Source: Cetobacterium sp. NK01
GTDB lineage: Bacteria > Fusobacteriota > Fusobacteriia > Fusobacteriales > Fusobacteriaceae
Assembly: GCF_024506395.1 (NCBI RefSeq)
Contig: NZ_JANIBO010000006.1
Coordinates: 1-64,000 of the forward strand
Direction of reading: 5' to 3'
Length of the DNA: 64,000 nucleotides
The notes under the pieces are model-generated. The model was not told the origin of the DNA, ran no database searches, and worked only from the letters and a program-made list of their open reading frames with translations. Each line of letters starts with the position of its first letter. The stretch's first letter is position 1. Below are positions 1-64,000 of this stretch, one piece after another. The translations under genes and the position numbers were made by a program.

Positions 1-220
1 TGTAGAATCTGTTGAGGATGCTTATAAAATAGCCAGTGAGGTAGGTAACATAAAACAAATAAATCTAGGAGGAGTTAAAGCGAGAGAAAATAGCAGAAAT
101 ATATCAAAAGCAGTAAATCTATTAGAAGAAGAAGAAAACCTTTTAAAAGAACTTCAAAGTTTGGGGATTGAGATTGAAATTAGACAAGTAGCTAATGATA
201 ATAAAGTTTTATATAGATAG
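1..220 (+). CDS. gfrB: PTS mannose-family IIB component, 3' part only (cut by window start)
   Basis: The first full codon is at position 2. This is the C-terminal 72 residues of the IIB protein that is complete at 29850-30311 and 59950-60411. The phosphorylated histidine lies in the missing N-terminal part. It ends 17 bases before the next PTS gene. Confidence 0.9.
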   Translation, partial: VESVEDAYKIASEVGNIKQINLGGVKARENSRNISKAVNLLEEEENLLKELQSLGIEIEIRQVANDNKVLYR

Positions 221-237
221 AAAAGGGGAGGATAGAT

Positions 238-1013
238 ATGATGCAAGCGTTTTTATTAGCATTAGTAGCTTTATAGCTCAATGTGATTATGCCTTAGGAA
301 CAAGCTTAATATCAAGACCAATAGTAACTGGATTTTTAACTGGGTTAGTAATGGGAGATTTAAAAATGGGATTGATAATGGGAGCTACATTGAGTTAGCT
401 TTTATTGGATCTTTTGCTATTGAGGAGCAATTCCACCAGATGTAGTAACTGGAGGAATATTAGGAGTTGCCTTTGCAATATCTTCAGGTGCTGGTGCAGA
501 GACAGCTTTATTACTGGCTTTACCAATTGCAACATTTACTTTAATTTTAAAAAATGCGTATCTAGGAGTTGTTATACCAATATTAGGTCACAAAGCTGAT
601 GAATATGCAGATGAGTGTAATATAAAAGGAATAGAGCGTATGCATTTAATATCTGGATTTGGTTTATCTTTGATGTTGGCGATAATAGTATTCTTTTCAT
701 ATTTATTAGGAAGTAATGCAGTATCTTTGGTTTTACAGGCAATACCAGAATTTATTCATAAAGGGTTAGCAATAACAACTGGATTAATTCCAACTCTTGG
801 ATTTGCAATGTTAGCAAAACTTCTTATAAATAAAAAGTTTTACCATATTTTTTCGTTGGCTTTGCCATTGCAATTTATACAGAAATCCCATTGACAGGAA
901 TTGCAATATTTGGTGCTTTAATAGCATTAATAACAGTAAATCCAATGTCACAAAGACAGTTAGTAGAAAGTGGAAACTTAAGTGAGAAAGGAGATGGTGA
1001 TGATGATTTCTAA
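238..1013 (+). pseudogene. gfrC: PTS mannose-family IIC component, frame broken in this copy
   Basis: Same gene as the intact copy at 60429-61208. Here single missing bases break the frame near 271, 391, 422 and 835. None of these deletions occurs in the third copy, so they are more likely base-calling errors than real mutations. See 60429 for function. Confidence 0.85.
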
Positions 1014-1827
1014 TAAAAAAGATGAGAAAGATATTACGCAAAAAGATTTGAATAAGATATTTTGGAGATCTTTTCAAATGGAATTCTCATGGAATTATGA
1101 AAGACAAATGAACTTAGCATATGCATATGCAATAGCACCAATATTAAAAAAAATATATACAAATAATCATTTAGAATTAAAAAAAGCTTTGAAACGTCAT
1201 CTAGAGTTTTTTAATATGACTCCTTGGATTGTAACTTTAATGTTAGGAATATCAGTAGTTCTTGAAGAGGAAAATAAAAAAGATGGAAAATTTGATGAAA
1301 ACTCAATAAATGGAATAAAAACAGCATTAATGGGTCCATTATCAGGGATAGGAGATTCTTTCTTTTGGGGAACTTTAAGATTAATTGCTACAGGAATAGG
1401 AACAGCTCTTTCATTACAAGGAAATATATTAGGTCCAATTCTATTTCTATTGGTATTTAATATTCCACATATAATTATAAGATATCTTTTTATAAAGTTA
1501 GGGTATAAATTGGGGGTAGACTTTTTAACTAAACTTGAAAAATCAGGAGCAGTTGAGAAAGTTACTTACGGAGCAACTATATTAGGATTAATTGTTATTG
1601 GAGGAATGACAGCAAGAATGGTAGATATTTCAACACCATTAGCTTTTAAAGCTGGAGGTTCAACAATAGAAGTCCAAAGTATTTTAGATGATATAATGCC
1701 TGGTATTTTAAAATTAGGAATGTTTGGTATTGTGTATTATTTATTAAATAAAAATGTTAAACCAATAACAATACTTTTAGGAATGGCAATATTTGGAATT
1801 TTTGGAACTTTAGTTGGGTTCTTTTAA
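1000..1827 (+). CDS. gfrD: PTS mannose-family IID component
   Basis: Intact copy of the membrane IID subunit (275 aa from ATG 1000), identical in frame to 61195-62022, where the full description is given. GAAAGGAG at 986-993 sits 6 bases before ATG 1000, which is preferred over an in-frame GTG at 982. The start overlaps the end of the IIC gene, as usual for this pair. Confidence 0.9.
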   Translation: MMISNKKDEKDITQKDLNKIFWRSFQMEFSWNYERQMNLAYAYAIAPILKKIYTNNHLELKKALKRHLEFFNMTPWIVTLMLGISVVLEEENKKDGKFDENSINGIKTALMGPLSGIGDSFFWGTLRLIATGIGTALSLQGNILGPILFLLVFNIPHIIIRYLFIKLGYKLGVDFLTKLEKSGAVEKVTYGATILGLIVIGGMTARMVDISTPLAFKAGGSTIEVQSILDDIMPGILKLGMFGIVYYLLNKNVKPITILLGMAIFGIFGTLVGFF

Positions 1828-1838
1828 GAGGTACATTT

Positions 1839-2891
1839 ATGGAAACTATGTTAAGCAATATACATGATGAAAAGAATACTTTAACAAATATTTTATTAAA
1901 TTTTCAAGATAAAAATAAACATATTTTAAAAGATTTAAAAGACTATAAAATTAAAGAATTTTAATTTTAGCTACAGGTTCTTCTATTAATGCGGCAATTA
2001 CAGTCAAATATTTTTACAAGATATATTAGAAGCTAAAGTTTTTATAGAGGAACCATTTATTTTTATGATTATGAAAAAATAGATTTAGATTTAGATTTGA
2101 TTATTGTAATATCTCAAAGTGGAAAAAGCACTTCAACAATAAATGCTACTAAAAAAATAGCTGAAGTATTAAAAAAACCAGTAATAATAGTAACAAACAA
2201 CTTAGAAAGTCCAATAACAAAATATTCACAATATATTTTAGATTTAAATATAGGTATAGAAAATGTAGGATTTGTAACTAAAGGTTTTAGTGGAACTGTT
2301 TTAAATTTATTCTTATTGGGAATAAATTTAAAAAATCAACATTTTAAATATTTTGAAGAGTTGGAATATTTGATTGGCAATATAAACACAGTTATTGAAA
2401 ATACTAATTTATACTTTGAAAAAAATAAAGAAATTTTAAGAGAGATAAATAGATTTATATGTTTAGGTTATGGGGCAAATTATGGTATTACAAAAGAGTT
2501 CGAAACTAAATTTACAGAAGTAGTTAGATGTCCATCAACAGGTCATGAACTTGAAGCATACATGCATGGACCATATTTAGAAGCTAATAATTCAAATGCC
2601 ATATTTTATTTAGATTTAGACTTAAATATTACATTGTCAAAAAGATTACATACTTTAAAAAAATATATGGAAAACTATATTGGATTTTCAACAATTATAA
2701 CAAATAGTAAGAATAAAGATAATCAAACAATAAATTTGAATGTATCAAAAGATGTAAATCCAAATTTTTTAACTTTGTTATATATTATTCCAATTCAAAT
2801 ATTAAGCTATAAAATAGCTCAAGAAAAGAAAATTAATGTAGAAAAAAGGTCTTTTACAGATTTTGATTTAGTTTTAAAAAGTAAAATATAA
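1839..2891 (+). pseudogene. gfrE: SIS-domain sugar-phosphate deglycase/isomerase, frame broken in this copy
   Basis: Corresponds to the intact 351-aa genes at 31931-32986 and 62034-63089. Bases are missing near 1954, 2015 and 2055, all in or near runs of A or T. From 2097 on the frame is clean to the stop. Probably a sequencing artefact. Confidence 0.85.
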
Positions 2892-2910
2892 ATATAAATG
2901 GAGGGTAATT

Positions 2911-3938
2911 ATGTCAAAATATTCTGAAATGTTAAAATTTAAAGAGGAGGAGTATAGAAATAGTGCTAAACTAATAGGGGAGGCTAAACCAATAGCAGAA
3001 GAAATTGCTAATATAGTTACAAAAGATGGATTTTCAAATATATTCTTTACAGCAGTTGGTGGTAGTTTAGCACCTTTAATGGCAATGGGAGAGATTGCAA
3101 AGCAACTTACAGAACTACCTGTTTATGTAGAACAAGCAGCGGAGTTAATTGTAAGAGGACATAAGGCTTTAACAGAAAAATCATTAATAATAACTTTGTC
3201 AAAATCAGGAGATACAAAAGAAACAGTTGAAATGGCTAAAAAATATAAAGAGATGGGGATAAGAGTTATATCTTGTACAAAAAATTTAGAATCTCCTTTA
3301 GCTAAAAATTCTAATTATGTAATTCCAATGAGACATGAAAATGGTGTAGAGTATGAGTATATGCTATTATTTTGGTTATTTTTTAAAATTTTGTCAAATA
3401 GAGGAGAGTTTTTAGATTATAATGATTTTGGAAATCAGTTATTATTACTACCAGAAAATTTATTAGAGGCAAAATTACAATTTGATCCTCAAGCAAAAGA
3501 AATGGCAAAACAGTATTATAAAGAGCCATATATGATTTGGATTGGTGGTGGTGAAGTGTGGGGTGAGACGTATCTATTCTCAATGTGTTTGTTAGAAGAG
3601 ATGCAATGGTTAAAAACAAAGTCTGTTACAAGTTCAGAATTTTTCCATGGAACTTTAGAAATAGTAGAGGAAGATACTTGTGTATTTTTAGTTAAAGGTT
3701 CTGGAAAAACAAGAGTTTTAGATGATAGAGCTGAAAAGTTTTTGAAGAAATATACAAAAAATTAAGTATTATTGATACATTAGATTTTAAATTAAACGGA
3801 ATAGATGAAAAATATCGTTGGATAATAGCACCAACAATTGCATCAACAGTTTTGGTTGATCGATTGGCGTTTCATTTTGAAGATAATACAAAACACTCTC
3901 TAGATATTAGAAGATATTATAGACAGTTTGATTATTAA
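2911..3938 (+). pseudogene. gfrF: FrlB/GfrF-like SIS-domain deglycase, frame broken in this copy
   Basis: Intact at 33006-34034 (342 aa), where it is described. This copy lacks one A of a seven-A run near 3763 and so stops 57 residues early. The rest of the 3' end is present out of frame up to 3938. Confidence 0.88.
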
Positions 3939-3968
3939 AAGTTGCAGCTTAAAGCTGCAACTTTTTTT
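3937..3968 (+). terminator. Rho-independent terminator of the gfr operon
   Basis: A perfect stem (AAAAGTTGCAGC paired with GCTGCAACTTTT) with a 5-base loop is followed by a run of seven T. It begins at the stop codon of the last gfr gene. On its other side it faces the truncated LysR gene. Confidence 0.9.
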
Positions 3969-4021
3969 GTATATTGAATAGATAAATATATTTAATTTAT
4001 ATATTATTTCAGAGTTAAGTT

Positions 4022-4213
4022 TTAAATATCAAGTGTAAAATTAAAATATGTCTTAGTTAATTCAATAAAAGTTTTACAGGCCTTTGACAAGTAAGTTCCT
4101 TTTTTATAACTAACTACAACATCCCAACTTGGATTTCCTTTAATAGGAAAATAAGAAAGAGACTGGATACTTTTTTTTGCATAGTAATGGGGAACTATGC
4201 TACAACATAAAGA
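4022..4213 (-). pseudogene. LysR-type regulator, C-terminal remnant cut by IS1
   Basis: Sixty-three codons read on the minus strand from the IS boundary to a TAA at 4022. The translation has the look of a LysR substrate-binding-domain end: an IVPHYYAKK stretch, then FPIKGNPSWDVVVSYKKG, then SKACKTFIELTK. The DNA-binding N-terminus is missing; it should lie beyond the IS but is not found there or elsewhere in the unit. It may once have been the local regulator of the convergent gfr operon. No start codon or RBS remains. Confidence 0.6.
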
Positions 4214-5664
4214 GGGAGTATACCAAATTTAGTGTAAATTAACTTCTTAGCTATCAAATTTTAAATGTCCAAATAGGCTATCTTAACTTGGGTACTTTTA
4301 AAGGTACTTATTGATAAGATAGCTTTTTTTATTTCAAATATTTCTCTAAACGACCTTCATACTCTATTGATAACATTCTTAAGATTCCTTCCCAACCTCT
4401 AATTTTTTTGATTCCATTTTTTCATAATATTTTTACTAGAAAGATAAAGAATCTTTAATAAAGCATCTTCACTAGGGTAAATAGATCTAGAATTACTAAC
4501 TTTTCTAAATTGGCTATTTAAACTTTCAATTATATTTGTTGTATAGATCATCTTTCTAATTTCCATAGGAAAGTTGAAAAAAAGCGATAACTCATTCCAA
4601 TTAGTATACCAACTTCTAAGAGCTGGCGCAAATTCAGGAAGGTCATTTTTACAAAGCTTCCAAAGCTTGAAATGCTGATTCCGCATTAGTAACATTGTAA
4701 ATATTTTTAAGTTGTTGGGCGTAGCTTTTTCTATCTTGATAATTCATAAATCTTAATGTATTTCTAATTTGATGTACCATACAACGTTGTATTTGAGCCT
4801 CTGGAAAAATAGTTGAGATTGCGTCACCAAATCCTTTTAAACCATCAATAGACACAGTAAAAATATCCTCAACCCCTCTAGATCTTAATTCGTCTACAAC
4901 TTTTAACCAAAATTTAGAACTTTCATTCTCTCCTATTACAATACTCAAAATATCCTTTTTTCCTTCTAGGTCTATTCCTAAAACAACATATGCAGCTCTA
5001 TTTGAAACTTTACCATTACTTTTAATATTGAAATGTATTGCATCCATGAAAACAAAAGGATAACATTTTTGTAATGGCCTATTTTTCCAAGTATCTATCT
5101 CTTCAAAAACCTTATCAGTAATTCTACTAATCTGCGACGCTGAGAACGTCAATCCATAAATCTCTTCAAGATGAGCATTAATCTCAGAAATAGTCATTCC
5201 ACGCCCATACATAGAGATAATTTTATCTTCAATATCAGAAATATCTCTAGAATATTTGGGAACAATTGTTGGTTCAAATTGACCTTCCCTATCTCTAGGA
5301 ATATCAACTTGAACTTTTCCAAGAGAAGTATTAACTTGCTTAGAATTGTATCCATTTCTACTGTTGGTAGTGTTGGCGCTTGATTCTCTGTCGTATTTAT
5401 CATATCCAATAGATTCATCAAACTCAGCTTGCATCAAGATATTAACCATATCCTTAAACATATTTTTCATAAAATCTTGAGCGTCGTTAGCAGATTTAAT
5501 CTTATTCTCTTCAATTAATTGTTTAACAAGTGGATTTACTTCTGAATTTTTTCTAGCCATAAAAAACCTCCTCAGTTATTAATTTAATTATACAAATTAA
5601 TAGCCAAGAAGGTAAAATATATATATTCAATTTTTACAATTTACACTAAATTTGGGAAACCCTC
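4214..5664 (-). mobile_element. IS256-family insertion sequence, copy IS1
   Basis: About 1450 bp. It is bounded by imperfect inverted ends that share CCAAATTTAGTGTAAA after a GGGAGTATA (left) or GAGGGTTTC (right) tip. It carries one transposase on the minus strand. The left inner flank is CATAAAGA inside lysR and the right flank is CTATGAAG; they do not match, so this copy alone has no target duplication. See 26519-35760. Confidence 0.88.
4329..5560 (-). pseudogene. IS256-family (Mutator-type) transposase, frame broken in this copy
   Basis: Same gene as the intact 409-aa copy at 34426-35655. An extra base near 4650 and an extra T near 4405 break the frame. The unit-2 copy lacks both, so they are probably read errors. 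Confidence 0.88.
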
Positions 5665-5672
5665 CTATGAAG
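5665..5672. repeat. 8-bp target-site duplication CTATGAAG, right side of the IS-bounded block
   Basis: CTATGAAG lies directly after the right end of IS1. The same octamer lies directly before the left end of IS2 at 26511-26518. Eight bases is the usual IS256-family duplication length. Confidence 0.75.
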
Positions 5673-5686
5673 AGATGAGGTATACT

Positions 5687-6281
5687 TTAGTATACCTCAT
5701 TTTTATTGTTTAAGTATCTTTTCACCTTTTTTTTAATTCTTTGAATAGTATTATCTATACGTTTTGGTGTATCACCTAATATGTCTGCAATTTCTATATA
5801 TGTTTTTTGTTGAATCAAATGACTAAAAACTTGTTTTTCAAAGTCACTTAAATTTTTATCTAAATAATTATTTAATAGTTCAACTAACTCTTTTCCTAAA
5901 AGCAACTCTTCTGGTGTATGAAAACATAAGGATAGAGTTTTATAATCTATTTTTTCAATATTTTCAGAATAACTATCTTTAATTATAGAATCATTAAAAA
6001 TTTTATGTTTGTCTGTATTAGCTTTTTGATTGTTGTAGTCAGTTGTCTCCGGATACAAAGATTTGCAAAAGTAGTAAAAGTAGCTTCCGTATTTGGTTTA
6101 TATGCTTTGATTGCCTTAATTAATCCAATATATCCTTCTTGTTCCAAATCATTTCCTTCTCCGCCTCTTAAGAAAAAATTTTGGCTGTTTTTATAAACTA
6201 GTTTTGGTATTGATTTATAACTTTTTCCATTGCTTCATGATTTCCATTTTTTGCTTTTAATAAAAGATCATCATCAGTCAT
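5687..6281 (-). pseudogene. SigH-like sigma-70 family factor, frame broken in this copy
   Basis: Intact at 35783-36379, where it is described. In this copy T/G changes near 6028 and a missing T near 6203 shift the frame. The ATG at 6281 with GGAGGG upstream is preserved. Confidence 0.82.
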
Positions 6282-6354
6282 ATCAATTCCCTCCAATCGT
6301 TATATAAATTTAAAGTTTATAGAAAGTACCTTGAGAAAAATTTAGTTTTTGATT

Positions 6355-6791
6355 TTAATAAGTATTGTATTTTCCAGATTCACGCAACTCTTCAGAACCA
6401 GACCAAATAAAAGAACCTTCTATAATATTTTTAAATCCATGCTTTCTAACAATGATATCTTTGATGTATTCAAGATGAGGACATCTATCATAATGGTGAT
6501 GATCATTTGTCATACAAGAAGCTAAGTGAACTACTGTCTTATCCTTAGGAATTTTATAAAAATCAACCATTTTTCTATTAAAATGTCCAAGTAAGCTTGA
6601 AACTCCTTTTCCGCAGCATCCTCCACATTCCATAGATAAATACATTATATTTTTATCTTTTGGATAATTTGAAAATGCCCCTTCTTATCATAAAATGATT
6701 GAACGCAATAGAATCCACTGCATCTTCTTTTTGCAATTGAACATTGAATGATAATGGCAAACTCAATATTATTAAAATCAATATTTTCCAT
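6355..6791 (-). pseudogene. CGGC-domain protein, frame broken in this copy
   Basis: Intact at 36453-36890. Here one base of a C run near 6681 is missing, which separates the N-terminal 37 residues from the rest. Confidence 0.82.
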
Positions 6792-7186
6792 AAAGAACCT
6801 CCAAATATGTAATATATTTTTATAAAACTTATATATTATTACTATTAAAGTAAGGTTATTCTTTTTTCAAATTAATCCATTAGCGTTAGTGAATTTGCTG
6901 TAATTATAAAAAAGATAACTCTATTGACCAAGCGTCGGTTTTTTTGTCCTTCGGCACCAAATATTCAATTTTCTCAATAGAATCAAAGGTTAAATGGATG
7001 TTCTAAAATCCTTAGCGTTGTTATTGAAAGTTTTCCTGATGGGACTCATAACAGATAGAGTTGTATTCCGTTTTTTGATAAAGTCGGTTTTGTTCTCTAT
7101 AATTTTATTTGAAAAAAATAAAAAAGAGTATCAACTGAATAATTTAAAATGGAATTATGGATTGATACTTCTGTGGAGGTATTTTA
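6792..7186. other. Intergenic stretch with inverted repeat and a shared element
   Basis: No convincing gene. TCTATTGA (6920-6927) and TCAATAGA (6974-6981) form the arms of a 62-base inverted repeat enclosing CCAAGCGTC and a T run. CCAAGCGTC recurs downstream of the resolvase near 12799. The element at 7012-7042 follows. The first 100 bases probably hold the promoter of the minus-strand CGGC gene. Confidence 0.5.
7012..7042 (+). repeat. Conserved element TTAGCGTTGTTATT...GTTTTCCTGA, copy A
   Basis: TTAGCGTTGTTATT, four variable bases, then GTTTTCCTGA. The same arrangement occurs at 13521-13551, and both are preceded by a TAGAATCAA motif some 20 to 30 bases upstream. Function unknown. Confidence 0.6.
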
Positions 7187-8059
7187 GTGTTGAAAGATAA
7201 AGCAGGTATAGATACAGAGTGTCTTAATATCATAACAAATTTAGAAACTTTAGAAAAAAACAATTCAATTAAAATTTTAAGTAGAAAAGATGAATTGATG
7301 AGAGTGAAGTTAAATATTCATAACGGGAAAGTGGAAGTAAAAAATTTACAAGAATATTTGCTGGAAAAAAGAAAAGTATTGAAAAAAGCTGATGTAACAC
7401 AATATGTTAACAAAAGAATAGATATATGCATTGACAGTTTTAAAAATTTTGAAGGAAATAAAAAGATTTCAAACATAATAATTGGACTTTTTGCCATAGA
7501 GCTAAAAGAGATACAAGTTTTAGAAACTAAAAATTTATTTGATCAAAAAACAAGAAGTTACCTGCTTAAGAATAGGAATATAGAGTTATGTATTTATGAT
7601 AAACACAAGGTTGAGCCGAGTTATGAATATAATACACGAACGGAAATAAGAGTGAAAAGGGTTTCAAAGCTTAATGAATTGGAAACTTTAAAAGCTGTTG
7701 AAATTAAATTAAAAAACTCTTTGAATCATTTTGAAAAGTTAGAAGAATTATATGTGAAAATCATATGCGAAAGAATTGAGAAAGCCAAAAAAGAAAATAA
7801 ATACTCTAATTTTAAGGCTTTTGTAAATTATAATCACGAATTATTTCTGACAAAAAGAGTTTTTGATGGTGTATTTGATTATATTAGAATGAAACAAACG
7901 AAAAATAAATGGTTAGAAAATTACAGGAAAGAAAGTTTTCTTGATTTTGAGAGTAAAGCAAGTGTAACAAAGTACCTTAAAAGTATTTTGAAAGCTATGG
8001 TTGAATTTAGAGGAAATTATAAAGATTGGGATAGAATAAATAAAGCTAGAAAAGGGTAA
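7187..8059 (+). CDS. Putative plasmid replication-type protein, 290 aa
   Basis: Starts at GTG 7187, with GGAGG about 8 bases upstream. I do not recognise it firmly. The run RIDICIDS near residue 79, a hydrophobic stretch (IIIGLFAIEL) and then ELCIYDKHKVEPS followed by TRTEIRVKR is a pattern seen in small rolling-circle-like or gene II/X-like replication proteins, where a YDK motif precedes a conserved R-E-R strand. The C-terminal third is Lys/Glu-rich and helical, with WLENYRKE near residue 244. No membrane segment or signal peptide. It stands alone, with a hairpin after it. This copy is intact; unit 2 has several homopolymer losses. Family assignment is a guess, but that it is a gene is well supported. 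Confidence 0.7.
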   Translation: MLKDKAGIDTECLNIITNLETLEKNNSIKILSRKDELMRVKLNIHNGKVEVKNLQEYLLEKRKVLKKADVTQYVNKRIDICIDSFKNFEGNKKISNIIIGLFAIELKEIQVLETKNLFDQKTRSYLLKNRNIELCIYDKHKVEPSYEYNTRTEIRVKRVSKLNELETLKAVEIKLKNSLNHFEKLEELYVKIICERIEKAKKENKYSNFKAFVNYNHELFLTKRVFDGVFDYIRMKQTKNKWLENYRKESFLDFESKASVTKYLKSILKAMVEFRGNYKDWDRINKARKG

Positions 8060-8084
8060 AAAACTTTACAACAAAAAATGCCTA

Positions 8085-8110
8085 TTTTCCCCCATTAACA
8101 AGGGGGAAAA
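8085..8110. terminator. Hairpin downstream of the 290-aa gene
   Basis: TTTTCCCCC and GGGGGAAAA form a 9-bp stem with an 8-base loop 25 bases past the stop codon. There is no strong T run on the plus strand, but the A and T flanks could serve either direction. Confidence 0.5.
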
Positions 8111-8452
8111 ACATCAAAAAAAGTTGTAAAAAAAGAATCAAAAAACCTAATAAAATCAAAGGTTTATAATGTATTTTTAATAGAATTTATTTGTCCAATG
8201 AATAGTGAGAAATTGGAAAATGATATATAAATTTCTATATTATTTTTCAATTCTGTTAATAACTTTGGATTTCTAAAAGAACTATAAAGATTATATCAAA
8301 CTAGAGAAATTAAGATGTATAATTGATTATAAAGCATTACAATATAAGAAGGTTTATAAATGTATAGCCAGTAAGGAGAGGTAACGTAATACCTCTCCGA
8401 TTATTATGTTGAAAGTGGTGGGTTATTATTTCCCTTTTCATTTATAAAGGTG

Positions 8453-8463
8453 GACGAATCGTC
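8453..8463. repeat. Palindrome, variant GACGAATCGTC
   Basis: A related form of the plasmid's recurrent AGACG-GTT-CGTCT palindrome, with arms GACGA and TCGTC round one base. It is the most diverged of the seven per unit. Confidence 0.5.
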
Positions 8464-8950
8464 TCATTGTACAGACTATATATGGAGGTAGATTTTATTT
8501 TACCAATGTAATGCTTTGTATCCATGTTGATGATTATAAAGGTTTTGTTTAATATTCAGATTAAGTTAAACTGGTTTATATAAAAAAATTAGTGCAATCT
8601 TTGGAAAAGTTGTTATTATTAAAAAGATATTAATCGATATAGCTATAATTTCATTGTTGGACAATACACAATCTCGTTGAGTTGATTTAAAATGATTGCA
8701 TTGATTGAATAAACATTCTGACTTCATTCTTGATAGCTTATAATGTGGTTGAATGAATAAAGCGTGCTGATGTTTTTAAGATTTGTAACAATTTAGATGA
8801 AACTAGAAAACCTATAAAAGCATTATTCTTTTAAGGTAGAATCGTGAATCTATATTTATTTACAGAGTATGGAGAATTCTCATGTCTTCGTGAAAAAGAA
8901 GTAAGTTATCATCTGACGTTTCTAAAGGAATCAATAACATACTTCCAACT

Positions 8951-9112
8951 ATGAGAAACTCATTAGAATATAAAATTGATAATCAAATAATCGTTGAAAT
9001 TCATCAAAGAGAGTTCTTTCTAAGTGTTATGATCAAAGGGATATATTTGCGTTATAGTGGACTTGGAGAGAGAGTTGATATAACAGAATCAGTGCCATAC
9101 GAGGTGATATAA
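8951..9112 (+). CDS. Possible small protein or gene fragment, 53 aa
   Basis: ATG at 8951 to TAA at 9112, unbroken in both units. The composition looks protein-like (an EIHQREFFLSV stretch, then RYSGLGERVDITESVPYEVI), but there is no good ribosome-binding site. It may be the surviving 3' end of a decayed gene. I recognise no family. Confidence 0.3.
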   Translation: MRNSLEYKIDNQIIVEIHQREFFLSVMIKGIYLRYSGLGERVDITESVPYEVI

Positions 9113-9532
9113 GGTAGCCAGCTTTGTGCTCATTGGAATGGCAATGTGAATATACCTAAAAAGTTAAAGTACTTACAAAAGGGGTTTAGAAGTTTTAAAT
9201 AATAAAGCGGGACATTTTTGTCCCGTGTTGGATTTTATAAGGCTTTGATAAACCTTTTGTAAAAAGGAGTAGAAAATGTGGCGTGTAGAAGAAACACTGG
9301 GTTTGCGAGGGGTTGTGAAAAAAATATAATTAAAATTATGACTATACGGTAGTTGTTCCAATATTCCAGTAATTCCTAAATTCCAAAAACTAAAAATGCT
9401 AAAAAGTTTGAATATACCTTAGAAGTTGAAAGAATTGGAACTGTTATTTCAGTTTTAAGTTTGAAATTTTGTAGGAGAGAGAAGATATACCTAGTTTACG
9501 AAGGTGCGTTCTTCAAATATAAATTTTTTATG

Positions 9533-9545
9533 AGACGGTTCGTTT
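9533..9545. repeat. Palindrome, half-degenerate AGACGGTTCGTTT
   Basis: Left arm AGACG is intact; the right arm is changed to CGTTT. It closes degenerate repeat copy 1 in the same relative place as 10052-10064 does in copy 2. Confidence 0.5.
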
Positions 9546-9898
9546 TTTCCGAAAAAAGTCACTTTTTCTTCGTTTAAGTCAATAGAATCAAGAAATATTT
9601 TTTTAAAGTTTCTACCATTGTTATCGTCGAGACCCCATAAAACAATAATCTAATTATTCTATGATTAAAATACCTAAAAAGTTAAAGTGCTTATAAACAC
9701 CTTTTAAAGTGACTGAATGAGAAAGGACCATTAAAATATCCGTATTGAATACAAGTTGAAATTGATGTAGTTTTTAAGAAAGCGTTACAAAAATGTAGCG
9801 TGTTGGATAAATATTGGCTTTGTGAGGCGTTTCCAGTGGTTGTATGCTTTAGATTTTAAATATATGAAAGAATGTTGTATTATACTAATAATACTTGA

Positions 9899-10132
9899 GT
9901 GTTGAAAATTAAAAATGCTGATAAAGTTGAATATAGTTTTAAAACTGAAAGAATTGAAACTGATGTTACATTTGCAAGGTTAAAATTTTGTAGAAGAGAG
10001 AAGATATACCTAGTTTACAGAGGTGCGTTCTTCAAATATAAATTTTTTACGAGACGGTTCGTCTACATTAATATTAAAAGAGGTTCACAAATTGATAAGA
10101 TAGGAATGATTCAATATAAAAGAAACCAATAA
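9899..10132 (+). CDS. Doubtful 77-aa ORF inside degenerate repeat copy 2
   Basis: GTG 9899 to TAA 10132, open in both units. Lys/Arg-rich, no recognisable domain, no clear RBS. The palindrome 10052-10064 falls inside it. The matching part of repeat copy 1 is not open, so it is probably a relic or chance ORF. Confidence 0.2.
   Translation: MLKIKNADKVEYSFKTERIETDVTFARLKFCRREKIYLVYRGAFFKYKFFTRRFVYINIKRGSQIDKIGMIQYKRNQ
10052..10064. repeat. Palindrome AGACGGTTCGTCT
   Basis: Perfect 5-bp arms AGACG/CGTCT round GTT. One of seven related sites per unit. Confidence 0.7.
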
Positions 10133-10134
10133 AA

Positions 10135-10163
10135 AAAGAATGGCATAGACTAGACCATTCTTT
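10135..10163 (+). terminator. Hairpin, possible terminator
   Basis: AAAGAATGG and CCATTCTTT form a 9-bp stem round 11 bases, starting just past the 77-aa ORF stop. The T run is short. Confidence 0.5.
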
Positions 10164-10238
10164 CCATAAGTACTTAATCACAATATCAGAGCTGATAATT
10201 GTTTCAGTTAAGTATAACATGGTTTTCAAAAAATAGAA

Positions 10239-10267
10239 AGAACCTCTGGGGGGGAGGTAGAGGTTCT
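10239..10267 (+). terminator. Hairpin with G-rich loop, possible terminator
   Basis: AGAACCTCT pairs with AGAGGTTCT. The loop has a seven-G run, and another seven-G run follows shortly after. T content downstream is modest. Confidence 0.45.
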
Positions 10268-10401
10268 TCTTTGGGGGGGATTAAATTATACTTATAACAC
10301 TTTTTATATTAACTTAGACAACTCATTATATGAAAAAAGTTTGAAGAAAAAATTTTTTAATAAAAAGTAGTAGTTGAAAAATATCCTTTTATTTTGTAGG
10401 T

Positions 10402-10414
10402 AGACGGTTCGTCT
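10402..10414. repeat. Palindrome AGACGGTTCGTCT, extended arms
   Basis: Here the symmetry extends to GTAGACG..CGTCTAC (10400-10416), between degenerate repeat copies 2 and 3. Confidence 0.7.
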
Positions 10415-10814
10415 ACTTTAAATAAAAAAAGATACAAATGATATAAGCCGAGCCTTAGCAATAAAGTTCTCTAAAAATAGTTAAAAAACGAAAAACGACG
10501 GAAAAATGTAGCGTCTATTAAATTATAAGGCTTTGAAAGAGGTTTAAAAAACAACATAATCAAAATAATAACTATAATACAATAATTCTAATATTTTAGT
10601 AATGCCGATATATCTAAAACTAAAATATTAAAATAATTGAATATAACTTAGAAATTGAAAATTTTGTAGTTAATATTTCGGTATCATTTAAAAATTAGTT
10701 GAAAGAGAGAATAAAACCTAGTTATGAGATGTGTGTTCGCTACATATAAAGAAAAAATGTATAGGAGGTTGGAATAGATAGAAAAGCAATTTATTTAATT
10801 TCTATTGATCTTGT

Positions 10815-10843
10815 TTGACATTTCAACAAAAAAGAATTATAAT
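10815..10843 (+). promoter_or_regulatory. Consensus sigma-70 promoter for a short transcript
   Basis: TTGACA (10815-10820), exactly 17 bases, then TATAAT (10838-10843). This is the best match to the consensus that I found in an intergenic region of the unit. Predicted start near 10850. Confidence 0.7.
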
Positions 10844-10849
10844 TCAATC

Positions 10850-10924
10850 AGGAATATTATATAAAGAGAACACTGATAAAGAGGTTTTTGCTTTTGGTCG
10901 AGCTTAAACCTCTTTTTATTTTTT
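10850..10924 (+). ncRNA. Candidate small RNA or attenuated leader, about 75 nt
   Basis: It runs from the predicted start of the consensus promoter to a strong terminator: AAAGAGGTTT (10878-10887) pairs with AAACCTCTTT (10906-10915), followed by a T-rich tail. No RBS or ORF fits in it. It lies just before a tiny hydrophobic ORF, so it may be a free regulatory RNA or a leader controlling read-through. Inference from sequence only. Confidence 0.5.
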
Positions 10925-10966
10925 GCAATAAATGATATTATAATTCCTAGATACTGAGCTTTAGTA

Positions 10967-11072
<106 letters not shown>

Positions 11073-11113
11073 AACAAGCTAAGTATCAAGTAAAAGATGA
11101 CCAACTTTTACGG

Positions 11114-11143
11114 AAAAGGCAAGGAGTGATCCTTGCCTTTTTT
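11114..11143 (+). terminator. Terminator after the tiny ORF
   Basis: AAAAGGCAAGG pairs with CCTTGCCTTTT round 6 bases and ends in a T run. It sits 48 bases past the tiny ORF and 18 before the membrane-protein gene. Confidence 0.8.
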
Positions 11144-11161
11144 AAACTACAAATAATTTAG

Positions 11162-11937
11162 ATGGTGATGAAAATGATATTATTTTTTATAATTTTTAAA
11201 AAGTTATTTTATATTTCTATTGGATTTTTATTAGCTTTTTTTATAAAGGAAAAAAACGAAACATTATTAGCAATTTTAAATATAAAAACAACATTATTTA
11301 TAATTTTATTTGAAAGTTTATTTTATTTTTTTAAAACTTCAAAAATAATAAAAAATAGAATAAACAATGACATTAGAATAAAATTTAGAGAAATTTATGT
11401 ATCTAATGATAATCAAAAGTTGAAGAAAATTTTAAGAAAAATTTACATAACTGAAAATAAATTTATCGAATTTATTCTTCTTTACTTCATTTATGAGTTC
11501 ATAAATATTCTATTCGTTATACTTATAGTGAGCTCTGCATTTTTAGGTTCTAAAATTTATCTATATATATATAATAAACATACTATAATCACAACAATTA
11601 CGGTTTTTATTATTTTTATTATAGTATGTTTTTTGGAAAGAAAAAAACATTGAAAATGACCTTATAGAATTAGAAGATAACGATATTCAAGATTTTGTAA
11701 AAAAAATGAATTTAATTAAAAATGTTTTAGATGAACACCAATATAAAAATTTTACTGATAGTTGTTTGCTAAAATTTCAAAAAGAAACTATATATGAGAA
11801 ATTAACTATTGGTGAAATGTTAGAAAAAATAGATAATAATAAAACATTGAAAAGAAACTTTTTAGTATTTATATCTAGATATATTGATTTTTTAGAAAAA
11901 AAATAAAAACCAAGATTTTGAAAATTTTAAATTCTAA
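11162..11937 (+). pseudogene. Membrane protein of unknown function, frame broken in this copy
   Basis: Intact at 41256-42029 (257 aa). An extra A near 11642 and changes in the A run near 11895 break it here. Confidence 0.8.
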
Positions 11938-12027
11938 CAGAGCTACCCCTAAAATAGCGAACTTTTTTAATTTCAAAAAGTAAAGTAAGTTATAATATAT
12001 TTACCTTTGAGTTCAAGAGAATTTAAA

Positions 12028-12088
12028 AGATAAAGTGTTATACTTTTTGTAATAATTTATCTAAAGTAAACCTTTATATTAAATATAA
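12028..12088. promoter_or_regulatory. Candidate res site(s) for the resolvase
   Basis: An imperfect 35-base dyad with outer arms AGATAAA/TTTATCT (12028-12062) is followed by a second dyad TTATATT-A-AATATAA (12074-12088), 60 to 120 bases before the resolvase. Paired dyads in this position fit resolvase sub-sites. It could also contain the promoter. Confidence 0.4.
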
Positions 12089-12150
12089 TTTTACCTTTAT
12101 AAGATTATATGGTAATATGTAAATAGTTAAGAGATAAAGGAGTGATTAAA

Positions 12151-12767
12151 ATGATGTACGGATATGCAAGAGTTAGTACTAGACATCAGAATTTAGATAG
12201 ACAGTTGAAAGCATTAGAAGATTACGGTGTAAACCCCAGAGCAATACAAGTTGATAAATATACAGGGACGACTCTTCACAGAGAAGGACTTGATACATTA
12301 AGACAGATGTTAAGATTTGGAGATATACTTGTTATTAAAGAAATAGACAGGCTAGGTAGAAATAAAGATGAGACTATGAGCCTTATTCTAGAGTTAATAG
12401 AAAAGGGAATAGATATAGTTGTATTAGATTCAGCAGTATTTCAGATGTATATTGAGAACTTGAAAAAAGATAATAAAAGCTTTACGGATAAACTAATTCA
12501 AGCTCAGTTAAAGGTGTTATAGAAATAATGTTACTGCTAGCTGAGGAAGAGAGAAATAAGATTGTCAAGAGGACGGCAGAAGGTAGAGCTAAAGCTATGG
12601 AGAAGGGTGTTAAATTTGGTGCTGATAACAAAATTAAAGGAGAGCAACTGGAGAAACTAAAAAAGGATATAGAGCTATTCAATCAAAGGCAGATGAAGCA
12701 AGTTGATATATTAAAGAAATATAATATAACTAAGCCAACATTTAAAAAGTATAGAGATATGATGTAA
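12151..12767 (+). pseudogene. Serine recombinase (resolvase), frame broken in this copy
   Basis: Intact at 42243-42860. One A of a four-A run is missing near 12513, which splits the catalytic domain from the C-terminal part. Confidence 0.88.
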
Positions 12768-12825
12768 GGAATCTTTTTAAAATAGTTATTATAAAGGCCA
12801 AGCGTCCATACCCATCAACTTAAGA

Positions 12826-12856
12826 AAAATGGGAGGATTTTTGATCCTCCCATTTT
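12826..12856. terminator. Bidirectional terminator between resolvase and 92-aa gene
   Basis: AAAATGGGAGGA pairs with TCCTCCCATTTT round 7 bases. The two genes converge on it; its right arm includes the stop of the minus-strand gene. Confidence 0.85.
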
Positions 12857-13133
12857 AATTTACATCGTTTTTATACTCTGTAATTTTTAACTTTCGATAC
12901 TTAATTCTTATAACTTCTCTGTCTCTAATTACTTCGAAGTTTGTATCTATATTTTCTTTTTTCCTAAAATTTTGTTCCAACTTAGAATTCGGTTGAAATA
13001 TTGGAATAGGAGAAGATATTTTTGGATTTGATAAACTCGTTAAAAAAATCTCTAACAAAATCGTTAAAAAAATCTCTAAATACTTTCTCCAATTAATTTT
13101 GCTGCTCTTAACCTGATTTTTTGTTTTTTTCAT
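12855..13133 (-). CDS. Small protein with one membrane segment, 92 aa
   Basis: ATG at 13133 has GGAGG 8 bases upstream and is preferred to a start 5 codons earlier that would lie in the RBS. Intact in both units. After a Lys-rich start (KKTKNQVKSSK) comes a hydrophobic segment near residues 16-31 (YLEIFLTILLEIFLTS), then a Pro/Ser-rich stretch and a charged C-terminal half. Topology suggests a single-span membrane protein with a positive N-terminus inside. I recognise no family. Its leader is strikingly structured (13142-13216). Confidence 0.6.
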   Translation of the reverse strand: MKKTKNQVKSSKINWRKYLEIFLTILLEIFLTSLSNPKISSPIPIFQPNSKLEQNFRKKENIDTNFEVIRDREVIRIKYRKLKITEYKNDVN

Positions 13134-13141
13134 AGGATAAT

Positions 13142-13216
13142 CCTCCAACTAAATTTAGTAGTTGGTATTACCCTTTAACATATCAATTTTTTGATATGTT
13201 AAAGGGTAGTTGGAGG
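13142..13216 (-). promoter_or_regulatory. Large hairpin leader that can bury the ribosome-binding site
   Basis: Outer arms CCTCCAACTA and TAGTTGGAGG pair; the second, read on the minus strand, contains the GGAGG of the 92-aa gene. Inside is a perfect 16-bp stem, CCCTTTAACATATCAA with its complement, and a 4-base loop (13171-13206). A shorter competing hairpin, CCAACTA/TAGTTGG, lies next to the RBS. This fits translational control, or the end repeats of a lost small element. Same in both units. Confidence 0.6.
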
Positions 13217-13520
13217 CTACCACATTTAATTATTAAAGTAATAAAAAATGTAAAAACAAAAAAAGTTTCGTATTAAGAACAACTTAAATCTTGTTCACTA
13301 TTTTAAATCTTGTATGTCGTTTGACATCTCTTTTAATTCAATTGATTTAATTTTTTTTCCTATTATTTTCGCACCTCCTTTATAGAATTAGGGTAATAAC
13401 AACTCTATTTAAAGTATACCTTATTTTCATTGTATTTTAAAGATTACTTGTCATTTTTTTGTACGTTTCCACTAAGTATGCAACTTTATAAGTAGAATCA
13501 ATAGTTTAAGAAATAATTTC

Positions 13521-13551
13521 TTAGCGTTGTTATTCCGCGTTTTCCTGACAG
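13521..13551 (+). repeat. Conserved element TTAGCGTTGTTATT...GTTTTCCTGA, copy B
   Basis: Second copy of the element at 7012-7042, here with CCGC in the variable four bases and followed directly by a terminator-like hairpin. Confidence 0.6.
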
Positions 13552-13584
13552 GTCCTATATTCAAATTAGGATCTTTCTTTTTTT
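13551..13584 (+). terminator. Terminator-like hairpin after element copy B
   Basis: GGTCCTA pairs with TAGGATC (one G-T pair) round 9 bases, followed by a T-rich run. With the preceding element it may form a short leader RNA upstream of hsdM. Confidence 0.5.
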
Positions 13585-13616
13585 ATCTTGAAAATAATAA
13601 ATTTTCTTAATCGAGT

Positions 13617-13629
13617 AGACGGTTCGTCT
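13617..13629. repeat. Palindrome AGACGGTTCGTCT, extended arms
   Basis: Arms extend to GAGTAGACG..CGTCTACTT. Situated 265 bases before hsdM. Confidence 0.7.
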
Positions 13630-13647
13630 ACTTTTATTTTTTTGTCG

Positions 13648-13729
13648 TTAGACACTCGCAAGAGTCAATCGTCTAAACACGCTAGTTTGCTCGATTTAGC
13701 ATAGCAAAAAAGAGAAACTATTAAGCGTG
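13648..13729. other. Pair of adjacent hairpins in less A+T-rich DNA upstream of hsdM
   Basis: TTAGAC (13648) pairs with GTCTAA (13671-13676), with a small ACTC/GAGT hairpin inside. CACGCTAGTTT (13678) pairs imperfectly with AAACTATTAAGCGTG (13715-13729). Successive hairpins like these occur at transfer origins and single-strand origins, but no relaxase gene is seen, so the role is open. Confidence 0.4.
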
Positions 13730-13893
13730 CACTCCAGTGACCCTTGAGAACCAAAGTTAAATTACATATGGTCATTCTGATTACAGCAAACAAAAGATGA
13801 ATTGCATTTAAATTAATTGTTATTTTATATAGGAAATATGAACTATAAGTGTTAATATAATGATTGTAAAACTTATTATTAGGAGGGAATTTT

Positions 13894-15426
13894 ATGGCAG
13901 TAGTAGAAAAGGATAATTTCAAAGATAATCTTTGGAAAGCGTGTGATAAATTAAGAAACAATATGGATCCAGCAGAGTATAAATATGTGGTTCTAGGATT
14001 GGTATTTTTAAAGTATATAAGTGATAGATTTGAAAGCAAATATAATGAATTAGTTGAAGAAGGAGAAGGTTTCGAAGAGGAAAGAGATGAGTATACAGCA
14101 GAGAATATTTTCTGGGTTCCTAAAGAAGCTAGATGGGCAGAGATAGTTAAAAGTGCAAAAACTCCAGAGATTGGAATAAAAATTGATGAGGCTATGTATG
14201 CTATTGAAAAAGAGAATAAAACATTAAAGGATGTTCTGTATAAGATATATTCAAATCCTCTTTTAGATAAAGGAAAACTAGGAGAATTAATAGATATAGT
14301 TGGTGGAATTAACTTACAAGCTAAAACAGATAAAGGACAAGATGTACTTGGTCAAGTTTATGAGTTTTTCTTAGGAAAATTTGCTAACTCAGAGGGAAAA
14401 AATGGAGGACAATTCTATACTCCAGAGTCTATTGTTAAAACTATAGTTGAGTGTTTAGAGCCTACAAAGGGAAGAGTATATGACCCTGCTTGTGGAAGTG
14501 GAGGTATGTTTGTTCAATCTGAAAAATTTATAGAAAACCATAGTGGAAGAATTGGAGATATATCTGTATTTGGACAAGAGAGTAATGGAACTACTTGGAA
14601 ACTATGTAAGATGAACTTAGCTATTAGAGGAATAGAGGTTGATTTAGGAGAGGAACCAGCTGATACATTTACAAAAGACCAACACAAAGGGAAGAAGATG
14701 GATTATATCATGGCTAATCCACCGTTTAATATAAAAGATTACTGGCATGAATCTTTAGATGGAGATGCTAGATGGAAATATGGTACACCTCCAGAGGGAA
14801 ATGCTAACTATGCTTGGCTACAACATATGGCACACCATTTATCACCAAATGGAACAGCTGGAATAGTTCTAGCAAATGGATCGCTATCATCTAATACTTC
14901 AAATGAGGGAGAGATTAGAAAGAATATGATAGAGGATGATTTAGTAGATTGCGTTGTAGCTCTTCCTGATAAGCTATTTTTAACTACTGGAATTCCAGCG
15001 TGTATATGGTTTTTAAATAGAAACAAAAGTAACCCTAAGCATAGAGAAAGAAATGGAGAGATTCTATTTATAGATGCTAGAAAAATGGGTGCTCTTGTAG
15101 AAAGAAGTTTAAGAGAGTTATCACCTGAAGATATTCAAAAGATAGCTGATACTTACCATATGTGGAGAGGTTCGTATAAAGGTGAGGGAGAGTATGAAGA
15201 TATTCAAGGTTTCTGTAAGAGTGCAACATTAGAAGAAATAAAAGGGCATGAATATATCTTAACTCCAGGAAGATATGTAGGAATAGAAGAAGCAGAGGAC
15301 GATGGAATCCCTTACGAGGAAAAGATGGCAGATCTAAGTGCAAAACTAGCTGAGCAATTTGCAAAGAGCAGACACCTAGAAGAAGAGATAAGAGCTAACC
15401 TAGCTAAGTTAGGATTTGATATATAA
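13894..15426 (+). CDS. hsdM: Type I restriction-modification methyltransferase subunit M
   Basis: 510 aa, typical length for HsdM, intact in both units. It methylates adenine with S-adenosylmethionine within the M2S complex and is also part of the restricting R2M2S complex. An N-terminal helical domain (residues 1-140, starting VEKDNFKDNLWKACDKLR) is followed by the SAM-binding motif DPACGSGG at about residue 197 and the catalytic NPPF motif at about 275. AGGAGGG lies 7 bases before the ATG. Its stop overlaps the first base of the hsdS start (TAATG), so the two are translationally coupled. It heads an operon that runs through hsdS, two nuclease-fold genes and hsdR. Confidence 0.97.
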   Translation: MAVVEKDNFKDNLWKACDKLRNNMDPAEYKYVVLGLVFLKYISDRFESKYNELVEEGEGFEEERDEYTAENIFWVPKEARWAEIVKSAKTPEIGIKIDEAMYAIEKENKTLKDVLYKIYSNPLLDKGKLGELIDIVGGINLQAKTDKGQDVLGQVYEFFLGKFANSEGKNGGQFYTPESIVKTIVECLEPTKGRVYDPACGSGGMFVQSEKFIENHSGRIGDISVFGQESNGTTWKLCKMNLAIRGIEVDLGEEPADTFTKDQHKGKKMDYIMANPPFNIKDYWHESLDGDARWKYGTPPEGNANYAWLQHMAHHLSPNGTAGIVLANGSLSSNTSNEGEIRKNMIEDDLVDCVVALPDKLFLTTGIPACIWFLNRNKSNPKHRERNGEILFIDARKMGALVERSLRELSPEDIQKIADTYHMWRGSYKGEGEYEDIQGFCKSATLEEIKGHEYILTPGRYVGIEEAEDDGIPYEEKMADLSAKLAEQFAKSRHLEEEIRANLAKLGFDI

Positions 15427-16688
15427 TGGTGGAGAATAAAGATATGGAAGAGTTAAAAGAAGGATGGAGAAGAGTTAAACTAGGTGAAGTAGCTGAATAT
15501 ATAAGTAATAAGATAAATACTTCTGAATTGAATGAATGAAAATAACTATATCTCAACAGAAAATATGATAGTAAATAGAGGTGGAGTGACAAAAGCTACA
15601 AATATACCTCAAAATGCTAAGGTTAATTGTTTCAGTGAAAATGATATACTTTTTTCTAATATAAGAACTTATTTTAAAAAATTATGGAAAGCTGATTTTA
15701 ATGGTGGAGCATCAAACGATGTTTTAATAATAAAAGTTTGAATTCAAAAAAATATTTTAAATGACTATCTATATTATATTATGTCAGAAGAAAAATTTTT
15801 TGATTATACAGTAAATACCTCTAAAGGAACAAAAATGCCAAGGGGGGATAAAGCAGCTATTATGCAGTATGAATTTTATATTCCAGAAGATATTAAAGTT
15901 CAACAGAAGATAGCCTCAATATTATCAGCTCTTGATGATAAAATAGAGCTTAATAATGAAATGAATAAAACTCTTGAAGAGATGGCACAAACTCTTTTCA
16001 AAAGATGGTTTATAGATTTTGATTTCCCAAATGAGAATGGAGAGCCATATAGAAGTAGTGGTGGAAAAATGGTAGAGAGTGAACTTGGAGAGATTCCAGA
16101 AGGATGGAGTTTTGATAATATTTCTGAATTTTTTGATATAACAATTGGTAAAACACCTCCTAGAAAGGAAACACAATGGTTTTCTAAAAAAGAAAAGGAT
16201 ATAAAATGGGCTTCAATAAAAGATTTAGGAGAAGCAGGGGTTTACATTTTAAATACAGGAGAAAAAATTACACGAGAAGCCATTGAAAAATTTAATATAA
16301 AAAGGTGGAATCAAATACAGTTATATTAAGTTTTAAACTTACAATAGGTAGAGTAGTAATAACCAATGAAGCTATGGCAACTAATGAGGCTATCGCACAC
16401 TTTACAAATAAAAATATTACTAATATGACAGAATTTTTATATCTTTATTTAAAGAATTTTAACTATAATTCTCTAGGAAATACTTCATCAATCGCAACAG
16501 CAGTAAATTCTAAAATTATAAAAAATATACCTTTTTATTTACCCAATGAAAAACTAATGAGTAAATTTAATGAGATTATAACAAAGATTTTTGAGCAAAT
16601 AAGAGAAAACCAACAAGAAATCCAAGTTCTAACTGAAATAAGAGATATTCTTCTTCCTAAACTTATGAGTGGAGAGATAGAAGTATAA
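15426..16688 (+). pseudogene. hsdS: Type I RM specificity subunit S, frame broken in this copy
   Basis: Intact at 45517-46776 (419 aa). Here there is a 4-base duplication near 15535, changes near 15735 and a loss of A near 16302. None appears in unit 2. Confidence 0.9.
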
Positions 16689-16719
16689 ATGTTAAAGTTG
16701 TGGGGGGTGAGATAATTTA

Positions 16720-17628
16720 ATGCTTATTAAAACATCTAAAGGTAAAGCTGAAAGGATTTTACAAAATGAGTTTAAATTAGAGAAAGAGCTACAAAAATTC
16801 ATGGAAGATAATCTTCAAGAACTCTTAAACTTAGAATTAGTAAAAAGTGAATTTGTAGTGAAAAAATATAGAATTGATACACTTGGATTTGATAAAGAAA
16901 ATAAAACTTTCGTTATTGTTGAATATAAAAGAGGAACTAGCTATAGTGTTATAGATCAAGGATATTCTTATCTTTCAACCGTGCTAAATAATAAAGCTGA
17001 GTTAATTTTAGAATATAACGAAAGAATGAATAAAACTCTTAAAAGAGATGAGATAGATTGGAGTCAAACTAGAATAGTTTTTATATCTCAAAGTTTTTCA
17101 AAATTTCAAAAAGATAGTTTAAACTTTAAAGATTTGCCTATTGAGTTGTACGAAATCAAAAGATATATGGGAGATATTATTTCTTTTGAAACTGTAAAAG
17201 GTAGAGATAATGCTGAAAGTATAAATACCATTTCATCAAAAAGTGAGGAAATAAATCAAGTATCTAAAGAGATAAAGAAATACACTTTAGATGATCACTA
17301 TACAAACTCTAATGGAAACATAATTGAGCTATATAAATTATTTTTAGAAAAAATAGAAGACATGATACCAGATGTAGAGATTGAGCCTAAAAAATTATAT
17401 ATTGCAATTAAAAGCAATAAAAAAAATATAATAGATTTTAGATTATAAAAGAATGCTCTTAAAATGTGGTTAAATGCAAAGAAGGGTACTTTAAACGATT
17501 CTAAGAATTTATCAAAAGATGTATCTAGTACAGGACATTGGGGAAATGGAGATTATGAGGTTTCAATTTCTAATGATGATGAGTTAGAGTATATCTTAAG
17601 TTTAATAAAAGATATAACTAGATTATAA
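16720..17628 (+). pseudogene. PD-(D/E)XK-like plus DUF5655 protein, split by an in-frame stop
   Basis: The frame is open for 242 codons, meets TAA at 17446-17448, then continues in the same frame for 59 more codons to a second stop at 17628. The downstream part (LKMWLNAKKG, then STGHWGNGDYEVSISNDDELEYILSLIK) is the expected C-terminal end of a DUF5655 domain. The same stop occurs in unit 2, so this one is not a read error. The N-terminal part looks nuclease-like: D53, then E68 and K70 in VIVEYKRG, followed by DQGYSYL. An RBS of GGGGGGTGA precedes ATG 16720, 31 bases past hsdS. The protein may still act as a 242-aa form. Confidence 0.75.
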
Positions 17629-17676
17629 TATAGCTAAAAAATATGAATTTAGCTTTAATTTTGGGGGGATAATTTA

Positions 17677-18933
17677 ATGAATAGACATTTAAGTATATTT
17701 AATCCTTTTTCATACACTGGAAGAGAAAATAATTTAACAAGAGCACTGTTAATATTACTAAAAAAAGAACCATTATTTTTGAGTATATTTTTAAATAAAA
17801 TAACAGGAAACTATTTAACAGAAAAATCACTAGATGACGAGATACAAATAGATACTCAAAGAACTTCTAGTAGTTTTGATATAGAAGAAGGAATAGAAAA
17901 AATTTATGGAGCTACTTTAAATACTGTACTTTATAATGAAAATATTCCTGAAAAAATCGAATAAGAGAACCTATAACAGATATATCTATTCAAATAGGAG
18001 AAGTTTTGATTATTATAGAGGTAAAGCCTCACGATGAAGATCCAAGGGCTCAACTTAATAACCAAATGGAAAACCTTAAGTGGGGTAATAAAGAGAAAAA
18101 GTGGAACTATGTTTCTTTAGTTTGGAGAGACTTGTTAAATGCTGCTATTTCTATGGAGAAATTTAATAAAAAATTAAATTCACACAATATATTTTTGAAT
18201 GAATTTAATCACTTTATAGAAGGTAATTATCCTGAATTACTCCCAGTAGTTCCAATTTCAGAAAAACATTCTTTAGAGAGAATAGAGCGAAGAGTAAAGC
18301 AAATCGAAAAAGAGATTAATCAAAGTCTTCATGGAAAAGATTTTGAAGAAGAATTAGATTTTATAAAATTAAAAGATTCCCGTATTGCAGAGAGATTTAA
18401 AATATATGTAGAAGGAAATCAAATAAGTTTAAATATTTGGCCTGGTGATAGTAATTCTCAAGCAAGAACCTTATACAAGAAAAATTTTAACTTGAAAAAA
18501 GTAGAACACAACCTAAAAAATAATTTAAATGTAAAAGTTAAAACTTGATGAGAATTATAATGTTTCAACACATCAATATATACGTTTTGGTCATATTATG
18601 GGAAAAGGTATCTTTTGGGAAGATTTTGAATCTAGAGATGATATAGCCAAAATATATTATGAAATAAGTGGAATTACTTATAAAGATAATAAGGAAAAGT
18701 GGGAAAATTTAAAAGATAACATATCTAAATATGTAGTAGATAAAAAATCGTTTTTAACACAATTTAAAGAAAATTTTGAAGACTCAAATAGAAACTTTGT
18801 AAATATTTGTGTAGGAAACCTTATCAAACTAAGCTTTGATATAAAATATATTGAAAAAATAGAAAAAAATAATGAAACAATCGAATTTTTTAACGAAGTT
18901 ATGAATAAAATATTAGAAAATATAGACTTCTAA
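17677..18933 (+). pseudogene. PD-(D/E)XK nuclease-like protein, frame broken in this copy
   Basis: Intact at 47765-49024 (419 aa). Missing bases near 17957 (A run) and 18537 split this copy into three frames. Confidence 0.85.
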
Positions 18934-18968
18934 TATTAGAAAGTATTTTTAATGATTAGGGGGTAGCA

Positions 18969-21900
18969 ATGAATTTTACAGAGGACGAATTAGAAGCAGC
19001 CTATCTTGAAATATTGGAAGATTTGGGATGGGAATGTATTGATGGTAGAAAATTAGAAAGAGATGACTACCATTCAGTAGTATTAGAAGAGAATTTAAGA
19101 GAAGCAGTTTATAACATAAATAAAGATATGCCAACCTCTACTAAAGAGGAAGCTATTAGAAAAGTAAAACAGCTTTCATATCCTAACTTGATTAAGAGTA
19201 ATGAAGAGTTTCATAGTATGCTAGTCAATGGAGTGGATGTAGGAGAGTATAAAGACAAAGATGGGAACAAACGTTCTGGTGGAAAAGTATATTTAATAGA
19301 TTTTAAAAATATTAAAAAAAATGAGTTTCAAGCTATAAATCAATTTACAATAGTGGGAAACACTAAACGTAGACCAGATATAATACTATTTATCAATGGA
19401 TTACCTCTTGTAGTTATAGAGTTAAAATCTCTAAGTAATGACAACGTAGGTATAAAAGAAGCATATACTCAAATTGAAAGATACAAATATGAGATTACAG
19501 ATCTTTTTAAATATAACTCTTTTATCGTTATAAGTGATGGAGTTAATGCAAAAGCTGGAACTATATCATCAAGTGAAGAAAGATACATGAGCTTTAGAAG
19601 TATTGATGGAATTACAATAGCAGATACAAACTCTTTAATGATGGAAGTTTTAACTCGTGGAATGTTATCTAAGGAAAGAGTATTAGAATTAACTCATGAC
19701 TATATCCTGTTTCTTCAAAGTAAAAACGAAAAAATAAAGATATTAGCTCAGTATCACCAGTTCTTTGCCATAAAAAAAGCACTGGAAAAGACAGCAGATG
19801 CTCGTAGCAATGATGGAAAAATCGGTGTTGTTTGGCATACTCAAGGTAGTGGAAAATCTCTAACTATGACATTTTATACAGGGCAACTTATGAAAAAGTT
19901 TAACAATCCAACAGTTATAGTTTTAACTGATAGAAATGATTTGGACAATCAACTTTTCGGAACGTTCTCAAAAGCTCAAAGTTATCTAATAGAGACACCA
20001 AAACAAGCAGATGATAAAGATAGATTAAAAGAACTACTAAATGTAAGTAGTAGTGGGAATAATATTCTCTACAATTCAGAAGTTTGCTCCTAAAGCTGGA
20101 GAAGTTGTAGAAGCTATTAGTACTAGAAATGACATATATATTATAGCCGATGAGGCTCATAGATCGCAGTATGGATTAGATGCTAAAATGGATGCAGATG
20201 GAAACAGTAAATACGGGTATGCTAAACATATTCGTGATGCACTTCCCAATGCAAACTATATTGGATTTACAGGAACTCCTATAGACTTTGATGATAAATC
20301 TACAACTGCTGTATTTGGTGACTATATAGATACTTACGATATGACAAGAGCTGTTGAAGATGGAGCTACTGTTAAAATCTATTATGAAAATAGATTTATA
20401 AAGCTAGACATTCCATATCCTGTTTTATCTGAACTTGATGGTGACTTTGAAGAGATTATGGAAGGTCAAGAAGAAATGACTGTTGAACGTACCAAAAAAG
20501 ATATTACAAAAATGGAAGCTATTATTGGTTCTCAAAATAGAATAAGAACTTTGGCTCAGGATTTCATAGAACACTGGGAGATGAGAAAAAATAACTCTTT
20601 TGGAAAATGTATGATAGTAGCTATGTCTCGTAAAATATGTGTGGATTTATATAATGAGATTGTAAGTTTAAGACCAGAGTGGCACAATGAAGATAAAGCT
20701 AAAGGTAAAATAAAAGTTGTTATGACAAGTGATATTAGTAAAGACCCTATGGAGTTTAAGCAACACTTTACAACAAAACAGGAAAGAGAAGAGCTCGCTA
20801 ATAGAATGAAAGATGACAGTGATGAGTTAGAGATTGTTATAGTTCGTGATATGTGGCTAACAGGGTTTGACGTTCCATCAATGCATACTATGTATATTGA
20901 TAAACCTATGGTAGGGCATAACTTAATGCAAGCTATTGCAAGGGTAAATAGAGTATACAAAGATAAAAGTGGTGGCTTAGTTGTAGACTATATTGGAATA
21001 GGAGATGCACTTAAAAAAGCACTAAGACAATATACAGCAAACGATCAAAAGACAACAGGAGTAGATACAGAAAAAGCTGTGGCACTTATGATTGAACACT
21101 ATGAGATTGTAAAAGAGATATTCCATCACTTTGATTATTCAAAATATAAAAGTGATAGTGCTTTAGAGCGTGCTAGAATTATTATAGAGGGGATGGATTA
21201 CATCTTAGGTTTTGAAAATGATGAACCTGGAATTAAGAAAAGATTTATTGATAATGTTTTAGCACTGGCTAAGGCTCATTCTCTATGTATAACAACTCGT
21301 GATGGACAGGCTTTAAATGAGGAGATAAGTTACTTTAAAGCTGTTAAAGCTAGTGTTATTAAATTAGAAACTGAGGATAAAGATAATCCTAAAAAACTAA
21401 CTCAGGCTCAGATAAATGAAAAAATAGCTTCACTTATGGCTAAGACAATTATATCTGAAGATGTTATAGATGTTTATTCAGAGTTAGGACTTGATAATCC
21501 AGATATATCTATTCTTTCAGATGAGTTTTTAAAAGAGGTTGAGAAGATAAAGTATAAAAACTTAGCTGTTGAGATGTTAAGAAAGCTAATAGAGGGTAAG
21601 ATTAAATACTCTAGTAGAAAAAATCTAGTAGTAGCTGAGAAGTTCTCAGAAAGACTTCAAAAGGCTATGAGTTCTTATAGAAATAAGGCTTTAACAAGTT
21701 TAGAGATAATGGAAGAACTTATAAAGATGGCTAAGGAGTTTATGGAGACTCATAAAGAGGGAGATTCACTTGGTTTAACAGAGGATGAGGTAGCTTTCTA
21801 TGATGCTTTAACTCGTGATGAAAAAGTAAAAGAGATGTTAGGTGACGATATACTGGTACAGATAACAAAAGAGCTGACAGAGACTATTAAGAAAAGTATG

Positions 21901-22057
21901 ACTATAGATTGGTATGATAAAGAGAGTGTACAAGCTCAAATGAGAAGATCTATAAGAAGACTTCTTAAAAAATTTGGTTATCCTCCAGAAGATACAGAGG
22001 ATGCAACAGAACTTGTGTTAAAACAAGCTAAGGTAATGTAGAAGAAGTAATATTTAA
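18969..22057 (+). pseudogene. hsdR: Type I restriction endonuclease subunit R, frame broken in this copy
   Basis: Frame shifts near 20050 (GTAGTAGTGGG against GTAGTGGTGG in unit 2) and near 22038 close to the 3' end. Between 20053 and 22041 the helicase and C-terminal parts are open. Unit 2 is broken elsewhere (50674), so combining the copies gives one full-length protein; see 49060. Confidence 0.92.
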
Positions 22058-22063
22058 GTTAAA

Positions 22064-22100
22064 AAAAGAGGTCTTCCTTGCGGTTGGCCTCTTTTCTTAG
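22064..22100 (+). terminator. Terminator of the hsd operon
   Basis: AAAAGAGG pairs with CCTCTTTT (with further G-T-assisted pairing inside) and ends in a T-rich stretch, 6 bases past the hsdR stop. Confidence 0.85.
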
Positions 22101-22217
22101 TGAGTAGTTTAAATTTAAAATATTAAAAGTTTCAGTTGGTTTTATTATACAACAAATGTTACTCGTTTGTATAAAATTTAATTGGACTATATTTCATCAA
22201 CAATTGATCACAAAAGT

Positions 22218-22230
22218 AGACGAACCGTCT
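22218..22230. repeat. Palindrome AGACGAACCGTCT
   Basis: The inverse complement of the form upstream of hsdM, so the sites on the two sides of the hsd operon face each other. Confidence 0.7.
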
Positions 22231-22437
22231 CATCTTATTCATTAAAATTCAATTTATATTTCTAATCAATTCTAAACTATAGTTTTAAACGTCTCTAAAC
22301 CTTACAGTTTTAATTTTAACAATAGTCCAGCCGTTTTTAGCTATATTTTTACACCTGAAATTAATACCCATCTTATTTTCAATTTCAAAAGCTTTAATTC
22401 ATATCTTTGATTTTTCTTCAAAAAAAATCTTATCATG

Positions 22438-22450
22438 AGACGAACCGTCT
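22438..22450. repeat. Palindrome AGACGAACCGTCT nested in a longer inverted repeat
   Basis: TATCATGA (22431-22438) and TCATGATA (22464-22471) form outer arms enclosing the palindrome. Confidence 0.65.
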
Positions 22451-22554
22451 ACCTCATATTTTTTCATGATAAAATGCTCAATTACATCTCTAATTCATGC
22501 AATTCACGTGATTTTTAAATAATCAACTTTGTTCCTGAAGGTGCAGAGCCAATT

Positions 22555-23615
22555 ATGAAATCATTAGAGTTCGCACAAGAATTAACTAAGAACTTATCAG
22601 AAACATTAATCGTTTGGGGAGTTAAGCCACCTGAGTCTAACGATCCAGAAGAGTTAATCAAATATGCAAATGCTTTAGTTGAGTTACCTAAATTCAAAAG
22701 AGGATTTAAAAAGAGACTATCTGCATCTAAAGAGATTGACTTAGGAATGTTCTTATCGGTTGTAGTAGGTTCTCAAAAAGTTAATGGTATTGGTGGAGTT
22801 TCTAACTTCCCTCAAGTTAGAGTTTTCGATTATGAAAGAACTAACGGTGGAGCTGGAGAAGTAAAACCATTCACTGACAAGTTATTTGTTGAGTACACTG
22901 ATGCTTTCAGAACTGGTATGAACGTTGAGTTAAGAACTTATGTTGGTGTTAAAGCTGTTGTGTTAAAAGCTAGAGTTTTATCTGCTAAAATTGTTTTAGG
23001 AAAAACTATGATAACTTTAGATACAATGATTGATACTGCAATGTTCGACTTAAACGGATTTGATGTTATGATCGCAAATGTTGATTCTAAAGATAGAACT
23101 GGTTCTTACACTGCTGCTGTATTTGCTGTTAAAGCATACGGTGAGAAAGATAGATCGCCAGTTGCACAAGAATTACCTGGTGCGTGTGATATTAACTTCC
23201 TGGAGAAGCTCAAAGAATCTTATTAGCTAACAGATTCACTGTTGTTAATGTTGATCCTGTATCTGGAAAAGGAATAGTTGTTGATTGTCCTCTAATGACA
23301 AGAATCGACTCTGACTTCAAAGAAAGATCGCAAATCGGTTGTGTACTGTACTTCCTGAAGAGATTAAGAGAAGTTGCTAACTCGAAGAAAGGTAAGAAGT
23401 TCCCTCAGAAAGAGCAAAAGGTTCTATTCGAAGATGAAATGAGAGACATCTTCAAGAATGAATTACCTCTAGCTGACGCTATCATATCTAAGTTTGAGTT
23501 CTTAGCTGACATGTCTAAATTAGATTCTAAAGGATTCTTATCAGTTAAGTTCAAAGTAGTAGATACTAAGAAATTCAAAACTGCTGAGTTCTCTGGTGGA
23601 TTAGCAAAATTATAA
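22555..23615 (+). pseudogene. Phage tail-sheath-like protein, frame broken in this copy
   Basis: Intact at 52645-53706. One C is missing near 23199 here, which separates the last 138 codons. Confidence 0.7.
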
Positions 23616-23627
23616 TATTTGAAAAGT

Positions 23628-23657
23628 AGGTGTTGGCTGGGTTCAGCACCTCTTTTT
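23628..23657 (+). terminator. Terminator between the two phage-like genes
   Basis: AGGTGTTG pairs with CAGCACCT (one G-T pair), loop GCTGGGTT, followed by a T run. It lies 15 bases before the AAAGGAG of the next gene. Confidence 0.8.
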
Positions 23658-23672
23658 AACAAAGGAGACAAT

Positions 23673-24017
23673 ATGGAAAACTTTTTCGATTATACGATAA
23701 GTGGTTTAGACGTTAAAACATATGTGCTTTTCAGAAGAGGATATATGAGCGACGTTGCTGGTTACAAAGGCGGACAGCAAGTAACTGGTCCCAATAGACA
23801 AACTGTTAGATTAGATGGTGACTGGGTAGCATATAAAGTTGGTATGCTAAGAATGTTACAATTCTCGCTACAGTTAGACGTTAAGGAAATCAATACTATG
23901 TCTGCTACTAATGCACAAGGTCTTGCAAAAGGTAGAAGCATAGTAAACGGTAGAGCTGTATTCAGAAACACTGCTGTTGATACTTTGTCTGATTTGAAGA
24001 ACGGCATGTTAGTTTAA
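23673..24017 (+). CDS. Possible phage structural protein, 114 aa
   Basis: ATG at 23673 follows AAAGGAG by 5 bases, which decides the start. Intact in both units. Rich in Phe, Gly, Arg and Val with a beta-sheet-like pattern. The C-terminal part reads SATNAQGLAKGRSIVNGRAVFRN. A Gly-Arg turn followed by VNGRAVF resembles a motif in some phage tail or baseplate proteins, but I cannot name a family. It follows a tail-sheath-like gene and shares its unusual codon choice (TTC, AAC, GAC favoured, unlike the rest of the plasmid). Its last codons lie in a 20-bp inverted repeat. Likely captured phage DNA; function here unknown. Confidence 0.6.
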   Translation: MENFFDYTISGLDVKTYVLFRRGYMSDVAGYKGGQQVTGPNRQTVRLDGDWVAYKVGMLRMLQFSLQLDVKEINTMSATNAQGLAKGRSIVNGRAVFRNTAVDTLSDLKNGMLV

Positions 24018-24128
24018 TTGCAAGTAAAGATGGTAGCCAAATGCGAAGAAGGGTTTATAAAATCAATAAATACAATACTTTTTAAGCCATTTCTCTCAAT
24101 TTAAATCAGCAATTAAACTAACATGCCG
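24002..24128. repeat. Perfect 20-bp inverted repeat overlapping the 3' end of the 114-aa gene
   Basis: Arms at 24002-24021 and 24109-24128 are exact reverse complements, with 87 bases between. The first arm encodes the final GMLV and stop of the gene. The second is followed by CAATTTTTTTG, so the whole could act as a terminator, or it records a partial inverted duplication. Confidence 0.85.
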
Positions 24129-24160
24129 CAATTTTTTTGAAATTGAAATATAGCTTTTCA

Positions 24161-24430
24161 GTTTATAATCAATTTTAACCTATGTACAAATGTGTATAAG
24201 TAATTTTTAATCGTAATTGCGTTTATAATCGATTTTAAAGGTATATAAGCTCGTTTAAATGGATTTTAAAACAAGATTTAGATTGAAGTTTCTATAATTT
24301 CAAAAAACTTAAATTTTTATATAAAAATATCTTATTACAATTTGGGAAATTTAAATTAGGTTTTTATTTACATGAAATTAAAAAATTTTTCTTTTAAATA
24401 CTTTTAAATATTTTTAAATACTTTTAATAG
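24161..24430. other. A+T-rich replication-origin region
   Basis: Three spaced repeats of GTTTATAATCRATTTTAA type (24161, 24221, 24253), then four tandem 10-mers of CTTTTAAATA type (24391-24430). Tandem A+T-rich short repeats next to iterons are typical of the DNA-unwinding element of iteron plasmids. I found no exact DnaA box. Confidence 0.7.
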
Positions 24431-24468
24431 TGTCGATTTACATCAATTATAGAGGAAGTTGAGATGGT

Positions 24469-24650
24469 ATAAGGTAACCTAATGACTACTATAAGGTAAC
24501 CTAATGACTAATATAAGGTAACCTAATGACTACTATAAGGTAACCTAATGACTACTAAAGGTATATTTAGTAATTGACAAGTTACCTTTCAAGGTGCTAT
24601 TCTTTGATTGATAAATATTTTCATATAAGAAAGGTAACCTAATGACTACT
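24469..24650 (+). repeat. Iterons: four tandem 22-bp repeats plus a fifth next to rep
   Basis: Four head-to-tail copies containing AAGGTAACCTAATGACTA at 24469, 24491, 24513 and 24535 (to 24556), and a fifth at 24629-24650. A half-site in opposite orientation (GTTACCTTTC, 24581-24590) lies in the rep promoter. Such iterons bind the Rep_3 initiator; the half-site suggests autorepression. Confidence 0.92.
24574..24603 (+). promoter_or_regulatory. rep promoter with embedded inverted half-iteron
   Basis: TTGACA (24574-24579), 18 bases, TATTCT (24598-24603). The spacer contains the inverted half-iteron, so bound Rep would block polymerase. Confidence 0.55.
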
Positions 24651-24680
24651 ATTAAAGTAAATTGTAAAAAGGGGGAGCGA

Positions 24681-25751
24681 ATGGACTTAATTAAATATCA
24701 TAATGATATTAATAAATTGAAGTTGGGGAATTTTACAACAAAAGAATTAGATGTATTTTTTAGTCTATTATTAAAGTCTAGAGATGAAAAAACTAAAGAT
24801 ATAATAATATCTTACTCTGAAATTAAAGAGTTAATACAAGAAGAACAAAACCAAGCTAGACTAACTAATTATATAAGAGGAGTATCAAGAAAATTAAAAG
24901 AATTAAATCAAGAGATAGAATTACCAAATGGGGACATAGTTATTTTTGGGTTGTTTGATGTTATAACAATAAAACCAAAGGATAAAAGTATAGTCTTTTC
25001 AGTAAATGAAATATTTAAATATATGATAGATGATTTAGTAAAGATTTTTACAATGTTTGATTTAAGAGAGCTTGTGAGTTTAAAAGGAATATATCCTAAA
25101 ACATTGTTTAGACTATTAAAACAATGGGAGAGTACAGGAGAATATATTGTAAAAATAAATGAGTTTAGAGAAATAATGGGCATTCCTAACACTTATTTGA
25201 TGAAAAATATAAGGCAAAAGATTTTTAAACCTTGTTTAGAAGAATTGGGAAAAAACTTTGAAAGATTAGAACTTAAAGAATTGAAAAAAGGAAGAAATGT
25301 TGAAACGTTAGTTTTCACCTGGAAAGCTAAAAAGAAAAAGCAAGTTGAACAAAATTCAGTTATAAAGAAAAAGCAATTCTTAGGGGAAAAGGATTTGAAA
25401 GAATATCAAGATCAAAGCCAAGAGAGAAAAGAAAATAAATTAGTAAATCAAGTAGAAAAAATAGATAAAATTAAAATATCTAAAGCTGACTATGAAGAAT
25501 TATATAAAAAATACCTGGAAGAAAATAGAGAAACACATAATCCGTTTATAAAAAAAGGTTTTGATATAGCTAATAAATCTAAATATGAAATTGTAGAGTT
25601 TGAACAACCTAAATTAGAGCAGACAAAAATATATACAGTTGAGGATATTCCTAAAGAGAAACTTTTGGATAAAAACGGCAATAAACTAAGAGGTATGTTA
25701 CTAAATAACAGAGTAAACAAAATATTAAAAGAAATGAATGCTACGGTATAA
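24681..25751 (+). CDS. rep: Rep_3-family plasmid replication initiator
   Basis: 356 aa from ATG 24681, which has GGGGGAG just upstream. An in-frame ATG at 24642 lies inside the fifth iteron and would add 13 residues. The N-terminus (DINKLKLGNFTTKELDVFFSLLLK) matches the winged-helix start of RepB-type Rep_3 initiators. A second winged-helix part follows, with ELVSLKGIYPKTLFRLLKQW near 140 and KINEFREIMGIP near 165. The Lys-rich C-terminal third is variable. It should bind the upstream iterons and open the A+T-rich 10-mers to start replication. Intact here; the unit-2 copy has lost one A near 55649. Of the two Rep_3 genes per unit, this is the one with an adjacent iteron origin, so probably the main initiator. 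Confidence 0.93.
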   Translation: MDLIKYHNDINKLKLGNFTTKELDVFFSLLLKSRDEKTKDIIISYSEIKELIQEEQNQARLTNYIRGVSRKLKELNQEIELPNGDIVIFGLFDVITIKPKDKSIVFSVNEIFKYMIDDLVKIFTMFDLRELVSLKGIYPKTLFRLLKQWESTGEYIVKINEFREIMGIPNTYLMKNIRQKIFKPCLEELGKNFERLELKELKKGRNVETLVFTWKAKKKKQVEQNSVIKKKQFLGEKDLKEYQDQSQERKENKLVNQVEKIDKIKISKADYEELYKKYLEENRETHNPFIKKGFDIANKSKYEIVEFEQPKLEQTKIYTVEDIPKEKLLDKNGNKLRGMLLNNRVNKILKEMNATV

Positions 25752-25767
25752 CGCAAATGTATGAATC

Positions 25768-25930
25768 GTATACTACACTGAAATGTATTGAAAAATCTAG
25801 ATATAGTAGTATTATATCCTAAGGGTAGTATATGAATTTTTACTAAAAGAAGAAAACATTCGAAAACCCTTAGAAAAAAGATTGTGTGTAATTCAGTTAT
25901 GTTAATAGTATACTACTTCGAAAAGTATTG
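25768..25930. repeat. Pair of 23-bp direct repeats with central dyad, candidate operator or partition site
   Basis: GTATACTAC starts both 25768-25790 and 25908-25930; both end in GTATTG after a GAAA-rich centre. Between them are two more GTAGTAT variants and a dyad CTAAGGGT (25819) / ACCCTTAG (25866). The cluster ends 64 bases before the ribbon-helix-helix gene, so it may be that protein's binding region. Confidence 0.6.
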
Positions 25931-25994
25931 GAATTATTGCCTGTAACTATGATATATTATAGCTAGACTATATCATTAAGGGGGACCGTCAACA

Positions 25995-26480
25995 ATGCAA
26001 CCAGCTACGAGAAAAAAAATAAATGAGATTCAAGAAATGATTAACAATGGGGTTGAAGAAAAAGAAATTATAAAAACAAAGTTTAGAAGCAGTCCTAAAT
26101 CTTATAAAGAATGGATAGAAAAGTTTGGGAATCATTTAGTTAGAGAAAACCTAGAAGTAACTATACAGCATGAAGGGATAGAAAATCAAATAGAGTTTAT
26201 ACCAACAACTAAAGACCTTGAAAAGCTAAAGAGTTTGTTGGATAATGCTGATAGTTTGTTAGAGCTTTTGAAGAAGGATAAAGTATGTGATAAAGATGAT
26301 ATAAATATATTATATGTTCCAGATGAGTTTGTGAAGTTAGAAGATGTTAAAGTTTCAACAGTTAGACTCTCAAAGGCTATAGAAGAGAGGTTCAATAAAT
26401 TTGTTGCTGATCAAAAGAGATATTCGAAAACAAGTTTGCTAAATTTAGCAATAGTAGAGTTTTTAGAAAAATATAAATAA
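25995..26480 (+). CDS. Ribbon-helix-helix DNA-binding protein, 161 aa
   Basis: Intact in both units. The C-terminal 45 residues (KVSTVRLSKAIEERFNKFV, then KTSLLNLAIVEFLEKY) have the strand-helix-helix layout of RHH proteins such as CopG- or Omega-like plasmid regulators. The N-terminal two thirds (residues 1-70 charged and helical, 70-115 Asp/Leu-rich) is not recognised and may form a multimer. AAGGGGGA lies 9 bases before the ATG. It sits just after rep and next to repeated sites, so a role in partition or copy control is likely. No ParA-type ATPase is seen. DNA binding is fairly sure; the exact role is inference. Confidence 0.75.
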   Translation: MQPATRKKINEIQEMINNGVEEKEIIKTKFRSSPKSYKEWIEKFGNHLVRENLEVTIQHEGIENQIEFIPTTKDLEKLKSLLDNADSLLELLKKDKVCDKDDINILYVPDEFVKLEDVKVSTVRLSKAIEERFNKFVADQKRYSKTSLLNLAIVEFLEKYK

Positions 26481-26510
26481 AAACGGCTTTGTAAAATGCA
26501 TTATAAGAGC

Positions 26511-26518
26511 CTATGAAG
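26511..26518. repeat. 8-bp target-site duplication CTATGAAG, left side of the IS-bounded block
   Basis: Immediately before the left end of IS2; matches the octamer after IS1 at 35761-35768 (and 5665-5672 and 56603-56610 in the other copies). Confidence 0.75.
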
Positions 26519-27963
26519 GGGAGTATACCAAATTTAGTGTAAATCTTCTTAGCTATCAAATTTTAAATGTCCAAATAGGCTATCTTAACTTGGGTACTTT
26601 TAAAAGTACCTATTGATAAGATAGCTTTTTTTATTTCAAATATTTCTCTAAACGACCTTCATACTCTATTGATAACATTCTTAAAATTCCTTCCCAACCT
26701 CTAATTTTTTGATTCCATTTTTTCATAATATTTTTACTAGAAAGATAAAGAATCTTTAATAAAGCATCTTCACTAGGGTAAATAGATCTAGAATTACTAA
26801 CTTTTCTAAATTGGCTATTTAAACTTTCAATTATATTAGTTGTATAAATCATCTTTCTAATTTCCATAGGAAAGTTGAAAAAAAGCGATAACTCATTCCA
26901 ATTAGTATACCAACTTCTAAGAGCTGGCGCAAATTCAGGAAGGTCATTTTTCAAAGCTTCCAAAGCTTGAAATGCTGATTCCGCATTAGTAACATTGTAA
27001 ATATTTTTAAGTTGTTGGGCGTAGCTTTTTCTATCTTGATAATTCATAAATCTTAATGTATTTCTAATTTGATGTACCATACAACGTTGTATTTGAGCCT
27101 CTGGAAAAATAGTTGAGATTGCGTCACCAAATCCTTTTAAACCATCAATAGACACAGTAAAAATATCCTCAACCCTCTAGATCTTAATTCGTCTACAACT
27201 TTTAACCAAAATTTAGAACTTTCATTCTCTCCTATTACAATACTCAAAATATCCTTTTTTCCTTCTAGGTCTATTCCTAAAACAACATATGCAGCTCTAT
27301 TTGAAACTTTACCATTACTTTTAATATTGAAATGTATTGCATCCATGAAAACAAAAGGATAACATTTTTGTAATGGCCTATTTTTCCAAGTATCTATCTC
27401 TTCAAAAACCTTATCAGTAATTCTACTAATCTGCGACGCTGAGAACGTCAATCCATAAATCTCTTCAAGATGAGCATTAATCTCAGAAATAGTCATTCCA
27501 CGCCCATACATAGAGATAATTTTATCTTCAATATCAGAAATATCTCTAGAATATTTGGGAACAATTGTTGGTTCAAATTGACCTTCCCTATCTCTAGGAA
27601 TATCAACTTGAACTTTTCCAAGAGAAGTATTAACTTGCTTAGAATTGTATCCATTTCTACTGTTGGTAGTGTTGGCGCTTGATTCTCTGTCGTATTTGTC
27701 ATATCCAATAGATTCATCAAATTCAGCTTGCATCAAGATATTAACCATATCTTTAAACATACTTTTCATAAAATCTTGGGCATCATTAGCAGATTTAATC
27801 TTGTTTTCTTCAATTAATTGTTTAACAAGTGGATTTACTTCTGAATTTTTCTAGCCATAAAAAAACCTCCTCAGTTATTAATTTAATTATACAAATTAAT
27901 AGCCAAGAAGGTAAAATATATATATTCAATTTTTACAATTTACACTAAATTTGGGAAACCCTC
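26519..27963 (-). mobile_element. IS256-family insertion sequence, copy IS2
   Basis: Same element as IS1 with about 99% identity. This unit-1 copy is a few bases short (a small deletion near 26544 and single losses). A hairpin GCTATCTTA/TAAGATAGC followed by T's at the left end would stop transcription entering the element. Confidence 0.88.
26631..27858 (-). pseudogene. IS256-family transposase, frame broken in this copy
   Basis: Intact at 56726-57955. One C near 27172 and one T near 27850 are missing here. Confidence 0.88.
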
Positions 27964-27966
27964 GTA

Positions 27967-29197
27967 TTACTCTTTAAAAAAAATAGATATCCAACTTTTA
28001 AAGTAACTAGCGTTAAACTCAGCTAAAATAATAATTTTATTGTCTTCATAAAAACTTGTTTTATTCTTATTAAGATTATTAATAAATTTACTATATGGTG
28101 AGTCATCGTTTGCTTTTAGATTATCAGAGTTCAAAACTTTAAAAAAGTTAGAAACTAAATAAGCGTGAGATAAATTGACATTGTCAATTTTTAAAAAGAG
28201 TATTTTTAAACATATTAAAATCATTAATTTTGATTTTTGTATTACTTATAAGTCTATATTTCTCAGAATAAGTTTTAAGTTTTGTATTATGTTTAGTTTG
28301 AACATAGTTGTATTTTATAGACTCTATTAAAAATTTATCAAAATTACCGTTATTATGAATAAAAGAATAATAAATATTATTTTTTAAATATTCATAACTT
28401 TTAGATTCATAATATTTTTCAATTAATTGGTTTAAATATGTAGTGTTCTCAGAATAAGGTTTAATTAAATTAAAAAGAGCACTTAAATTTTTTTCTTTGA
28501 TAGTTTCAGGAGTACTAATAATTATAAATTTTATTCCAATCACTTTACTATTATTACATAAATTTTTCTTAATTTTGTGATATTCAATTTTATAGCCAGT
28601 AAAGGTTTCAATCTCTTTTAAAGCTGGGATTAAGATACTATTTTCAAGATCATAAAATCGAGAATACTTATTTTCAAAGTCAATTATATTTTTAAGATTT
28701 TCTAGAGAAATATCTATAGTGGAATTATTATACATAGTTTTAATAAAAAGAAATAAATTTCTTGAATAAGATGAATTAAAACTTAAAAGTATATTTAATT
28801 GAAAAAGTTTAAAATCATTTTTTTCAGTATTAAAAATTTTATAAAAATCATTGTTAATATTTAATTCATAGGTATCATTATTTTTTAAGTATGAAGATAT
28901 GATACATAAAGATAATTCAAAAGAGTTAAGTTCAGATTTTTCATAAGTTATGTTAATTCGTTTAGAGGTAAATTTAGTTAAAAAAGAATCGATAGTATCA
29001 AATTGACTTAAATTCAAAATTTTTAAAAATTTTGATTTTGTTAAAGTTATTTTTCTTAAATCCTTTTCAATTATTTCTTTTATTATATACTCTTTGAGCA
29101 ATATATCATTTTTAGAAAATCGTTTTGAAAAAGTTACCTTGCTATTCATAAATGAGTAATGTGTAAAATTTTTTTCAATAATTAGATTTTTTTTCAT
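27967..29197 (-). pseudogene. Second Rep_3-family initiator, frame broken in this copy
   Basis: Intact at 58064-59296 (410 aa). Bases are missing near 28190, which cuts off the last 70 codons. Confidence 0.82.
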
Positions 29198-29352
29198 TAT
29201 AGTATCTCCTTTTGTTAAAAAAATAGATTAAAGTAAACGAAAAAATTATATATAAAAAAACGTGAGTATATAAAAAAACATTGATTTTACAGTAATATAA
29301 TACCTCATTAATATCGAATAATCTAGAGAAATAAACAAAAAATATGAAAAAT

Positions 29353-29381
29353 TTGACTAAAAAAATTAAAAAAGGTATATC
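29353..29381 (+). promoter_or_regulatory. Probable gfr operon promoter
   Basis: TTGACT (29353-29358), 17 bases, TATATC (29376-29381), 30 bases before the gfrA start. I found no sigma-54 type TGGCAC-TTGC pair here, although related operons in other bacteria use one. Confidence 0.5.
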
Positions 29382-29411
29382 AATAATAACAATAAAAAAA
29401 GGAGGGATAAA

Positions 29412-29834
29412 ATGATTCAATTTATAGTTGCAACTCATGGAAAATTTGCAGAAGGAATAAAAACATCTATCGAATTAATTATTGGAAATATTGATAATTT
29501 AGAAATATTAAATTGTTATATAACTCAAAATTTTAATTTAAAAGAAGAAGTTGAATTTATTTTAAAAAAATATCCGAAAGAAGAGTTAATTGTTTTAACA
29601 GATATATTTGGAGGAAGTGTAAATAATGAGTTTTTAGAAAATATATCTAACTATAAAAATTTAAATATTGTTTCAGGAGTAAATTTACCATTAATTTTAA
29701 CATTAATAGAAAAACAAAATGATTATGACAATATAAAGGAATTGATACGTGAAAGTATAGAAGAATGTAGTAATTCTTTAATTTATTGTAATGATGAGCT
29801 AGAAAAAAAAATAGAAGAGGACCAAGAGTTCTAA
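29412..29834 (+). CDS. gfrA: PTS mannose-family IIA component
   Basis: 140 aa, the usual length for a separate IIA of this family. It accepts phosphate from HPr on a histidine and passes it to IIB. The N-terminus FIVATHGKFAEGIKTS holds the expected phospho-histidine, His9. A later DIFGGSVNN stretch is also typical of the fold. Cytoplasmic. AAAGGAGGG lies 5 bases before the ATG. It is first in an operon IIA-IIB-IIC-IID-SIS-SIS, in the order of the gfr operon known from Salmonella for fructoselysine and glucoselysine. The symbol rests on that order and on the last gene, not on IIA itself. The other copy (59511) has a shifted frame. Confidence 0.85.
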   Translation: MIQFIVATHGKFAEGIKTSIELIIGNIDNLEILNCYITQNFNLKEEVEFILKKYPKEELIVLTDIFGGSVNNEFLENISNYKNLNIVSGVNLPLILTLIEKQNDYDNIKELIRESIEECSNSLIYCNDELEKKIEEDQEF

Positions 29835-29849
29835 AAATGGAGGAGTGTT

Positions 29850-30311
29850 ATGATTCTTTTATTAAGGGTAGATCATAGATTGTTACATGGACAAGTTGCA
29901 TTTTCATGGATACAAAATTTAGGAGCAGATTGTATATTGATAGCTAATGACAGTGTAGTAAATGATGAATTAAGAAAAACAACAATGAAGTTAGCAAAAC
30001 CACAAGAAGTAAAATTAGTAATAAAAAATATAGAGGACTCAATACAAGCTTTAAAATCTGGTGTTACAGATAAATATAAACTTTTTATAGTTGTAGAATC
30101 TGTTGAGGATGCTTATAAAATAGCCAGTGAGGTAGGTAACATAAAACAAATAAATCTAGGAGGAGTTAAAGCGAGAGAAAATAGCAGAAATATATCAAAA
30201 GCAGTAAATCTATTAGAAGAAGAAGAAAACCTTTTAAAAGAACTTCAAAGTTTGGGGATTGAGATTGAAATTAGACAAGTAGCTAATGATAATAAAGTTT
30301 TATATAGATAG
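29850..30311 (+). CDS. gfrB: PTS mannose-family IIB component
   Basis: 153 aa. It receives phosphate from IIA and phosphorylates the sugar as it enters through IIC/IID. RVDHRLLHGQV at the N-terminus contains the phosphorylated His13 in the context conserved in sorbose/mannose-type IIB. QINLGGVKAR near residue 103 and the GIEIEIRQV end are also typical. Cytoplasmic, associated with the membrane complex. GGAGGAG precedes the ATG by 4 bases, 15 bases after gfrA. Complete here and at 59950. Family very sure; substrate inferred from neighbours. Confidence 0.9.
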   Translation: MILLLRVDHRLLHGQVAFSWIQNLGADCILIANDSVVNDELRKTTMKLAKPQEVKLVIKNIEDSIQALKSGVTDKYKLFIVVESVEDAYKIASEVGNIKQINLGGVKARENSRNISKAVNLLEEEENLLKELQSLGIEIEIRQVANDNKVLYR

Positions 30312-30328
30312 AAAAGGGGAGGATAGAT

Positions 30329-31107
30329 ATGATGCAAGCATTTTTATTAGCATTAGTAGCTTTTATAGCTCAATGTGATTATGCCTTAGGAACAAGCTTA
30401 ATATCAAGACCAATAGTAACTGGATTTTTAACTGGGTTAGTAATGGGAGATTTAAAAATGGGATTGATAATGGGAGCTACATTGGAGTTAGCTTTTATTG
30501 GATCTTTTGCTATGGAGAAGCAATTCCACCAGATGTAGTAACTGGAGGAATATTAGGAGTTGCCTTTGCAATATCTTCAGGTGCTGGTGCAGAGACAGCT
30601 TTATTACTGGCTTTACCAATTGCAACATTTACTTTAATTTTAAAAAATGCGTATCTAGGAGTTGTTATACCAATATTAGGTCACAAAGCTGATGAATATG
30701 CAGATGAGTGTAATATAAAAGGAATAGAGCGTATGCATTTAATATCTGGATTTGGTTTATCTTTGATGTTGGCGATAATAGTATTCTTTTCATATTTATT
30801 AGGAAGTAATGCAGTATCTTTGGTTTTACAGGCAATACCAGAATTTATTCATAAAGGGTTAGCAATAACAACTGGATTAATTCCAACTCTTGGATTTGCA
30901 ATGTTAGCAAAACTTCTTATAAATAAAAAAGTTTTACCATATTTTTTCGTTGGCTTTGCCATTGCAATTTATACAGAAATCCCATTGACAGGAATTGCAA
31001 TATTTGGTGCTTTAATAGCATTAATAACAGTAAATCCAATGTCACAAAGACAGTTAGTAGAAAGTGGAAACTTAAGTGAGAAAGGAGATGGTGATGATGA
31101 TTTCTAA
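30329..31107 (+). pseudogene. gfrC: PTS mannose-family IIC component, frame broken in this copy
   Basis: One frameshift near 30514, where GCTATGGAGAAGC replaces GCTATTGGAGGAGC of the intact third copy. The rest matches 60429-61208. Confidence 0.87.
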
Positions 31108-31919
31108 TAAAAAAGATGAGAAAGATATTACGCAAAAAGATTTGAATAAGATATTTTGGAGATCTTTTCAAATGGAATTCTCATGGAATTATGAAAGACA
31201 AATGAACTTAGCATATGCATATGCAATAGCACCAATATTAAAAAAAATATATACAAATAATCATTTAGAATTAAAAAAAGCTTTGAAACGTCATCTAGAG
31301 TTTTTTAATATGACTCCTTGGATTGTAACTTTAATGTTAGGAATATCAGTAGTTCTTGAAGAGGGAAATAAAAAGATGGAAAATTTGATGAAAACTCAAT
31401 AAATGGAATAAAAACAGCATTAATGGGTCCATTATCAGGGATAGGAGATTCTTTCTTTTGGGGAACTTTAAGATTAATTGCTACAGGAATAGGAACAGCT
31501 CTTTCATTACAAGGAAATATATTAGGTCCAATTCTATTTCTATTGGTATTTAATATTCCACATATAATTATAAGATATCTTTTTATAAAGTTAGGGTATA
31601 AATTGGGGTAGACTTTTTAACTAAACTTGAAAAATCAGGAGCAGTTGAGAAAGTTACTTACGGAGCAACTATATTAGGATTAATTGTTATTGGAGGAATG
31701 ACAGCAAGAATGGTAGATATTTCAACACCATTAGCTTTTAAAGCTGGAGGTTCAACAATAGAAGTCCAAAGTATTTTAGATGATATAATGCCTGGTATTT
31801 TAAAATTAGGAATGTTTGGTATTGTGTATTATTTATTAAATAAAAATGTTAAACCAATAACAATACTTTTAGGAATGGCAATATTTGGAATTTTTGGAAC
31901 TTTAGTTGGGTTCTTTTAA
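31094..31919 (+). pseudogene. gfrD: PTS mannose-family IID component, frame broken in this copy
   Basis: Two losses, near 31370 (A run) and 31606 (G run). Intact at 1000-1827 and 61195-62022. Confidence 0.87.
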
Positions 31920-31930
31920 GAGGTACATTT

Positions 31931-32986
31931 ATGGAAACTATGTTAAGCAATATACATGATGAAAAGAATACTTTAACAAATATTTTATTAAATTTTCAAG
32001 ATAAAAATAAACATATTTTAAAAGATTTAAAAGACTATAAAATTAAAAGAATTTTAATTTTAGCTACAGGTTCTTCTATTAATGCGGCAATTACAGTCAA
32101 ATATTTTTTACAAGATATATTAGAAGCTAAAGTTTTTATAGAGGAACCATCTATTTTTTATGATTATGAAAAAATAGATTTAGATTTAGATTTGATTATT
32201 GTAATATCTCAAAGTGGAAAAAGCACTTCAACAATAAATGCTACTAAAAAAATAGCTGAAGTATTAAAAAAACCAGTAATAATAGTAACAAACAACTTAG
32301 AAAGTCCAATAACAAAATATTCACAATATATTTTAGATTTAAATATAGGTATAGAAAATGTAGGATTTGTAACTAAAGGTTTTAGTGGAACTGTTTTAAA
32401 TTTATTCTTATTGGGAATAAATTTAAAAAATCAACATTTTAAATATTTTGAAGAGTTGGAATATTTGATTGGCAATATAAACACAGTTATTGAAAATACT
32501 AATTTATACTTTGAAAAAAATAAAGAAATTTTAAGAGAGATAAATAGATTTATATGTTTAGGTTATGGGGCAAATTATGGTATTACAAAAGAGTTCGAAA
32601 CTAAATTTACAGAAGTAGTTAGATGTCCATCAACAGGTCATGAACTTGAAGCATACATGCATGGACCATATTTAGAAGCTAATAATTCAAATGCCATATT
32701 TTATTTAGATTTAGACTTAAATATTACATTGTCAAAAAGATTACATACTTTAAAAAAATATATGGAAAACTATATTGGATTTTCAACAATTATAACAAAT
32801 AGTAAGAATAAAGATAATCAAACAATAAATTTGAATGTATCAAAAGATGTAAATCCAAATTTTTTAACTTTGTTATATATTATTCCAATTCAAATATTAA
32901 GCTATAAAATAGCTCAAGAAAAGAAAATTAATGTAGAAAAAAAGATTTTTACAGATTTTGATTTAGTTTTAAAAAGTAAAATATAA
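31931..32986 (+). CDS. gfrE: SIS-domain sugar-phosphate deglycase/isomerase, GfrE-like
   Basis: 351 aa with two SIS (sugar isomerase) domains, as in the isomerase half of GlmS. The first has a phosphate-binding loop (LATGSSINAA near 46, then VISQSGKSTST near 91). The second starts near 190 (ICLGYGANYG), with the active-site region RCPSTGHELEAYMHGPYLEA near 230. It probably splits a phosphorylated glycated amino acid into hexose 6-phosphate and the free amino acid; in the gfr operon of Salmonella the matching gene is the glucoselysine-6-phosphate deglycase. Cytoplasmic. It follows gfrD by 11 bases and precedes gfrF by 19. Intact here and at 62034; the two differ at one codon (Phe or Tyr near residue 76). 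Exact substrate is inference. Confidence 0.75.
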   Translation: METMLSNIHDEKNTLTNILLNFQDKNKHILKDLKDYKIKRILILATGSSINAAITVKYFLQDILEAKVFIEEPSIFYDYEKIDLDLDLIIVISQSGKSTSTINATKKIAEVLKKPVIIVTNNLESPITKYSQYILDLNIGIENVGFVTKGFSGTVLNLFLLGINLKNQHFKYFEELEYLIGNINTVIENTNLYFEKNKEILREINRFICLGYGANYGITKEFETKFTEVVRCPSTGHELEAYMHGPYLEANNSNAIFYLDLDLNITLSKRLHTLKKYMENYIGFSTIITNSKNKDNQTINLNVSKDVNPNFLTLLYIIPIQILSYKIAQEKKINVEKKIFTDFDLVLKSKI

Positions 32987-33005
32987 ATATAAATGGAGGG
33001 TAATT

Positions 33006-34034
33006 ATGTCAAAATATTCTGAAATGTTAAAATTTAAAGAGGAGGAGTATAGAAATAGTGCTAAACTAATAGGGGAGGCTAAACCAATAGCAGAAGAAAT
33101 TGCTAATATAGTTACAAAAGATGGATTTTCAAATATATTCTTTACAGCAGTTGGTGGTAGTTTAGCACCTTTAATGGCAATGGGAGAGATTGCAAAGCAA
33201 CTTACAGAACTACCTGTTTATGTAGAACAAGCAGCGGAGTTAATTGTAAGAGGACATAAGGCTTTAACAGAAAAATCATTAATAATAACTTTGTCAAAAT
33301 CAGGAGATACAAAAGAAACAGTTGAAATGGCTAAAAAATATAAAGAGATGGGGATAAGAGTTATATCTTGTACAAAAAATTTAGAATCTCCTTTAGCTAA
33401 AAATTCTAATTATGTAATTCCAATGAGACATGAAAATGGTGTAGAGTATGAGTATATGCTATTATTTTGGTTATTTTTTAAAATTTTGTCAAATAGAGGA
33501 GAGTTTTTAGATTATAATGATTTTGGAAATCAGTTATTATTACTACCAGAAAATTTATTAGAGGCAAAATTACAATTTGATCCTCAAGCAAAAGAAATGG
33601 CAAAACAGTATTATAAAGAGCCATATATGATTTGGATTGGTGGTGGTGAAGTGTGGGGTGAGACGTATCTATTCTCAATGTGTTTGTTAGAAGAGATGCA
33701 ATGGTTAAAAACAAAGTCTGTTACAAGTTCAGAATTTTTCCATGGAACTTTAGAAATAGTAGAGGAAGATACTTGTGTATTTTTAGTTAAAGGTTCTGGA
33801 AAAACAAGAGTTTTAGATGATAGAGCTGAAAAGTTTTTGAAGAAATATACAAAAAAATTAAGTATTATTGATACATTAGATTTTAAATTAAACGGAATAG
33901 ATGAAAAATATCGTTGGATAATAGCACCAACAATTGCATCAACAGTTTTGGTTGATCGATTGGCGTTTCATTTTGAAGATAATACAAAACACTCTCTAGA
34001 TATTAGAAGATATTATAGACAGTTTGATTATTAA
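33006..34034 (+). CDS. gfrF: FrlB/GfrF-like fructoselysine-6-phosphate deglycase
   Basis: 342 aa, the usual size for FrlB. Two SIS domains: AVGGSLAPLMAMG near 48 and TLSKSGDTKETVEMA near 98 bind the sugar phosphate. The second domain opens with WIGGGEVWGETY near 209. SSEFFHGTLEIVEE near 240 matches the SGEFRHGPLEIVE signature of E. coli FrlB, and the protein ends RRYYRQFDY, as FrlB ends RRYYGGLVEY (recalled from knowledge, not searched). It should cleave fructoselysine 6-phosphate (or a close analogue) to glucose 6-phosphate and lysine. GGAGGG lies 5 bases before the ATG. Last gene of the operon, with a terminator at its stop. This is the gene that best fixes the operon's role. Confidence 0.82.
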   Translation: MSKYSEMLKFKEEEYRNSAKLIGEAKPIAEEIANIVTKDGFSNIFFTAVGGSLAPLMAMGEIAKQLTELPVYVEQAAELIVRGHKALTEKSLIITLSKSGDTKETVEMAKKYKEMGIRVISCTKNLESPLAKNSNYVIPMRHENGVEYEYMLLFWLFFKILSNRGEFLDYNDFGNQLLLLPENLLEAKLQFDPQAKEMAKQYYKEPYMIWIGGGEVWGETYLFSMCLLEEMQWLKTKSVTSSEFFHGTLEIVEEDTCVFLVKGSGKTRVLDDRAEKFLKKYTKKLSIIDTLDFKLNGIDEKYRWIIAPTIASTVLVDRLAFHFEDNTKHSLDIRRYYRQFDY

Positions 34035-34065
34035 AAAGTTGCAGCTTAAAGCTGCAACTTTTTTT
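34034..34065 (+). terminator. Rho-independent terminator of the gfr operon
   Basis: Same perfect stem-loop and T run as at 3937-3968, abutting the gfrF stop codon. Confidence 0.9.
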
Positions 34066-34118
34066 GTATATTGAATAGATAAATATATTTAATTTATATA
34101 TTATTTCAGAGTTAAGTT

Positions 34119-34310
34119 TTAAATATCAAGTGTAAAATTAAAATATGTCTTAGTTAATTCAATAAAAGTTTTACAGGCCTTTGACAAGTAAGTTCCTTTT
34201 TTATAACTAACTACAACATCCCAACTTGGATTTCCTTTAATAGGAAAATAAGAAAGAGACTGGATACTTTTTTTTGCATAGTAATGGGGAACTATGCTAC
34301 AACATAAAGA
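34119..34310 (-). pseudogene. LysR-type regulator, C-terminal remnant cut by IS1
   Basis: Identical to 4022-4213: 63 codons of a LysR substrate-binding-domain end running from the IS edge to a stop. Its truncation is the same in both units, so it is real. Confidence 0.6.
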
Positions 34311-35760
34311 GGGAGTATACCAAATTTAGTGTAAATTAACTTCTTAGCTATCAAATTTTAAATGTCCAAATAGGCTATCTTAACTTGGGTACTTTTAAAG
34401 GTACTTATTGATAAGATAGCTTTTTTTATTTCAAATATTTCTCTAAACGACCTTCATACTCTATTGATAACATTCTTAAGATTCCTTCCCAACCTCTAAT
34501 TTTTTGATTCCATTTTTTCATAATATTTTTACTAGAAAGATAAAGAATCTTTAATAAAGCATCTTCACTAGGGTAAATAGATCTAGAATTACTAACTTTT
34601 CTAAATTGGCTATTTAAACTTTCAATTATATTTGTTGTATAGATCATCTTTCTAATTTCCATAGGAAAGTTGAAAAAAAGCGATAACTCATTCCAATTAG
34701 TATACCAACTTCTAAGAGCTGGCGCAAATTCAGGAAGGTCATTTTTCAAAGCTTCCAAAGCTTGAAATGCTGATTCCGCATTAGTAACATTGTAAATATT
34801 TTTAAGTTGTTGGGCGTAGCTTTTTCTATCTTGATAATTCATAAATCTTAATGTATTTCTAATTTGATGTACCATACAACGTTGTATTTGAGCCTCTGGA
34901 AAAATAGTTGAGATTGCGTCACCAAATCCTTTTAAACCATCAATAGACACAGTAAAAATATCCTCAACCCCTCTAGATCTTAATTCGTCTACAACTTTTA
35001 ACCAAAATTTAGAACTTTCATTCTCTCCTATTACAATACTCAAAATATCCTTTTTTCCTTCTAGGTCTATTCCTAAAACAACATATGCAGCTCTATTTGA
35101 AACTTTACCATTACTTTTAATATTGAAATGTATTGCATCCATGAAAACAAAAGGATAACATTTTTGTAATGGCCTATTTTTCCAAGTATCTATCTCTTCA
35201 AAAACCTTATCAGTAATTCTACTAATCTGCGACGCTGAGAACGTCAATCCATAAATCTCTTCAAGATGAGCATTAATCTCAGAAATAGTCATTCCACGCC
35301 CATACATAGAGATAATTTTATCTTCAATATCAGAAATATCTCTAGAATATTTGGGAACAATTGTTGGTTCAAATTGACCTTCCCTATCTCTAGGAATATC
35401 AACTTGAACTTTTCCAAGAGAAGTATTAACTTGCTTAGAATTGTATCCATTTCTACTGTTGGTAGTGTTGGCGCTTGATTCTCTGTCGTATTTATCATAT
35501 CCAATAGATTCATCAAACTCAGCTTGCATCAAGATATTAACCATATCCTTAAACATATTTTTCATAAAATCTTGAGCGTCGTTAGCAGATTTAATCTTAT
35601 TCTCTTCAATTAATTGTTTAACAAGTGGATTTACTTCTGAATTTTTTCTAGCCATAAAAAAACCTCCTCAGTTATTAATTTAATTATACAAATTAATAGC
35701 CAAGAAGGTAAAATATATATATTCAATTTTTACAATTTACACTAAATTTGGGAAACCCTC
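34311..35760 (-). mobile_element. IS256-family insertion sequence, copy IS1
   Basis: 1450 bp with the same inverted ends as the other copies. Left neighbour is the LysR remnant (CATAAAGA); right neighbour is the CTATGAAG duplication. It is the right arm of the composite element and carries an intact transposase. Confidence 0.9.
34426..35655 (-). CDS. IS256-family (Mutator-type) transposase
   Basis: 409 aa, full length for the family. The DDE catalytic triad can be read: D173 in FVFMDAIHF, D239 in VSIDGLKGF and E345 in YTTNIIESLNSQF, with the spacing of IS256 transposases. CMVHQIRNTLRF (260-271) is another conserved block between the second D and E. The N-terminal part (residues 1-150) holds the DNA-binding helices. 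It cuts the IS ends and joins them to new sites with 8-bp duplications. AGGAGGTT precedes the ATG. This copy is intact and could move IS1 and, in trans, IS2 or the whole composite. It differs from the IS2 transposase at residue 33 (Asn here, Ser there). Confidence 0.95.
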   Translation of the reverse strand: MARKNSEVNPLVKQLIEENKIKSANDAQDFMKNMFKDMVNILMQAEFDESIGYDKYDRESSANTTNSRNGYNSKQVNTSLGKVQVDIPRDREGQFEPTIVPKYSRDISDIEDKIISMYGRGMTISEINAHLEEIYGLTFSASQISRITDKVFEEIDTWKNRPLQKCYPFVFMDAIHFNIKSNGKVSNRAAYVVLGIDLEGKKDILSIVIGENESSKFWLKVVDELRSRGVEDIFTVSIDGLKGFGDAISTIFPEAQIQRCMVHQIRNTLRFMNYQDRKSYAQQLKNIYNVTNAESAFQALEALKNDLPEFAPALRSWYTNWNELSLFFNFPMEIRKMIYTTNIIESLNSQFRKVSNSRSIYPSEDALLKILYLSSKNIMKKWNQKIRGWEGILRMLSIEYEGRLEKYLK

Positions 35761-35768
35761 CTATGAAG
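35761..35768. repeat. 8-bp target-site duplication CTATGAAG, right side of the composite
   Basis: Directly follows the right end of IS1; pairs with 26511-26518. Confidence 0.75.
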
Positions 35769-35782
35769 AGATGAGGTATACT

Positions 35783-36379
35783 TTAGTATACCTCATTTTT
35801 ATTGTTTAAGTATCTTTTCACCTTTTTTTTAATTCTTTGAATAGTATTATCTATACGTTTTGGTGTATCACCTAATATGTCTGCAATTTCTATATATGTT
35901 TTTTGTTGAATCAAATGACTAAAAACTTGTTTTTCAAAGTCACTTAAATTTTTATCTAAATAATTATTTAATAGTTCAACTAACTCTTTTCCTAAAAGCA
36001 ACTCTTCTGGTGTATGAAAACATAAGGATAGAGTTTTATAATCTATTTTTTCAATATTTTCAGAATAACTATCTTTAATTATAGAATCATTAAAAATTTT
36101 ATGTTTGTCTGTATTAGCTTTTTTTATTGTTGTAATCAGTTGTCTCCGGATACAAAGATTTGCAAAAGTAGTAAAAGTAGCTTCCGTATTTGGTTTATAT
36201 GCTTTGATTGCCTTAATTAATCCAATATATCCTTCTTGTTCCAAATCATTTCCTTCTCCGCCTCTTAAGAAAAAATTTTGGCTGTTTTTATAAACTAGTT
36301 TTTGGTATTGATTTATAACTTTTTCCATTGCTTCATGATTTCCATTTTTTGCTTTTAATAAAAGATCATCATCAGTCAT
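35783..36379 (-). CDS. SigH-like sigma-70 family RNA polymerase sigma factor
   Basis: 198 aa from ATG 36379. GGAGGG 7 bases upstream decides this start over a TTG 5 codons earlier. Region 2 runs from about 12 to 90: VINQYQKLVYKNSQNFF, then DLEQEGYIGLIKAIKAY, then FTTFANLCIRRQLITTIKKA. The linker is long and variable. Region 4 near 145-190 (LSDFEKQVFSHLI, then TYIEIADILGDTPKRIDNTIQRIKKK) has the helix-turn-helix for the -35 element. The overall layout is close to Bacillus SigH. It would direct core polymerase to a special promoter set, which I cannot identify. It lies 15 bases beyond the composite's insertion site, so the insertion sits just after its stop and may have altered the downstream end. 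Confidence 0.85.
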   Translation of the reverse strand: MTDDDLLLKAKNGNHEAMEKVINQYQKLVYKNSQNFFLRGGEGNDLEQEGYIGLIKAIKAYKPNTEATFTTFANLCIRRQLITTIKKANTDKHKIFNDSIIKDSYSENIEKIDYKTLSLCFHTPEELLLGKELVELLNNYLDKNLSDFEKQVFSHLIQQKTYIEIADILGDTPKRIDNTIQRIKKKVKRYLNNKNEVY

Positions 36380-36452
36380 ATCAATTCCCTCCAATCGTTA
36401 TATAAATTTAAAGTTTATAGAAAGTACCTTGAGAAAAATTTAGTTTTTGATT

Positions 36453-36890
36453 TTAATAAGTATTGTATTTTCCAGATTCACGCAACTCTTCAGAACCAGA
36501 CCAAATAAAAGAACCTTCTATAATATTTTTAAATCCATGCTTTCTAACAATGATATCTTTGATGTATTCAAGATGAGGACATCTATCATAATGGTGATGA
36601 TCATTTGTCATACAAGAAGCTAAGTGAACTACTGTCTTATCCTTAGGAATTTTATAAAAATCAACCATTTTTCTATTAAAATGTCCAAGTAAGCTTGAAA
36701 CTCCTTTTCCGCAGCATCCTCCACATTCCATAGATAAATACATTATATTTTTATCTTTTGGATAATTTGAAAATGCCCCCTTCTTATCATAAAATGATTG
36801 AACGCAATAGAATCCACTGCATCTTCTTTTTGCAATTGAACATTGAATGATAATGGCAAACTCAATATTATTAAAATCAATATTTTCCAT
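36453..36890 (-). CDS. CGGC-domain protein, 145 aa
   Basis: Cys-rich small protein with the CGGC-domain pattern: IIIQCSIAKRRCSGFYC near 13-29, SMECGGCCGKG near 54, VHLASCMTNDHHHYDRCPH near 90, and an end HGFKNIIEGSF. The Cys and His clusters suggest metal or cluster binding; the family has no settled function. GGAGG lies 6 bases before the ATG at 36890. It lies upstream of the sigma gene on the same strand with a 73-base gap, so the two may be co-transcribed. No signal peptide. Family assignment good, role unknown. Confidence 0.78.
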   Translation of the reverse strand: MENIDFNNIEFAIIIQCSIAKRRCSGFYCVQSFYDKKGAFSNYPKDKNIMYLSMECGGCCGKGVSSLLGHFNRKMVDFYKIPKDKTVVHLASCMTNDHHHYDRCPHLEYIKDIIVRKHGFKNIIEGSFIWSGSEELRESGKYNTY

Positions 36891-37285
36891 AAAGAACCTC
36901 CAAATATGTAATATATTTTTATAAAACTTATATATTATTACTATTAAAGTAAGGTTATTCTTTTTTCAAATTAATCCATTAGCGTTAGTGAATTTGCTGT
37001 AATTATAAAAAAGATAACTCTATTGACCAAGCGTCGGTTTTTTTGTCCTTCGGCACCAAATATTCAATTTTCTCAATAGAATCAAAGGTTAAATGGATGT
37101 TCTAAAATCCTTAGCGTTGTTATTGAAAGTTTTCCTGATGGGACTCATAACAGATAGAGTTGTATTCCGTTTTTTGATAAAGTCGGTTTTGTTCTCTATA
37201 ATTTTATTTGAAAAAAATAAAAAAGAGTATCAACTGAATAATTTAAAATGGAATTATGGATTGATACTTCTGTGGAGGTATTTTA
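36891..37285. other. Intergenic stretch with inverted repeat and shared element
   Basis: Unit-2 copy of 6792-7186; the TTAGCGTTGTTATT element is at 37111-37141. No convincing gene. Confidence 0.5.
37111..37141 (+). repeat. Conserved element TTAGCGTTGTTATT...GTTTTCCTGA, copy A
   Basis: Same as 7012-7042; its partner in this unit is at 43614-43644. Confidence 0.6.
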
Positions 37286-38155
37286 GTGTTGAAAGATAAA
37301 GCAGGTATAGATACAGAGTGTCTTAATATCATAACAAATTTAGAAACTTTAAAAAAACAATTCAATTAAAATTTTAAGTAGAAAAGATGAATTGATGACA
37401 GTGAAGTTAAATATTCATAACGGGAAAGTGGAAGTAAAAATTTACAAGAATATTTGCTGGAAAAAGAAAAGTATTGAAAAAGCTGATGTAACACAATATG
37501 TTAACAAAAGAATAGATATATGCATTGACAGTTTTAAAAATTTTGAAGGAAATAAAAAGATTTCAAACATAATAATTGGACTTTTGCCATAGAGCTAAAA
37601 GAGATACAAGTTTTAGAAACTAAAAATTTATTTGATCAAAAAACAAGAAGTTACCTGCTTAAGAATAGGAATATAGAGTTATGTATTTATGATAAACACA
37701 AGGTTGAGCCGAGTTATGAATATAATACACGAACGGAAATAAGAGTGAAAAGGGTTTCAAAGCTTAATGAATTGGAAACTTTAAAAGCTGTTGAAATTAA
37801 ATTAAAAAACTCTTTGAATCATTTTGAAAAGTTAGAAGAATTATATGTGAAAATCATATGCGAAAGAATTGAGAAAGCCAAAAAAAAAGAAAATAAATAC
37901 TCTAATTTTAAGGCTTTTGTAAATTATAATCACGAATTATTTCTGACAAAAAGAGTTTTTGATGGTGTATTTGATTATATTAGAATGAAACAAACGAAAA
38001 ATAAATGGTTAGAAAATTACAGGAAAGAAAGTTTTCTTGATTTTGAGAGTAAAGCAAGTGTAACAAAGTACCTTAAAAGTATTTTGAAAGCTATGGTTGA
38101 ATTTAGAGGAAATTATAAAGATTGGGATAGAATAAATAAAGCTAGAAAAGGGTAA
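37286..38155 (+). pseudogene. Putative replication-type protein, frame broken in this copy
   Basis: Intact at 7187-8059. This copy has lost bases in homopolymers near 37353, 37440, 37463, 37478 and 37583, and gained one Lys codon near 37880. Confidence 0.7.
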
Positions 38156-38180
38156 AAAACTTTACAACAAAAAATGCCTA

Positions 38181-38206
38181 TTTTCCCCCATTAACAAGGG
38201 GGAAAA
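38181..38206. terminator. Hairpin downstream of the 290-aa gene
   Basis: TTTTCCCCC/GGGGGAAAA stem, as at 8085-8110. Confidence 0.5.
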
Positions 38207-38545
38207 ACATCAAAAAAGTTGTAAAAAAGAATCAAAAACCTAATAAAATCAAAGGTTTATAATGTATTTTTAATAGAATTTATTTGTCCAATGAATAGTG
38301 AGAAATTGGAAAATGATATATAAATTTCTATATTATTTTTCAATTCTGTTAATAACTTTGGATTTCTAAAAGAACTATAAAGATTATATCAAACTAGAGA
38401 AATTAAGATGTATAATTGATTATAAAGCATTACAATATAAGAAGGTTTATAAATGTATAGCCAGTAAGGAGAGGTAACGTAATACCTCTCCGATTATTAT
38501 GTTGAAAGTGGTGGGTTATTATTTCCCTTTTCATTTATAAAGGTG

Positions 38546-38556
38546 GACGAATCGTC
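38546..38556. repeat. Palindrome, variant GACGAATCGTC
   Basis: Unit-2 copy of 8453-8463. Confidence 0.5.
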
Positions 38557-39043
38557 TCATTGTACAGACTATATATGGAGGTAGATTTTATTTTACCAAT
38601 GTAATGCTTTGTATCCATGTTGATGATTATAAAGGTTTTGTTTAATATTCAGATTAAGTTAAACTGGTTTATATAAAAAAATTAGTGCAATCTTTGGAAA
38701 AGTTGTTATTATTAAAAAGATATTAATCGATATAGCTATAATTTCATTGTTGGACAATACACAATCTCGTTGAGTTGATTTAAAATGATTGCATTGATTG
38801 AATAAACATTCTGACTTCATTCTTGATAGCTTATAATGTGGTTGAATGAATAAAGCGTGCTGATGTTTTTAAGATTTGTAACAATTTAGATGAAACTAGA
38901 AAACCTATAAAAGCATTATTCTTTTAAGGTAGAATCGTGAATCTATATTTATTTACAGAGTATGGAGAATTCTCATGTCTTCGTGAAAAAGAAGTAAGTT
39001 ATCATCTGACGTTTCTAAAGGAATCAATAACATACTTCCAACT

Positions 39044-39205
39044 ATGAGAAACTCATTAGAATATAAAATTGATAATCAAATAATCGTTGAAATTCATCAA
39101 AGAGAGTTCTTTCTAAGTGTTATGATCAAAGGGATATATTTGCGTTATAGTGGACTTGGAGAGAGAGTTGATATAACAGAATCAGTGCCATACGAGGTGA
39201 TATAA
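39044..39205 (+). CDS. Possible small protein or gene fragment, 53 aa
   Basis: Unit-2 copy of 8951-9112, identical frame. No clear RBS and no recognised family. Confidence 0.3.
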   Translation: MRNSLEYKIDNQIIVEIHQREFFLSVMIKGIYLRYSGLGERVDITESVPYEVI

Positions 39206-39625
39206 GGTAGCCAGCTTTGTGCTCATTGGAATGGCAATGTGAATATACCTAAAAAGTTAAAGTACTTACAAAAGGGGTTTAGAAGTTTTAAATAATAAAG
39301 CGGGACATTTTTGTCCCGTGTTGGATTTTATAAGGCTTTGATAAACCTTTTGTAAAAAGGAGTAGAAAATGTGGCGTGTAGAAGAAACACTGGGTTTGCG
39401 AGGGGTTGTGAAAAAAATATAATTAAAATTATGACTATACGGTAGTTGTTCCAATATTCCAGTAATTCCTAAATTCCAAAAACTAAAAATGCTAAAAAGT
39501 TTGAATATACCTTAGAAGTTGAAAGAATTGGAACTGTTATTTCAGTTTTAAGTTTGAAATTTTGTAGGAGAGAGAAGATATACCTAGTTTACGAAGGTGC
39601 GTTCTTCAAATATAAATTTTTTATG

Positions 39626-39638
39626 AGACGGTTCGTTT
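39626..39638. repeat. Palindrome, half-degenerate AGACGGTTCGTTT
   Basis: Unit-2 copy of 9533-9545. Confidence 0.5.
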
Positions 39639-40144
39639 TTTCCGAAAAAAGTCACTTTTTCTTCGTTTAAGTCAATAGAATCAAGAAATATTTTTTAAAG
39701 TTTCTACCATTGTTATCGACGAGACCCCATAAAACAATAATCTAATTATTCTATGACTAAAATACCTAAAAAGTTAAAGTGCTTATAAACACGTTTTAAA
39801 GTGACTGAATGAGAAACGACCATTAAAATATCCCGTATTGAATACAAGTTGAAATTGATGTAGTTTTTAAGAAAGCGTTACAAAAATGTAGCGTGTTGGA
39901 TAAATATTGGCTTTGTGAGGCGTTTCCAGTGGTTGTATGCTTTAGATTTTAAATATATGAAAGAATGTTGTATTATACTAATAATACTTGAGTGTTGAAA
40001 ATTAAAAATGCTGATAAAGTTGAATATAGTTTTAAAACTGAAAGAATTGAAACTGATGTTACATTTGCAAGGTTAAAATTTTGTAGAAGAGAGAAGATAT
40101 ACCTAGTTTACAGAGGTGCGTTCTTCAAATATAAATTTTTTACG

Positions 40145-40157
40145 AGACGGTTCGTCT
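40145..40157. repeat. Palindrome AGACGGTTCGTCT
   Basis: Unit-2 copy of 10052-10064. Confidence 0.7.
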
Positions 40158-40227
40158 ACATTAATATTAAAAGAGGTTCACAAATTGATAAGATAGGAAT
40201 GATTCAATATAAAAGAAACCAATAAAA

Positions 40228-40256
40228 AAAGAATGGCATAGACTAGACCATTCTTT
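40228..40256 (+). terminator. Hairpin, possible terminator
   Basis: AAAGAATGG/CCATTCTTT, as at 10135-10163. Confidence 0.5.
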
Positions 40257-40331
40257 CCATAAGTACTTAATCACAATATCAGAGCTGATAATTGTTTCAG
40301 TTAAGTATAACATGGTTTTCAAAAAATAGAA

Positions 40332-40360
40332 AGAACCTCTGGGGGGGAGGTAGAGGTTCT
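40332..40360 (+). terminator. Hairpin with G-rich loop
   Basis: AGAACCTCT/AGAGGTTCT, as at 10239-10267. Confidence 0.45.
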
Positions 40361-40494
40361 TCTTTGGGGGGGATTAAATTATACTTATAACACTTTTTAT
40401 ATTAACTTAGACAACTCATTATATGAAAAAAGTTTGAAGAAAAAATTTTTTAATAAAAAGTAGTAGTTGAAAAATATCCTTTTATTTTGTAGGT

Positions 40495-40507
40495 AGACGG
40501 TTCGTCT
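40495..40507. repeat. Palindrome AGACGGTTCGTCT, extended arms
   Basis: Unit-2 copy of 10402-10414. Confidence 0.7.
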
Positions 40508-40908
40508 ACTTTAAATAAAAAAAGATACAAATGATATAAGCCGAGCCTTAGCAATAAAGTTCTCTAAAAATAGTTAAAAAACGAAAAACGACGGAAAAAT
40601 GTAGCGTCTATTAAATTATAAGGCTTTGAAAGAGGTTTAAAAAAACAACATAATCAAAATAATAACTATAATACAATAATTCTAATATTTTAGTAATGCC
40701 GATATATCTAAAACTAAAATATTAAAATAATTGAATATAACTTAGAAATTGAAAATTTTGTAGTTAATATTTCGGTATCATTTAAAAATTAGTTGAAAGA
40801 GAGAATAAAACCTAGTTATGAGATGTGTGTTCGCTACATATAAAGAAAAAATGTATAGGAGGTTGGAATAGATAGAAAAGCAATTTATTTAATTTCTATT
40901 GATCTTGT

Positions 40909-40937
40909 TTGACATTTCAACAAAAAAGAATTATAAT
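40909..40937 (+). promoter_or_regulatory. Consensus sigma-70 promoter for a short transcript
   Basis: TTGACA, 17 bases, TATAAT, as at 10815-10843. Confidence 0.7.
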
Positions 40938-40943
40938 TCAATC

Positions 40944-41018
40944 AGGAATATTATATAAAGAGAACACTGATAAAGAGGTTTTTGCTTTTGGTCGAGCTTA
41001 AACCTCTTTTTATTTTTT
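40944..41018 (+). ncRNA. Candidate small RNA or attenuated leader
   Basis: Unit-2 copy of 10850-10924; the terminator hairpin starts at 40972. Identical sequence. Confidence 0.5.
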
Positions 41019-41060
41019 GCAATAAATGATATTATAATTCCTAGATACTGAGCTTTAGTA

Positions 41061-41166
<106 letters not shown>

Positions 41167-41207
41167 AACAAGCTAAGTATCAAGTAAAAGATGACCAACT
41201 TTTACGG

Positions 41208-41237
41208 AAAAGGCAAGGAGTGATCCTTGCCTTTTTT
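41208..41237 (+). terminator. Terminator after the tiny ORF
   Basis: AAAAGGCAAGG/CCTTGCCTTTT with T run, as at 11114-11143. Confidence 0.8.
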
Positions 41238-41255
41238 AAACTACAAATAATTTAG

Positions 41256-42029
41256 ATGGTGATGAAAATGATATTATTTTTTATAATTTTTAAAAAGTTA
41301 TTTTATATTTCTATTGGATTTTTATTAGCTTTTTTTATAAAGGAAAAAAACGAAACATTATTAGCAATTTTAAATATAAAAACAACATTATTTATAATTT
41401 TATTTGAAAGTTTATTTTATTTTTTTAAAACTTCAAAAATAATAAAAAATAGAATAAACAATGACATTAGAATAAAATTTAGAGAAATTTATGTATCTAA
41501 TGATAATCAAAAGTTGAAGAAAATTTTAAGAAAAATTTACATAACTGAAAATAAATTTATCGAATTTATTCTTCTTTACTTCATTTATGAGTTCATAAAT
41601 ATTCTATTCGTTATACTTATAGTGAGCTCTGCATTTTTAGGTTCTAAAATTTATCTATATATATATAATAAACATACTATAATCACAACAATTACGGTTT
41701 TTATTATTTTTATTATAGTATGTTTTTTGGAAAGAAAAAACATTGAAAATGACCTTATAGAATTAGAAGATAACGATATTCAAGATTTTGTAAAAAAAAT
41801 GAATTTAATTAAAAATGTTTTAGATGAACACCAATATAAAAATTTTACTGATAGTTGTTTGCTAAAATTTCAAAAAGAAACTATATATGAGAAATTAACT
41901 ATTGGTGAAATGTTAGAAAAAATAGATAATAATAAAACATTGAAAAGAAACTTTTTAGTATTTATATCTAGATATATTGATTTTTTAGAAAAAGAAAAAA
42001 ACCAAGATTTTGAAAATTTTAAATTCTAA
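41256..42029 (+). CDS. Membrane protein of unknown function, 257 aa
   Basis: Hydrophobic segments at about residues 5-26 (ILFFIIFKKLFYISIGFLLA), 43-57 (TTLFIILFESLFYFF), 103-128 and 139-157 (TIITTITVFIIFIIVCFL) suggest four membrane spans. The loop at 58-100 and the C-terminal 95 residues are charged and helical, probably cytoplasmic (KNVLDEHQYKNF, then YEKLTIGEMLEKI). I recognise no family. The RBS is weak; ATG 41256 or the ATG two codons on are both possible. It stands between a terminator and the resolvase. It might belong with the tiny hydrophobic ORF and small RNA just upstream, but nothing shows this directly. Confidence 0.65.
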   Translation: MVMKMILFFIIFKKLFYISIGFLLAFFIKEKNETLLAILNIKTTLFIILFESLFYFFKTSKIIKNRINNDIRIKFREIYVSNDNQKLKKILRKIYITENKFIEFILLYFIYEFINILFVILIVSSAFLGSKIYLYIYNKHTIITTITVFIIFIIVCFLERKNIENDLIELEDNDIQDFVKKMNLIKNVLDEHQYKNFTDSCLLKFQKETIYEKLTIGEMLEKIDNNKTLKRNFLVFISRYIDFLEKEKNQDFENFKF

Positions 42030-42119
42030 CAGAGCTACCCCTAAAATAGCGAACTTTTTTAATTTCAAAAAGTAAAGTAAGTTATAATATATTTACCTTT
42101 GAGTTCAAGAGAATTTAAA

Positions 42120-42180
42120 AGATAAAGTGTTATACTTTTTGTAATAATTTATCTAAAGTAAACCTTTATATTAAATATAA
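42120..42180. promoter_or_regulatory. Candidate res site(s) for the resolvase
   Basis: AGATAAA/TTTATCT dyad (42120-42154) and TTATATT/AATATAA dyad (42166-42180), as at 12028-12088. Confidence 0.4.
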
Positions 42181-42242
42181 TTTTACCTTTATAAGATTAT
42201 ATGGTAATATGTAAATAGTTAAGAGATAAAGGAGTGATTAAA

Positions 42243-42860
42243 ATGATGTACGGATATGCAAGAGTTAGTACTAGACATCAGAATTTAGATAGACAGTTGA
42301 AAGCATTAGAAGATTACGGTGTAAACCCCAGAGCAATACAAGTTGATAAATATACAGGGACGACTCTTCACAGAGAAGGACTTGATACATTAAGACAGAT
42401 GTTAAGATTTGGAGATATACTTGTTATTAAAGAAATAGACAGGCTAGGTAGAAATAAAGATGAGACTATGAGCCTTATTCTAGAGTTAATAGAAAAGGGA
42501 ATAGATATAGTTGTATTAGATTCAGCAGTATTTCAGATGTATATTGAGAACTTGAAAAAAGATAATAAAAGCTTTACGGATAAACTAATTCAAGCTCAGT
42601 TAAAAGGTGTTATAGAAATAATGTTACTGCTAGCTGAGGAAGAGAGAAATAAGATTGTCAAGAGGACGGCAGAAGGTAGAGCTAAAGCTATGGAGAAGGG
42701 TGTTAAATTTGGTGCTGATAACAAAATTAAAGGAGAGCAACTGGAGAAACTAAAAAAGGATATAGAGCTATTCAATCAAAGGCAGATGAAGCAAGTTGAT
42801 ATATTAAAGAAATATAATATAACTAAGCCAACATTTAAAAAGTATAGAGATATGATGTAA
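42243..42860 (+). CDS. Serine recombinase, resolvase/invertase family
   Basis: 205 aa from ATG 42243, which follows AAAGGAG by 8 bases; an in-frame GTG three codons earlier is less likely. The N-terminal catalytic domain has YGYARVSTRHQNLDRQL, with the nucleophilic Ser of the RVST motif, then YTGTTLHREGLDTLRQML, and IKEIDRLGRNKDE with the conserved Arg pair. The long E helix and LLAEEERNKIVKRTAEGRAKA follow at 130-150. The C-terminus (QVDILKKYNITKPTFKKY) is the helix-turn-helix that binds DNA. Likely job: resolving plasmid dimers at a res site upstream, which fits the dyads at 42120-42180. Its presence is notable on a replicon that appears here as a multimer. Copy 1 lacks one A and is broken. 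Confidence 0.93.
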   Translation: MMYGYARVSTRHQNLDRQLKALEDYGVNPRAIQVDKYTGTTLHREGLDTLRQMLRFGDILVIKEIDRLGRNKDETMSLILELIEKGIDIVVLDSAVFQMYIENLKKDNKSFTDKLIQAQLKGVIEIMLLLAEEERNKIVKRTAEGRAKAMEKGVKFGADNKIKGEQLEKLKKDIELFNQRQMKQVDILKKYNITKPTFKKYRDMM

Positions 42861-42918
42861 GGAATCTTTTTAAAATAGTTATTATAAAGGCCAAGCGTCC
42901 ATACCCATCAACTTAAGA

Positions 42919-42949
42919 AAAATGGGAGGATTTTTGATCCTCCCATTTT
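42919..42949. terminator. Bidirectional terminator between resolvase and 92-aa gene
   Basis: AAAATGGGAGGA/TCCTCCCATTTT, as at 12826-12856. Confidence 0.85.
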
Positions 42950-43226
42950 AATTTACATCGTTTTTATACTCTGTAATTTTTAACTTTCGATACTTAATTC
43001 TTATAACTTCTCTGTCTCTAATTACTTCGAAGTTTGTATCTATATTTTCTTTTTTCCTAAAATTTTGTTCCAACTTAGAATTCGGTTGAAATATTGGAAT
43101 AGGAGAAGATATTTTTGGATTTGATAAACTCGTTAAAAAAATCTCTAACAAAATCGTTAAAAAAATCTCTAAATACTTTCTCCAATTAATTTTGCTGCTC
43201 TTAACCTGATTTTTTGTTTTTTTCAT
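42948..43226 (-). CDS. Small protein with one membrane segment, 92 aa
   Basis: Identical to 12855-13133, where it is described. Start at ATG 43226. Confidence 0.6.
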   Translation of the reverse strand: MKKTKNQVKSSKINWRKYLEIFLTILLEIFLTSLSNPKISSPIPIFQPNSKLEQNFRKKENIDTNFEVIRDREVIRIKYRKLKITEYKNDVN

Positions 43227-43234
43227 AGGATAAT

Positions 43235-43309
43235 CCTCCAACTAAATTTAGTAGTTGGTATTACCCTTTAACATATCAATTTTTTGATATGTTAAAGGGT
43301 AGTTGGAGG
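43235..43309 (-). promoter_or_regulatory. Large hairpin leader that can bury the ribosome-binding site
   Basis: Unit-2 copy of 13142-13216, unchanged. Confidence 0.6.
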
Positions 43310-43613
43310 CTACCACATTTAATTATTAAAGTAATAAAAAATGTAAAAACAAAAAAAGTTTCGTATTAAGAACAACTTAAATCTTGTTCACTATTTTAAA
43401 TCTTGTATGTCGTTTGACATCTCTTTTAATTCAATTGATTTAATTTTTTTTCCTATTATTTTCGCACCTCCTTTATAGAATTAGGGTAATAACAACTCTA
43501 TTTAAAGTATACCTTATTTTCATTGTATTTTAAAGATTACTTGTCATTTTTTTGTACGTTTCCACTAAGTATGCAACTTTATAAGTAGAATCAATAGTTT
43601 AAGAAATAATTTC

Positions 43614-43644
43614 TTAGCGTTGTTATTCCGCGTTTTCCTGACAG
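43614..43644 (+). repeat. Conserved element TTAGCGTTGTTATT...GTTTTCCTGA, copy B
   Basis: Unit-2 copy of 13521-13551. Confidence 0.6.
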
Positions 43645-43709
43645 GTCCTATATTCAAATTAGGATCTTTCTTTTTTTATCTTGAAAATAATAAATTTTCT
43701 TAATCGAGT

Positions 43710-43722
43710 AGACGGTTCGTCT
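43710..43722. repeat. Palindrome AGACGGTTCGTCT, extended arms
   Basis: Unit-2 copy of 13617-13629, upstream of hsdM. Confidence 0.7.
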
Positions 43723-43738
43723 ACTTTTTTTTTTGTCG

Positions 43739-43820
43739 TTAGACACTCGCAAGAGTCAATCGTCTAAACACGCTAGTTTGCTCGATTTAGCATAGCAAAA
43801 AAGAGAAACTATTAAGCGTG
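43739..43820. other. Pair of adjacent hairpins upstream of hsdM
   Basis: Unit-2 copy of 13648-13729. Confidence 0.4.
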
Positions 43821-43984
43821 CACTCCAGTGACCCTTGAGAACCAAAGTTAAATTACATATGGTCATTCTGATTACAGCAAACAAAAGATGAATTGCATTT
43901 AAATTAATTGTTATTTTATATAGGAAATATGAACTATAAGTGTTAATATAATGATTGTAAAACTTATTATTAGGAGGGAATTTT

Positions 43985-45517
43985 ATGGCAGTAGTAGAAA
44001 AGGATAATTTCAAAGATAATCTTTGGAAAGCGTGTGATAAATTAAGAAACAATATGGATCCAGCAGAGTATAAATATGTGGTTCTAGGATTGGTATTTTT
44101 AAAGTATATAAGTGATAGATTTGAAAGCAAATATAATGAATTAGTTGAAGAAGGAGAAGGTTTCGAAGAGGAAAGAGATGAGTATACAGCAGAGAATATT
44201 TTCTGGGTTCCTAAAGAAGCTAGATGGGCAGAGATAGTTAAAAGTGCAAAAACTCCAGAGATTGGAATAAAAATTGATGAGGCTATGTATGCTATTGAAA
44301 AAGAGAATAAAACATTAAAGGATGTTCTGTATAAGATATATTCAAATCCTCTTTTAGATAAAGGAAAACTAGGAGAATTAATAGATATAGTTGGTGGAAT
44401 TAACTTACAAGCTAAAACAGATAAAGGACAAGATGTACTTGGTCAAGTTTATGAGTTTTTCTTAGGAAAATTTGCTAACTCAGAGGGAAAAAATGGAGGA
44501 CAATTCTATACTCCAGAGTCTATTGTTAAAACTATAGTTGAGTGTTTAGAGCCTACAAAGGGAAGAGTATATGACCCTGCTTGTGGAAGTGGAGGTATGT
44601 TTGTTCAATCTGAAAAATTTATAGAAAACCATAGTGGAAGAATTGGAGATATATCTGTATTTGGACAAGAGAGTAATGGAACTACTTGGAAACTATGTAA
44701 GATGAACTTAGCTATTAGAGGAATAGAGGTTGATTTAGGAGAGGAACCAGCTGATACATTTACAAAAGACCAACACAAAGGGAAGAAGATGGATTATATC
44801 ATGGCTAATCCACCGTTTAATATAAAAGATTACTGGCATGAATCTTTAGATGGAGATGCTAGATGGAAATATGGTACACCTCCAGAGGGAAATGCTAACT
44901 ATGCTTGGCTACAACATATGGCACACCATTTATCACCAAATGGAACAGCTGGAATAGTTCTAGCAAATGGATCGCTATCATCTAATACTTCAAATGAGGG
45001 AGAGATTAGAAAGAATATGATAGAGGATGATTTAGTAGATTGCGTTGTAGCTCTTCCTGATAAGCTATTTTTAACTACTGGAATTCCAGCGTGTATATGG
45101 TTTTTAAATAGAAACAAAAGTAACCCTAAGCATAGAGAAAGAAATGGAGAGATTCTATTTATAGATGCTAGAAAAATGGGTGCTCTTGTAGAAAGAAGTT
45201 TAAGAGAGTTATCACCTGAAGATATTCAAAAGATAGCTGATACTTACCATATGTGGAGAGGTTCGTATAAAGGTGAGGGAGAGTATGAAGATATTCAAGG
45301 TTTCTGTAAGAGTGCAACATTAGAAGAAATAAAAGGGCATGAATATATCTTAACTCCAGGAAGATATGTAGGAATAGAAGAAGCAGAGGACGATGGAATC
45401 CCTTACGAGGAAAAGATGGCAGATCTAAGTGCAAAACTAGCTGAGCAATTTGCAAAGAGCAGACACCTAGAAGAAGAGATAAGAGCTAACCTAGCTAAGT
45501 TAGGATTTGATATATAA
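43985..45517 (+). CDS. hsdM: Type I restriction-modification methyltransferase subunit M
   Basis: Second intact copy, same 510-aa product as 13894-15426. Its last base is the first base of hsdS. Confidence 0.97.
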   Translation: MAVVEKDNFKDNLWKACDKLRNNMDPAEYKYVVLGLVFLKYISDRFESKYNELVEEGEGFEEERDEYTAENIFWVPKEARWAEIVKSAKTPEIGIKIDEAMYAIEKENKTLKDVLYKIYSNPLLDKGKLGELIDIVGGINLQAKTDKGQDVLGQVYEFFLGKFANSEGKNGGQFYTPESIVKTIVECLEPTKGRVYDPACGSGGMFVQSEKFIENHSGRIGDISVFGQESNGTTWKLCKMNLAIRGIEVDLGEEPADTFTKDQHKGKKMDYIMANPPFNIKDYWHESLDGDARWKYGTPPEGNANYAWLQHMAHHLSPNGTAGIVLANGSLSSNTSNEGEIRKNMIEDDLVDCVVALPDKLFLTTGIPACIWFLNRNKSNPKHRERNGEILFIDARKMGALVERSLRELSPEDIQKIADTYHMWRGSYKGEGEYEDIQGFCKSATLEEIKGHEYILTPGRYVGIEEAEDDGIPYEEKMADLSAKLAEQFAKSRHLEEEIRANLAKLGFDI

Positions 45518-46776
45518 TGGTGGAGAATAAAGATATGGAAGAGTTAAAAGAAGGATGGAGAAGAGTTAAACTAGGTGAAGTAGCTGAATATATAAGTAAT
45601 AAGATAAATACTTCTGAATTGAATGAAAATAACTATATCTCAACAGAAAATATGATAGTAAATAGAGGTGGAGTGACAAAAGCTACAAATATACCTCAAA
45701 ATGCTAAGGTTAATTGTTTCAGTGAAAATGATATACTTTTTTCTAATATAAGAACTTATTTTAAAAAATTATGGAAAGCTGATTTTAATGGTGGAGCATC
45801 AAACGATGTTTTAATAATAAGAAGTTTGAATTCAAAAAATATTTTAAATGACTATCTATATTATATTATGTCAGAAGAAAAATTTTTTGATTATACAGTA
45901 AATACCTCTAAAGGAACAAAAATGCCAAGGGGGGATAAAGCAGCTATTATGCAGTATGAATTTTATATTCCAGAAGATATTAAAGTTCAACAGAAGATAG
46001 CCTCAATATTATCAGCTCTTGATGATAAAATAGAGCTTAATAATGAAATGAATAAAACTCTTGAAGAGATGGCACAAACTCTTTTCAAAAGATGGTTTAT
46101 AGATTTTGATTTCCCAAATGAGAATGGAGAGCCATATAGAAGTAGTGGTGGAAAAATGGTAGAGAGTGAACTTGGAGAGATTCCAGAAGGATGGAGTTTT
46201 GATAATATTTCTGAATTTTTTGATATAACAATTGGTAAAACACCTCCTAGAAAGGAAACACAATGGTTTTCTAAAAAAGAAAAGGATATAAAATGGGCTT
46301 CAATAAAAGATTTAGGAGAAGCAGGGGTTTACATTTTAAATACAGGAGAAAAAATTACACGAGAAGCCATTGAAAAATTTAATATAAAAAAGGTGGAATC
46401 AAATACAGTTATATTAAGTTTTAAACTTACAATAGGTAGAGTAGTAATAACCAATGAAGCTATGGCAACTAATGAGGCTATCGCACACTTTACAAATAAA
46501 AATATTACTAATATGACAGAATTTTTATATCTTTATTTAAAGAATTTTAACTATAATTCTCTAGGAAATACTTCATCAATCGCAACAGCAGTAAATTCTA
46601 AAATTATAAAAAATATACCTTTTTATTTACCCAATGAAAAACTAATGAGTAAATTTAATGAGATTATAACAAAGATTTTTGAGCAAATAAGAGAAAACCA
46701 ACAAGAAATCCAAGTTCTAACTGAAATAAGAGATATTCTTCTTCCTAAACTTATGAGTGGAGAGATAGAAGTATAA
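45517..46776 (+). CDS. hsdS: Type I restriction-modification specificity subunit S
   Basis: 419 aa, usual length. It sets the DNA sequence that the M and R subunits modify or cut. Two target-recognition domains: residues 12-155 (GWRRVKLGEVAEYIS to the YIPEDIKVQQKIASILSALDD end) and about 225-385 (PEGWSFDNISEFFDITIGKTPP onward). Each is followed by a conserved helical spacer: KIELNNEMNKTLEEMAQTLF near 167-190, and the C-terminal FEQIRENQQEIQVLTEIRD. It ends in LLPKLMSGEIEV, a typical HsdS terminus. ATG 45517 overlaps the hsdM stop; a second ATG at 45535 with GGAG upstream is also possible. Intact only here. The target sequence cannot be told from the protein. Confidence 0.95.
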   Translation: MVENKDMEELKEGWRRVKLGEVAEYISNKINTSELNENNYISTENMIVNRGGVTKATNIPQNAKVNCFSENDILFSNIRTYFKKLWKADFNGGASNDVLIIRSLNSKNILNDYLYYIMSEEKFFDYTVNTSKGTKMPRGDKAAIMQYEFYIPEDIKVQQKIASILSALDDKIELNNEMNKTLEEMAQTLFKRWFIDFDFPNENGEPYRSSGGKMVESELGEIPEGWSFDNISEFFDITIGKTPPRKETQWFSKKEKDIKWASIKDLGEAGVYILNTGEKITREAIEKFNIKKVESNTVILSFKLTIGRVVITNEAMATNEAIAHFTNKNITNMTEFLYLYLKNFNYNSLGNTSSIATAVNSKIIKNIPFYLPNEKLMSKFNEIITKIFEQIRENQQEIQVLTEIRDILLPKLMSGEIEV

Positions 46777-46807
46777 ATGTTAAAGTTGTGGGGGGTGAGA
46801 TAATTTA

Positions 46808-47716
46808 ATGCTTATTAAAACATCTAAAGGTAAAGCTGAAAGGATTTTACAAAATGAGTTTAAATTAGAGAAAGAGCTACAAAAATTCATGGAAGATAAT
46901 CTTCAAGAACTCTTAAACTTAGAATTAGTAAAAAGTGAATTTGTAGTGAAAAAATATAGAATTGATACACTTGGATTTGATAAAGAAAATAAAACTTTCG
47001 TTATTGTTGAATATAAAAGAGGAACTAGCTATAGTGTTATAGATCAAGGATATTCTTATCTTTCAACCGTGCTAAATAATAAAGCTGAGTTAATTTTAGA
47101 ATATAACGAAAGAATGAATAAAACTCTTAAAAGAGATGAGATAGATTGCAGTCAAACTAGAATAGTATTTATATCTCAAAGTTTTTCAAAATTTCAAAAA
47201 GATAGTTTAAACTTTAAAGATTTGCGTATTGTGTTGTAGGAAATCAAAAGATATATGGGAGATATTATTTCTTTTGAAACTGTAAAAGGTAGAGATAATG
47301 CTGAAAGTATAAATACCATTTCATCAAAAAGTGAGGAAATAAATCAAGTATCTAAAGAGATAAAGAAATACACTTTAGATGATCACTATACAAACTCTAA
47401 TGGAAACATAATTGAGCTATATAAATTATTTTTAGAAAAAATAGAAGACATGATACCAGATGTAGAGATTGAGCCTAAAAAATTATATATTGCAATTAAA
47501 AGCAATAAAAAAAATATAATAGATTTTAGATTATAAAAGAATGCTCTTAAAATGTGGTTAAATGCAAAGAAGGGTACTTTAAACGATTCTAAGAATTTAT
47601 CAAAAGATGTATCTAGTACAGGACATTGGGGAAATGGAGATTATGAGGTTTCAATTTCTAATGATGATGAGTTAGAGTATATCTTAAGTTTAATAAAAGA
47701 TATAACTAGATTATAA
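46808..47716 (+). pseudogene. PD-(D/E)XK-like plus DUF5655 protein, with two stops in this copy
   Basis: Carries the same in-frame TAA (47534-47536) as unit 1. It also has several base substitutions between 47148 and 47240, one of which makes a TAG at 47237-47239. The substitution cluster is absent from unit 1. See 16720-17628 for domain description. Confidence 0.72.
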
Positions 47717-47764
47717 TATAGCTAAAAAATATGAATTTAGCTTTAATTTTGGGGGGATAATTTA

Positions 47765-49024
47765 ATGAATAGACATTTAAGTATATTTAATCCTTTTTCA
47801 TACACTGGAAGAGAAAATAATTTAACAAGAGCACTGTTAATATTACTAAAAAAAGAACCATTATTTTTGAGTATATTTTTAAATAAAATAACAGGAAACT
47901 ATTTAACAGAAAAATCACTAGATGACGAGATACAAATAGATACTCAAAGAACTTCTAGTAGTTTTGATATAGAAGAAGGAATAGAAAAAATTTATGGAGC
48001 TACTTTAAATACTGTACTTTATAATGAAAATATTCCTGAAAAAAATCGAATAAGAGAACCTATAACAGATATATCTATTCAAATAGGAGAAGTTTTGATT
48101 ATTATAGAGGTAAAGCCTCACGATGAAGATCCAAGGGCTCAACTTAATAACCAAATGGAAAACCTTAAGTGGGGTAATAAAGAGAAAAAGTGGAACTATG
48201 TTTCTTTAGTTTGGAGAGACTTGTTAAATGCTGCTATTTCTATGGAGAAATTTAATAAAAAATTAAATTCACACAATATATTTTTGAATGAATTTAATCA
48301 CTTTATAGAAGGTAATTATCCTGAATTACTCCCAGTAGTTCCAATTTCAGAAAAACATTCTTTAGAGAGAATAGAGCGAAGAGTAAAGCAAATCGAAAAA
48401 GAGATTAATCAAAGTCTTCATGGAAAAGATTTTGAAGAAGAATTAGATTTTATAAAATTAAAAGATTCCCGTATTGCAGAGAGATTTAAAATATATGTAG
48501 AAGGAAATCAAATAAGTTTAAATATTTGGCCTGGTGATAGTAATTCTCAAGCAAGAACCTTATACAAGAAAAATTTTAACTTGAAAAAAGTAGAACACAA
48601 CCTAAAAAATAATTTAAATGTAAAAGATTTAAAACTTGATGAGAATTATAATGTTTCAACACATCAATATATACGTTTTGGTCATATTATGGGAAAAGGT
48701 ATCTTTTGGGAAGATTTTGAATCTAGAGATGATATAGCCAAAATATATTATGAAATAAGTGGAATTACTTATAAAGATAATAAGGAAAAGTGGGAAAATT
48801 TAAAAGATAACATATCTAAATATGTAGTAGATAAAAAATCGTTTTTAACACAATTTAAAGAAAATTTTGAAGACTCAAATAGAAACTTTGTAAATATTTG
48901 TGTAGGAAACCTTATCAAACTAAGCTTTGATATAAAATATATTGAAAAAATAGAAAAAAATAATGAAACAATCGAATTTTTTAACGAAGTTATGAATAAA
49001 ATATTAGAAAATATAGACTTCTAA
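47765..49024 (+). CDS. PD-(D/E)XK nuclease-like protein in the hsd operon, 419 aa
   Basis: Intact only here. The N-terminus SIFNPFSYTGRENNLTRALLILL is distinctive. A nuclease-fold core follows: D102 in ITDISI, then E115 and K117 in IIIEVKP, i.e. the D...ExK signature, with QLNNQMENL after it. Residues 205-225 are strongly charged and helical (RIERRVKQIEKEINQ). The C-terminal half is not recognised. GGGGGG lies 9 bases before ATG 47765, 48 bases after the DUF5655 gene and 35 bases before hsdR. It is in the operon but is not a standard RM subunit. It may be an added defence effector or a modulator of HsdR. I do not recognise a named family. Confidence 0.7.
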   Translation: MNRHLSIFNPFSYTGRENNLTRALLILLKKEPLFLSIFLNKITGNYLTEKSLDDEIQIDTQRTSSSFDIEEGIEKIYGATLNTVLYNENIPEKNRIREPITDISIQIGEVLIIIEVKPHDEDPRAQLNNQMENLKWGNKEKKWNYVSLVWRDLLNAAISMEKFNKKLNSHNIFLNEFNHFIEGNYPELLPVVPISEKHSLERIERRVKQIEKEINQSLHGKDFEEELDFIKLKDSRIAERFKIYVEGNQISLNIWPGDSNSQARTLYKKNFNLKKVEHNLKNNLNVKDLKLDENYNVSTHQYIRFGHIMGKGIFWEDFESRDDIAKIYYEISGITYKDNKEKWENLKDNISKYVVDKKSFLTQFKENFEDSNRNFVNICVGNLIKLSFDIKYIEKIEKNNETIEFFNEVMNKILENIDF

Positions 49025-49059
49025 TATTAGAAAGTATTTTTAATGATTAGGGGGTAGCA

Positions 49060-52000
49060 ATGAATTTTACAGAGGACGAATTAGAAGCAGCCTATCTTGA
49101 AATATTGGAAGATTTGGGATGGGAATGTATTGATGGTAGAAAATTAGAAAGAGATGACTACCATTCAGTAGTATTAGAAGAGAATTTAAGAGAAGCAGTT
49201 TATAACATAAATAAAGATATGCCAACCTCTACTAAAGAGGAAGCTATTAGAAAAGTAAAACAGCTTTCATATCCTAACTTGATTAAGAGTAATGAAGAGT
49301 TTCATAGTATGCTAGTCAATGGAGTGGATGTAGGAGAGTATAAAGACAAAGATGGGAACAAACGTTCTGGTGGAAAAGTATATTTAATAGATTTTAAAAA
49401 TATTAAAAAAAATGAGTTTCAAGCTATAAATCAATTTACAATAGTGGGAAACACTAAACGTAGACCAGATATAATACTATTTATCAATGGATTACCTCTT
49501 GTAGTTATAGAGTTAAAATCTCTAAGTAATGACAACGTAGGTATAAAAGAAGCATATACTCAAATTGAAAGATACAAATATGAGATTACAGATCTTTTTA
49601 AATATAACTCTTTTATCGTTATAAGTGATGGAGTTAATGCAAAAGCTGGAACTATATCATCAAGTGAAGAAAGATACATGAGCTTTAGAAGTATTGATGG
49701 AATTACAATAGCAGATACAAACTCTTTAATGATGGAAGTTTTAACTCGTGGAATGTTATCTAAGGAAAGAGTATTAGAATTAACTCATGACTATATCCTG
49801 TTTCTTCAAAGTAAAAACGAAAAAATAAAGATATTAGCTCAGTATCACCAGTTCTTTGCCATAAAAAAAGCACTGGAAAAGACAGCAGATGCTCGTAGCA
49901 ATGATGGAAAAATCGGTGTTGTTTGGCATACTCAAGGTAGTGGAAAATCTCTAACTATGACATTTTATACAGGGCAACTTATGAAAAAGTTTAACAATCC
50001 AACAGTTATAGTTTTAACTGATAGAAATGATTTGGACAATCAACTTTTCGGAACGTTCTCAAAAGCTCAAAGTTATCTAATAGAGACACCAAAACAAGCA
50101 GATGATAAAGATAGATTAAAAGAACTACTAAATGTAAGTAGTGGTGGAATAATATTCTCTACAATTCAGAAGTTTGCTCCTAAAGCTGGAGAAGTTGTAG
50201 AAGCTATTAGTACTAGAAATGACATATATATTATAGCCGATGAGGCTCATAGATCGCAGTATGGATTAGATGCTAAAATGGATGCAGATGGAAACAGTAA
50301 ATACGGGTATGCTAAACATATTCGTGATGCACTTCCCAATGCAAACTATATTGGATTTACAGGAACTCCTATAGACTTTGATGATAAATCTACAACTGCT
50401 GTATTTGGTGACTATATAGATACTTACGATATGACAAGAGCTGTTGAAGATGGAGCTACTGTTAAAATCTATTATGAAAATAGATTTATAAAGCTAGACA
50501 TTCCATATCCTGTTTTATCTGAACTTGATGGTGACTTTGAAGAGATTATGGAAGGTCAAGAAGAAATGACTGTTGAACGTACCAAAAAAGATATTACAAA
50601 AATGGAAGCTATTATTGGTTCTCAAAATAGAATAAGAACTTTGGCTCAGGATTTCATAGAACACTGGGAGATGAAAAAATAACTCTTTTGGAAAATGTAT
50701 GATAGTAGCTATGTCTCGTAAAATATGTGTGGATTTATATAATGAGATTGTAAGTTTAAGACCAGAGTGGCACAATGAAGATAAAGCTAAAGGTAAAATA
50801 AAAGTTGTTATGACAAGTGATATTAGTAAAGACCCTATGGAGTTTAAGCAACACTTTACAACAAAACAGGAAAGAGAAGAGCTCGCTAATAGAATGAAAG
50901 ATGACAGTGATGAGTTAGAGATTGTTATAGTTCGTGATATGTGGCTAACAGGGTTTGACGTTCCATCAATGCATACTATGTATATTGATAAACCTATGGT
51001 AGGGCATAACTTAATGCAAGCTATTGCAAGGGTAAATAGAGTATACAAAGATAAAAGTGGTGGCTTAGTTGTAGACTATATTGGAATAGGAGATGCACTT
51101 AAAAAAGCACTAAGACAATATACAGCAAACGATCAAAAGACAACAGGAGTAGATACAGAAAAAGCTGTGGCACTTATGATTGAACACTATGAGATTGTAA
51201 AAGAGATATTCCATCACTTTGATTATTCAAAATATAAAAGTGATAGTGCTTTAGAGCGTGCTAGAATTATTATAGAGGGGATGGATTACATCTTAGGTTT
51301 TGAAAATGATGAACCTGGAATTAAGAAAAGATTTATTGATAATGTTTTAGCACTGGCTAAGGCTCATTCTCTATGTATAACAACTCGTGATGGACAGGCT
51401 TTAAATGAGGAGATAAGTTACTTTAAAGCTGTTAAAGCTAGTGTTATTAAATTAGAAACTGAGGATAAAGATAATCCTAAAAAACTAACTCAGGCTCAGA
51501 TAAATGAAAAAATAGCTTCACTTATGGCTAAGACAATTATATCTGAAGATGTTATAGATGTTTATTCAGAGTTAGGACTTGATAATCCAGATATATCTAT
51601 TCTTTCAGATGAGTTTTTAAAAGAGGTTGAGAAGATAAAGTATAAAAACTTAGCTGTTGAGATGTTAAGAAAGCTAATAGAGGGTAAGATTAAATACTCT
51701 AGTAGAAAAAATCTAGTAGTAGCTGAGAAGTTCTCAGAAAGACTTCAAAAGGCTATGAGTTCTTATAGAAATAAGGCTTTAACAAGTTTAGAGATAATGG
51801 AAGAACTTATAAAGATGGCTAAGGAGTTTATGGAGACTCATAAAGAGGGAGATTCACTTGGTTTAACAGAGGATGAGGTAGCTTTCTATGATGCTTTAAC
51901 TCGTGATGAAAAAGTAAAAGAGATGTTAGGTGACGATATACTGGTACAGATAACAAAAGAGCTGACAGAGACTATTAAGAAAAGTATGACTATAGATTGG

Positions 52001-52147
52001 TATGATAAAGAGAGTGTACAAGCTCAAATGAGAAGATCTATAAGAAGACTTCTTAAAAAATTTGGTTATCCTCCAGAAGATACAGAGGATGCAACAGAAC
52101 TTGTGTTAAAACAAGCTAAGGTAATGTGTGAAGAGAGTAATATTTAA
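49060..52147 (+). pseudogene. hsdR: Type I restriction endonuclease subunit R, one frameshift in this copy
   Basis: About 1029 aa when the frame is restored, typical for HsdR. One shift near 50674 (A run). Unit 1 is intact at that place, so the real gene is probably whole. The N-terminal nuclease domain has RRPDIILFINGLPLVVIELKS near 135-152 (PD...ExK). The motor has Walker A GSGKS at about 293, DEAH at about 394, FTGTP near 424, and [18 protein letters not shown] near 645. The C-terminal helical domain binds the MS core. It translocates DNA with ATP and cuts far from unmethylated sites. RBS GGGGG lies 6 bases before the ATG. Last gene of the operon; a terminator follows. Confidence 0.93.
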
Positions 52148-52153
52148 GTTAAA

Positions 52154-52190
52154 AAAAGAGGTCTTCCTTGCGGTTGGCCTCTTTTCTTAG
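52154..52190 (+). terminator. Terminator of the hsd operon
   Basis: AAAAGAGG/CCTCTTTT stem with T-rich tail, as at 22064-22100. Confidence 0.85.
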
Positions 52191-52307
52191 TGAGTAGTTT
52201 AAATTTAAAATATTAAAAGTTTCAGTTGGTTTTATTATACAACAAATGTTACTCGTTTGTATAAAATTTAATTGGACTATATTTCATCAACAATTGATCA
52301 CAAAAGT

Positions 52308-52320
52308 AGACGAACCGTCT
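52308..52320. repeat. Palindrome AGACGAACCGTCT
   Basis: Unit-2 copy of 22218-22230. Confidence 0.7.
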
Positions 52321-52527
52321 CATCTTATTCATTAAAATTCAATTTATATTTCTAATCAATTCTAAACTATAGTTTTAAACGTCTCTAAACCTTACAGTTT
52401 TAATTTTAACAATAGTCCAGCCGTTTTTAGCTATATTTTTACACCTGAAATTAATACCCATCTTATTTTCAATTTCAAAAGCTTTAATTCATATCTTTGA
52501 TTTTTCTTCAAAAAAAATCTTATCATG

Positions 52528-52540
52528 AGACGAACCGTCT
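52528..52540. repeat. Palindrome AGACGAACCGTCT nested in a longer inverted repeat
   Basis: Unit-2 copy of 22438-22450, with TATCATGA/TCATGATA outer arms. Confidence 0.65.
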
Positions 52541-52644
52541 ACCTCATATTTTTTCATGATAAAATGCTCAATTACATCTCTAATTCATGCAATTCACGTG
52601 ATTTTTAAATAATCAACTTTGTTCCTGAAGGTGCAGAGCCAATT

Positions 52645-53706
52645 ATGAAATCATTAGAGTTCGCACAAGAATTAACTAAGAACTTATCAGAAACATTAAT
52701 CGTTTGGGGAGTTAAGCCACCTGAGTCTAACGATCCAGAAGAGTTAATCAAATATGCAAATGCTTTAGTTGAGTTACCTAAATTCAAAAGAGGATTTAAA
52801 AAGAGACTATCTGCATCTAAAGAGATTGACTTAGGAATGTTCTTATCGGTTGTAGTAGGTTCTCAAAAAGTTAATGGTATTGGTGGAGTTTCTAACTTCC
52901 CTCAAGTTAGAGTTTTCGATTATGAAAGAACTAACGGTGGAGCTGGAGAAGTAAAACCATTCACTGACAAGTTATTTGTTGAGTACACTGATGCTTTCAG
53001 AACTGGTATGAACGTTGAGTTAAGAACTTATGTTGGTGTTAAAGCTGTTGTGTTAAAAGCTAGAGTTTTATCTGCTAAAATTGTTTTAGGAAAAACTATG
53101 ATAACTTTAGATACAATGATTGATACTGCAATGTTCGACTTAAACGGATTTGATGTTATGATCGCAAATGTTGATTCTAAAGATAGAACTGGTTCTTACA
53201 CTGCTGCTGTATTTGCTGTTAAAGCATACGGTGAGAAAGATAGATCGCCAGTTGCACAAGAATTACCTGGTGCGTGTGATATTAACTTCCCTGGAGAAGC
53301 TCAAAGAATCTTATTAGCTAACAGATTCACTGTTGTTAATGTTGATCCTGTATCTGGAAAAGGAATAGTTGTTGATTGTCCTCTAATGACAAGAATCGAC
53401 TCTGACTTCAAAGAAAGATCGCAAATCGGTTGTGTACTGTACTTCCTGAAGAGATTAAGAGAAGTTGCTAACTCGAAGAAAGGTAAGAAGTTCCCTCAGA
53501 AAGAGCAAAAGGTTCTATTCGAAGATGAAATGAGAGACATCTTCAAGAATGAATTACCTCTAGCTGACGCTATCATATCTAAGTTTGAGTTCTTAGCTGA
53601 CATGTCTAAATTAGATTCTAAAGGATTCTTATCAGTTAAGTTCAAAGTAGTAGATACTAAGAAATTCAAAACTGCTGAGTTCTCTGGTGGATTAGCAAAA
53701 TTATAA
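52645..53706 (+). CDS. Phage tail-sheath-like protein, probably 5'-truncated, 353 aa
   Basis: Intact only here. The C-terminal 135 residues follow the pattern of contractile-tail sheath proteins: LLANRFTVVNVDPVSGKGIVV, then a conserved Thr-Arg step, then IGCVLYFLKRLREVA, and LADAIISKFEFLADMSKLDSKGFLSVKFKVVDT. The middle is rich in beta strands (FTDKLFVEYTDAFRTGMNVELR). Sheath proteins are usually longer, and the frame stays open upstream of ATG 52645 (FVPEGAEP), with no good RBS, so the 5' end seems lost. Codon choice favours TTC, AAC and GAC, unlike the neighbouring hsd genes, which indicates recent transfer from a phage-like source. The sheath assignment is pattern-based and uncertain. It is followed by a terminator and a second phage-like gene. 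Confidence 0.5.
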   Translation: MKSLEFAQELTKNLSETLIVWGVKPPESNDPEELIKYANALVELPKFKRGFKKRLSASKEIDLGMFLSVVVGSQKVNGIGGVSNFPQVRVFDYERTNGGAGEVKPFTDKLFVEYTDAFRTGMNVELRTYVGVKAVVLKARVLSAKIVLGKTMITLDTMIDTAMFDLNGFDVMIANVDSKDRTGSYTAAVFAVKAYGEKDRSPVAQELPGACDINFPGEAQRILLANRFTVVNVDPVSGKGIVVDCPLMTRIDSDFKERSQIGCVLYFLKRLREVANSKKGKKFPQKEQKVLFEDEMRDIFKNELPLADAIISKFEFLADMSKLDSKGFLSVKFKVVDTKKFKTAEFSGGLAKL

Positions 53707-53718
53707 TATTTGAAAAGT

Positions 53719-53750
53719 AGGTGTTGGCTGGGTTCAGCACCTCTTTTTTT
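53719..53750 (+). terminator. Terminator between the two phage-like genes
   Basis: AGGTGTTG/CAGCACCT stem with an eight-T run, as at 23628-23657. Confidence 0.82.
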
Positions 53751-53765
53751 AACAAAGGAGACAAT

Positions 53766-54110
53766 ATGGAAAACTTTTTCGATTATACGATAAGTGGTTT
53801 AGACGTTAAAACATATGTGCTTTTCAGAAGAGGATATATGAGCGACGTTGCTGGTTACAAAGGCGGACAGCAAGTAACTGGTCCCAATAGACAAACTGTT
53901 AGATTAGATGGTGACTGGGTAGCATATAAAGTTGGTATGCTAAGAATGTTACAATTCTCGCTACAGTTAGACGTTAAGGAAATCAATACTATGTCTGCTA
54001 CTAATGCACAAGGTCTTGCAAAAGGTAGAAGCATAGTAAACGGTAGAGCTGTATTCAGAAACACTGCTGTTGATACTTTGTCTGATTTGAAGAACGGCAT
54101 GTTAGTTTAA
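53766..54110 (+). CDS. Possible phage structural protein, 114 aa
   Basis: Identical to 23673-24017, where it is described. AAAGGAG lies 5 bases before the ATG. Confidence 0.6.
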   Translation: MENFFDYTISGLDVKTYVLFRRGYMSDVAGYKGGQQVTGPNRQTVRLDGDWVAYKVGMLRMLQFSLQLDVKEINTMSATNAQGLAKGRSIVNGRAVFRNTAVDTLSDLKNGMLV

Positions 54111-54221
54111 TTGCAAGTAAAGATGGTAGCCAAATGCGAAGAAGGGTTTATAAAATCAATAAATACAATACTTTTTAAGCCATTTCTCTCAATTTAAATC
54201 AGCAATTAAACTAACATGCCG
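54095..54221. repeat. Perfect 20-bp inverted repeat overlapping the 3' end of the 114-aa gene
   Basis: Arms 54095-54114 and 54202-54221, as at 24002-24128. Confidence 0.85.
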
Positions 54222-54253
54222 CAATTTTTTTGAAATTGAAATATAGCTTTTCA

Positions 54254-54523
54254 GTTTATAATCAATTTTAACCTATGTACAAATGTGTATAAGTAATTTT
54301 TAATCGTAATTGCGTTTATAATCGATTTTAAAGGTATATAAGCTCGTTTAAATGGATTTTAAAACAAGATTTAGATTGAAGTTTCTATAATTTCAAAAAA
54401 CTTAAATTTTTATATAAAAATATCTTATTACAATTTGGGAAATTTAAATTAGGTTTTTATTTACATGAAATTAAAAAATTTTTCTTTTAAATACTTTTAA
54501 ATATTTTTAAATACTTTTAATAG
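54254..54523. other. A+T-rich replication-origin region
   Basis: Unit-2 copy of 24161-24430; tandem CTTTTAAATA 10-mers at 54484-54523. Confidence 0.7.
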
Positions 54524-54561
54524 TGTCGATTTACATCAATTATAGAGGAAGTTGAGATGGT

Positions 54562-54743
54562 ATAAGGTAACCTAATGACTACTATAAGGTAACCTAATGA
54601 CTAATATAAGGTAACCTAATGACTACTATAAGGTAACCTAATGACTACTAAAGGTATATTTAGTAATTGACAAGTTACCTTTCAAGGTGCTATTCTTTGA
54701 TTGATAAATATTTTCATATAAGAAAGGTAACCTAATGACTACT
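54562..54743 (+). repeat. Iterons: four tandem 22-bp repeats plus a fifth next to rep
   Basis: Unit-2 copy of 24469-24650: tandem block 54562-54649 and fifth copy 54722-54743. Confidence 0.92.
54667..54696 (+). promoter_or_regulatory. rep promoter with embedded inverted half-iteron
   Basis: TTGACA, 18 bases, TATTCT, as at 24574-24603. Confidence 0.55.
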
Positions 54744-54773
54744 ATTAAAGTAAATTGTAAAAAGGGGGAGCGA

Positions 54774-55843
54774 ATGGACTTAATTAAATATCATAATGAT
54801 ATTAATAAATTGAAGTTGGGGAATTTTACAACAAAAGAATTAGATGTATTTTTTAGTCTATTATTAAAGTCTAGAGATGAAAAAACTAAAGATATAATAA
54901 TATCTTACTCTGAAATTAAAGAGTTAATACAAGAAGAACAAAACCAAGCTAGACTAACTAATTATATAAGAGGAGTATCAAGAAAATTAAAAGAATTAAA
55001 TCAAGAGATAGAATTACCAAATGGGGACATAGTTATTTTTGGGTTGTTTGATGTTATAACAATAAAACCAAAGGATAAAAGTATAGTCTTTTCAGTAAAT
55101 GAAATATTTAAATATATGATAGATGATTTAGTAAAAAATTTTACAATGTTTGATTTAAGAGAGCTTGTGAGTTTAAAAGGAATATATCCTAAAACATTGT
55201 TTAGACTATTAAAACAATGGGAGAGTACAGGAGAATATATTGTAAAAATAAATGAGTTTAGAGAAATAATGGGCATTCCTAACACTTATTTGATGAAAAA
55301 TATAAGGCAAAAGATTTTTAAACCTTGTTTAGAAGAATTGGGAAAAAACTTTGAAAGATTAGAACTTAAAGAATTGAAAAAAGGAAGAAATGTTGAAACG
55401 TTAGTTTTCACCTGGAAAGCTAAAAAGAAAAAGCAAGTTGAACAAAATTCAGTTATAAAGAAAAAGCAATTCTTAGGGGAAAAGGATTTGAAAGAATATC
55501 AAGATCAAAGCCAAGAGAGAAAAGAAAATAAATTAGTAAATCAAGTAGAAAAAATAGATAAAATTAAAATATCTAAAGCTGACTATGAAGAATTATATAA
55601 AAAATACCTGGAAGAAAATAGAGAAACACATAATCCGTTTATAAAAAAGGTTTTGATATAGCTAATAAATCTAAATATGAAATTGTAGAGTTTGAACAAC
55701 CTAAATTAGAGCAGACAAAAATATATACAGTTGAGGATATTCCTAAAGAGAAACTTTTGGATAAAAACGGCAATAAACTAAGAGGTATGTTACTAAATAA
55801 CAGAGTAAACAAAATATTAAAAGAAATGAATGCTACGGTATAA
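54774..55843 (+). pseudogene. rep: Rep_3-family replication initiator, frame broken in this copy
   Basis: One A is missing near 55649, so the last 65 codons are out of frame. The copies also differ near 55137 (Asn here, Ile-Phe context with Lys-Ile in unit 1). Intact at 24681-25751. Confidence 0.9.
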
Positions 55844-55859
55844 CGCAAATGTATGAATC

Positions 55860-56022
55860 GTATACTACACTGAAATGTATTGAAAAATCTAGATATAGTA
55901 GTATTATATCCTAAGGGTAGTATATGAATTTTTACTAAAAGAAGAAAACATTCGAAAACCCTTAGAAAAAAGATTGTGTGTAATTCAGTTATGTTAATAG
56001 TATACTACTTCGAAAAGTATTG
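55860..56022. repeat. Pair of 23-bp direct repeats with central dyad
   Basis: Unit-2 copy of 25768-25930 (55860-55882 and 56000-56022). Confidence 0.6.
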
Positions 56023-56086
56023 GAATTATTGCCTGTAACTATGATATATTATAGCTAGACTATATCATTAAGGGGGACCGTCAACA

Positions 56087-56572
56087 ATGCAACCAGCTAC
56101 GAGAAAAAAAATAAATGAGATTCAAGAAATGATTAACAATGGGGTTGAAGAAAAAGAAATTATAAAAACAAAGTTTAGAAGCAGTCCTAAATCTTATAAA
56201 GAATGGATAGAAAAGTTTGGGAATCATTTAGTTAGAGAAAACCTAGAAGTAACTATACAGCATGAAGGGATAGAAAATCAAATAGAGTTTATACCAACAA
56301 CTAAAGACCTTGAAAAGCTAAAGAGTTTGTTGGATAATGCTGATAGTTTGTTAGAGCTTTTGAAGAAGGATAAAGTATGTGATAAAGATGATATAAATAT
56401 ATTATATGTTCCAGATGAGTTTGTGAAGTTAGAAGATGTTAAAGTTTCAACAGTTAGACTCTCAAAGGCTATAGAAGAGAGGTTCAATAAATTTGTTGCT
56501 GATCAAAAGAGATATTCGAAAACAAGTTTGCTAAATTTAGCAATAGTAGAGTTTTTAGAAAAATATAAATAA
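56087..56572 (+). CDS. Ribbon-helix-helix DNA-binding protein, 161 aa
   Basis: Identical to 25995-26480, where it is described. Confidence 0.75.
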   Translation: MQPATRKKINEIQEMINNGVEEKEIIKTKFRSSPKSYKEWIEKFGNHLVRENLEVTIQHEGIENQIEFIPTTKDLEKLKSLLDNADSLLELLKKDKVCDKDDINILYVPDEFVKLEDVKVSTVRLSKAIEERFNKFVADQKRYSKTSLLNLAIVEFLEKYK

Positions 56573-56602
56573 AAACGGCTTTGTAAAATGCATTATAAGA
56601 GC

Positions 56603-56610
56603 CTATGAAG
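56603..56610. repeat. 8-bp target-site duplication CTATGAAG, left side of the composite
   Basis: Directly before the left end of IS2 in unit 2. Confidence 0.75.
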
Positions 56611-58060
56611 GGGAGTATACCAAATTTAGTGTAAATTAACTTCTTAGCTATCAAATTTTAAATGTCCAAATAGGCTATCTTAACTTGGGTACTTTTAAAA
56701 GTACCTATTGATAAGATAGCTTTTTTTATTTCAAATATTTCTCTAAACGACCTTCATACTCTATTGATAACATTCTTAAAATTCCTTCCCAACCTCTAAT
56801 TTTTTGATTCCATTTTTTCATAATATTTTTACTAGAAAGATAAAGAATCTTTAATAAAGCATCTTCACTAGGGTAAATAGATCTAGAATTACTAACTTTT
56901 CTAAATTGGCTATTTAAACTTTCAATTATATTAGTTGTATAAATCATCTTTCTAATTTCCATAGGAAAGTTGAAAAAAAGCGATAACTCATTCCAATTAG
57001 TATACCAACTTCTAAGAGCTGGCGCAAATTCAGGAAGGTCATTTTTCAAAGCTTCCAAAGCTTGAAATGCTGATTCCGCATTAGTAACATTGTAAATATT
57101 TTTAAGTTGTTGGGCGTAGCTTTTTCTATCTTGATAATTCATAAATCTTAATGTATTTCTAATTTGATGTACCATACAACGTTGTATTTGAGCCTCTGGA
57201 AAAATAGTTGAGATTGCGTCACCAAATCCTTTTAAACCATCAATAGACACAGTAAAAATATCCTCAACCCCTCTAGATCTTAATTCGTCTACAACTTTTA
57301 ACCAAAATTTAGAACTTTCATTCTCTCCTATTACAATACTCAAAATATCCTTTTTTCCTTCTAGGTCTATTCCTAAAACAACATATGCAGCTCTATTTGA
57401 AACTTTACCATTACTTTTAATATTGAAATGTATTGCATCCATGAAAACAAAAGGATAACATTTTTGTAATGGCCTATTTTTCCAAGTATCTATCTCTTCA
57501 AAAACCTTATCAGTAATTCTACTAATCTGCGACGCTGAGAACGTCAATCCATAAATCTCTTCAAGATGAGCATTAATCTCAGAAATAGTCATTCCACGCC
57601 CATACATAGAGATAATTTTATCTTCAATATCAGAAATATCTCTAGAATATTTGGGAACAATTGTTGGTTCAAATTGACCTTCCCTATCTCTAGGAATATC
57701 AACTTGAACTTTTCCAAGAGAAGTATTAACTTGCTTAGAATTGTATCCATTTCTACTGTTGGTAGTGTTGGCGCTTGATTCTCTGTCGTATTTGTCATAT
57801 CCAATAGATTCATCAAATTCAGCTTGCATCAAGATATTAACCATATCTTTAAACATACTTTTCATAAAATCTTGGGCATCATTAGCAGATTTAATCTTGT
57901 TTTCTTCAATTAATTGTTTAACAAGTGGATTTACTTCTGAATTTTTTCTAGCCATAAAAAAACCTCCTCAGTTATTAATTTAATTATACAAATTAATAGC
58001 CAAGAAGGTAAAATATATATATTCAATTTTTACAATTTACACTAAATTTGGGAAACCCTC
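56611..58060 (-). mobile_element. IS256-family insertion sequence, copy IS2
   Basis: 1450 bp, complete, same ends as IS1 and about 1% different from it. The right end is followed by GTATTACT, three bases from the stop of the second rep gene. Confidence 0.9.
56726..57955 (-). CDS. IS256-family (Mutator-type) transposase of IS2
   Basis: 409 aa and intact; differs from the IS1 transposase at residue 33 (Ser for Asn). The catalytic D173, D239 and E345 are present. See 34426-35655 for the description. With both transposases intact, the composite could still be mobile. Confidence 0.95.
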   Translation of the reverse strand: MARKNSEVNPLVKQLIEENKIKSANDAQDFMKSMFKDMVNILMQAEFDESIGYDKYDRESSANTTNSRNGYNSKQVNTSLGKVQVDIPRDREGQFEPTIVPKYSRDISDIEDKIISMYGRGMTISEINAHLEEIYGLTFSASQISRITDKVFEEIDTWKNRPLQKCYPFVFMDAIHFNIKSNGKVSNRAAYVVLGIDLEGKKDILSIVIGENESSKFWLKVVDELRSRGVEDIFTVSIDGLKGFGDAISTIFPEAQIQRCMVHQIRNTLRFMNYQDRKSYAQQLKNIYNVTNAESAFQALEALKNDLPEFAPALRSWYTNWNELSLFFNFPMEIRKMIYTTNIIESLNSQFRKVSNSRSIYPSEDALLKILYLSSKNIMKKWNQKIRGWEGILRMLSIEYEGRLEKYLK

Positions 58061-58063
58061 GTA

Positions 58064-59296
58064 TTACTCTTTAAAAAAAATAGATATCCAACTTTTAAAG
58101 TAACTAGCGTTAAACTCAGCTAAAATAATAATTTTATTGTCTTCATAAAAACTTGTTTTATTCTTATTAAGATTATTAATAAATTTACTATATGGTGAGT
58201 CATCGTTTGCTTTTAGATTATCAGAGTTCAAAACTTTAAAAAAGTTAGAAACTAAATAAGCGTGAGATAAATTGACATTGTCAATTTCTTTAAAAAGAGT
58301 ATTTTTAAACATATTAAAATCATTAATTTTGATTTTTGTATTACTTATAAGTCTATATTTCTCAGAATAAGTTTTAAGTTTTGTATTATGTTTAGTTTGA
58401 ACATAGTTGTATTTTATAGACTCTATTAAAAATTTATCAAAATTACCGTTATTATGAATAAAAGAATAATAAATATTATTTTTTAAATATTCATAACTTT
58501 TAGATTCATAATATTTTTCAATTAATTGGTTTAAATATGTAGTGTTCTCAGAATAAGGTTTAATTAAATTAAAAAGAGCACTTAAATTTTTTTCTTTGAT
58601 AGTTTCAGGAGTACTAATAATTATAAATTTTATTCCAATCACTTTACTATTATTACATAAATTTTTCTTAATTTTGTGATATTCAATTTTATAGCCAGTA
58701 AAGGTTTCAATCTCTTTTAAAGCTGGGATTAAGATACTATTTTCAAGATCATAAAATCGAGAATACTTATTTTCAAAGTCAATTATATTTTTAAGATTTT
58801 CTAGAGAAATATCTATAGTGGAATTATTATACATAGTTTTAATAAAAAGAAATAAATTTCTTGAATAAGATGAATTAAAACTTAAAAGTATATTTAATTG
58901 AAAAAGTTTAAAATCATTTTTTTCAGTATTAAAAATTTTATAAAAATCATTGTTAATATTTAATTCATAGGTATCATTATTTTTTAAGTATGAAGATATG
59001 ATACATAAAGATAATTCAAAAGAGTTAAGTTCAGATTTTTCATAAGTTATGTTAATTCGTTTAGAGGTAAATTTAGTTAAAAAAGAATCGATAGTATCAA
59101 ATTGACTTAAATTCAAAATTTTTAAAAATTTTGATTTTGTTAAAGTTATTTTTCTTAAATCCTTTTCAATTATTTCTTTTATTATATACTCTTTGAGCAA
59201 TATATCATTTTTAGAAAATCGTTTTGAAAAAGTTACCTTGCTATTCATAAATGAGTAATGTGTAAAATTTTTTTCAATAATTAGATTTTTTTTCAT
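58064..59296 (-). CDS. Second Rep_3-family replication initiator, inside the IS-bounded segment
   Basis: 410 aa from ATG 59296, with AAAGGAG 8 bases upstream. The twin winged-helix layout of Rep_3 proteins is visible: FDTIDSFLTKFTSKRINITYEKS near 67, LNILLSFNSSYSRNLFLFIKTMY near 137, ISLENLKNIIDFENKYSRFYDLENSILIPALKEIE near 165, then TGYKIEYHKIKK near 200. The long C-terminal part is Asn/Lys-rich and variable. It differs clearly from the iteron-linked Rep at 24681. I see no iterons beside it. Its stop lies 3 bases from the IS2 end, so an attached origin may have been lost. It is divergent from gfrA across 214 bases. Intact only here. Function as an active initiator is doubtful without an origin. 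Confidence 0.75.
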   Translation of the reverse strand: MKKNLIIEKNFTHYSFMNSKVTFSKRFSKNDILLKEYIIKEIIEKDLRKITLTKSKFLKILNLSQFDTIDSFLTKFTSKRINITYEKSELNSFELSLCIISSYLKNNDTYELNINNDFYKIFNTEKNDFKLFQLNILLSFNSSYSRNLFLFIKTMYNNSTIDISLENLKNIIDFENKYSRFYDLENSILIPALKEIETFTGYKIEYHKIKKNLCNNSKVIGIKFIIISTPETIKEKNLSALFNLIKPYSENTTYLNQLIEKYYESKSYEYLKNNIYYSFIHNNGNFDKFLIESIKYNYVQTKHNTKLKTYSEKYRLISNTKIKINDFNMFKNTLFKEIDNVNLSHAYLVSNFFKVLNSDNLKANDDSPYSKFINNLNKNKTSFYEDNKIIILAEFNASYFKSWISIFFKE

Positions 59297-59451
59297 TATA
59301 GTATCTCCTTTTGTTAAAAAAATAGATTAAAGTAAACGAAAAAATTATATATAAAAAAACGTGAGTATATAAAAAAACATTGATTTTACAGTAATATAAT
59401 ACCTCATTAATATCGAATAATCTAGAGAAATAAACAAAAAATATGAAAAAT

Positions 59452-59480
59452 TTGACTAAAAAAATTAAAAAAGGTATATC
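59452..59480 (+). promoter_or_regulatory. Probable gfr operon promoter
   Basis: TTGACT, 17 bases, TATATC, as at 29353-29381. Confidence 0.5.
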
Positions 59481-59510
59481 AATAATAACAATAAAAAAAG
59501 GAGGGATAAA

Positions 59511-59934
59511 ATGATTCAATTTATAGTTGCAACTCATGGAAAATTTGCAGAAGGAATAAAAACATCTATCGAATTAATTATTGGAAATATTGATAATTTA
59601 GAAATATTAAATTGTTATATAACTCAAAATTTTAATTTAAAAGAAGAAGTTGAATTTATTATAAAAAAAATATCCGAAAGAAGAGTTAATTGTTTTAACA
59701 GATATATTTGGAGGAAGTGTAAATAATGAGTTTTTAGAAAATATATCTAACTATAAAAATTTAAATATTGTTTCAGGAGTAAATTTACCATTAATTTTAA
59801 CATTAATAGAAAAACAAAATGATTATGACAATATAAAGGAATTGATACGTGAAAGTATAGAAGAATGTAGTAATTCTTTAATTTATTGTAATGATGAGCT
59901 AGAAAAAAAAATAGAAGAGGACCAAGAGTTCTAA
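59511..59934 (+). pseudogene. gfrA: PTS mannose-family IIA component, frame broken in this copy
   Basis: One extra A in the run near 59665 shifts the frame after residue 50. Intact at 29412-29834. Confidence 0.85.
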
Positions 59935-59949
59935 AAATGGAGGAGTGTT

Positions 59950-60411
59950 ATGATTCTTTTATTAAGGGTAGATCATAGATTGTTACATGGACAAGTTGCA
60001 TTTTCATGGATACAAAATTTAGGAGCAGATTGTATATTGATAGCTAATGACAGTGTAGTAAATGATGAATTAAGAAAAACAACAATGAAGTTAGCAAAAC
60101 CACAAGAAGTAAAATTAGTAATAAAAAATATAGAGGACTCAATACAAGCTTTAAAATCTGGTGTTACAGATAAATATAAACTTTTTATAGTTGTAGAATC
60201 TGTTGAGGATGCTTATAAAATAGCCAGTGAGGTAGGTAACATAAAACAAATAAATCTAGGAGGAGTTAAAGCGAGAGAAAATAGCAGAAATATATCAAAA
60301 GCAGTAAATCTATTAGAAGAAGAAGAAAACCTTTTAAAAGAACTTCAAAGTTTGGGGATTGAGATTGAAATTAGACAAGTAGCTAATGATAATAAAGTTT
60401 TATATAGATAG
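59950..60411 (+). CDS. gfrB: PTS mannose-family IIB component
   Basis: Intact, identical product to 29850-30311, with the phospho-acceptor His13. Confidence 0.9.
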   Translation: MILLLRVDHRLLHGQVAFSWIQNLGADCILIANDSVVNDELRKTTMKLAKPQEVKLVIKNIEDSIQALKSGVTDKYKLFIVVESVEDAYKIASEVGNIKQINLGGVKARENSRNISKAVNLLEEEENLLKELQSLGIEIEIRQVANDNKVLYR

Positions 60412-60428
60412 AAAAGGGGAGGATAGAT

Positions 60429-61208
60429 ATGATGCAAGCATTTTTATTAGCATTAGTAGCTTTTATAGCTCAATGTGATTATGCCTTAGGAACAAGCTTA
60501 ATATCAAGACCAATAGTAACTGGATTTTTAACTGGGTTAGTAATGGGAGATTTAAAAATGGGATTGATAATGGGAGCTACATTGGAGTTAGCTTTTATTG
60601 GATCTTTTGCTATTGGAGGAGCAATTCCACCAGATGTAGTAACTGGAGGAATATTAGGAGTTGCCTTTGCAATATCTTCAGGTGCTGGTGCAGAGACAGC
60701 TTTATTACTGGCTTTACCAATTGCAACATTTACTTTAATTTTAAAAAATGCGTATCTAGGAGTTGTTATACCAATATTAGGTCACAAAGCTGATGAATAT
60801 GCAGATGAGTGTAATATAAAAGGAATAGAGCGTATGCATTTAATATCTGGATTTGGTTTATCTTTGATGTTGGCGATAATAGTATTCTTTTCATATTTAT
60901 TAGGAAGTAATGCAGTATCTTTGGTTTTACAGGCAATACCAGAATTTATTCATAAAGGGTTAGCAATAACAACTGGATTAATTCCAACTCTTGGATTTGC
61001 AATGTTAGCAAAACTTCTTATAAATAAAAAAGTTTTACCATATTTTTTCGTTGGCTTTGCCATTGCAATTTATACAGAAATCCCATTGACAGGAATTGCA
61101 ATATTTGGTGCTTTAATAGCATTAATAACAGTAAATCCAATGTCACAAAGACAGTTAGTAGAAAGTGGAAACTTAAGTGAGAAAGGAGATGGTGATGATG
61201 ATTTCTAA
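60429..61208 (+). CDS. gfrC: PTS mannose-family IIC component
   Basis: 259 aa and the only intact copy. A membrane permease subunit that, with IID, carries the sugar across the membrane while IIB phosphorylates it. Mostly hydrophobic, with about six to seven spans. Family signatures: SRPIVTGFLTGLVMGDLKMGLIMGATLELAF near 26-56, and GGAIPPDVVTGGILG near 62-76. A cytoplasmic-looking loop KADEYADECNIKGIERMH lies near 121. It ends in a charged tail. GGGGAGG lies before tandem ATG codons at 60429/60432. It overlaps the IID start by 14 bases. The other two copies carry frameshifts at other places, so this one shows the true frame. Confidence 0.92.
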   Translation: MMQAFLLALVAFIAQCDYALGTSLISRPIVTGFLTGLVMGDLKMGLIMGATLELAFIGSFAIGGAIPPDVVTGGILGVAFAISSGAGAETALLLALPIATFTLILKNAYLGVVIPILGHKADEYADECNIKGIERMHLISGFGLSLMLAIIVFFSYLLGSNAVSLVLQAIPEFIHKGLAITTGLIPTLGFAMLAKLLINKKVLPYFFVGFAIAIYTEIPLTGIAIFGALIALITVNPMSQRQLVESGNLSEKGDGDDDF

Positions 61209-62022
61209 TAAAAAAGATGAGAAAGATATTACGCAAAAAGATTTGAATAAGATATTTTGGAGATCTTTTCAAATGGAATTCTCATGGAATTATGAAAGAC
61301 AAATGAACTTAGCATATGCATATGCAATAGCACCAATATTAAAAAAAATATATACAAATAATCATTTAGAATTAAAAAAAGCTTTGAAACGTCATCTAGA
61401 GTTTTTTAATATGACTCCTTGGATTGTAACTTTAATGTTAGGAATATCAGTAGTTCTTGAAGAGGAAAATAAAAAAGATGGAAAATTTGATGAAAACTCA
61501 ATAAATGGAATAAAAACAGCATTAATGGGTCCATTATCAGGGATAGGAGATTCTTTCTTTTGGGGAACTTTAAGATTAATTGCTACAGGAATAGGAACAG
61601 CTCTTTCATTACAAGGAAATATATTAGGTCCAATTCTATTTCTATTGGTATTTAATATTCCACATATAATTATAAGATATCTTTTTATAAAGTTAGGGTA
61701 TAAATTGGGGGTAGACTTTTTAACTAAACTTGAAAAATCAGGAGCAGTTGAGAAAGTTACTTACGGAGCAACTATATTAGGATTAATTGTTATTGGAGGA
61801 ATGACAGCAAGAATGGTAGATATTTCAACACCATTAGCTTTTAAAGCTGGAGGTTCAACAATAGAAGTCCAAAGTATTTTAGATGATATAATGCCTGGTA
61901 TTTTAAAATTAGGAATGTTTGGTATTGTGTATTATTTATTAAATAAAAATGTTAAACCAATAACAATACTTTTAGGAATGGCAATATTTGGAATTTTTGG
62001 AACTTTAGTTGGGTTCTTTTAA
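61195..62022 (+). CDS. gfrD: PTS mannose-family IID component
   Basis: 275 aa from ATG 61195, after GAAAGGAG. The partner of IIC in the membrane. An amphipathic N-terminal part (FWRSFQMEFSWNYERQMNLAYAYAIAPIL, residues 21-49) is followed by FNMTPWIVTLMLGISVVLEEEN near 70-91 and the hallmark MGPLSGIGDSFFWGTLRLIATGIG near 108-131. The C-terminal half has three to four membrane spans, ending GIFGTLVGFF. Glu-Glu after the LGIS segment and the GIGDS loop are usual in this family. It precedes gfrE by 11 bases. Intact here and at 1000-1827. Confidence 0.93.
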   Translation: MMISNKKDEKDITQKDLNKIFWRSFQMEFSWNYERQMNLAYAYAIAPILKKIYTNNHLELKKALKRHLEFFNMTPWIVTLMLGISVVLEEENKKDGKFDENSINGIKTALMGPLSGIGDSFFWGTLRLIATGIGTALSLQGNILGPILFLLVFNIPHIIIRYLFIKLGYKLGVDFLTKLEKSGAVEKVTYGATILGLIVIGGMTARMVDISTPLAFKAGGSTIEVQSILDDIMPGILKLGMFGIVYYLLNKNVKPITILLGMAIFGIFGTLVGFF

Positions 62023-62033
62023 GAGGTACATTT

Positions 62034-63089
62034 ATGGAAACTATGTTAAGCAATATACATGATGAAAAGAATACTTTAACAAATATTTTATTAAATTTTC
62101 AAGATAAAAATAAACATATTTTAAAAGATTTAAAAGACTATAAAATTAAAAGAATTTTAATTTTAGCTACAGGTTCTTCTATTAATGCGGCAATTACAGT
62201 CAAATATTTTTTACAAGATATATTAGAAGCTAAAGTTTTTATAGAGGAACCATCTATTTATTATGATTATGAAAAAATAGATTTAGATTTAGATTTGATT
62301 ATTGTAATATCTCAAAGTGGAAAAAGCACTTCAACAATAAATGCTACTAAAAAAATAGCTGAAGTATTAAAAAAACCAGTAATAATAGTAACAAACAACT
62401 TAGAAAGTCCAATAACAAAATATTCACAATATATTTTAGATTTAAATATAGGTATAGAAAATGTAGGATTTGTAACTAAAGGTTTTAGTGGAACTGTTTT
62501 AAATTTATTCTTATTGGGAATAAATTTAAAAAATCAACATTTTAAATATTTTGAAGAGTTGGAATATTTGATTGGCAATATAAACACAGTTATTGAAAAT
62601 ACTAATTTATACTTTGAAAAAAATAAAGAAATTTTAAGAGAGATAAATAGATTTATATGTTTAGGTTATGGGGCAAATTATGGTATTACAAAAGAGTTCG
62701 AAACTAAATTTACAGAAGTAGTTAGATGTCCATCAACAGGTCATGAACTTGAAGCATACATGCATGGACCATATTTAGAAGCTAATAATTCAAATGCCAT
62801 ATTTTATTTAGATTTAGACTTAAATATTACATTGTCAAAAAGATTACATACTTTAAAAAAATATATGGAAAACTATATTGGATTTTCAACAATTATAACA
62901 AATAGTAAGAATAAAGATAATCAAACAATAAATTTGAATGTATCAAAAGATGTAAATCCAAATTTTTTAACTTTGTTATATATTATTCCAATTCAAATAT
63001 TAAGCTATAAAATAGCTCAAGAAAAGAAAATTAATGTAGAAAAAAAGATTTTTACAGATTTTGATTTAGTTTTAAAAAGTAAAATATAA
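62034..63089 (+). CDS. gfrE: SIS-domain sugar-phosphate deglycase/isomerase, GfrE-like
   Basis: Second intact copy, 351 aa; described at 31931. It has Tyr where that copy has Phe near residue 76. Confidence 0.75.
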   Translation: METMLSNIHDEKNTLTNILLNFQDKNKHILKDLKDYKIKRILILATGSSINAAITVKYFLQDILEAKVFIEEPSIYYDYEKIDLDLDLIIVISQSGKSTSTINATKKIAEVLKKPVIIVTNNLESPITKYSQYILDLNIGIENVGFVTKGFSGTVLNLFLLGINLKNQHFKYFEELEYLIGNINTVIENTNLYFEKNKEILREINRFICLGYGANYGITKEFETKFTEVVRCPSTGHELEAYMHGPYLEANNSNAIFYLDLDLNITLSKRLHTLKKYMENYIGFSTIITNSKNKDNQTINLNVSKDVNPNFLTLLYIIPIQILSYKIAQEKKINVEKKIFTDFDLVLKSKI

Positions 63090-63108
63090 ATATAAATGGA
63101 GGGTAATT

Positions 63109-64000
63109 ATGTCAAAATATTCTGAAATGTTAAAATTTAAAGAGGAGGAGTATAGAAATAGTGCTAAACTAATAGGGGAGGCTAAACCAATAGCAGAAGA
63201 AATTGCTAATATAGTTACAAAAGATGGATTTTCAAATATATTCTTTACAGCAGTTGGTGGTAGTTTAGCACCTTTAATGGCAATGGGAGAGATTGCAAAG
63301 CAACTTACAGAACTACCTGTTTATGTAGAACAAGCAGCGGAGTTAATTGTAAGAGGACATAAGGCTTTAACAGAAAAATCATTAATAATAACTTTGTCAA
63401 AATCAGGAGATACAAAAGAAACAGTTGAAATGGCTAAAAAATATAAAGAGATGGGGATAAGAGTTATATCTTGTACAAAAAATTTAGAATCTCCTTTAGC
63501 TAAAAATTCTAATTATGTAATTCCAATGAGACATGAAAATGGTGTAGAGTATGAGTATATGCTATTATTTTGGTTATTTTTTAAAATTTTGTCAAATAGA
63601 GGAGAGTTTTTAGATTATAATGATTTTGGAAATCAGTTATTATTACTACCAGAAAATTTATTAGAGGCAAAATTACAATTTGATCCTCAAGCAAAAGAAA
63701 TGGCAAAACAGTATTATAAAGAGCCATATATGATTTGGATTGGTGGTGGTGAAGTGTGGGGTGAGACGTATCTATTCTCAATGTGTTTGTTAGAAGAGAT
63801 GCAATGGTTAAAAACAAAGTCTGTTACAAGTTCAGAATTTTTCCATGGAACTTTAGAAATAGTAGAGGAAGATACTTGTGTATTTTTAGTTAAAGGTTCT
63901 GGAAAAACAAGAGTTTTAGATGATAGAGCTGAAAAGTTTTTGAAGAAATATACAAAAAAATTAAGTATTATTGATACATTAGATTTTAAATTAAACGGAA
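63109..64000 (+). CDS. gfrF: FrlB/GfrF-like deglycase, cut by window end
   Basis: First 297 codons of the gene that is complete at 33006-34034. The A run that is short in unit 1 has seven A here, supporting the intact frame. Confidence 0.85.
   Translation, partial: MSKYSEMLKFKEEEYRNSAKLIGEAKPIAEEIANIVTKDGFSNIFFTAVGGSLAPLMAMGEIAKQLTELPVYVEQAAELIVRGHKALTEKSLIITLSKSGDTKETVEMAKKYKEMGIRVISCTKNLESPLAKNSNYVIPMRHENGVEYEYMLLFWLFFKILSNRGEFLDYNDFGNQLLLLPENLLEAKLQFDPQAKEMAKQYYKEPYMIWIGGGEVWGETYLFSMCLLEEMQWLKTKSVTSSEFFHGTLEIVEEDTCVFLVKGSGKTRVLDDRAEKFLKKYTKKLSIIDTLDFKLNG

Follow-up and report, generated by a model that had tools for sequence, protein, structure and literature searches.

The restriction-modification operon and its tandem copies

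The 64-kb window (the whole stretch of DNA analyzed, from a contig of 65,419 bases) consists of 2.1 tandem copies of a plasmid-like unit of ~30.1 kb, with positions 1-33897 being 99.7% identical to positions 30092-64000 over 33.9 kb, so that the type I restriction-modification (RM) operon hsdM-hsdS-X-Y-hsdR is present twice (Table 1). Between the repeat copies there are 26 substitutions and 63 indel columns, and 43 of the latter fall in homopolymers of 3 or more. Since the differences are concentrated in homopolymer indels, an uncorrected long-read concatemer fits better than a true plasmid dimer, which cautions against taking gene counts and frameshifts on this contig at face value.

Table 1. 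Coordinates of the features in the 64-kb window
Feature	Position	Strand	Remarks
Operon copy 1, whole	13894..22041	+	99.7% identity of repeat copies
hsdM, copy 1	13894-15426	+	same gene as hsdM of copy 2
hsdS, copy 1	about 15426-16688	+	broken by indels
Y, copy 1	17677-18933	+	broken into three ORFs; Y intact in copy 2 only
hsdR, copy 1	18969-22041	+	frameshifted too, at another place than copy 2
Operon copy 2 (reported copy), hsdM-hsdS-X-Y-hsdR	43985..52147	+	co-directional ORFs
hsdM, copy 2, 510 aa	43985..45517	+	PF02384 2e-115, PF12161 6e-25; PADLOC MTase_I
hsdS, copy 2, 419 aa	45517..46776	+	PF01420 in two stretches; PADLOC Specificity_I 7e-122
Cargo slot, hsdS stop to hsdR start	46777..49059	+	occupied by X and Y; contents differ in relatives
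X	46808..47716 (reading past internal stops)	+	assigned to PDC-S18 family; N part resembles NucS_C, tail resembles DUF5655
Y, copy 2, 419 aa, intact	47765..49024	+	N domain 1-196 (D102/E115/K117), C domain about 200-419
hsdR, copy 2	49060..52147	+	PF04313, PF18766, PF11867; TIGR00348; two pieces
Rep3-type replication initiator	54735..55661	+	PF01051 1e-18, PF21205 2e-12; supports plasmid

The co-directional arrangement of the five genes, as originally predicted, is confirmed by the ORF coordinates, and Pfam strongly supports HsdM, HsdS and HsdR. Gaps of 31 to 48 bases had been claimed throughout, which holds for hsdS-X (31), X-Y (48) and Y-hsdR (35), whereas the ends of hsdM and hsdS overlap by a single base. 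The frameshift in hsdR of copy 2 lies near 50682-50699; an intact relative of 1029 aa is encoded in locus L061 of the same genus. X is interrupted by in-frame stops at 47237-47239, in copy 2 only, and at 47534-47536, in both copies, the common stop cutting its tail, and an intact X relative of 303 aa is present in locus L066. For the earlier description of X as a nuclease with a DUF5655 tail, the Pfam matches all stay below the cut-off (DUF5655, 23.4 bits versus 24; NucS_C, 17.3 versus 24; HSDR_N_2, 17.1 versus 25), but X gives a full-length match to PADLOC PDC-S18 (1.6e-95, residues 3-241 on 4-242 of 302). By this profile, X is a known, catalogued candidate and not a new one.

Exchange of the slot content and genomic contexts of Y

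The stretch between hsdS and hsdR is a slot with exchangeable content in a constant backbone. Comparison of the window with L061 revealed 98.9% identity from hsdM to mid-hsdS and 98.1% in hsdR; the common DNA stops at 46790 and restarts at 49050, with none in 46791-49049, and in L061 X and Y are replaced by other genes, one of them HepT-like. The right-hand ends of the slot in L062, L063, L066 and L067 fall at 49042-49049. The closest HsdR group comprises 10 loci, namely the window and nine at 66-98% identity (two with a broken hsdR), all of which carry genes ahead of hsdR in a full set that is never repeated: X with Y, a kinase-like gene with Y, small ORFs with Y, HepT-like, Fic, X, X with YhcG, X with an ATPase, and unknowns. 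X recurs in four of these slots, Y in three and an ORF of 168-170 aa in three.

A scan of genome contigs with the single Y sequence yielded no match, and matches were obtained with an alignment of four Y sequences as the query; Y was found in neither phage records nor viral contigs, and once in plasmid records. Altogether, 32 further Y loci were recovered from Fusobacteriota, Pseudomonadota and Bacteroidota (33 including the window), mostly through two short sequence patterns, so that the proportions are rough. Y lies between hsd genes in 12 of the 33 loci, in three architectures: hsdS-Y-hsdR occurs in a fusobacterial form and in a form whose R is of the EcoEI type, and the third, M1-Y-M2, belongs to m6A/m4C-type systems. 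It adjoins RM genes or hsdM relics in 8 more, which brings present or past RM association to 20 of 33, and lies outside RM operons, as judged from locus context only, in 12, with one locus undecided. The recurrence in unrelated hosts on which the original prediction turned was found, inside RM operons; measured against the proposed refutation, a Y mostly outside defence loci, the balance is 20 of 33 with an RM link against 12 without.

Seven M1-Y-M2 operons carry the motifs of PacII-type m6A/m4C type I RM systems (PMC9613975), AGEF/NPPF in M1 and AAEF/NPPY in M2, apart from AGEF in two cases, where it falls outside the partial sequence of L015 and into another frame of the broken M1 of L039. 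The likeness concerns the host operon, not Y, and the available part of that source mentions no gene between M1 and M2. On most sides, Y in the M1-Y-M2 loci is separated from its neighbours by -8 to 0 bases, with overlapping reading frames, a tight packing that would also suit a subunit or a co-regulated partner. Besides the 12 loci without an hsd operon around, four retain only hsd relics, which flank Y on both sides (M1 and M2) in L026, L027 and L041 and lie upstream of it (M1) in L023. The two relic genomes checked, those of L026 and L027, contain two and three HSDR_N matches elsewhere, so that what these Y genes lack is a neighbouring RM system, not RM systems altogether; this counts against full independence of Y.

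Among 216 neighbour proteins from 30 Y loci (without the window, L079 and L082), HsdM, HsdR and HsdS proteins form the three largest recurring groups, the HsdR one also holding two helicase-like proteins (L018, L032), and no non-RM group occurs in more than three loci. No cognate antitoxin or immunity gene thus recurs widely beside Y in the 30 loci (ORFs of at least 60 aa), and Y does not appear to be the toxin of a toxin-antitoxin pair. Neighbours of solo Y genes were compared for common families, and a few were annotated with Pfam. L018 was rejected as an hsdS-Y-hsdR locus, its downstream ORF being a helicase-like protein (22-23% identity). Dropped before the counts were L014 (same record as L008), L035 (ORF layout of L033), and L080 and L081 (identical to L028 and L037); L039, L041 and L042, frameshifted or cut off, entered the context count and not the alignments; L079 and L082 entered the tree only; and matches L001-L004, L010-L013, L043-L060, L072-L078 and L083-L112 were not read individually.

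Solo Y genes are under purifying selection with no hsd genes adjacent: dN/dS is 0.05-0.20 in the seven of nine Y pairs for which it was computable, and 0.15 for Y in the relic pair L026/L027, where the M2 remnant carries common stops. Embedded and solo genes are interleaved in the Y tree, with 7 label changes, at least 4 of them forced by supported branches, the labels being somewhat clustered (22-28 of 500 shuffles gave values as low). Fusobacterial Y proteins form one deep clade found embedded only (3/3), so that life outside the operon is documented in other branches and not in the fusobacterial one.

These observations bear on the possibility that Y joins the restriction complex as a second nuclease and thereby improves cleavage of foreign DNA. 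The operon position, the short gaps, the overlapping frames of the M1-Y-M2 loci and the fact that only RM genes recur widely as neighbours would all suit such an accessory subunit, but a core component should be constant, and the near-identical L061 backbone lacks Y, while in other M1-M2 operons the interval is empty (L116) or holds a GmrSD-like gene (L113) or a different ORF (L114). Moreover, solo Y genes and two relic Y genes remain intact. Y as an RM subunit was accordingly rejected on the grounds of cargo exchange and solo genes, and we consider this role quite improbable. Situated between hsd genes and replaced in a near relative, as both L061 and the ten-locus survey illustrate, Y behaves as embedded cargo. 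Of the proposal that Y is an undescribed component of the system, "undescribed" holds for the nuclease-like family, and "component" is not supported, given the L061 swap, the three architectures and the purifying selection on solo genes.

The Y protein and its family

The 419-aa Y protein starts with NPFSYTGRENNLTRA and contains D102 and E115-V-K117, exactly as initially reported, and calling it unrecognized was fair. Window Y has no family match in Pfam, NCBIfam, PADLOC (2023) or PHROGs, Pfam giving nothing at E ≤ 1 and NCBIfam, which was scanned with window Y alone, only chance-level matches. Stray matches in other members, not built on here, were to PF20207 (DUF6568; best E 2.6e-4, 1 of 28 members), PF13588 (HSDR_N_2; 0.034, 10 of 28) and phrog_28490 (8.6e-4, 2 of 27). 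PADLOC PDC-M15A matched 3 of 28 members locally, over ~40-60 residues around ExK (best 9e-6), and did not match window Y; since none of the scanned members had a full-length PADLOC match, membership in PDC-M15A was rejected. Pfam assigned no ABC-ATPase domain to window Y, and the 18 families hit by any of the 28 members at E ≤ 1 include none; nor did Y have a HEPN or GmrSD match in Pfam, and we found no description of the family in the literature. As far as such comparisons go, Y is a member of an unnamed, undescribed nuclease-like family.

Six residues, D102, E115 and K117 together with E17, Q126 and Q130, are invariant in all 28 aligned members, down to 19% identity with window Y, and include the D ... 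(D/E)xK set conserved in PD-(D/E)XK nucleases. This strongly suggests metal-dependent nuclease activity of the N domain. Structure models of Y (pLDDT 86 and 87) gave, as the highest-ranking VIA matches for the N domain, McrC (6hz4; Z 4.8, 3.6 Å, 95 residues), MspJI (4f0q; 3.1, 4.3 Å, 107) and Bse634I (3v1z; 2.8, 4.5 Å, 118), all three PD-(D/E)XK restriction nucleases, two of them modification-dependent. These matches are weak (Z ≤ 4.8, identity 8-17%), and the partners of these enzymes are different. Foldseek returned nothing at E ≤ 0.001 for Y against the PDB or viral models, and the Y profile against solved structures gave weak matches only, mostly to ribosomal proteins. The best VIA match of the C domain, secretion chaperone 1xkp_B (Z 6.6, 3.3 Å, 112 residues), scores within the range that VIA calls common, and nothing is drawn from it. 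The weakness of the structural matches leaves some room for a Y that lacks nuclease activity and serves instead as a nuclease-fold regulator, an antitoxin-like or a structural protein; the invariance of the catalytic set at such divergence makes this highly improbable. The claim that X, Y and HsdR share the PD-(D/E)XK fold is likely correct, although only HsdR has a firm profile match to a nuclease domain (PF04313).

Embedded defence genes and the probable role of Y

Embedding of genes between hsdS and hsdR is already known. According to the available portion of PMC12255303, DarTG2 lies in the same slot in EPEC, in an island regulated by RptR; DarTG2 is a toxin-antitoxin system, whereas Y has no widely recurring partner across 30 loci. 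TgvAB, embedded in a five-gene type I RM operon of Vibrio cholerae VPI-2, resembles Y in being embedded in a type I operon and, as the accessible text of PMC11411939 has it, targets phages with hypermodified genomes, the restriction activity of HsdR having no direct role; however, TgvAB is a two-protein GmrSD-type system, whereas Y is a single protein that bears PD-(D/E)XK-like motifs and matches no GmrSD family. The PADLOC candidates PDC-S18 and PDC-M15A were proposed by guilt-by-embedding (PMC12988326), the same discovery logic as applied to Y.

We favour, with a probability of about 0.7, the reading that Y is a modular cargo of type I RM operons and not a subunit, most likely a self-sufficient candidate PD-(D/E)XK nuclease acting against incoming DNA. 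A constant backbone with exchanged slot content, together with the occurrence of Y in slots of several RM types and apart from them, intact without adjacent hsd genes and with no other wide partner, points to cargo, and the invariant residues suggest a nuclease. Because no cognate methylase adjoins Y in many loci and no antitoxin was found, Y itself would have to separate self from non-self. The likeliest arrangement would be that the C domain senses, in a type IV-like manner, some property of DNA that is foreign or modified, or an infection cue, and then licenses cleavage. Residence in an RM operon would couple the expression of Y to restriction, and Y would cover invaders that the type I enzyme could not cut, comparable to TgvAB.

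The prrC gene inside ecoprrI, activated by T4 Stp in the excerpted text of PMC12707154, offers a different model, that of an effector nuclease encoded within a type I locus. By analogy, an intact type I complex would keep Y inactive until phage antirestriction proteins free it to cut host and phage nucleic acid and stop the infection. Y does occur within type I operons of several kinds, no immunity gene recurs beside it, and with hsdR elsewhere in both relic genomes checked such a guard could act in trans. Yet PrrC and RloC, the latter described as DNA-break-activated, are anticodon nucleases with an ABC (ATPase) part, and Y has neither by Pfam, nor a HEPN match; no hsd operon surrounds Y in 12 of its 33 loci and 4 more retain only relics, while solo Y is under purifying selection; and a single guard would have to suit type I enzymes of both the classical and the m6A/m4C kind, and perhaps type III enzymes too. 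We regard guarding as unlikely, if the better of the alternatives considered. A bolder extension of the cargo reading, which we advance tentatively and at somewhat less than even odds, is that Y founds a new family of single-protein immune nucleases that sense self and non-self through the C domain, plug as cargo into type III operons and into type I operons of both the classical and the m6A/m4C kind, and outlive their decay.

RM-embedded genes have proved fruitful for finding new immune systems, and Y, present in three phyla and with several RM types, is hence a specific candidate to assay as a one-gene defence. The window and L061, as a near-identical pair, mark the borders of the slot, making effector exchange in a fixed restriction backbone directly testable.

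The operon and its repeated contig

In the type I restriction-modification (RM) operon, hsdM, hsdS, X, Y and hsdR follow one another in a single direction, as the original prediction had it, and the assignments of HsdM (PF02384, PF12161), HsdS (PF01420) and HsdR (PF04313, PF18766, PF11867) are supported by Pfam. X, credited earlier with a nuclease motif and a DUF5655 tail, matched Pfam DUF5655, NucS_C and HSDR_N_2 only under the curated cut-offs and fits the PADLOC family PDC-S18 (1.6e-95). Y, which had not been recognised from the sequence, had no match in Pfam or PHROGs, two chance-level matches in NCBIfam and a single weak local match in PADLOC (PDC-S43, 0.035).

Bases 1-33897 are 99.7% identical to 30092-64000, and in the whole contig (65,419 bases) a plasmid-like unit of ~30.1 kb, encoding a Rep3-type initiator, is present about 2.17 times in tandem; there is therefore a second operon copy. 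Between the copies there are 26 substitutions and 63 indel columns, of which 43 fall in homopolymers of 3 or more, and we infer that a circular plasmid gave rise to this contig as an uncorrected long-read concatemer. hsdR is interrupted in both copies, at differing sites, Y is whole in the reported copy only, and X has one copy-specific stop and one common to both; unbroken relatives of hsdR and X are found in L061 and L066. Gene counts and frameshifts of this contig record are thus unreliable, given the tandem copies and copy-specific indels.

Features of the window and of related loci (L-numbers)
Locus	Position	Feature
Window	43985-52147	hsdM-hsdS-X-Y-hsdR, reported copy
Window	13894-22041	second operon copy
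Window	46808-47716	X
Window	47765-49024	Y, 419 aa
Window	17446-17448, 47534-47536	in-frame stop in X, both copies; severs DUF5655-like tail; L066 relative intact
Window	47149-47239, 17061-17151	5 inter-copy substitutions crowded into 90 bases within X
Window	4207-5668, 26513-27967, 34304-35764, 56605-58064	~1.46-kb element, twice per unit, with 409-aa transposase, presumably IS256-like (by eye)
Window	29412-34034	sugar-uptake genes on plasmid: PTS EIIA-/EIIB-like proteins, two SIS-type isomerases (translation, by eye)
L062		before hsdR: 168-aa ORF, Rep3-like gene, 108-aa protein (95% identical to L061's), 219-aa ORF
L063		before hsdR: 170-aa ORF, Fic
L064		before hsdR: two ORFs and reversed hsdS-like piece, then X (split)
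L065		before hsdR: weakly DUF3800-like protein, unknowns
L066		before hsdR: X, YhcG
L067		before hsdR: X, AbiLi-like ATPase, unknown; contig without hsdS
L008		before hsdR: kinase-like gene, Y
L009		before hsdR: two small ORFs, Y
L009	641-3295	two genes just upstream of hsdM, oriented away from hsd operon; taken by eye to be SIR2-type
Window, L008, L009		hsdS-Y-hsdR, Fusobacteriota
L017, L029		hsdS-Y-hsdR, EcoEI-type R
L015, L019, L020, L022, L036, L039, L079		M1-Y-M2
L018		hsdM-hsdS-Y; 3.7 kb downstream with helicase-like ORF only, no hsdR
L025		EcoEI-type hsdR downstream of Y; 1.4 kb of contig upstream without recognised hsd gene
L016		hsdR, then Y after about 1.2 kb
L042	7061-10276	Y truncated by contig end, 6 bases past res gene (PF19778, ResIII; taken as type III); two DPPY-bearing ORFs upstream
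L024		5.3-kb contig
L032		about 1.8 kb after Y: R- and M-like genes
L082		contig edge; not placed in any context class
L113	3109-4893	GmrSD-like gene
L026	3445-6896	downstream of Y relic locus: helicase + phosphoribosyltransferase protein, then DprA-like protein; relatives of both also after Y in L027

Variable genes inside type I operons

The N part of HsdR was searched against 98 genomes of the phylum, 14 of which matched at E <= 1e-60, and the slot from hsdS stop to hsdR start was surveyed in 11 regions and in the Y loci L008 and L009, leaving out the hit in genome G074 (33% identity). L061, from the same-genus genome G002, matches the window at 98.9% identity from hsdM to mid-hsdS and at 98.1% across hsdR; the final ~100 bases of hsdS are 88% identical, no sequence is common across 46791-49049, and where the window has X and Y, L061 carries a 170-aa ORF, a PDC-S09 protein of 108 aa and a HepT-like protein. 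Right-hand homology restarts at 49042-49050, just 5' of the hsdR start (49060), in L061, L062, L063, L066 and L067. All ten loci of the closest HsdR group, window included, have genes before hsdR, every set different from the others. Some genes recur: X is present in four of these loci, and Y and the 168-170-aa ORF in three each. Of the more distant loci, L069 and L070 have no genes before hsdR, L068 differs in gene order and L071 has a 305-aa ORF there. The hsdM-hsdS gap is also occupied, by a Schlafen/AlbA_2 gene in L009 and by a PDC-S02 protein and its relative in L065.

Where Y accompanies two methylase genes, M1 carries AGEF/NPPF and M2 AAEF/NPPY (M1 AGEF is absent from the available part of L015 and in another frame in the broken M1 of L039), motifs that mark m6A/m4C type I systems (PMC9613975); in L022, M1 shares 50% identity with M2. 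The M1-M2 interval is a slot too: within the taxonomic order to which L022's genome belongs, it holds Y in L022 and L079, a GmrSD-like gene in L113, where relatives have Y, a 291-aa ORF with no Pfam match in L114 and a 77-aa ORF in L115, and is empty in L116.

Distribution and selection of Y

Relatives of Y occur in 2 of the 98 genomes of the phylum, the window's own not counted, and one match is on a plasmid. An alignment-based scan gave 29 loci, samples of 244 and 395 genomes added L079 and L082, and a sample of 398 genomes from the phylum of Vibrio comitans held Y only in its centre genome; Y is therefore rare. With duplicates removed, 33 loci were counted. Y lies between hsd genes in 12, partly within or near RM genes in 4 (L018, L025, L016, L042), beside hsdM relics in 4 (L023, L026, L027, L041) and outside RM operons in 12 (L005, L021, L024, L028, L030-L034, L037, L038, L040). 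The original prediction had asked whether Y recurs between hsdS and hsdR in unrelated hosts; 11 of 32 further loci have it between hsd genes; as type I operons would, by our rough estimate, occupy well under 1% of a genome, this is far above chance. Within four genes of Y at 30 loci (n = 216 neighbours), HsdM, HsdR and HsdS were the largest recurring groups, the HsdR group also taking in two helicase-like proteins, and every non-Hsd group was confined to at most three loci. Two contigs of one Pedobacter genome (L033, L035) carry ~21-kb stretches around Y with like ORF layout near it, which may reflect either an extensive duplication or an error of assembly.

In three Psychrobacter loci (L026, L027, L041), Y sits between the final 29 codons of M1 and the first ~115 codons of M2; stops in the M2 remnant are common to L026 and L027, and Y is unbroken in these two and frameshifted in L041. 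In Leucothrix L023, an N-terminal piece of M1 precedes Y. dN/dS was computable in 7 of 9 Y pairs (0.046-0.195; the other two were saturated), with 0.149 for the relic pair L026/L027 and 0.046-0.082 for five pairs outside operons. Embedded and solo members are intermixed in the Y tree, with 7 label changes, at least 4 of them forced by supported branches, when relics are labelled solo and L016 and L018 embedded; counts this low arose in 22-28 of 500 label shuffles, a sign of some clustering of the labels. The case for full independence of Y is weakened, because the L026 and L027 genomes hold HSDR_N matches over the cut-off elsewhere (two and three, respectively) and the fusobacterial clade is embedded in all 3 cases found.

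Structure and possible working of Y

Invariant in 28 members are H4, L5, E17, N18, L20, T21, R22, L24, D102, E115, K117, Q126, L127, Q130, W150, R206, P256, Q262, W343 and G381. Models of Y (pLDDT 86 for the whole protein, 87 for the N domain) gave no Foldseek match at E <= 0.001. In the VIA structure comparison of the N domain, rows 1-3, with low Z, were McrC, MspJI and Bse634I, all three of them PD-(D/E)XK restriction enzymes; rows 4 to 12 were unrelated proteins. The comparison assigned no fold to the C domain.

That genes are embedded in RM operons, and that hsdS-hsdR is one site for this, has been published; DarTG2 occupies the same hsdS-hsdR slot as Y, termed a potential hotspot in PMC12255303. 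Two further papers describe TgvAB phage defence as independent of the HsdR nuclease (PMC11411939) and PrrC as a guard (PMC12707154). The Y family itself is absent from Pfam, PADLOC, PHROGs and, for the window Y, NCBIfam, and no description was found in the literature searched, a scope outside which preprints and most subscription papers lie. Of the candidate "undescribed component", the first word is supported within that scope and the second, in the sense of a part of this type I system, is not: the loci show that Y apparently needs no fixed partner, neighbouring methylase or single RM type. With none of these ties, the simplest reading is that Y would be a one-gene predicted nuclease with its own trigger, which could be either modified DNA or an infection signal, and that RM operons would carry it for joint expression and complementary coverage.

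Follow-up and report, generated by a model that had tools for sequence, protein, structure and literature searches.

Phage-plasmids swap genes more often with plasmids than with phages, direct exchange between plasmids and phages being rarer (PMC10879196). In the large 0305phi8-36-like phages with which the present locus can be compared, Bacillus phage KLEB27-3, Moorella phage MTATph1 and Acinetobacter phage ME3, a tail sheath gene is followed by tandem tube genes, most clearly in KLEB27-3. They share this arrangement and a tube profile match with our locus and its nearest relative, and a related terminase with the latter, but they are very distant from both, the sheath similarity being weak and C-terminal.

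The nearest relative was recovered by blastn against PLSDB, in which the single long match was plasmid p3 of Cetobacterium somerae (NZ_CP143322.1, 188.7 kb) and no other plasmid matched. This replicon carries genes for a terminase large subunit (phrog_2, 4e-25), a portal (phrog_9232, 4e-15), a maturation protease and a major-capsid-like protein, and also encodes a PhuZ-like tubulin, ParA, a sigma-70-like factor, GroEL, a DnaB-like helicase, an amidase and MazG, among others. With structural and packaging genes as well as partition genes on a circular replicon, p3 is thus, as judged from its gene content, a large phage-plasmid. Its terminase shows 22-27% identity to those of MTATph1, KLEB27-3 and ME3 and is also distantly related to those of 200-240-kb plasmids of Bacillus, Cytobacillus and Paenibacillus; the two of these plasmids that we inspected carry capsid and ParM genes. 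The literature searched contained no description of a p3-like phage-plasmid group. Also encoded on p3 (L019:26232-30830, L017:43119-48552) are IscB, a type I restriction system and, behind a transposase of the ISSag10 type, a predicted determinant of lincosamide resistance, lnu(C). A 621-aa p3 protein (L018:17120-18982), with no Pfam match but with DNA relatives on host contigs C2, C3, C4, C5, C7 and C8, may be a so far overlooked factor of plasmid replication or maintenance.

The DNA analysed here (the window) is bases 1-64,000 of contig C6, which measures 65,419 bp. Because self-comparison matched bases 1-33,897 to bases 30,092-64,000 at 99.7% (29 mismatches, 53 gap openings) and bases 1-3,801 to bases 60,192-64,000, the contig is a circle of 30,091 bp (about 30.09 kb) repeated about 2.17 times head to tail, with small errors of the long-read type. 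The window itself holds about 2.1 tandem copies of this circle, so that the phage fragment described below is seen twice (Table 1). Its two copies are three single-base indels apart over 2.6 kb; one of these indels puts the sheath ORF of the first copy out of frame, and it is the reading frame of the second with which the p3 alignment agrees. All features of the window are present at least twice, frameshifts between the circle copies being sequencing errors, and some genes that look split, such as that for the R subunit of the type I system, may be artefacts. The concatemeric nature of the window bears on any other finding drawn from it.

Table 1. Positions in the window of the phage-derived fragment, its parts and its plasmid flanks.
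Feature	Position	Strand	Remarks
Second occurrence of the phage fragment	22514-24001	+	concatenated contig (self-comparison)
Left flank: R subunit of a type I restriction system, appearing as two ORFs	49060-52147	+	homology to other Cetobacterium loci ends at ~52150
Phage-derived fragment, collinear with p3 (NZ_CP143322.1) 113053-111565	52604-54094	+	blastn 79.6% over 1.49 kb; ends uncertain by ~10 bp
Probable tail sheath gene, 5'-truncated, residues ~517-862 of 862	52645-53706	+	82-83% aa identity to P0001 of p3; sheath-like profile ranking
Intergenic (sheath/tube) terminator-like hairpin, with U-tract	53719-53750	+	also in p3 and the MAG relative
Tail tube-like gene, 3'-truncated, first ~109 of 216 codons	53766-54110	+	84% aa identity to P0002 of p3; profile match to jumbo-phage tube proteins
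Inverted repeat, left arm, perfect 20 bp, at the right junction	54095-54114	+	
Inverted repeat, right arm	54202-54221	+	
Plasmid-origin iterons of 22 bp, in the non-phage flank	54561-54745	+	
Rep3-family replication initiator (flank)	54735-55661	+	Pfam PF01051 1e-18

The fragment lies in the 30-kb plasmid between a type I restriction operon and a Rep3/iteron origin. Of an 862-codon gene it retains the last ~354 codons, and of the 216-codon gene that follows, the first ~109, with a terminator-like hairpin between the two. Fragment and p3 have in common collinear sheath and tube genes, 79.6% nucleotide identity and the same intergenic hairpin; in p3, however, the genes are full-length and belong to a complete 188.7-kb predicted phage-plasmid, whereas the fragment covers 1.49 kb and both of its genes are cut. 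The two ORFs of 353 and 114 aa described in a previous sequence-only reading were recovered, as was the GRSIVNGRAVF motif in the shorter protein. That reading took the first gene to be 5'-truncated, which the comparison with the 862-aa p3 protein bore out: the match covers residues ~509-862 of that protein, the ATG of the ORF is an internal Met of the full-length gene, and a TAA stands in the same frame just upstream of the fragment. It missed the 3' truncation of the second ORF (109 of 216 residues). This ORF, of 114 aa from its ATG at 53766 or, with the GTG at 53721 as start, 129 aa, retains its ribosome-binding site (AAAGGAGACAATATG) and after ~109 codons runs through plasmid-derived or uncertain codons to a TAA within the inverted repeat at which it had been said to end. 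The similarity to p3 stops at 54094, at most at ~54104, and the right cut falls at this perfect repeat, the 20-bp arms of which are 100% complementary over an 87-nt spacer (fold z=-5.5). The repeat, without a second copy in its own genome or in the genus Cetobacterium, may reflect foldback synthesis at the time of joining or, alternatively, may belong to the origin region. As candidates, an integron attC site was rejected by eye for its absent core motifs and a MITE for the absent second copy. Rfam gave no real match in the fragment region or the whole window, and no insertion sequence borders the fragment; an IS256-family transposase is encoded 2.6 kb away.

Comparison of the 216-aa p3 protein (P0002) with the tube proteins of the three large phages gave an hhalign probability of 92% and E=5.5e-7 for that single comparison. 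Three more p3 genes behind it match phrog_9206 (best 7e-17), a family that also includes the tube proteins of KLEB27-3, its PHROG label of "major head protein" being in conflict with their tube annotation in that phage. As placed by these sequence comparisons, the 216-aa protein belongs with the jumbo-phage tube proteins, and the second ORF is the predicted N-terminal half of such a protein. Neither the window proteins nor their alignment gave anything significant against Pfam, PHROGs, NCBIfam or PDB sequences, and the 862-aa protein matches no family directly. When a profile of the relatives of the 862-aa protein was compared with 101 ORFs of the three phages, the annotated sheaths ranked 1, 3 and 5, at hhalign probabilities of only 2-18% with the full profile and 28% at best with its C-terminal part. 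These alignments span ~100 residues near the C-terminal ends, and the sheath profile A5 in reverse finds the Afp3 sheath. The order of a sheath gene followed by tandem tube paralogues was found in p3, in the Cetobacterium MAG G009, in G004 and in KLEB27-3 (gp025-gp028), and in outline in MTATph1. Taking the weak C-terminal profile matches together with this conserved order (sheath-tube-tube-tube), we regard the 862-aa protein as probably a contractile tail sheath; the resemblance claimed for the end of the 353-aa protein is thus backed by gene order and by weak, correctly placed profile matches, which leave it probable, short of proven. AlphaFold models were too poor for use (pLDDT 35 and 44), and Foldseek gave no match below E 0.4; its best match, a putative tail lysozyme (E=0.43), was set aside as evidence. 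A 386-aa gene of p3, two genes upstream of the 862-aa gene, was ruled out by hhalign as a second sheath. A hairpin stands between sheath and tube genes in three phage lineages (window 53719-53750; L001:21111-21147; L009:393-424), with stem changes that are apparently compensating, and is possibly an attenuator setting the tube:sheath ratio.

Among the data searched, relatives of the fragment were limited to Cetobacterium. Apart from those on p3, they turned up in just two of the 98 Fusobacteriota genomes, the host not counted: G009 (two contigs, 59-69%) and G004 (~31-34%). In both, the sheath relatives are followed by tube-like genes. The sheath was not found among the 50,697 phage records of INPHARED at the tblastn level, and in scans of IMG/VR neither the sheath, nor the terminase of p3, nor an exact copy of the hairpin turned up. 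The sole plasmid homologue thus resides on the phage-like p3, and homologues on many plasmids without phage links were not encountered.

Codon use set the two ORFs apart from their surroundings. C-ending codons for Phe, Asn and Asp make up 0.60 in both ORFs as against 0.10-0.28 in eleven neighbouring genes, a contrast already perceived in the sequence-only reading, and GC3 is 0.26-0.31 as against 0.11-0.23. The preference then reported for TTC (24/30) and AAC (13/21) held; that for GAC (12/31) held only in part, this codon being raised but in the minority. The p3 genes examined have a less C-ending bias than the fragment (0.17-0.35), and the donor was therefore probably a phage other than p3, with a different codon style. 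Between fragment and p3, dN is 0.06-0.13 and dS 1-1.9, a low ratio. Taking the MAG as outgroup, we counted 13/12, 4/5 and 3/6 amino-acid changes unique to one branch (window/p3), without excess on that of the window, and both truncated frames are still open. This lack of measurable decay fits a recent capture and would also fit maintenance.

About 450 bp of non-coding DNA without relatives of note separate the restriction gene from the fragment. Within the plasmid, the palindrome AGACGAACCGTCT occurs twice (52308-52320 and 52528-52540), 220 bp apart and with mutually inverted outer flanks; among the genus genomes searched it was found in its own plasmid only. The plasmid also encodes a second, unlike Rep3-family initiator (58064-59296), which, with the PTS genes next to it, shares 98.6% identity with part of NZ_CP143320.1, a 664-kb C. 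somerae plasmid. The presence of two Rep3 initiators suggests that the 30-kb plasmid arose by fusion of two replicons.

We consider it very probable that the sheath-tube junction (~1.49 kb) of a p3-like large contractile-tailed Cetobacterium phage or phage-plasmid was captured by the 30-kb plasmid and is now largely inert, in line with the captured phage fragment proposed earlier. Homology to and near-collinearity with a phage-plasmid tail operon, truncation of both genes, foreign codon use and the lack of any other phage part in the host genome are direct observations. The donor would have been a sister of p3, at ~80% nucleotide identity and with a different codon bias, a broken DNA end of which would have been joined into the plasmid by illegitimate (non-homologous) recombination between the restriction operon and the origin; the fragment would since have remained as a remnant without function. 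As in the exchange described between phage-plasmids and plasmids (PMC10879196), phage-plasmid genes would have moved into a plasmid, but here in the form of a broken piece, not a whole gene, and with no mobile element evident at either end.

When the host genome was probed with 20 kb of p3, no further phage structural part came to light; the probe also matched a plasmid backbone gene (C2, C3, C4, C5, C7 and C8) and shorter stretches. The occurrence of a p3 backbone gene on other plasmids of this host would agree with the 30-kb plasmid being a reduced former phage-plasmid and the fragment its last phage part; we find this improbable, since the rest of the plasmid gave only short, chance-like matches to p3 and no other notable homology, the codon contrast between the fragment and the rest is sharp, and the Rep3 replicons and the R-M system are of plasmid type. 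The least probable explanation is an assembly chimera, with phage reads built into the plasmid contig. Concatemeric misassembly of this contig is demonstrated, and its two circle passes may stem from the same reads, but the fragment stands in both passes with identical junctions and only single-base indels between them, and no other phage DNA was found in the assembly.

The co-opted role allowed for in the sequence-only reading gained no positive evidence. In such a role the truncated sheath and tube proteins would act as assembly inhibitors, poisoning the tails of p3-like phages and protecting the plasmid host. Open frames, the intact ribosome-binding site of the tube gene, the window branch without decay and the adjoining restriction system would suit this reading; it is nevertheless very unlikely, as promoter signals are not above chance (12 found, 12.0 expected), a hairpin terminator stands before the tube gene, and the sheath ORF starts at an internal Met. 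The truncated pair, moreover, has no second copy in the 98 Fusobacteriota genomes or the PLSDB plasmids, a contig scan giving only a MAG relative. That the pair is a domesticated interference cassette against p3-like tail assembly, a plasmid-borne defence beside the restriction system, is slightly less likely still. Co-option is needless as an explanation of the fragment.

The fragment very probably captured by the 30-kb plasmid is thus a genuine but ordinary acquisition, recording the meeting of a Cetobacterium plasmid with a group of large contractile-tailed phage-plasmids whose distant relatives are reached through the terminase only. Its chief value is as a pointer to a new family of big phages living as plasmids in a fish-gut bacterium, and p3 is worth study: it would be a large phage-plasmid in Fusobacteriota, and it encodes a PhuZ-like tubulin.
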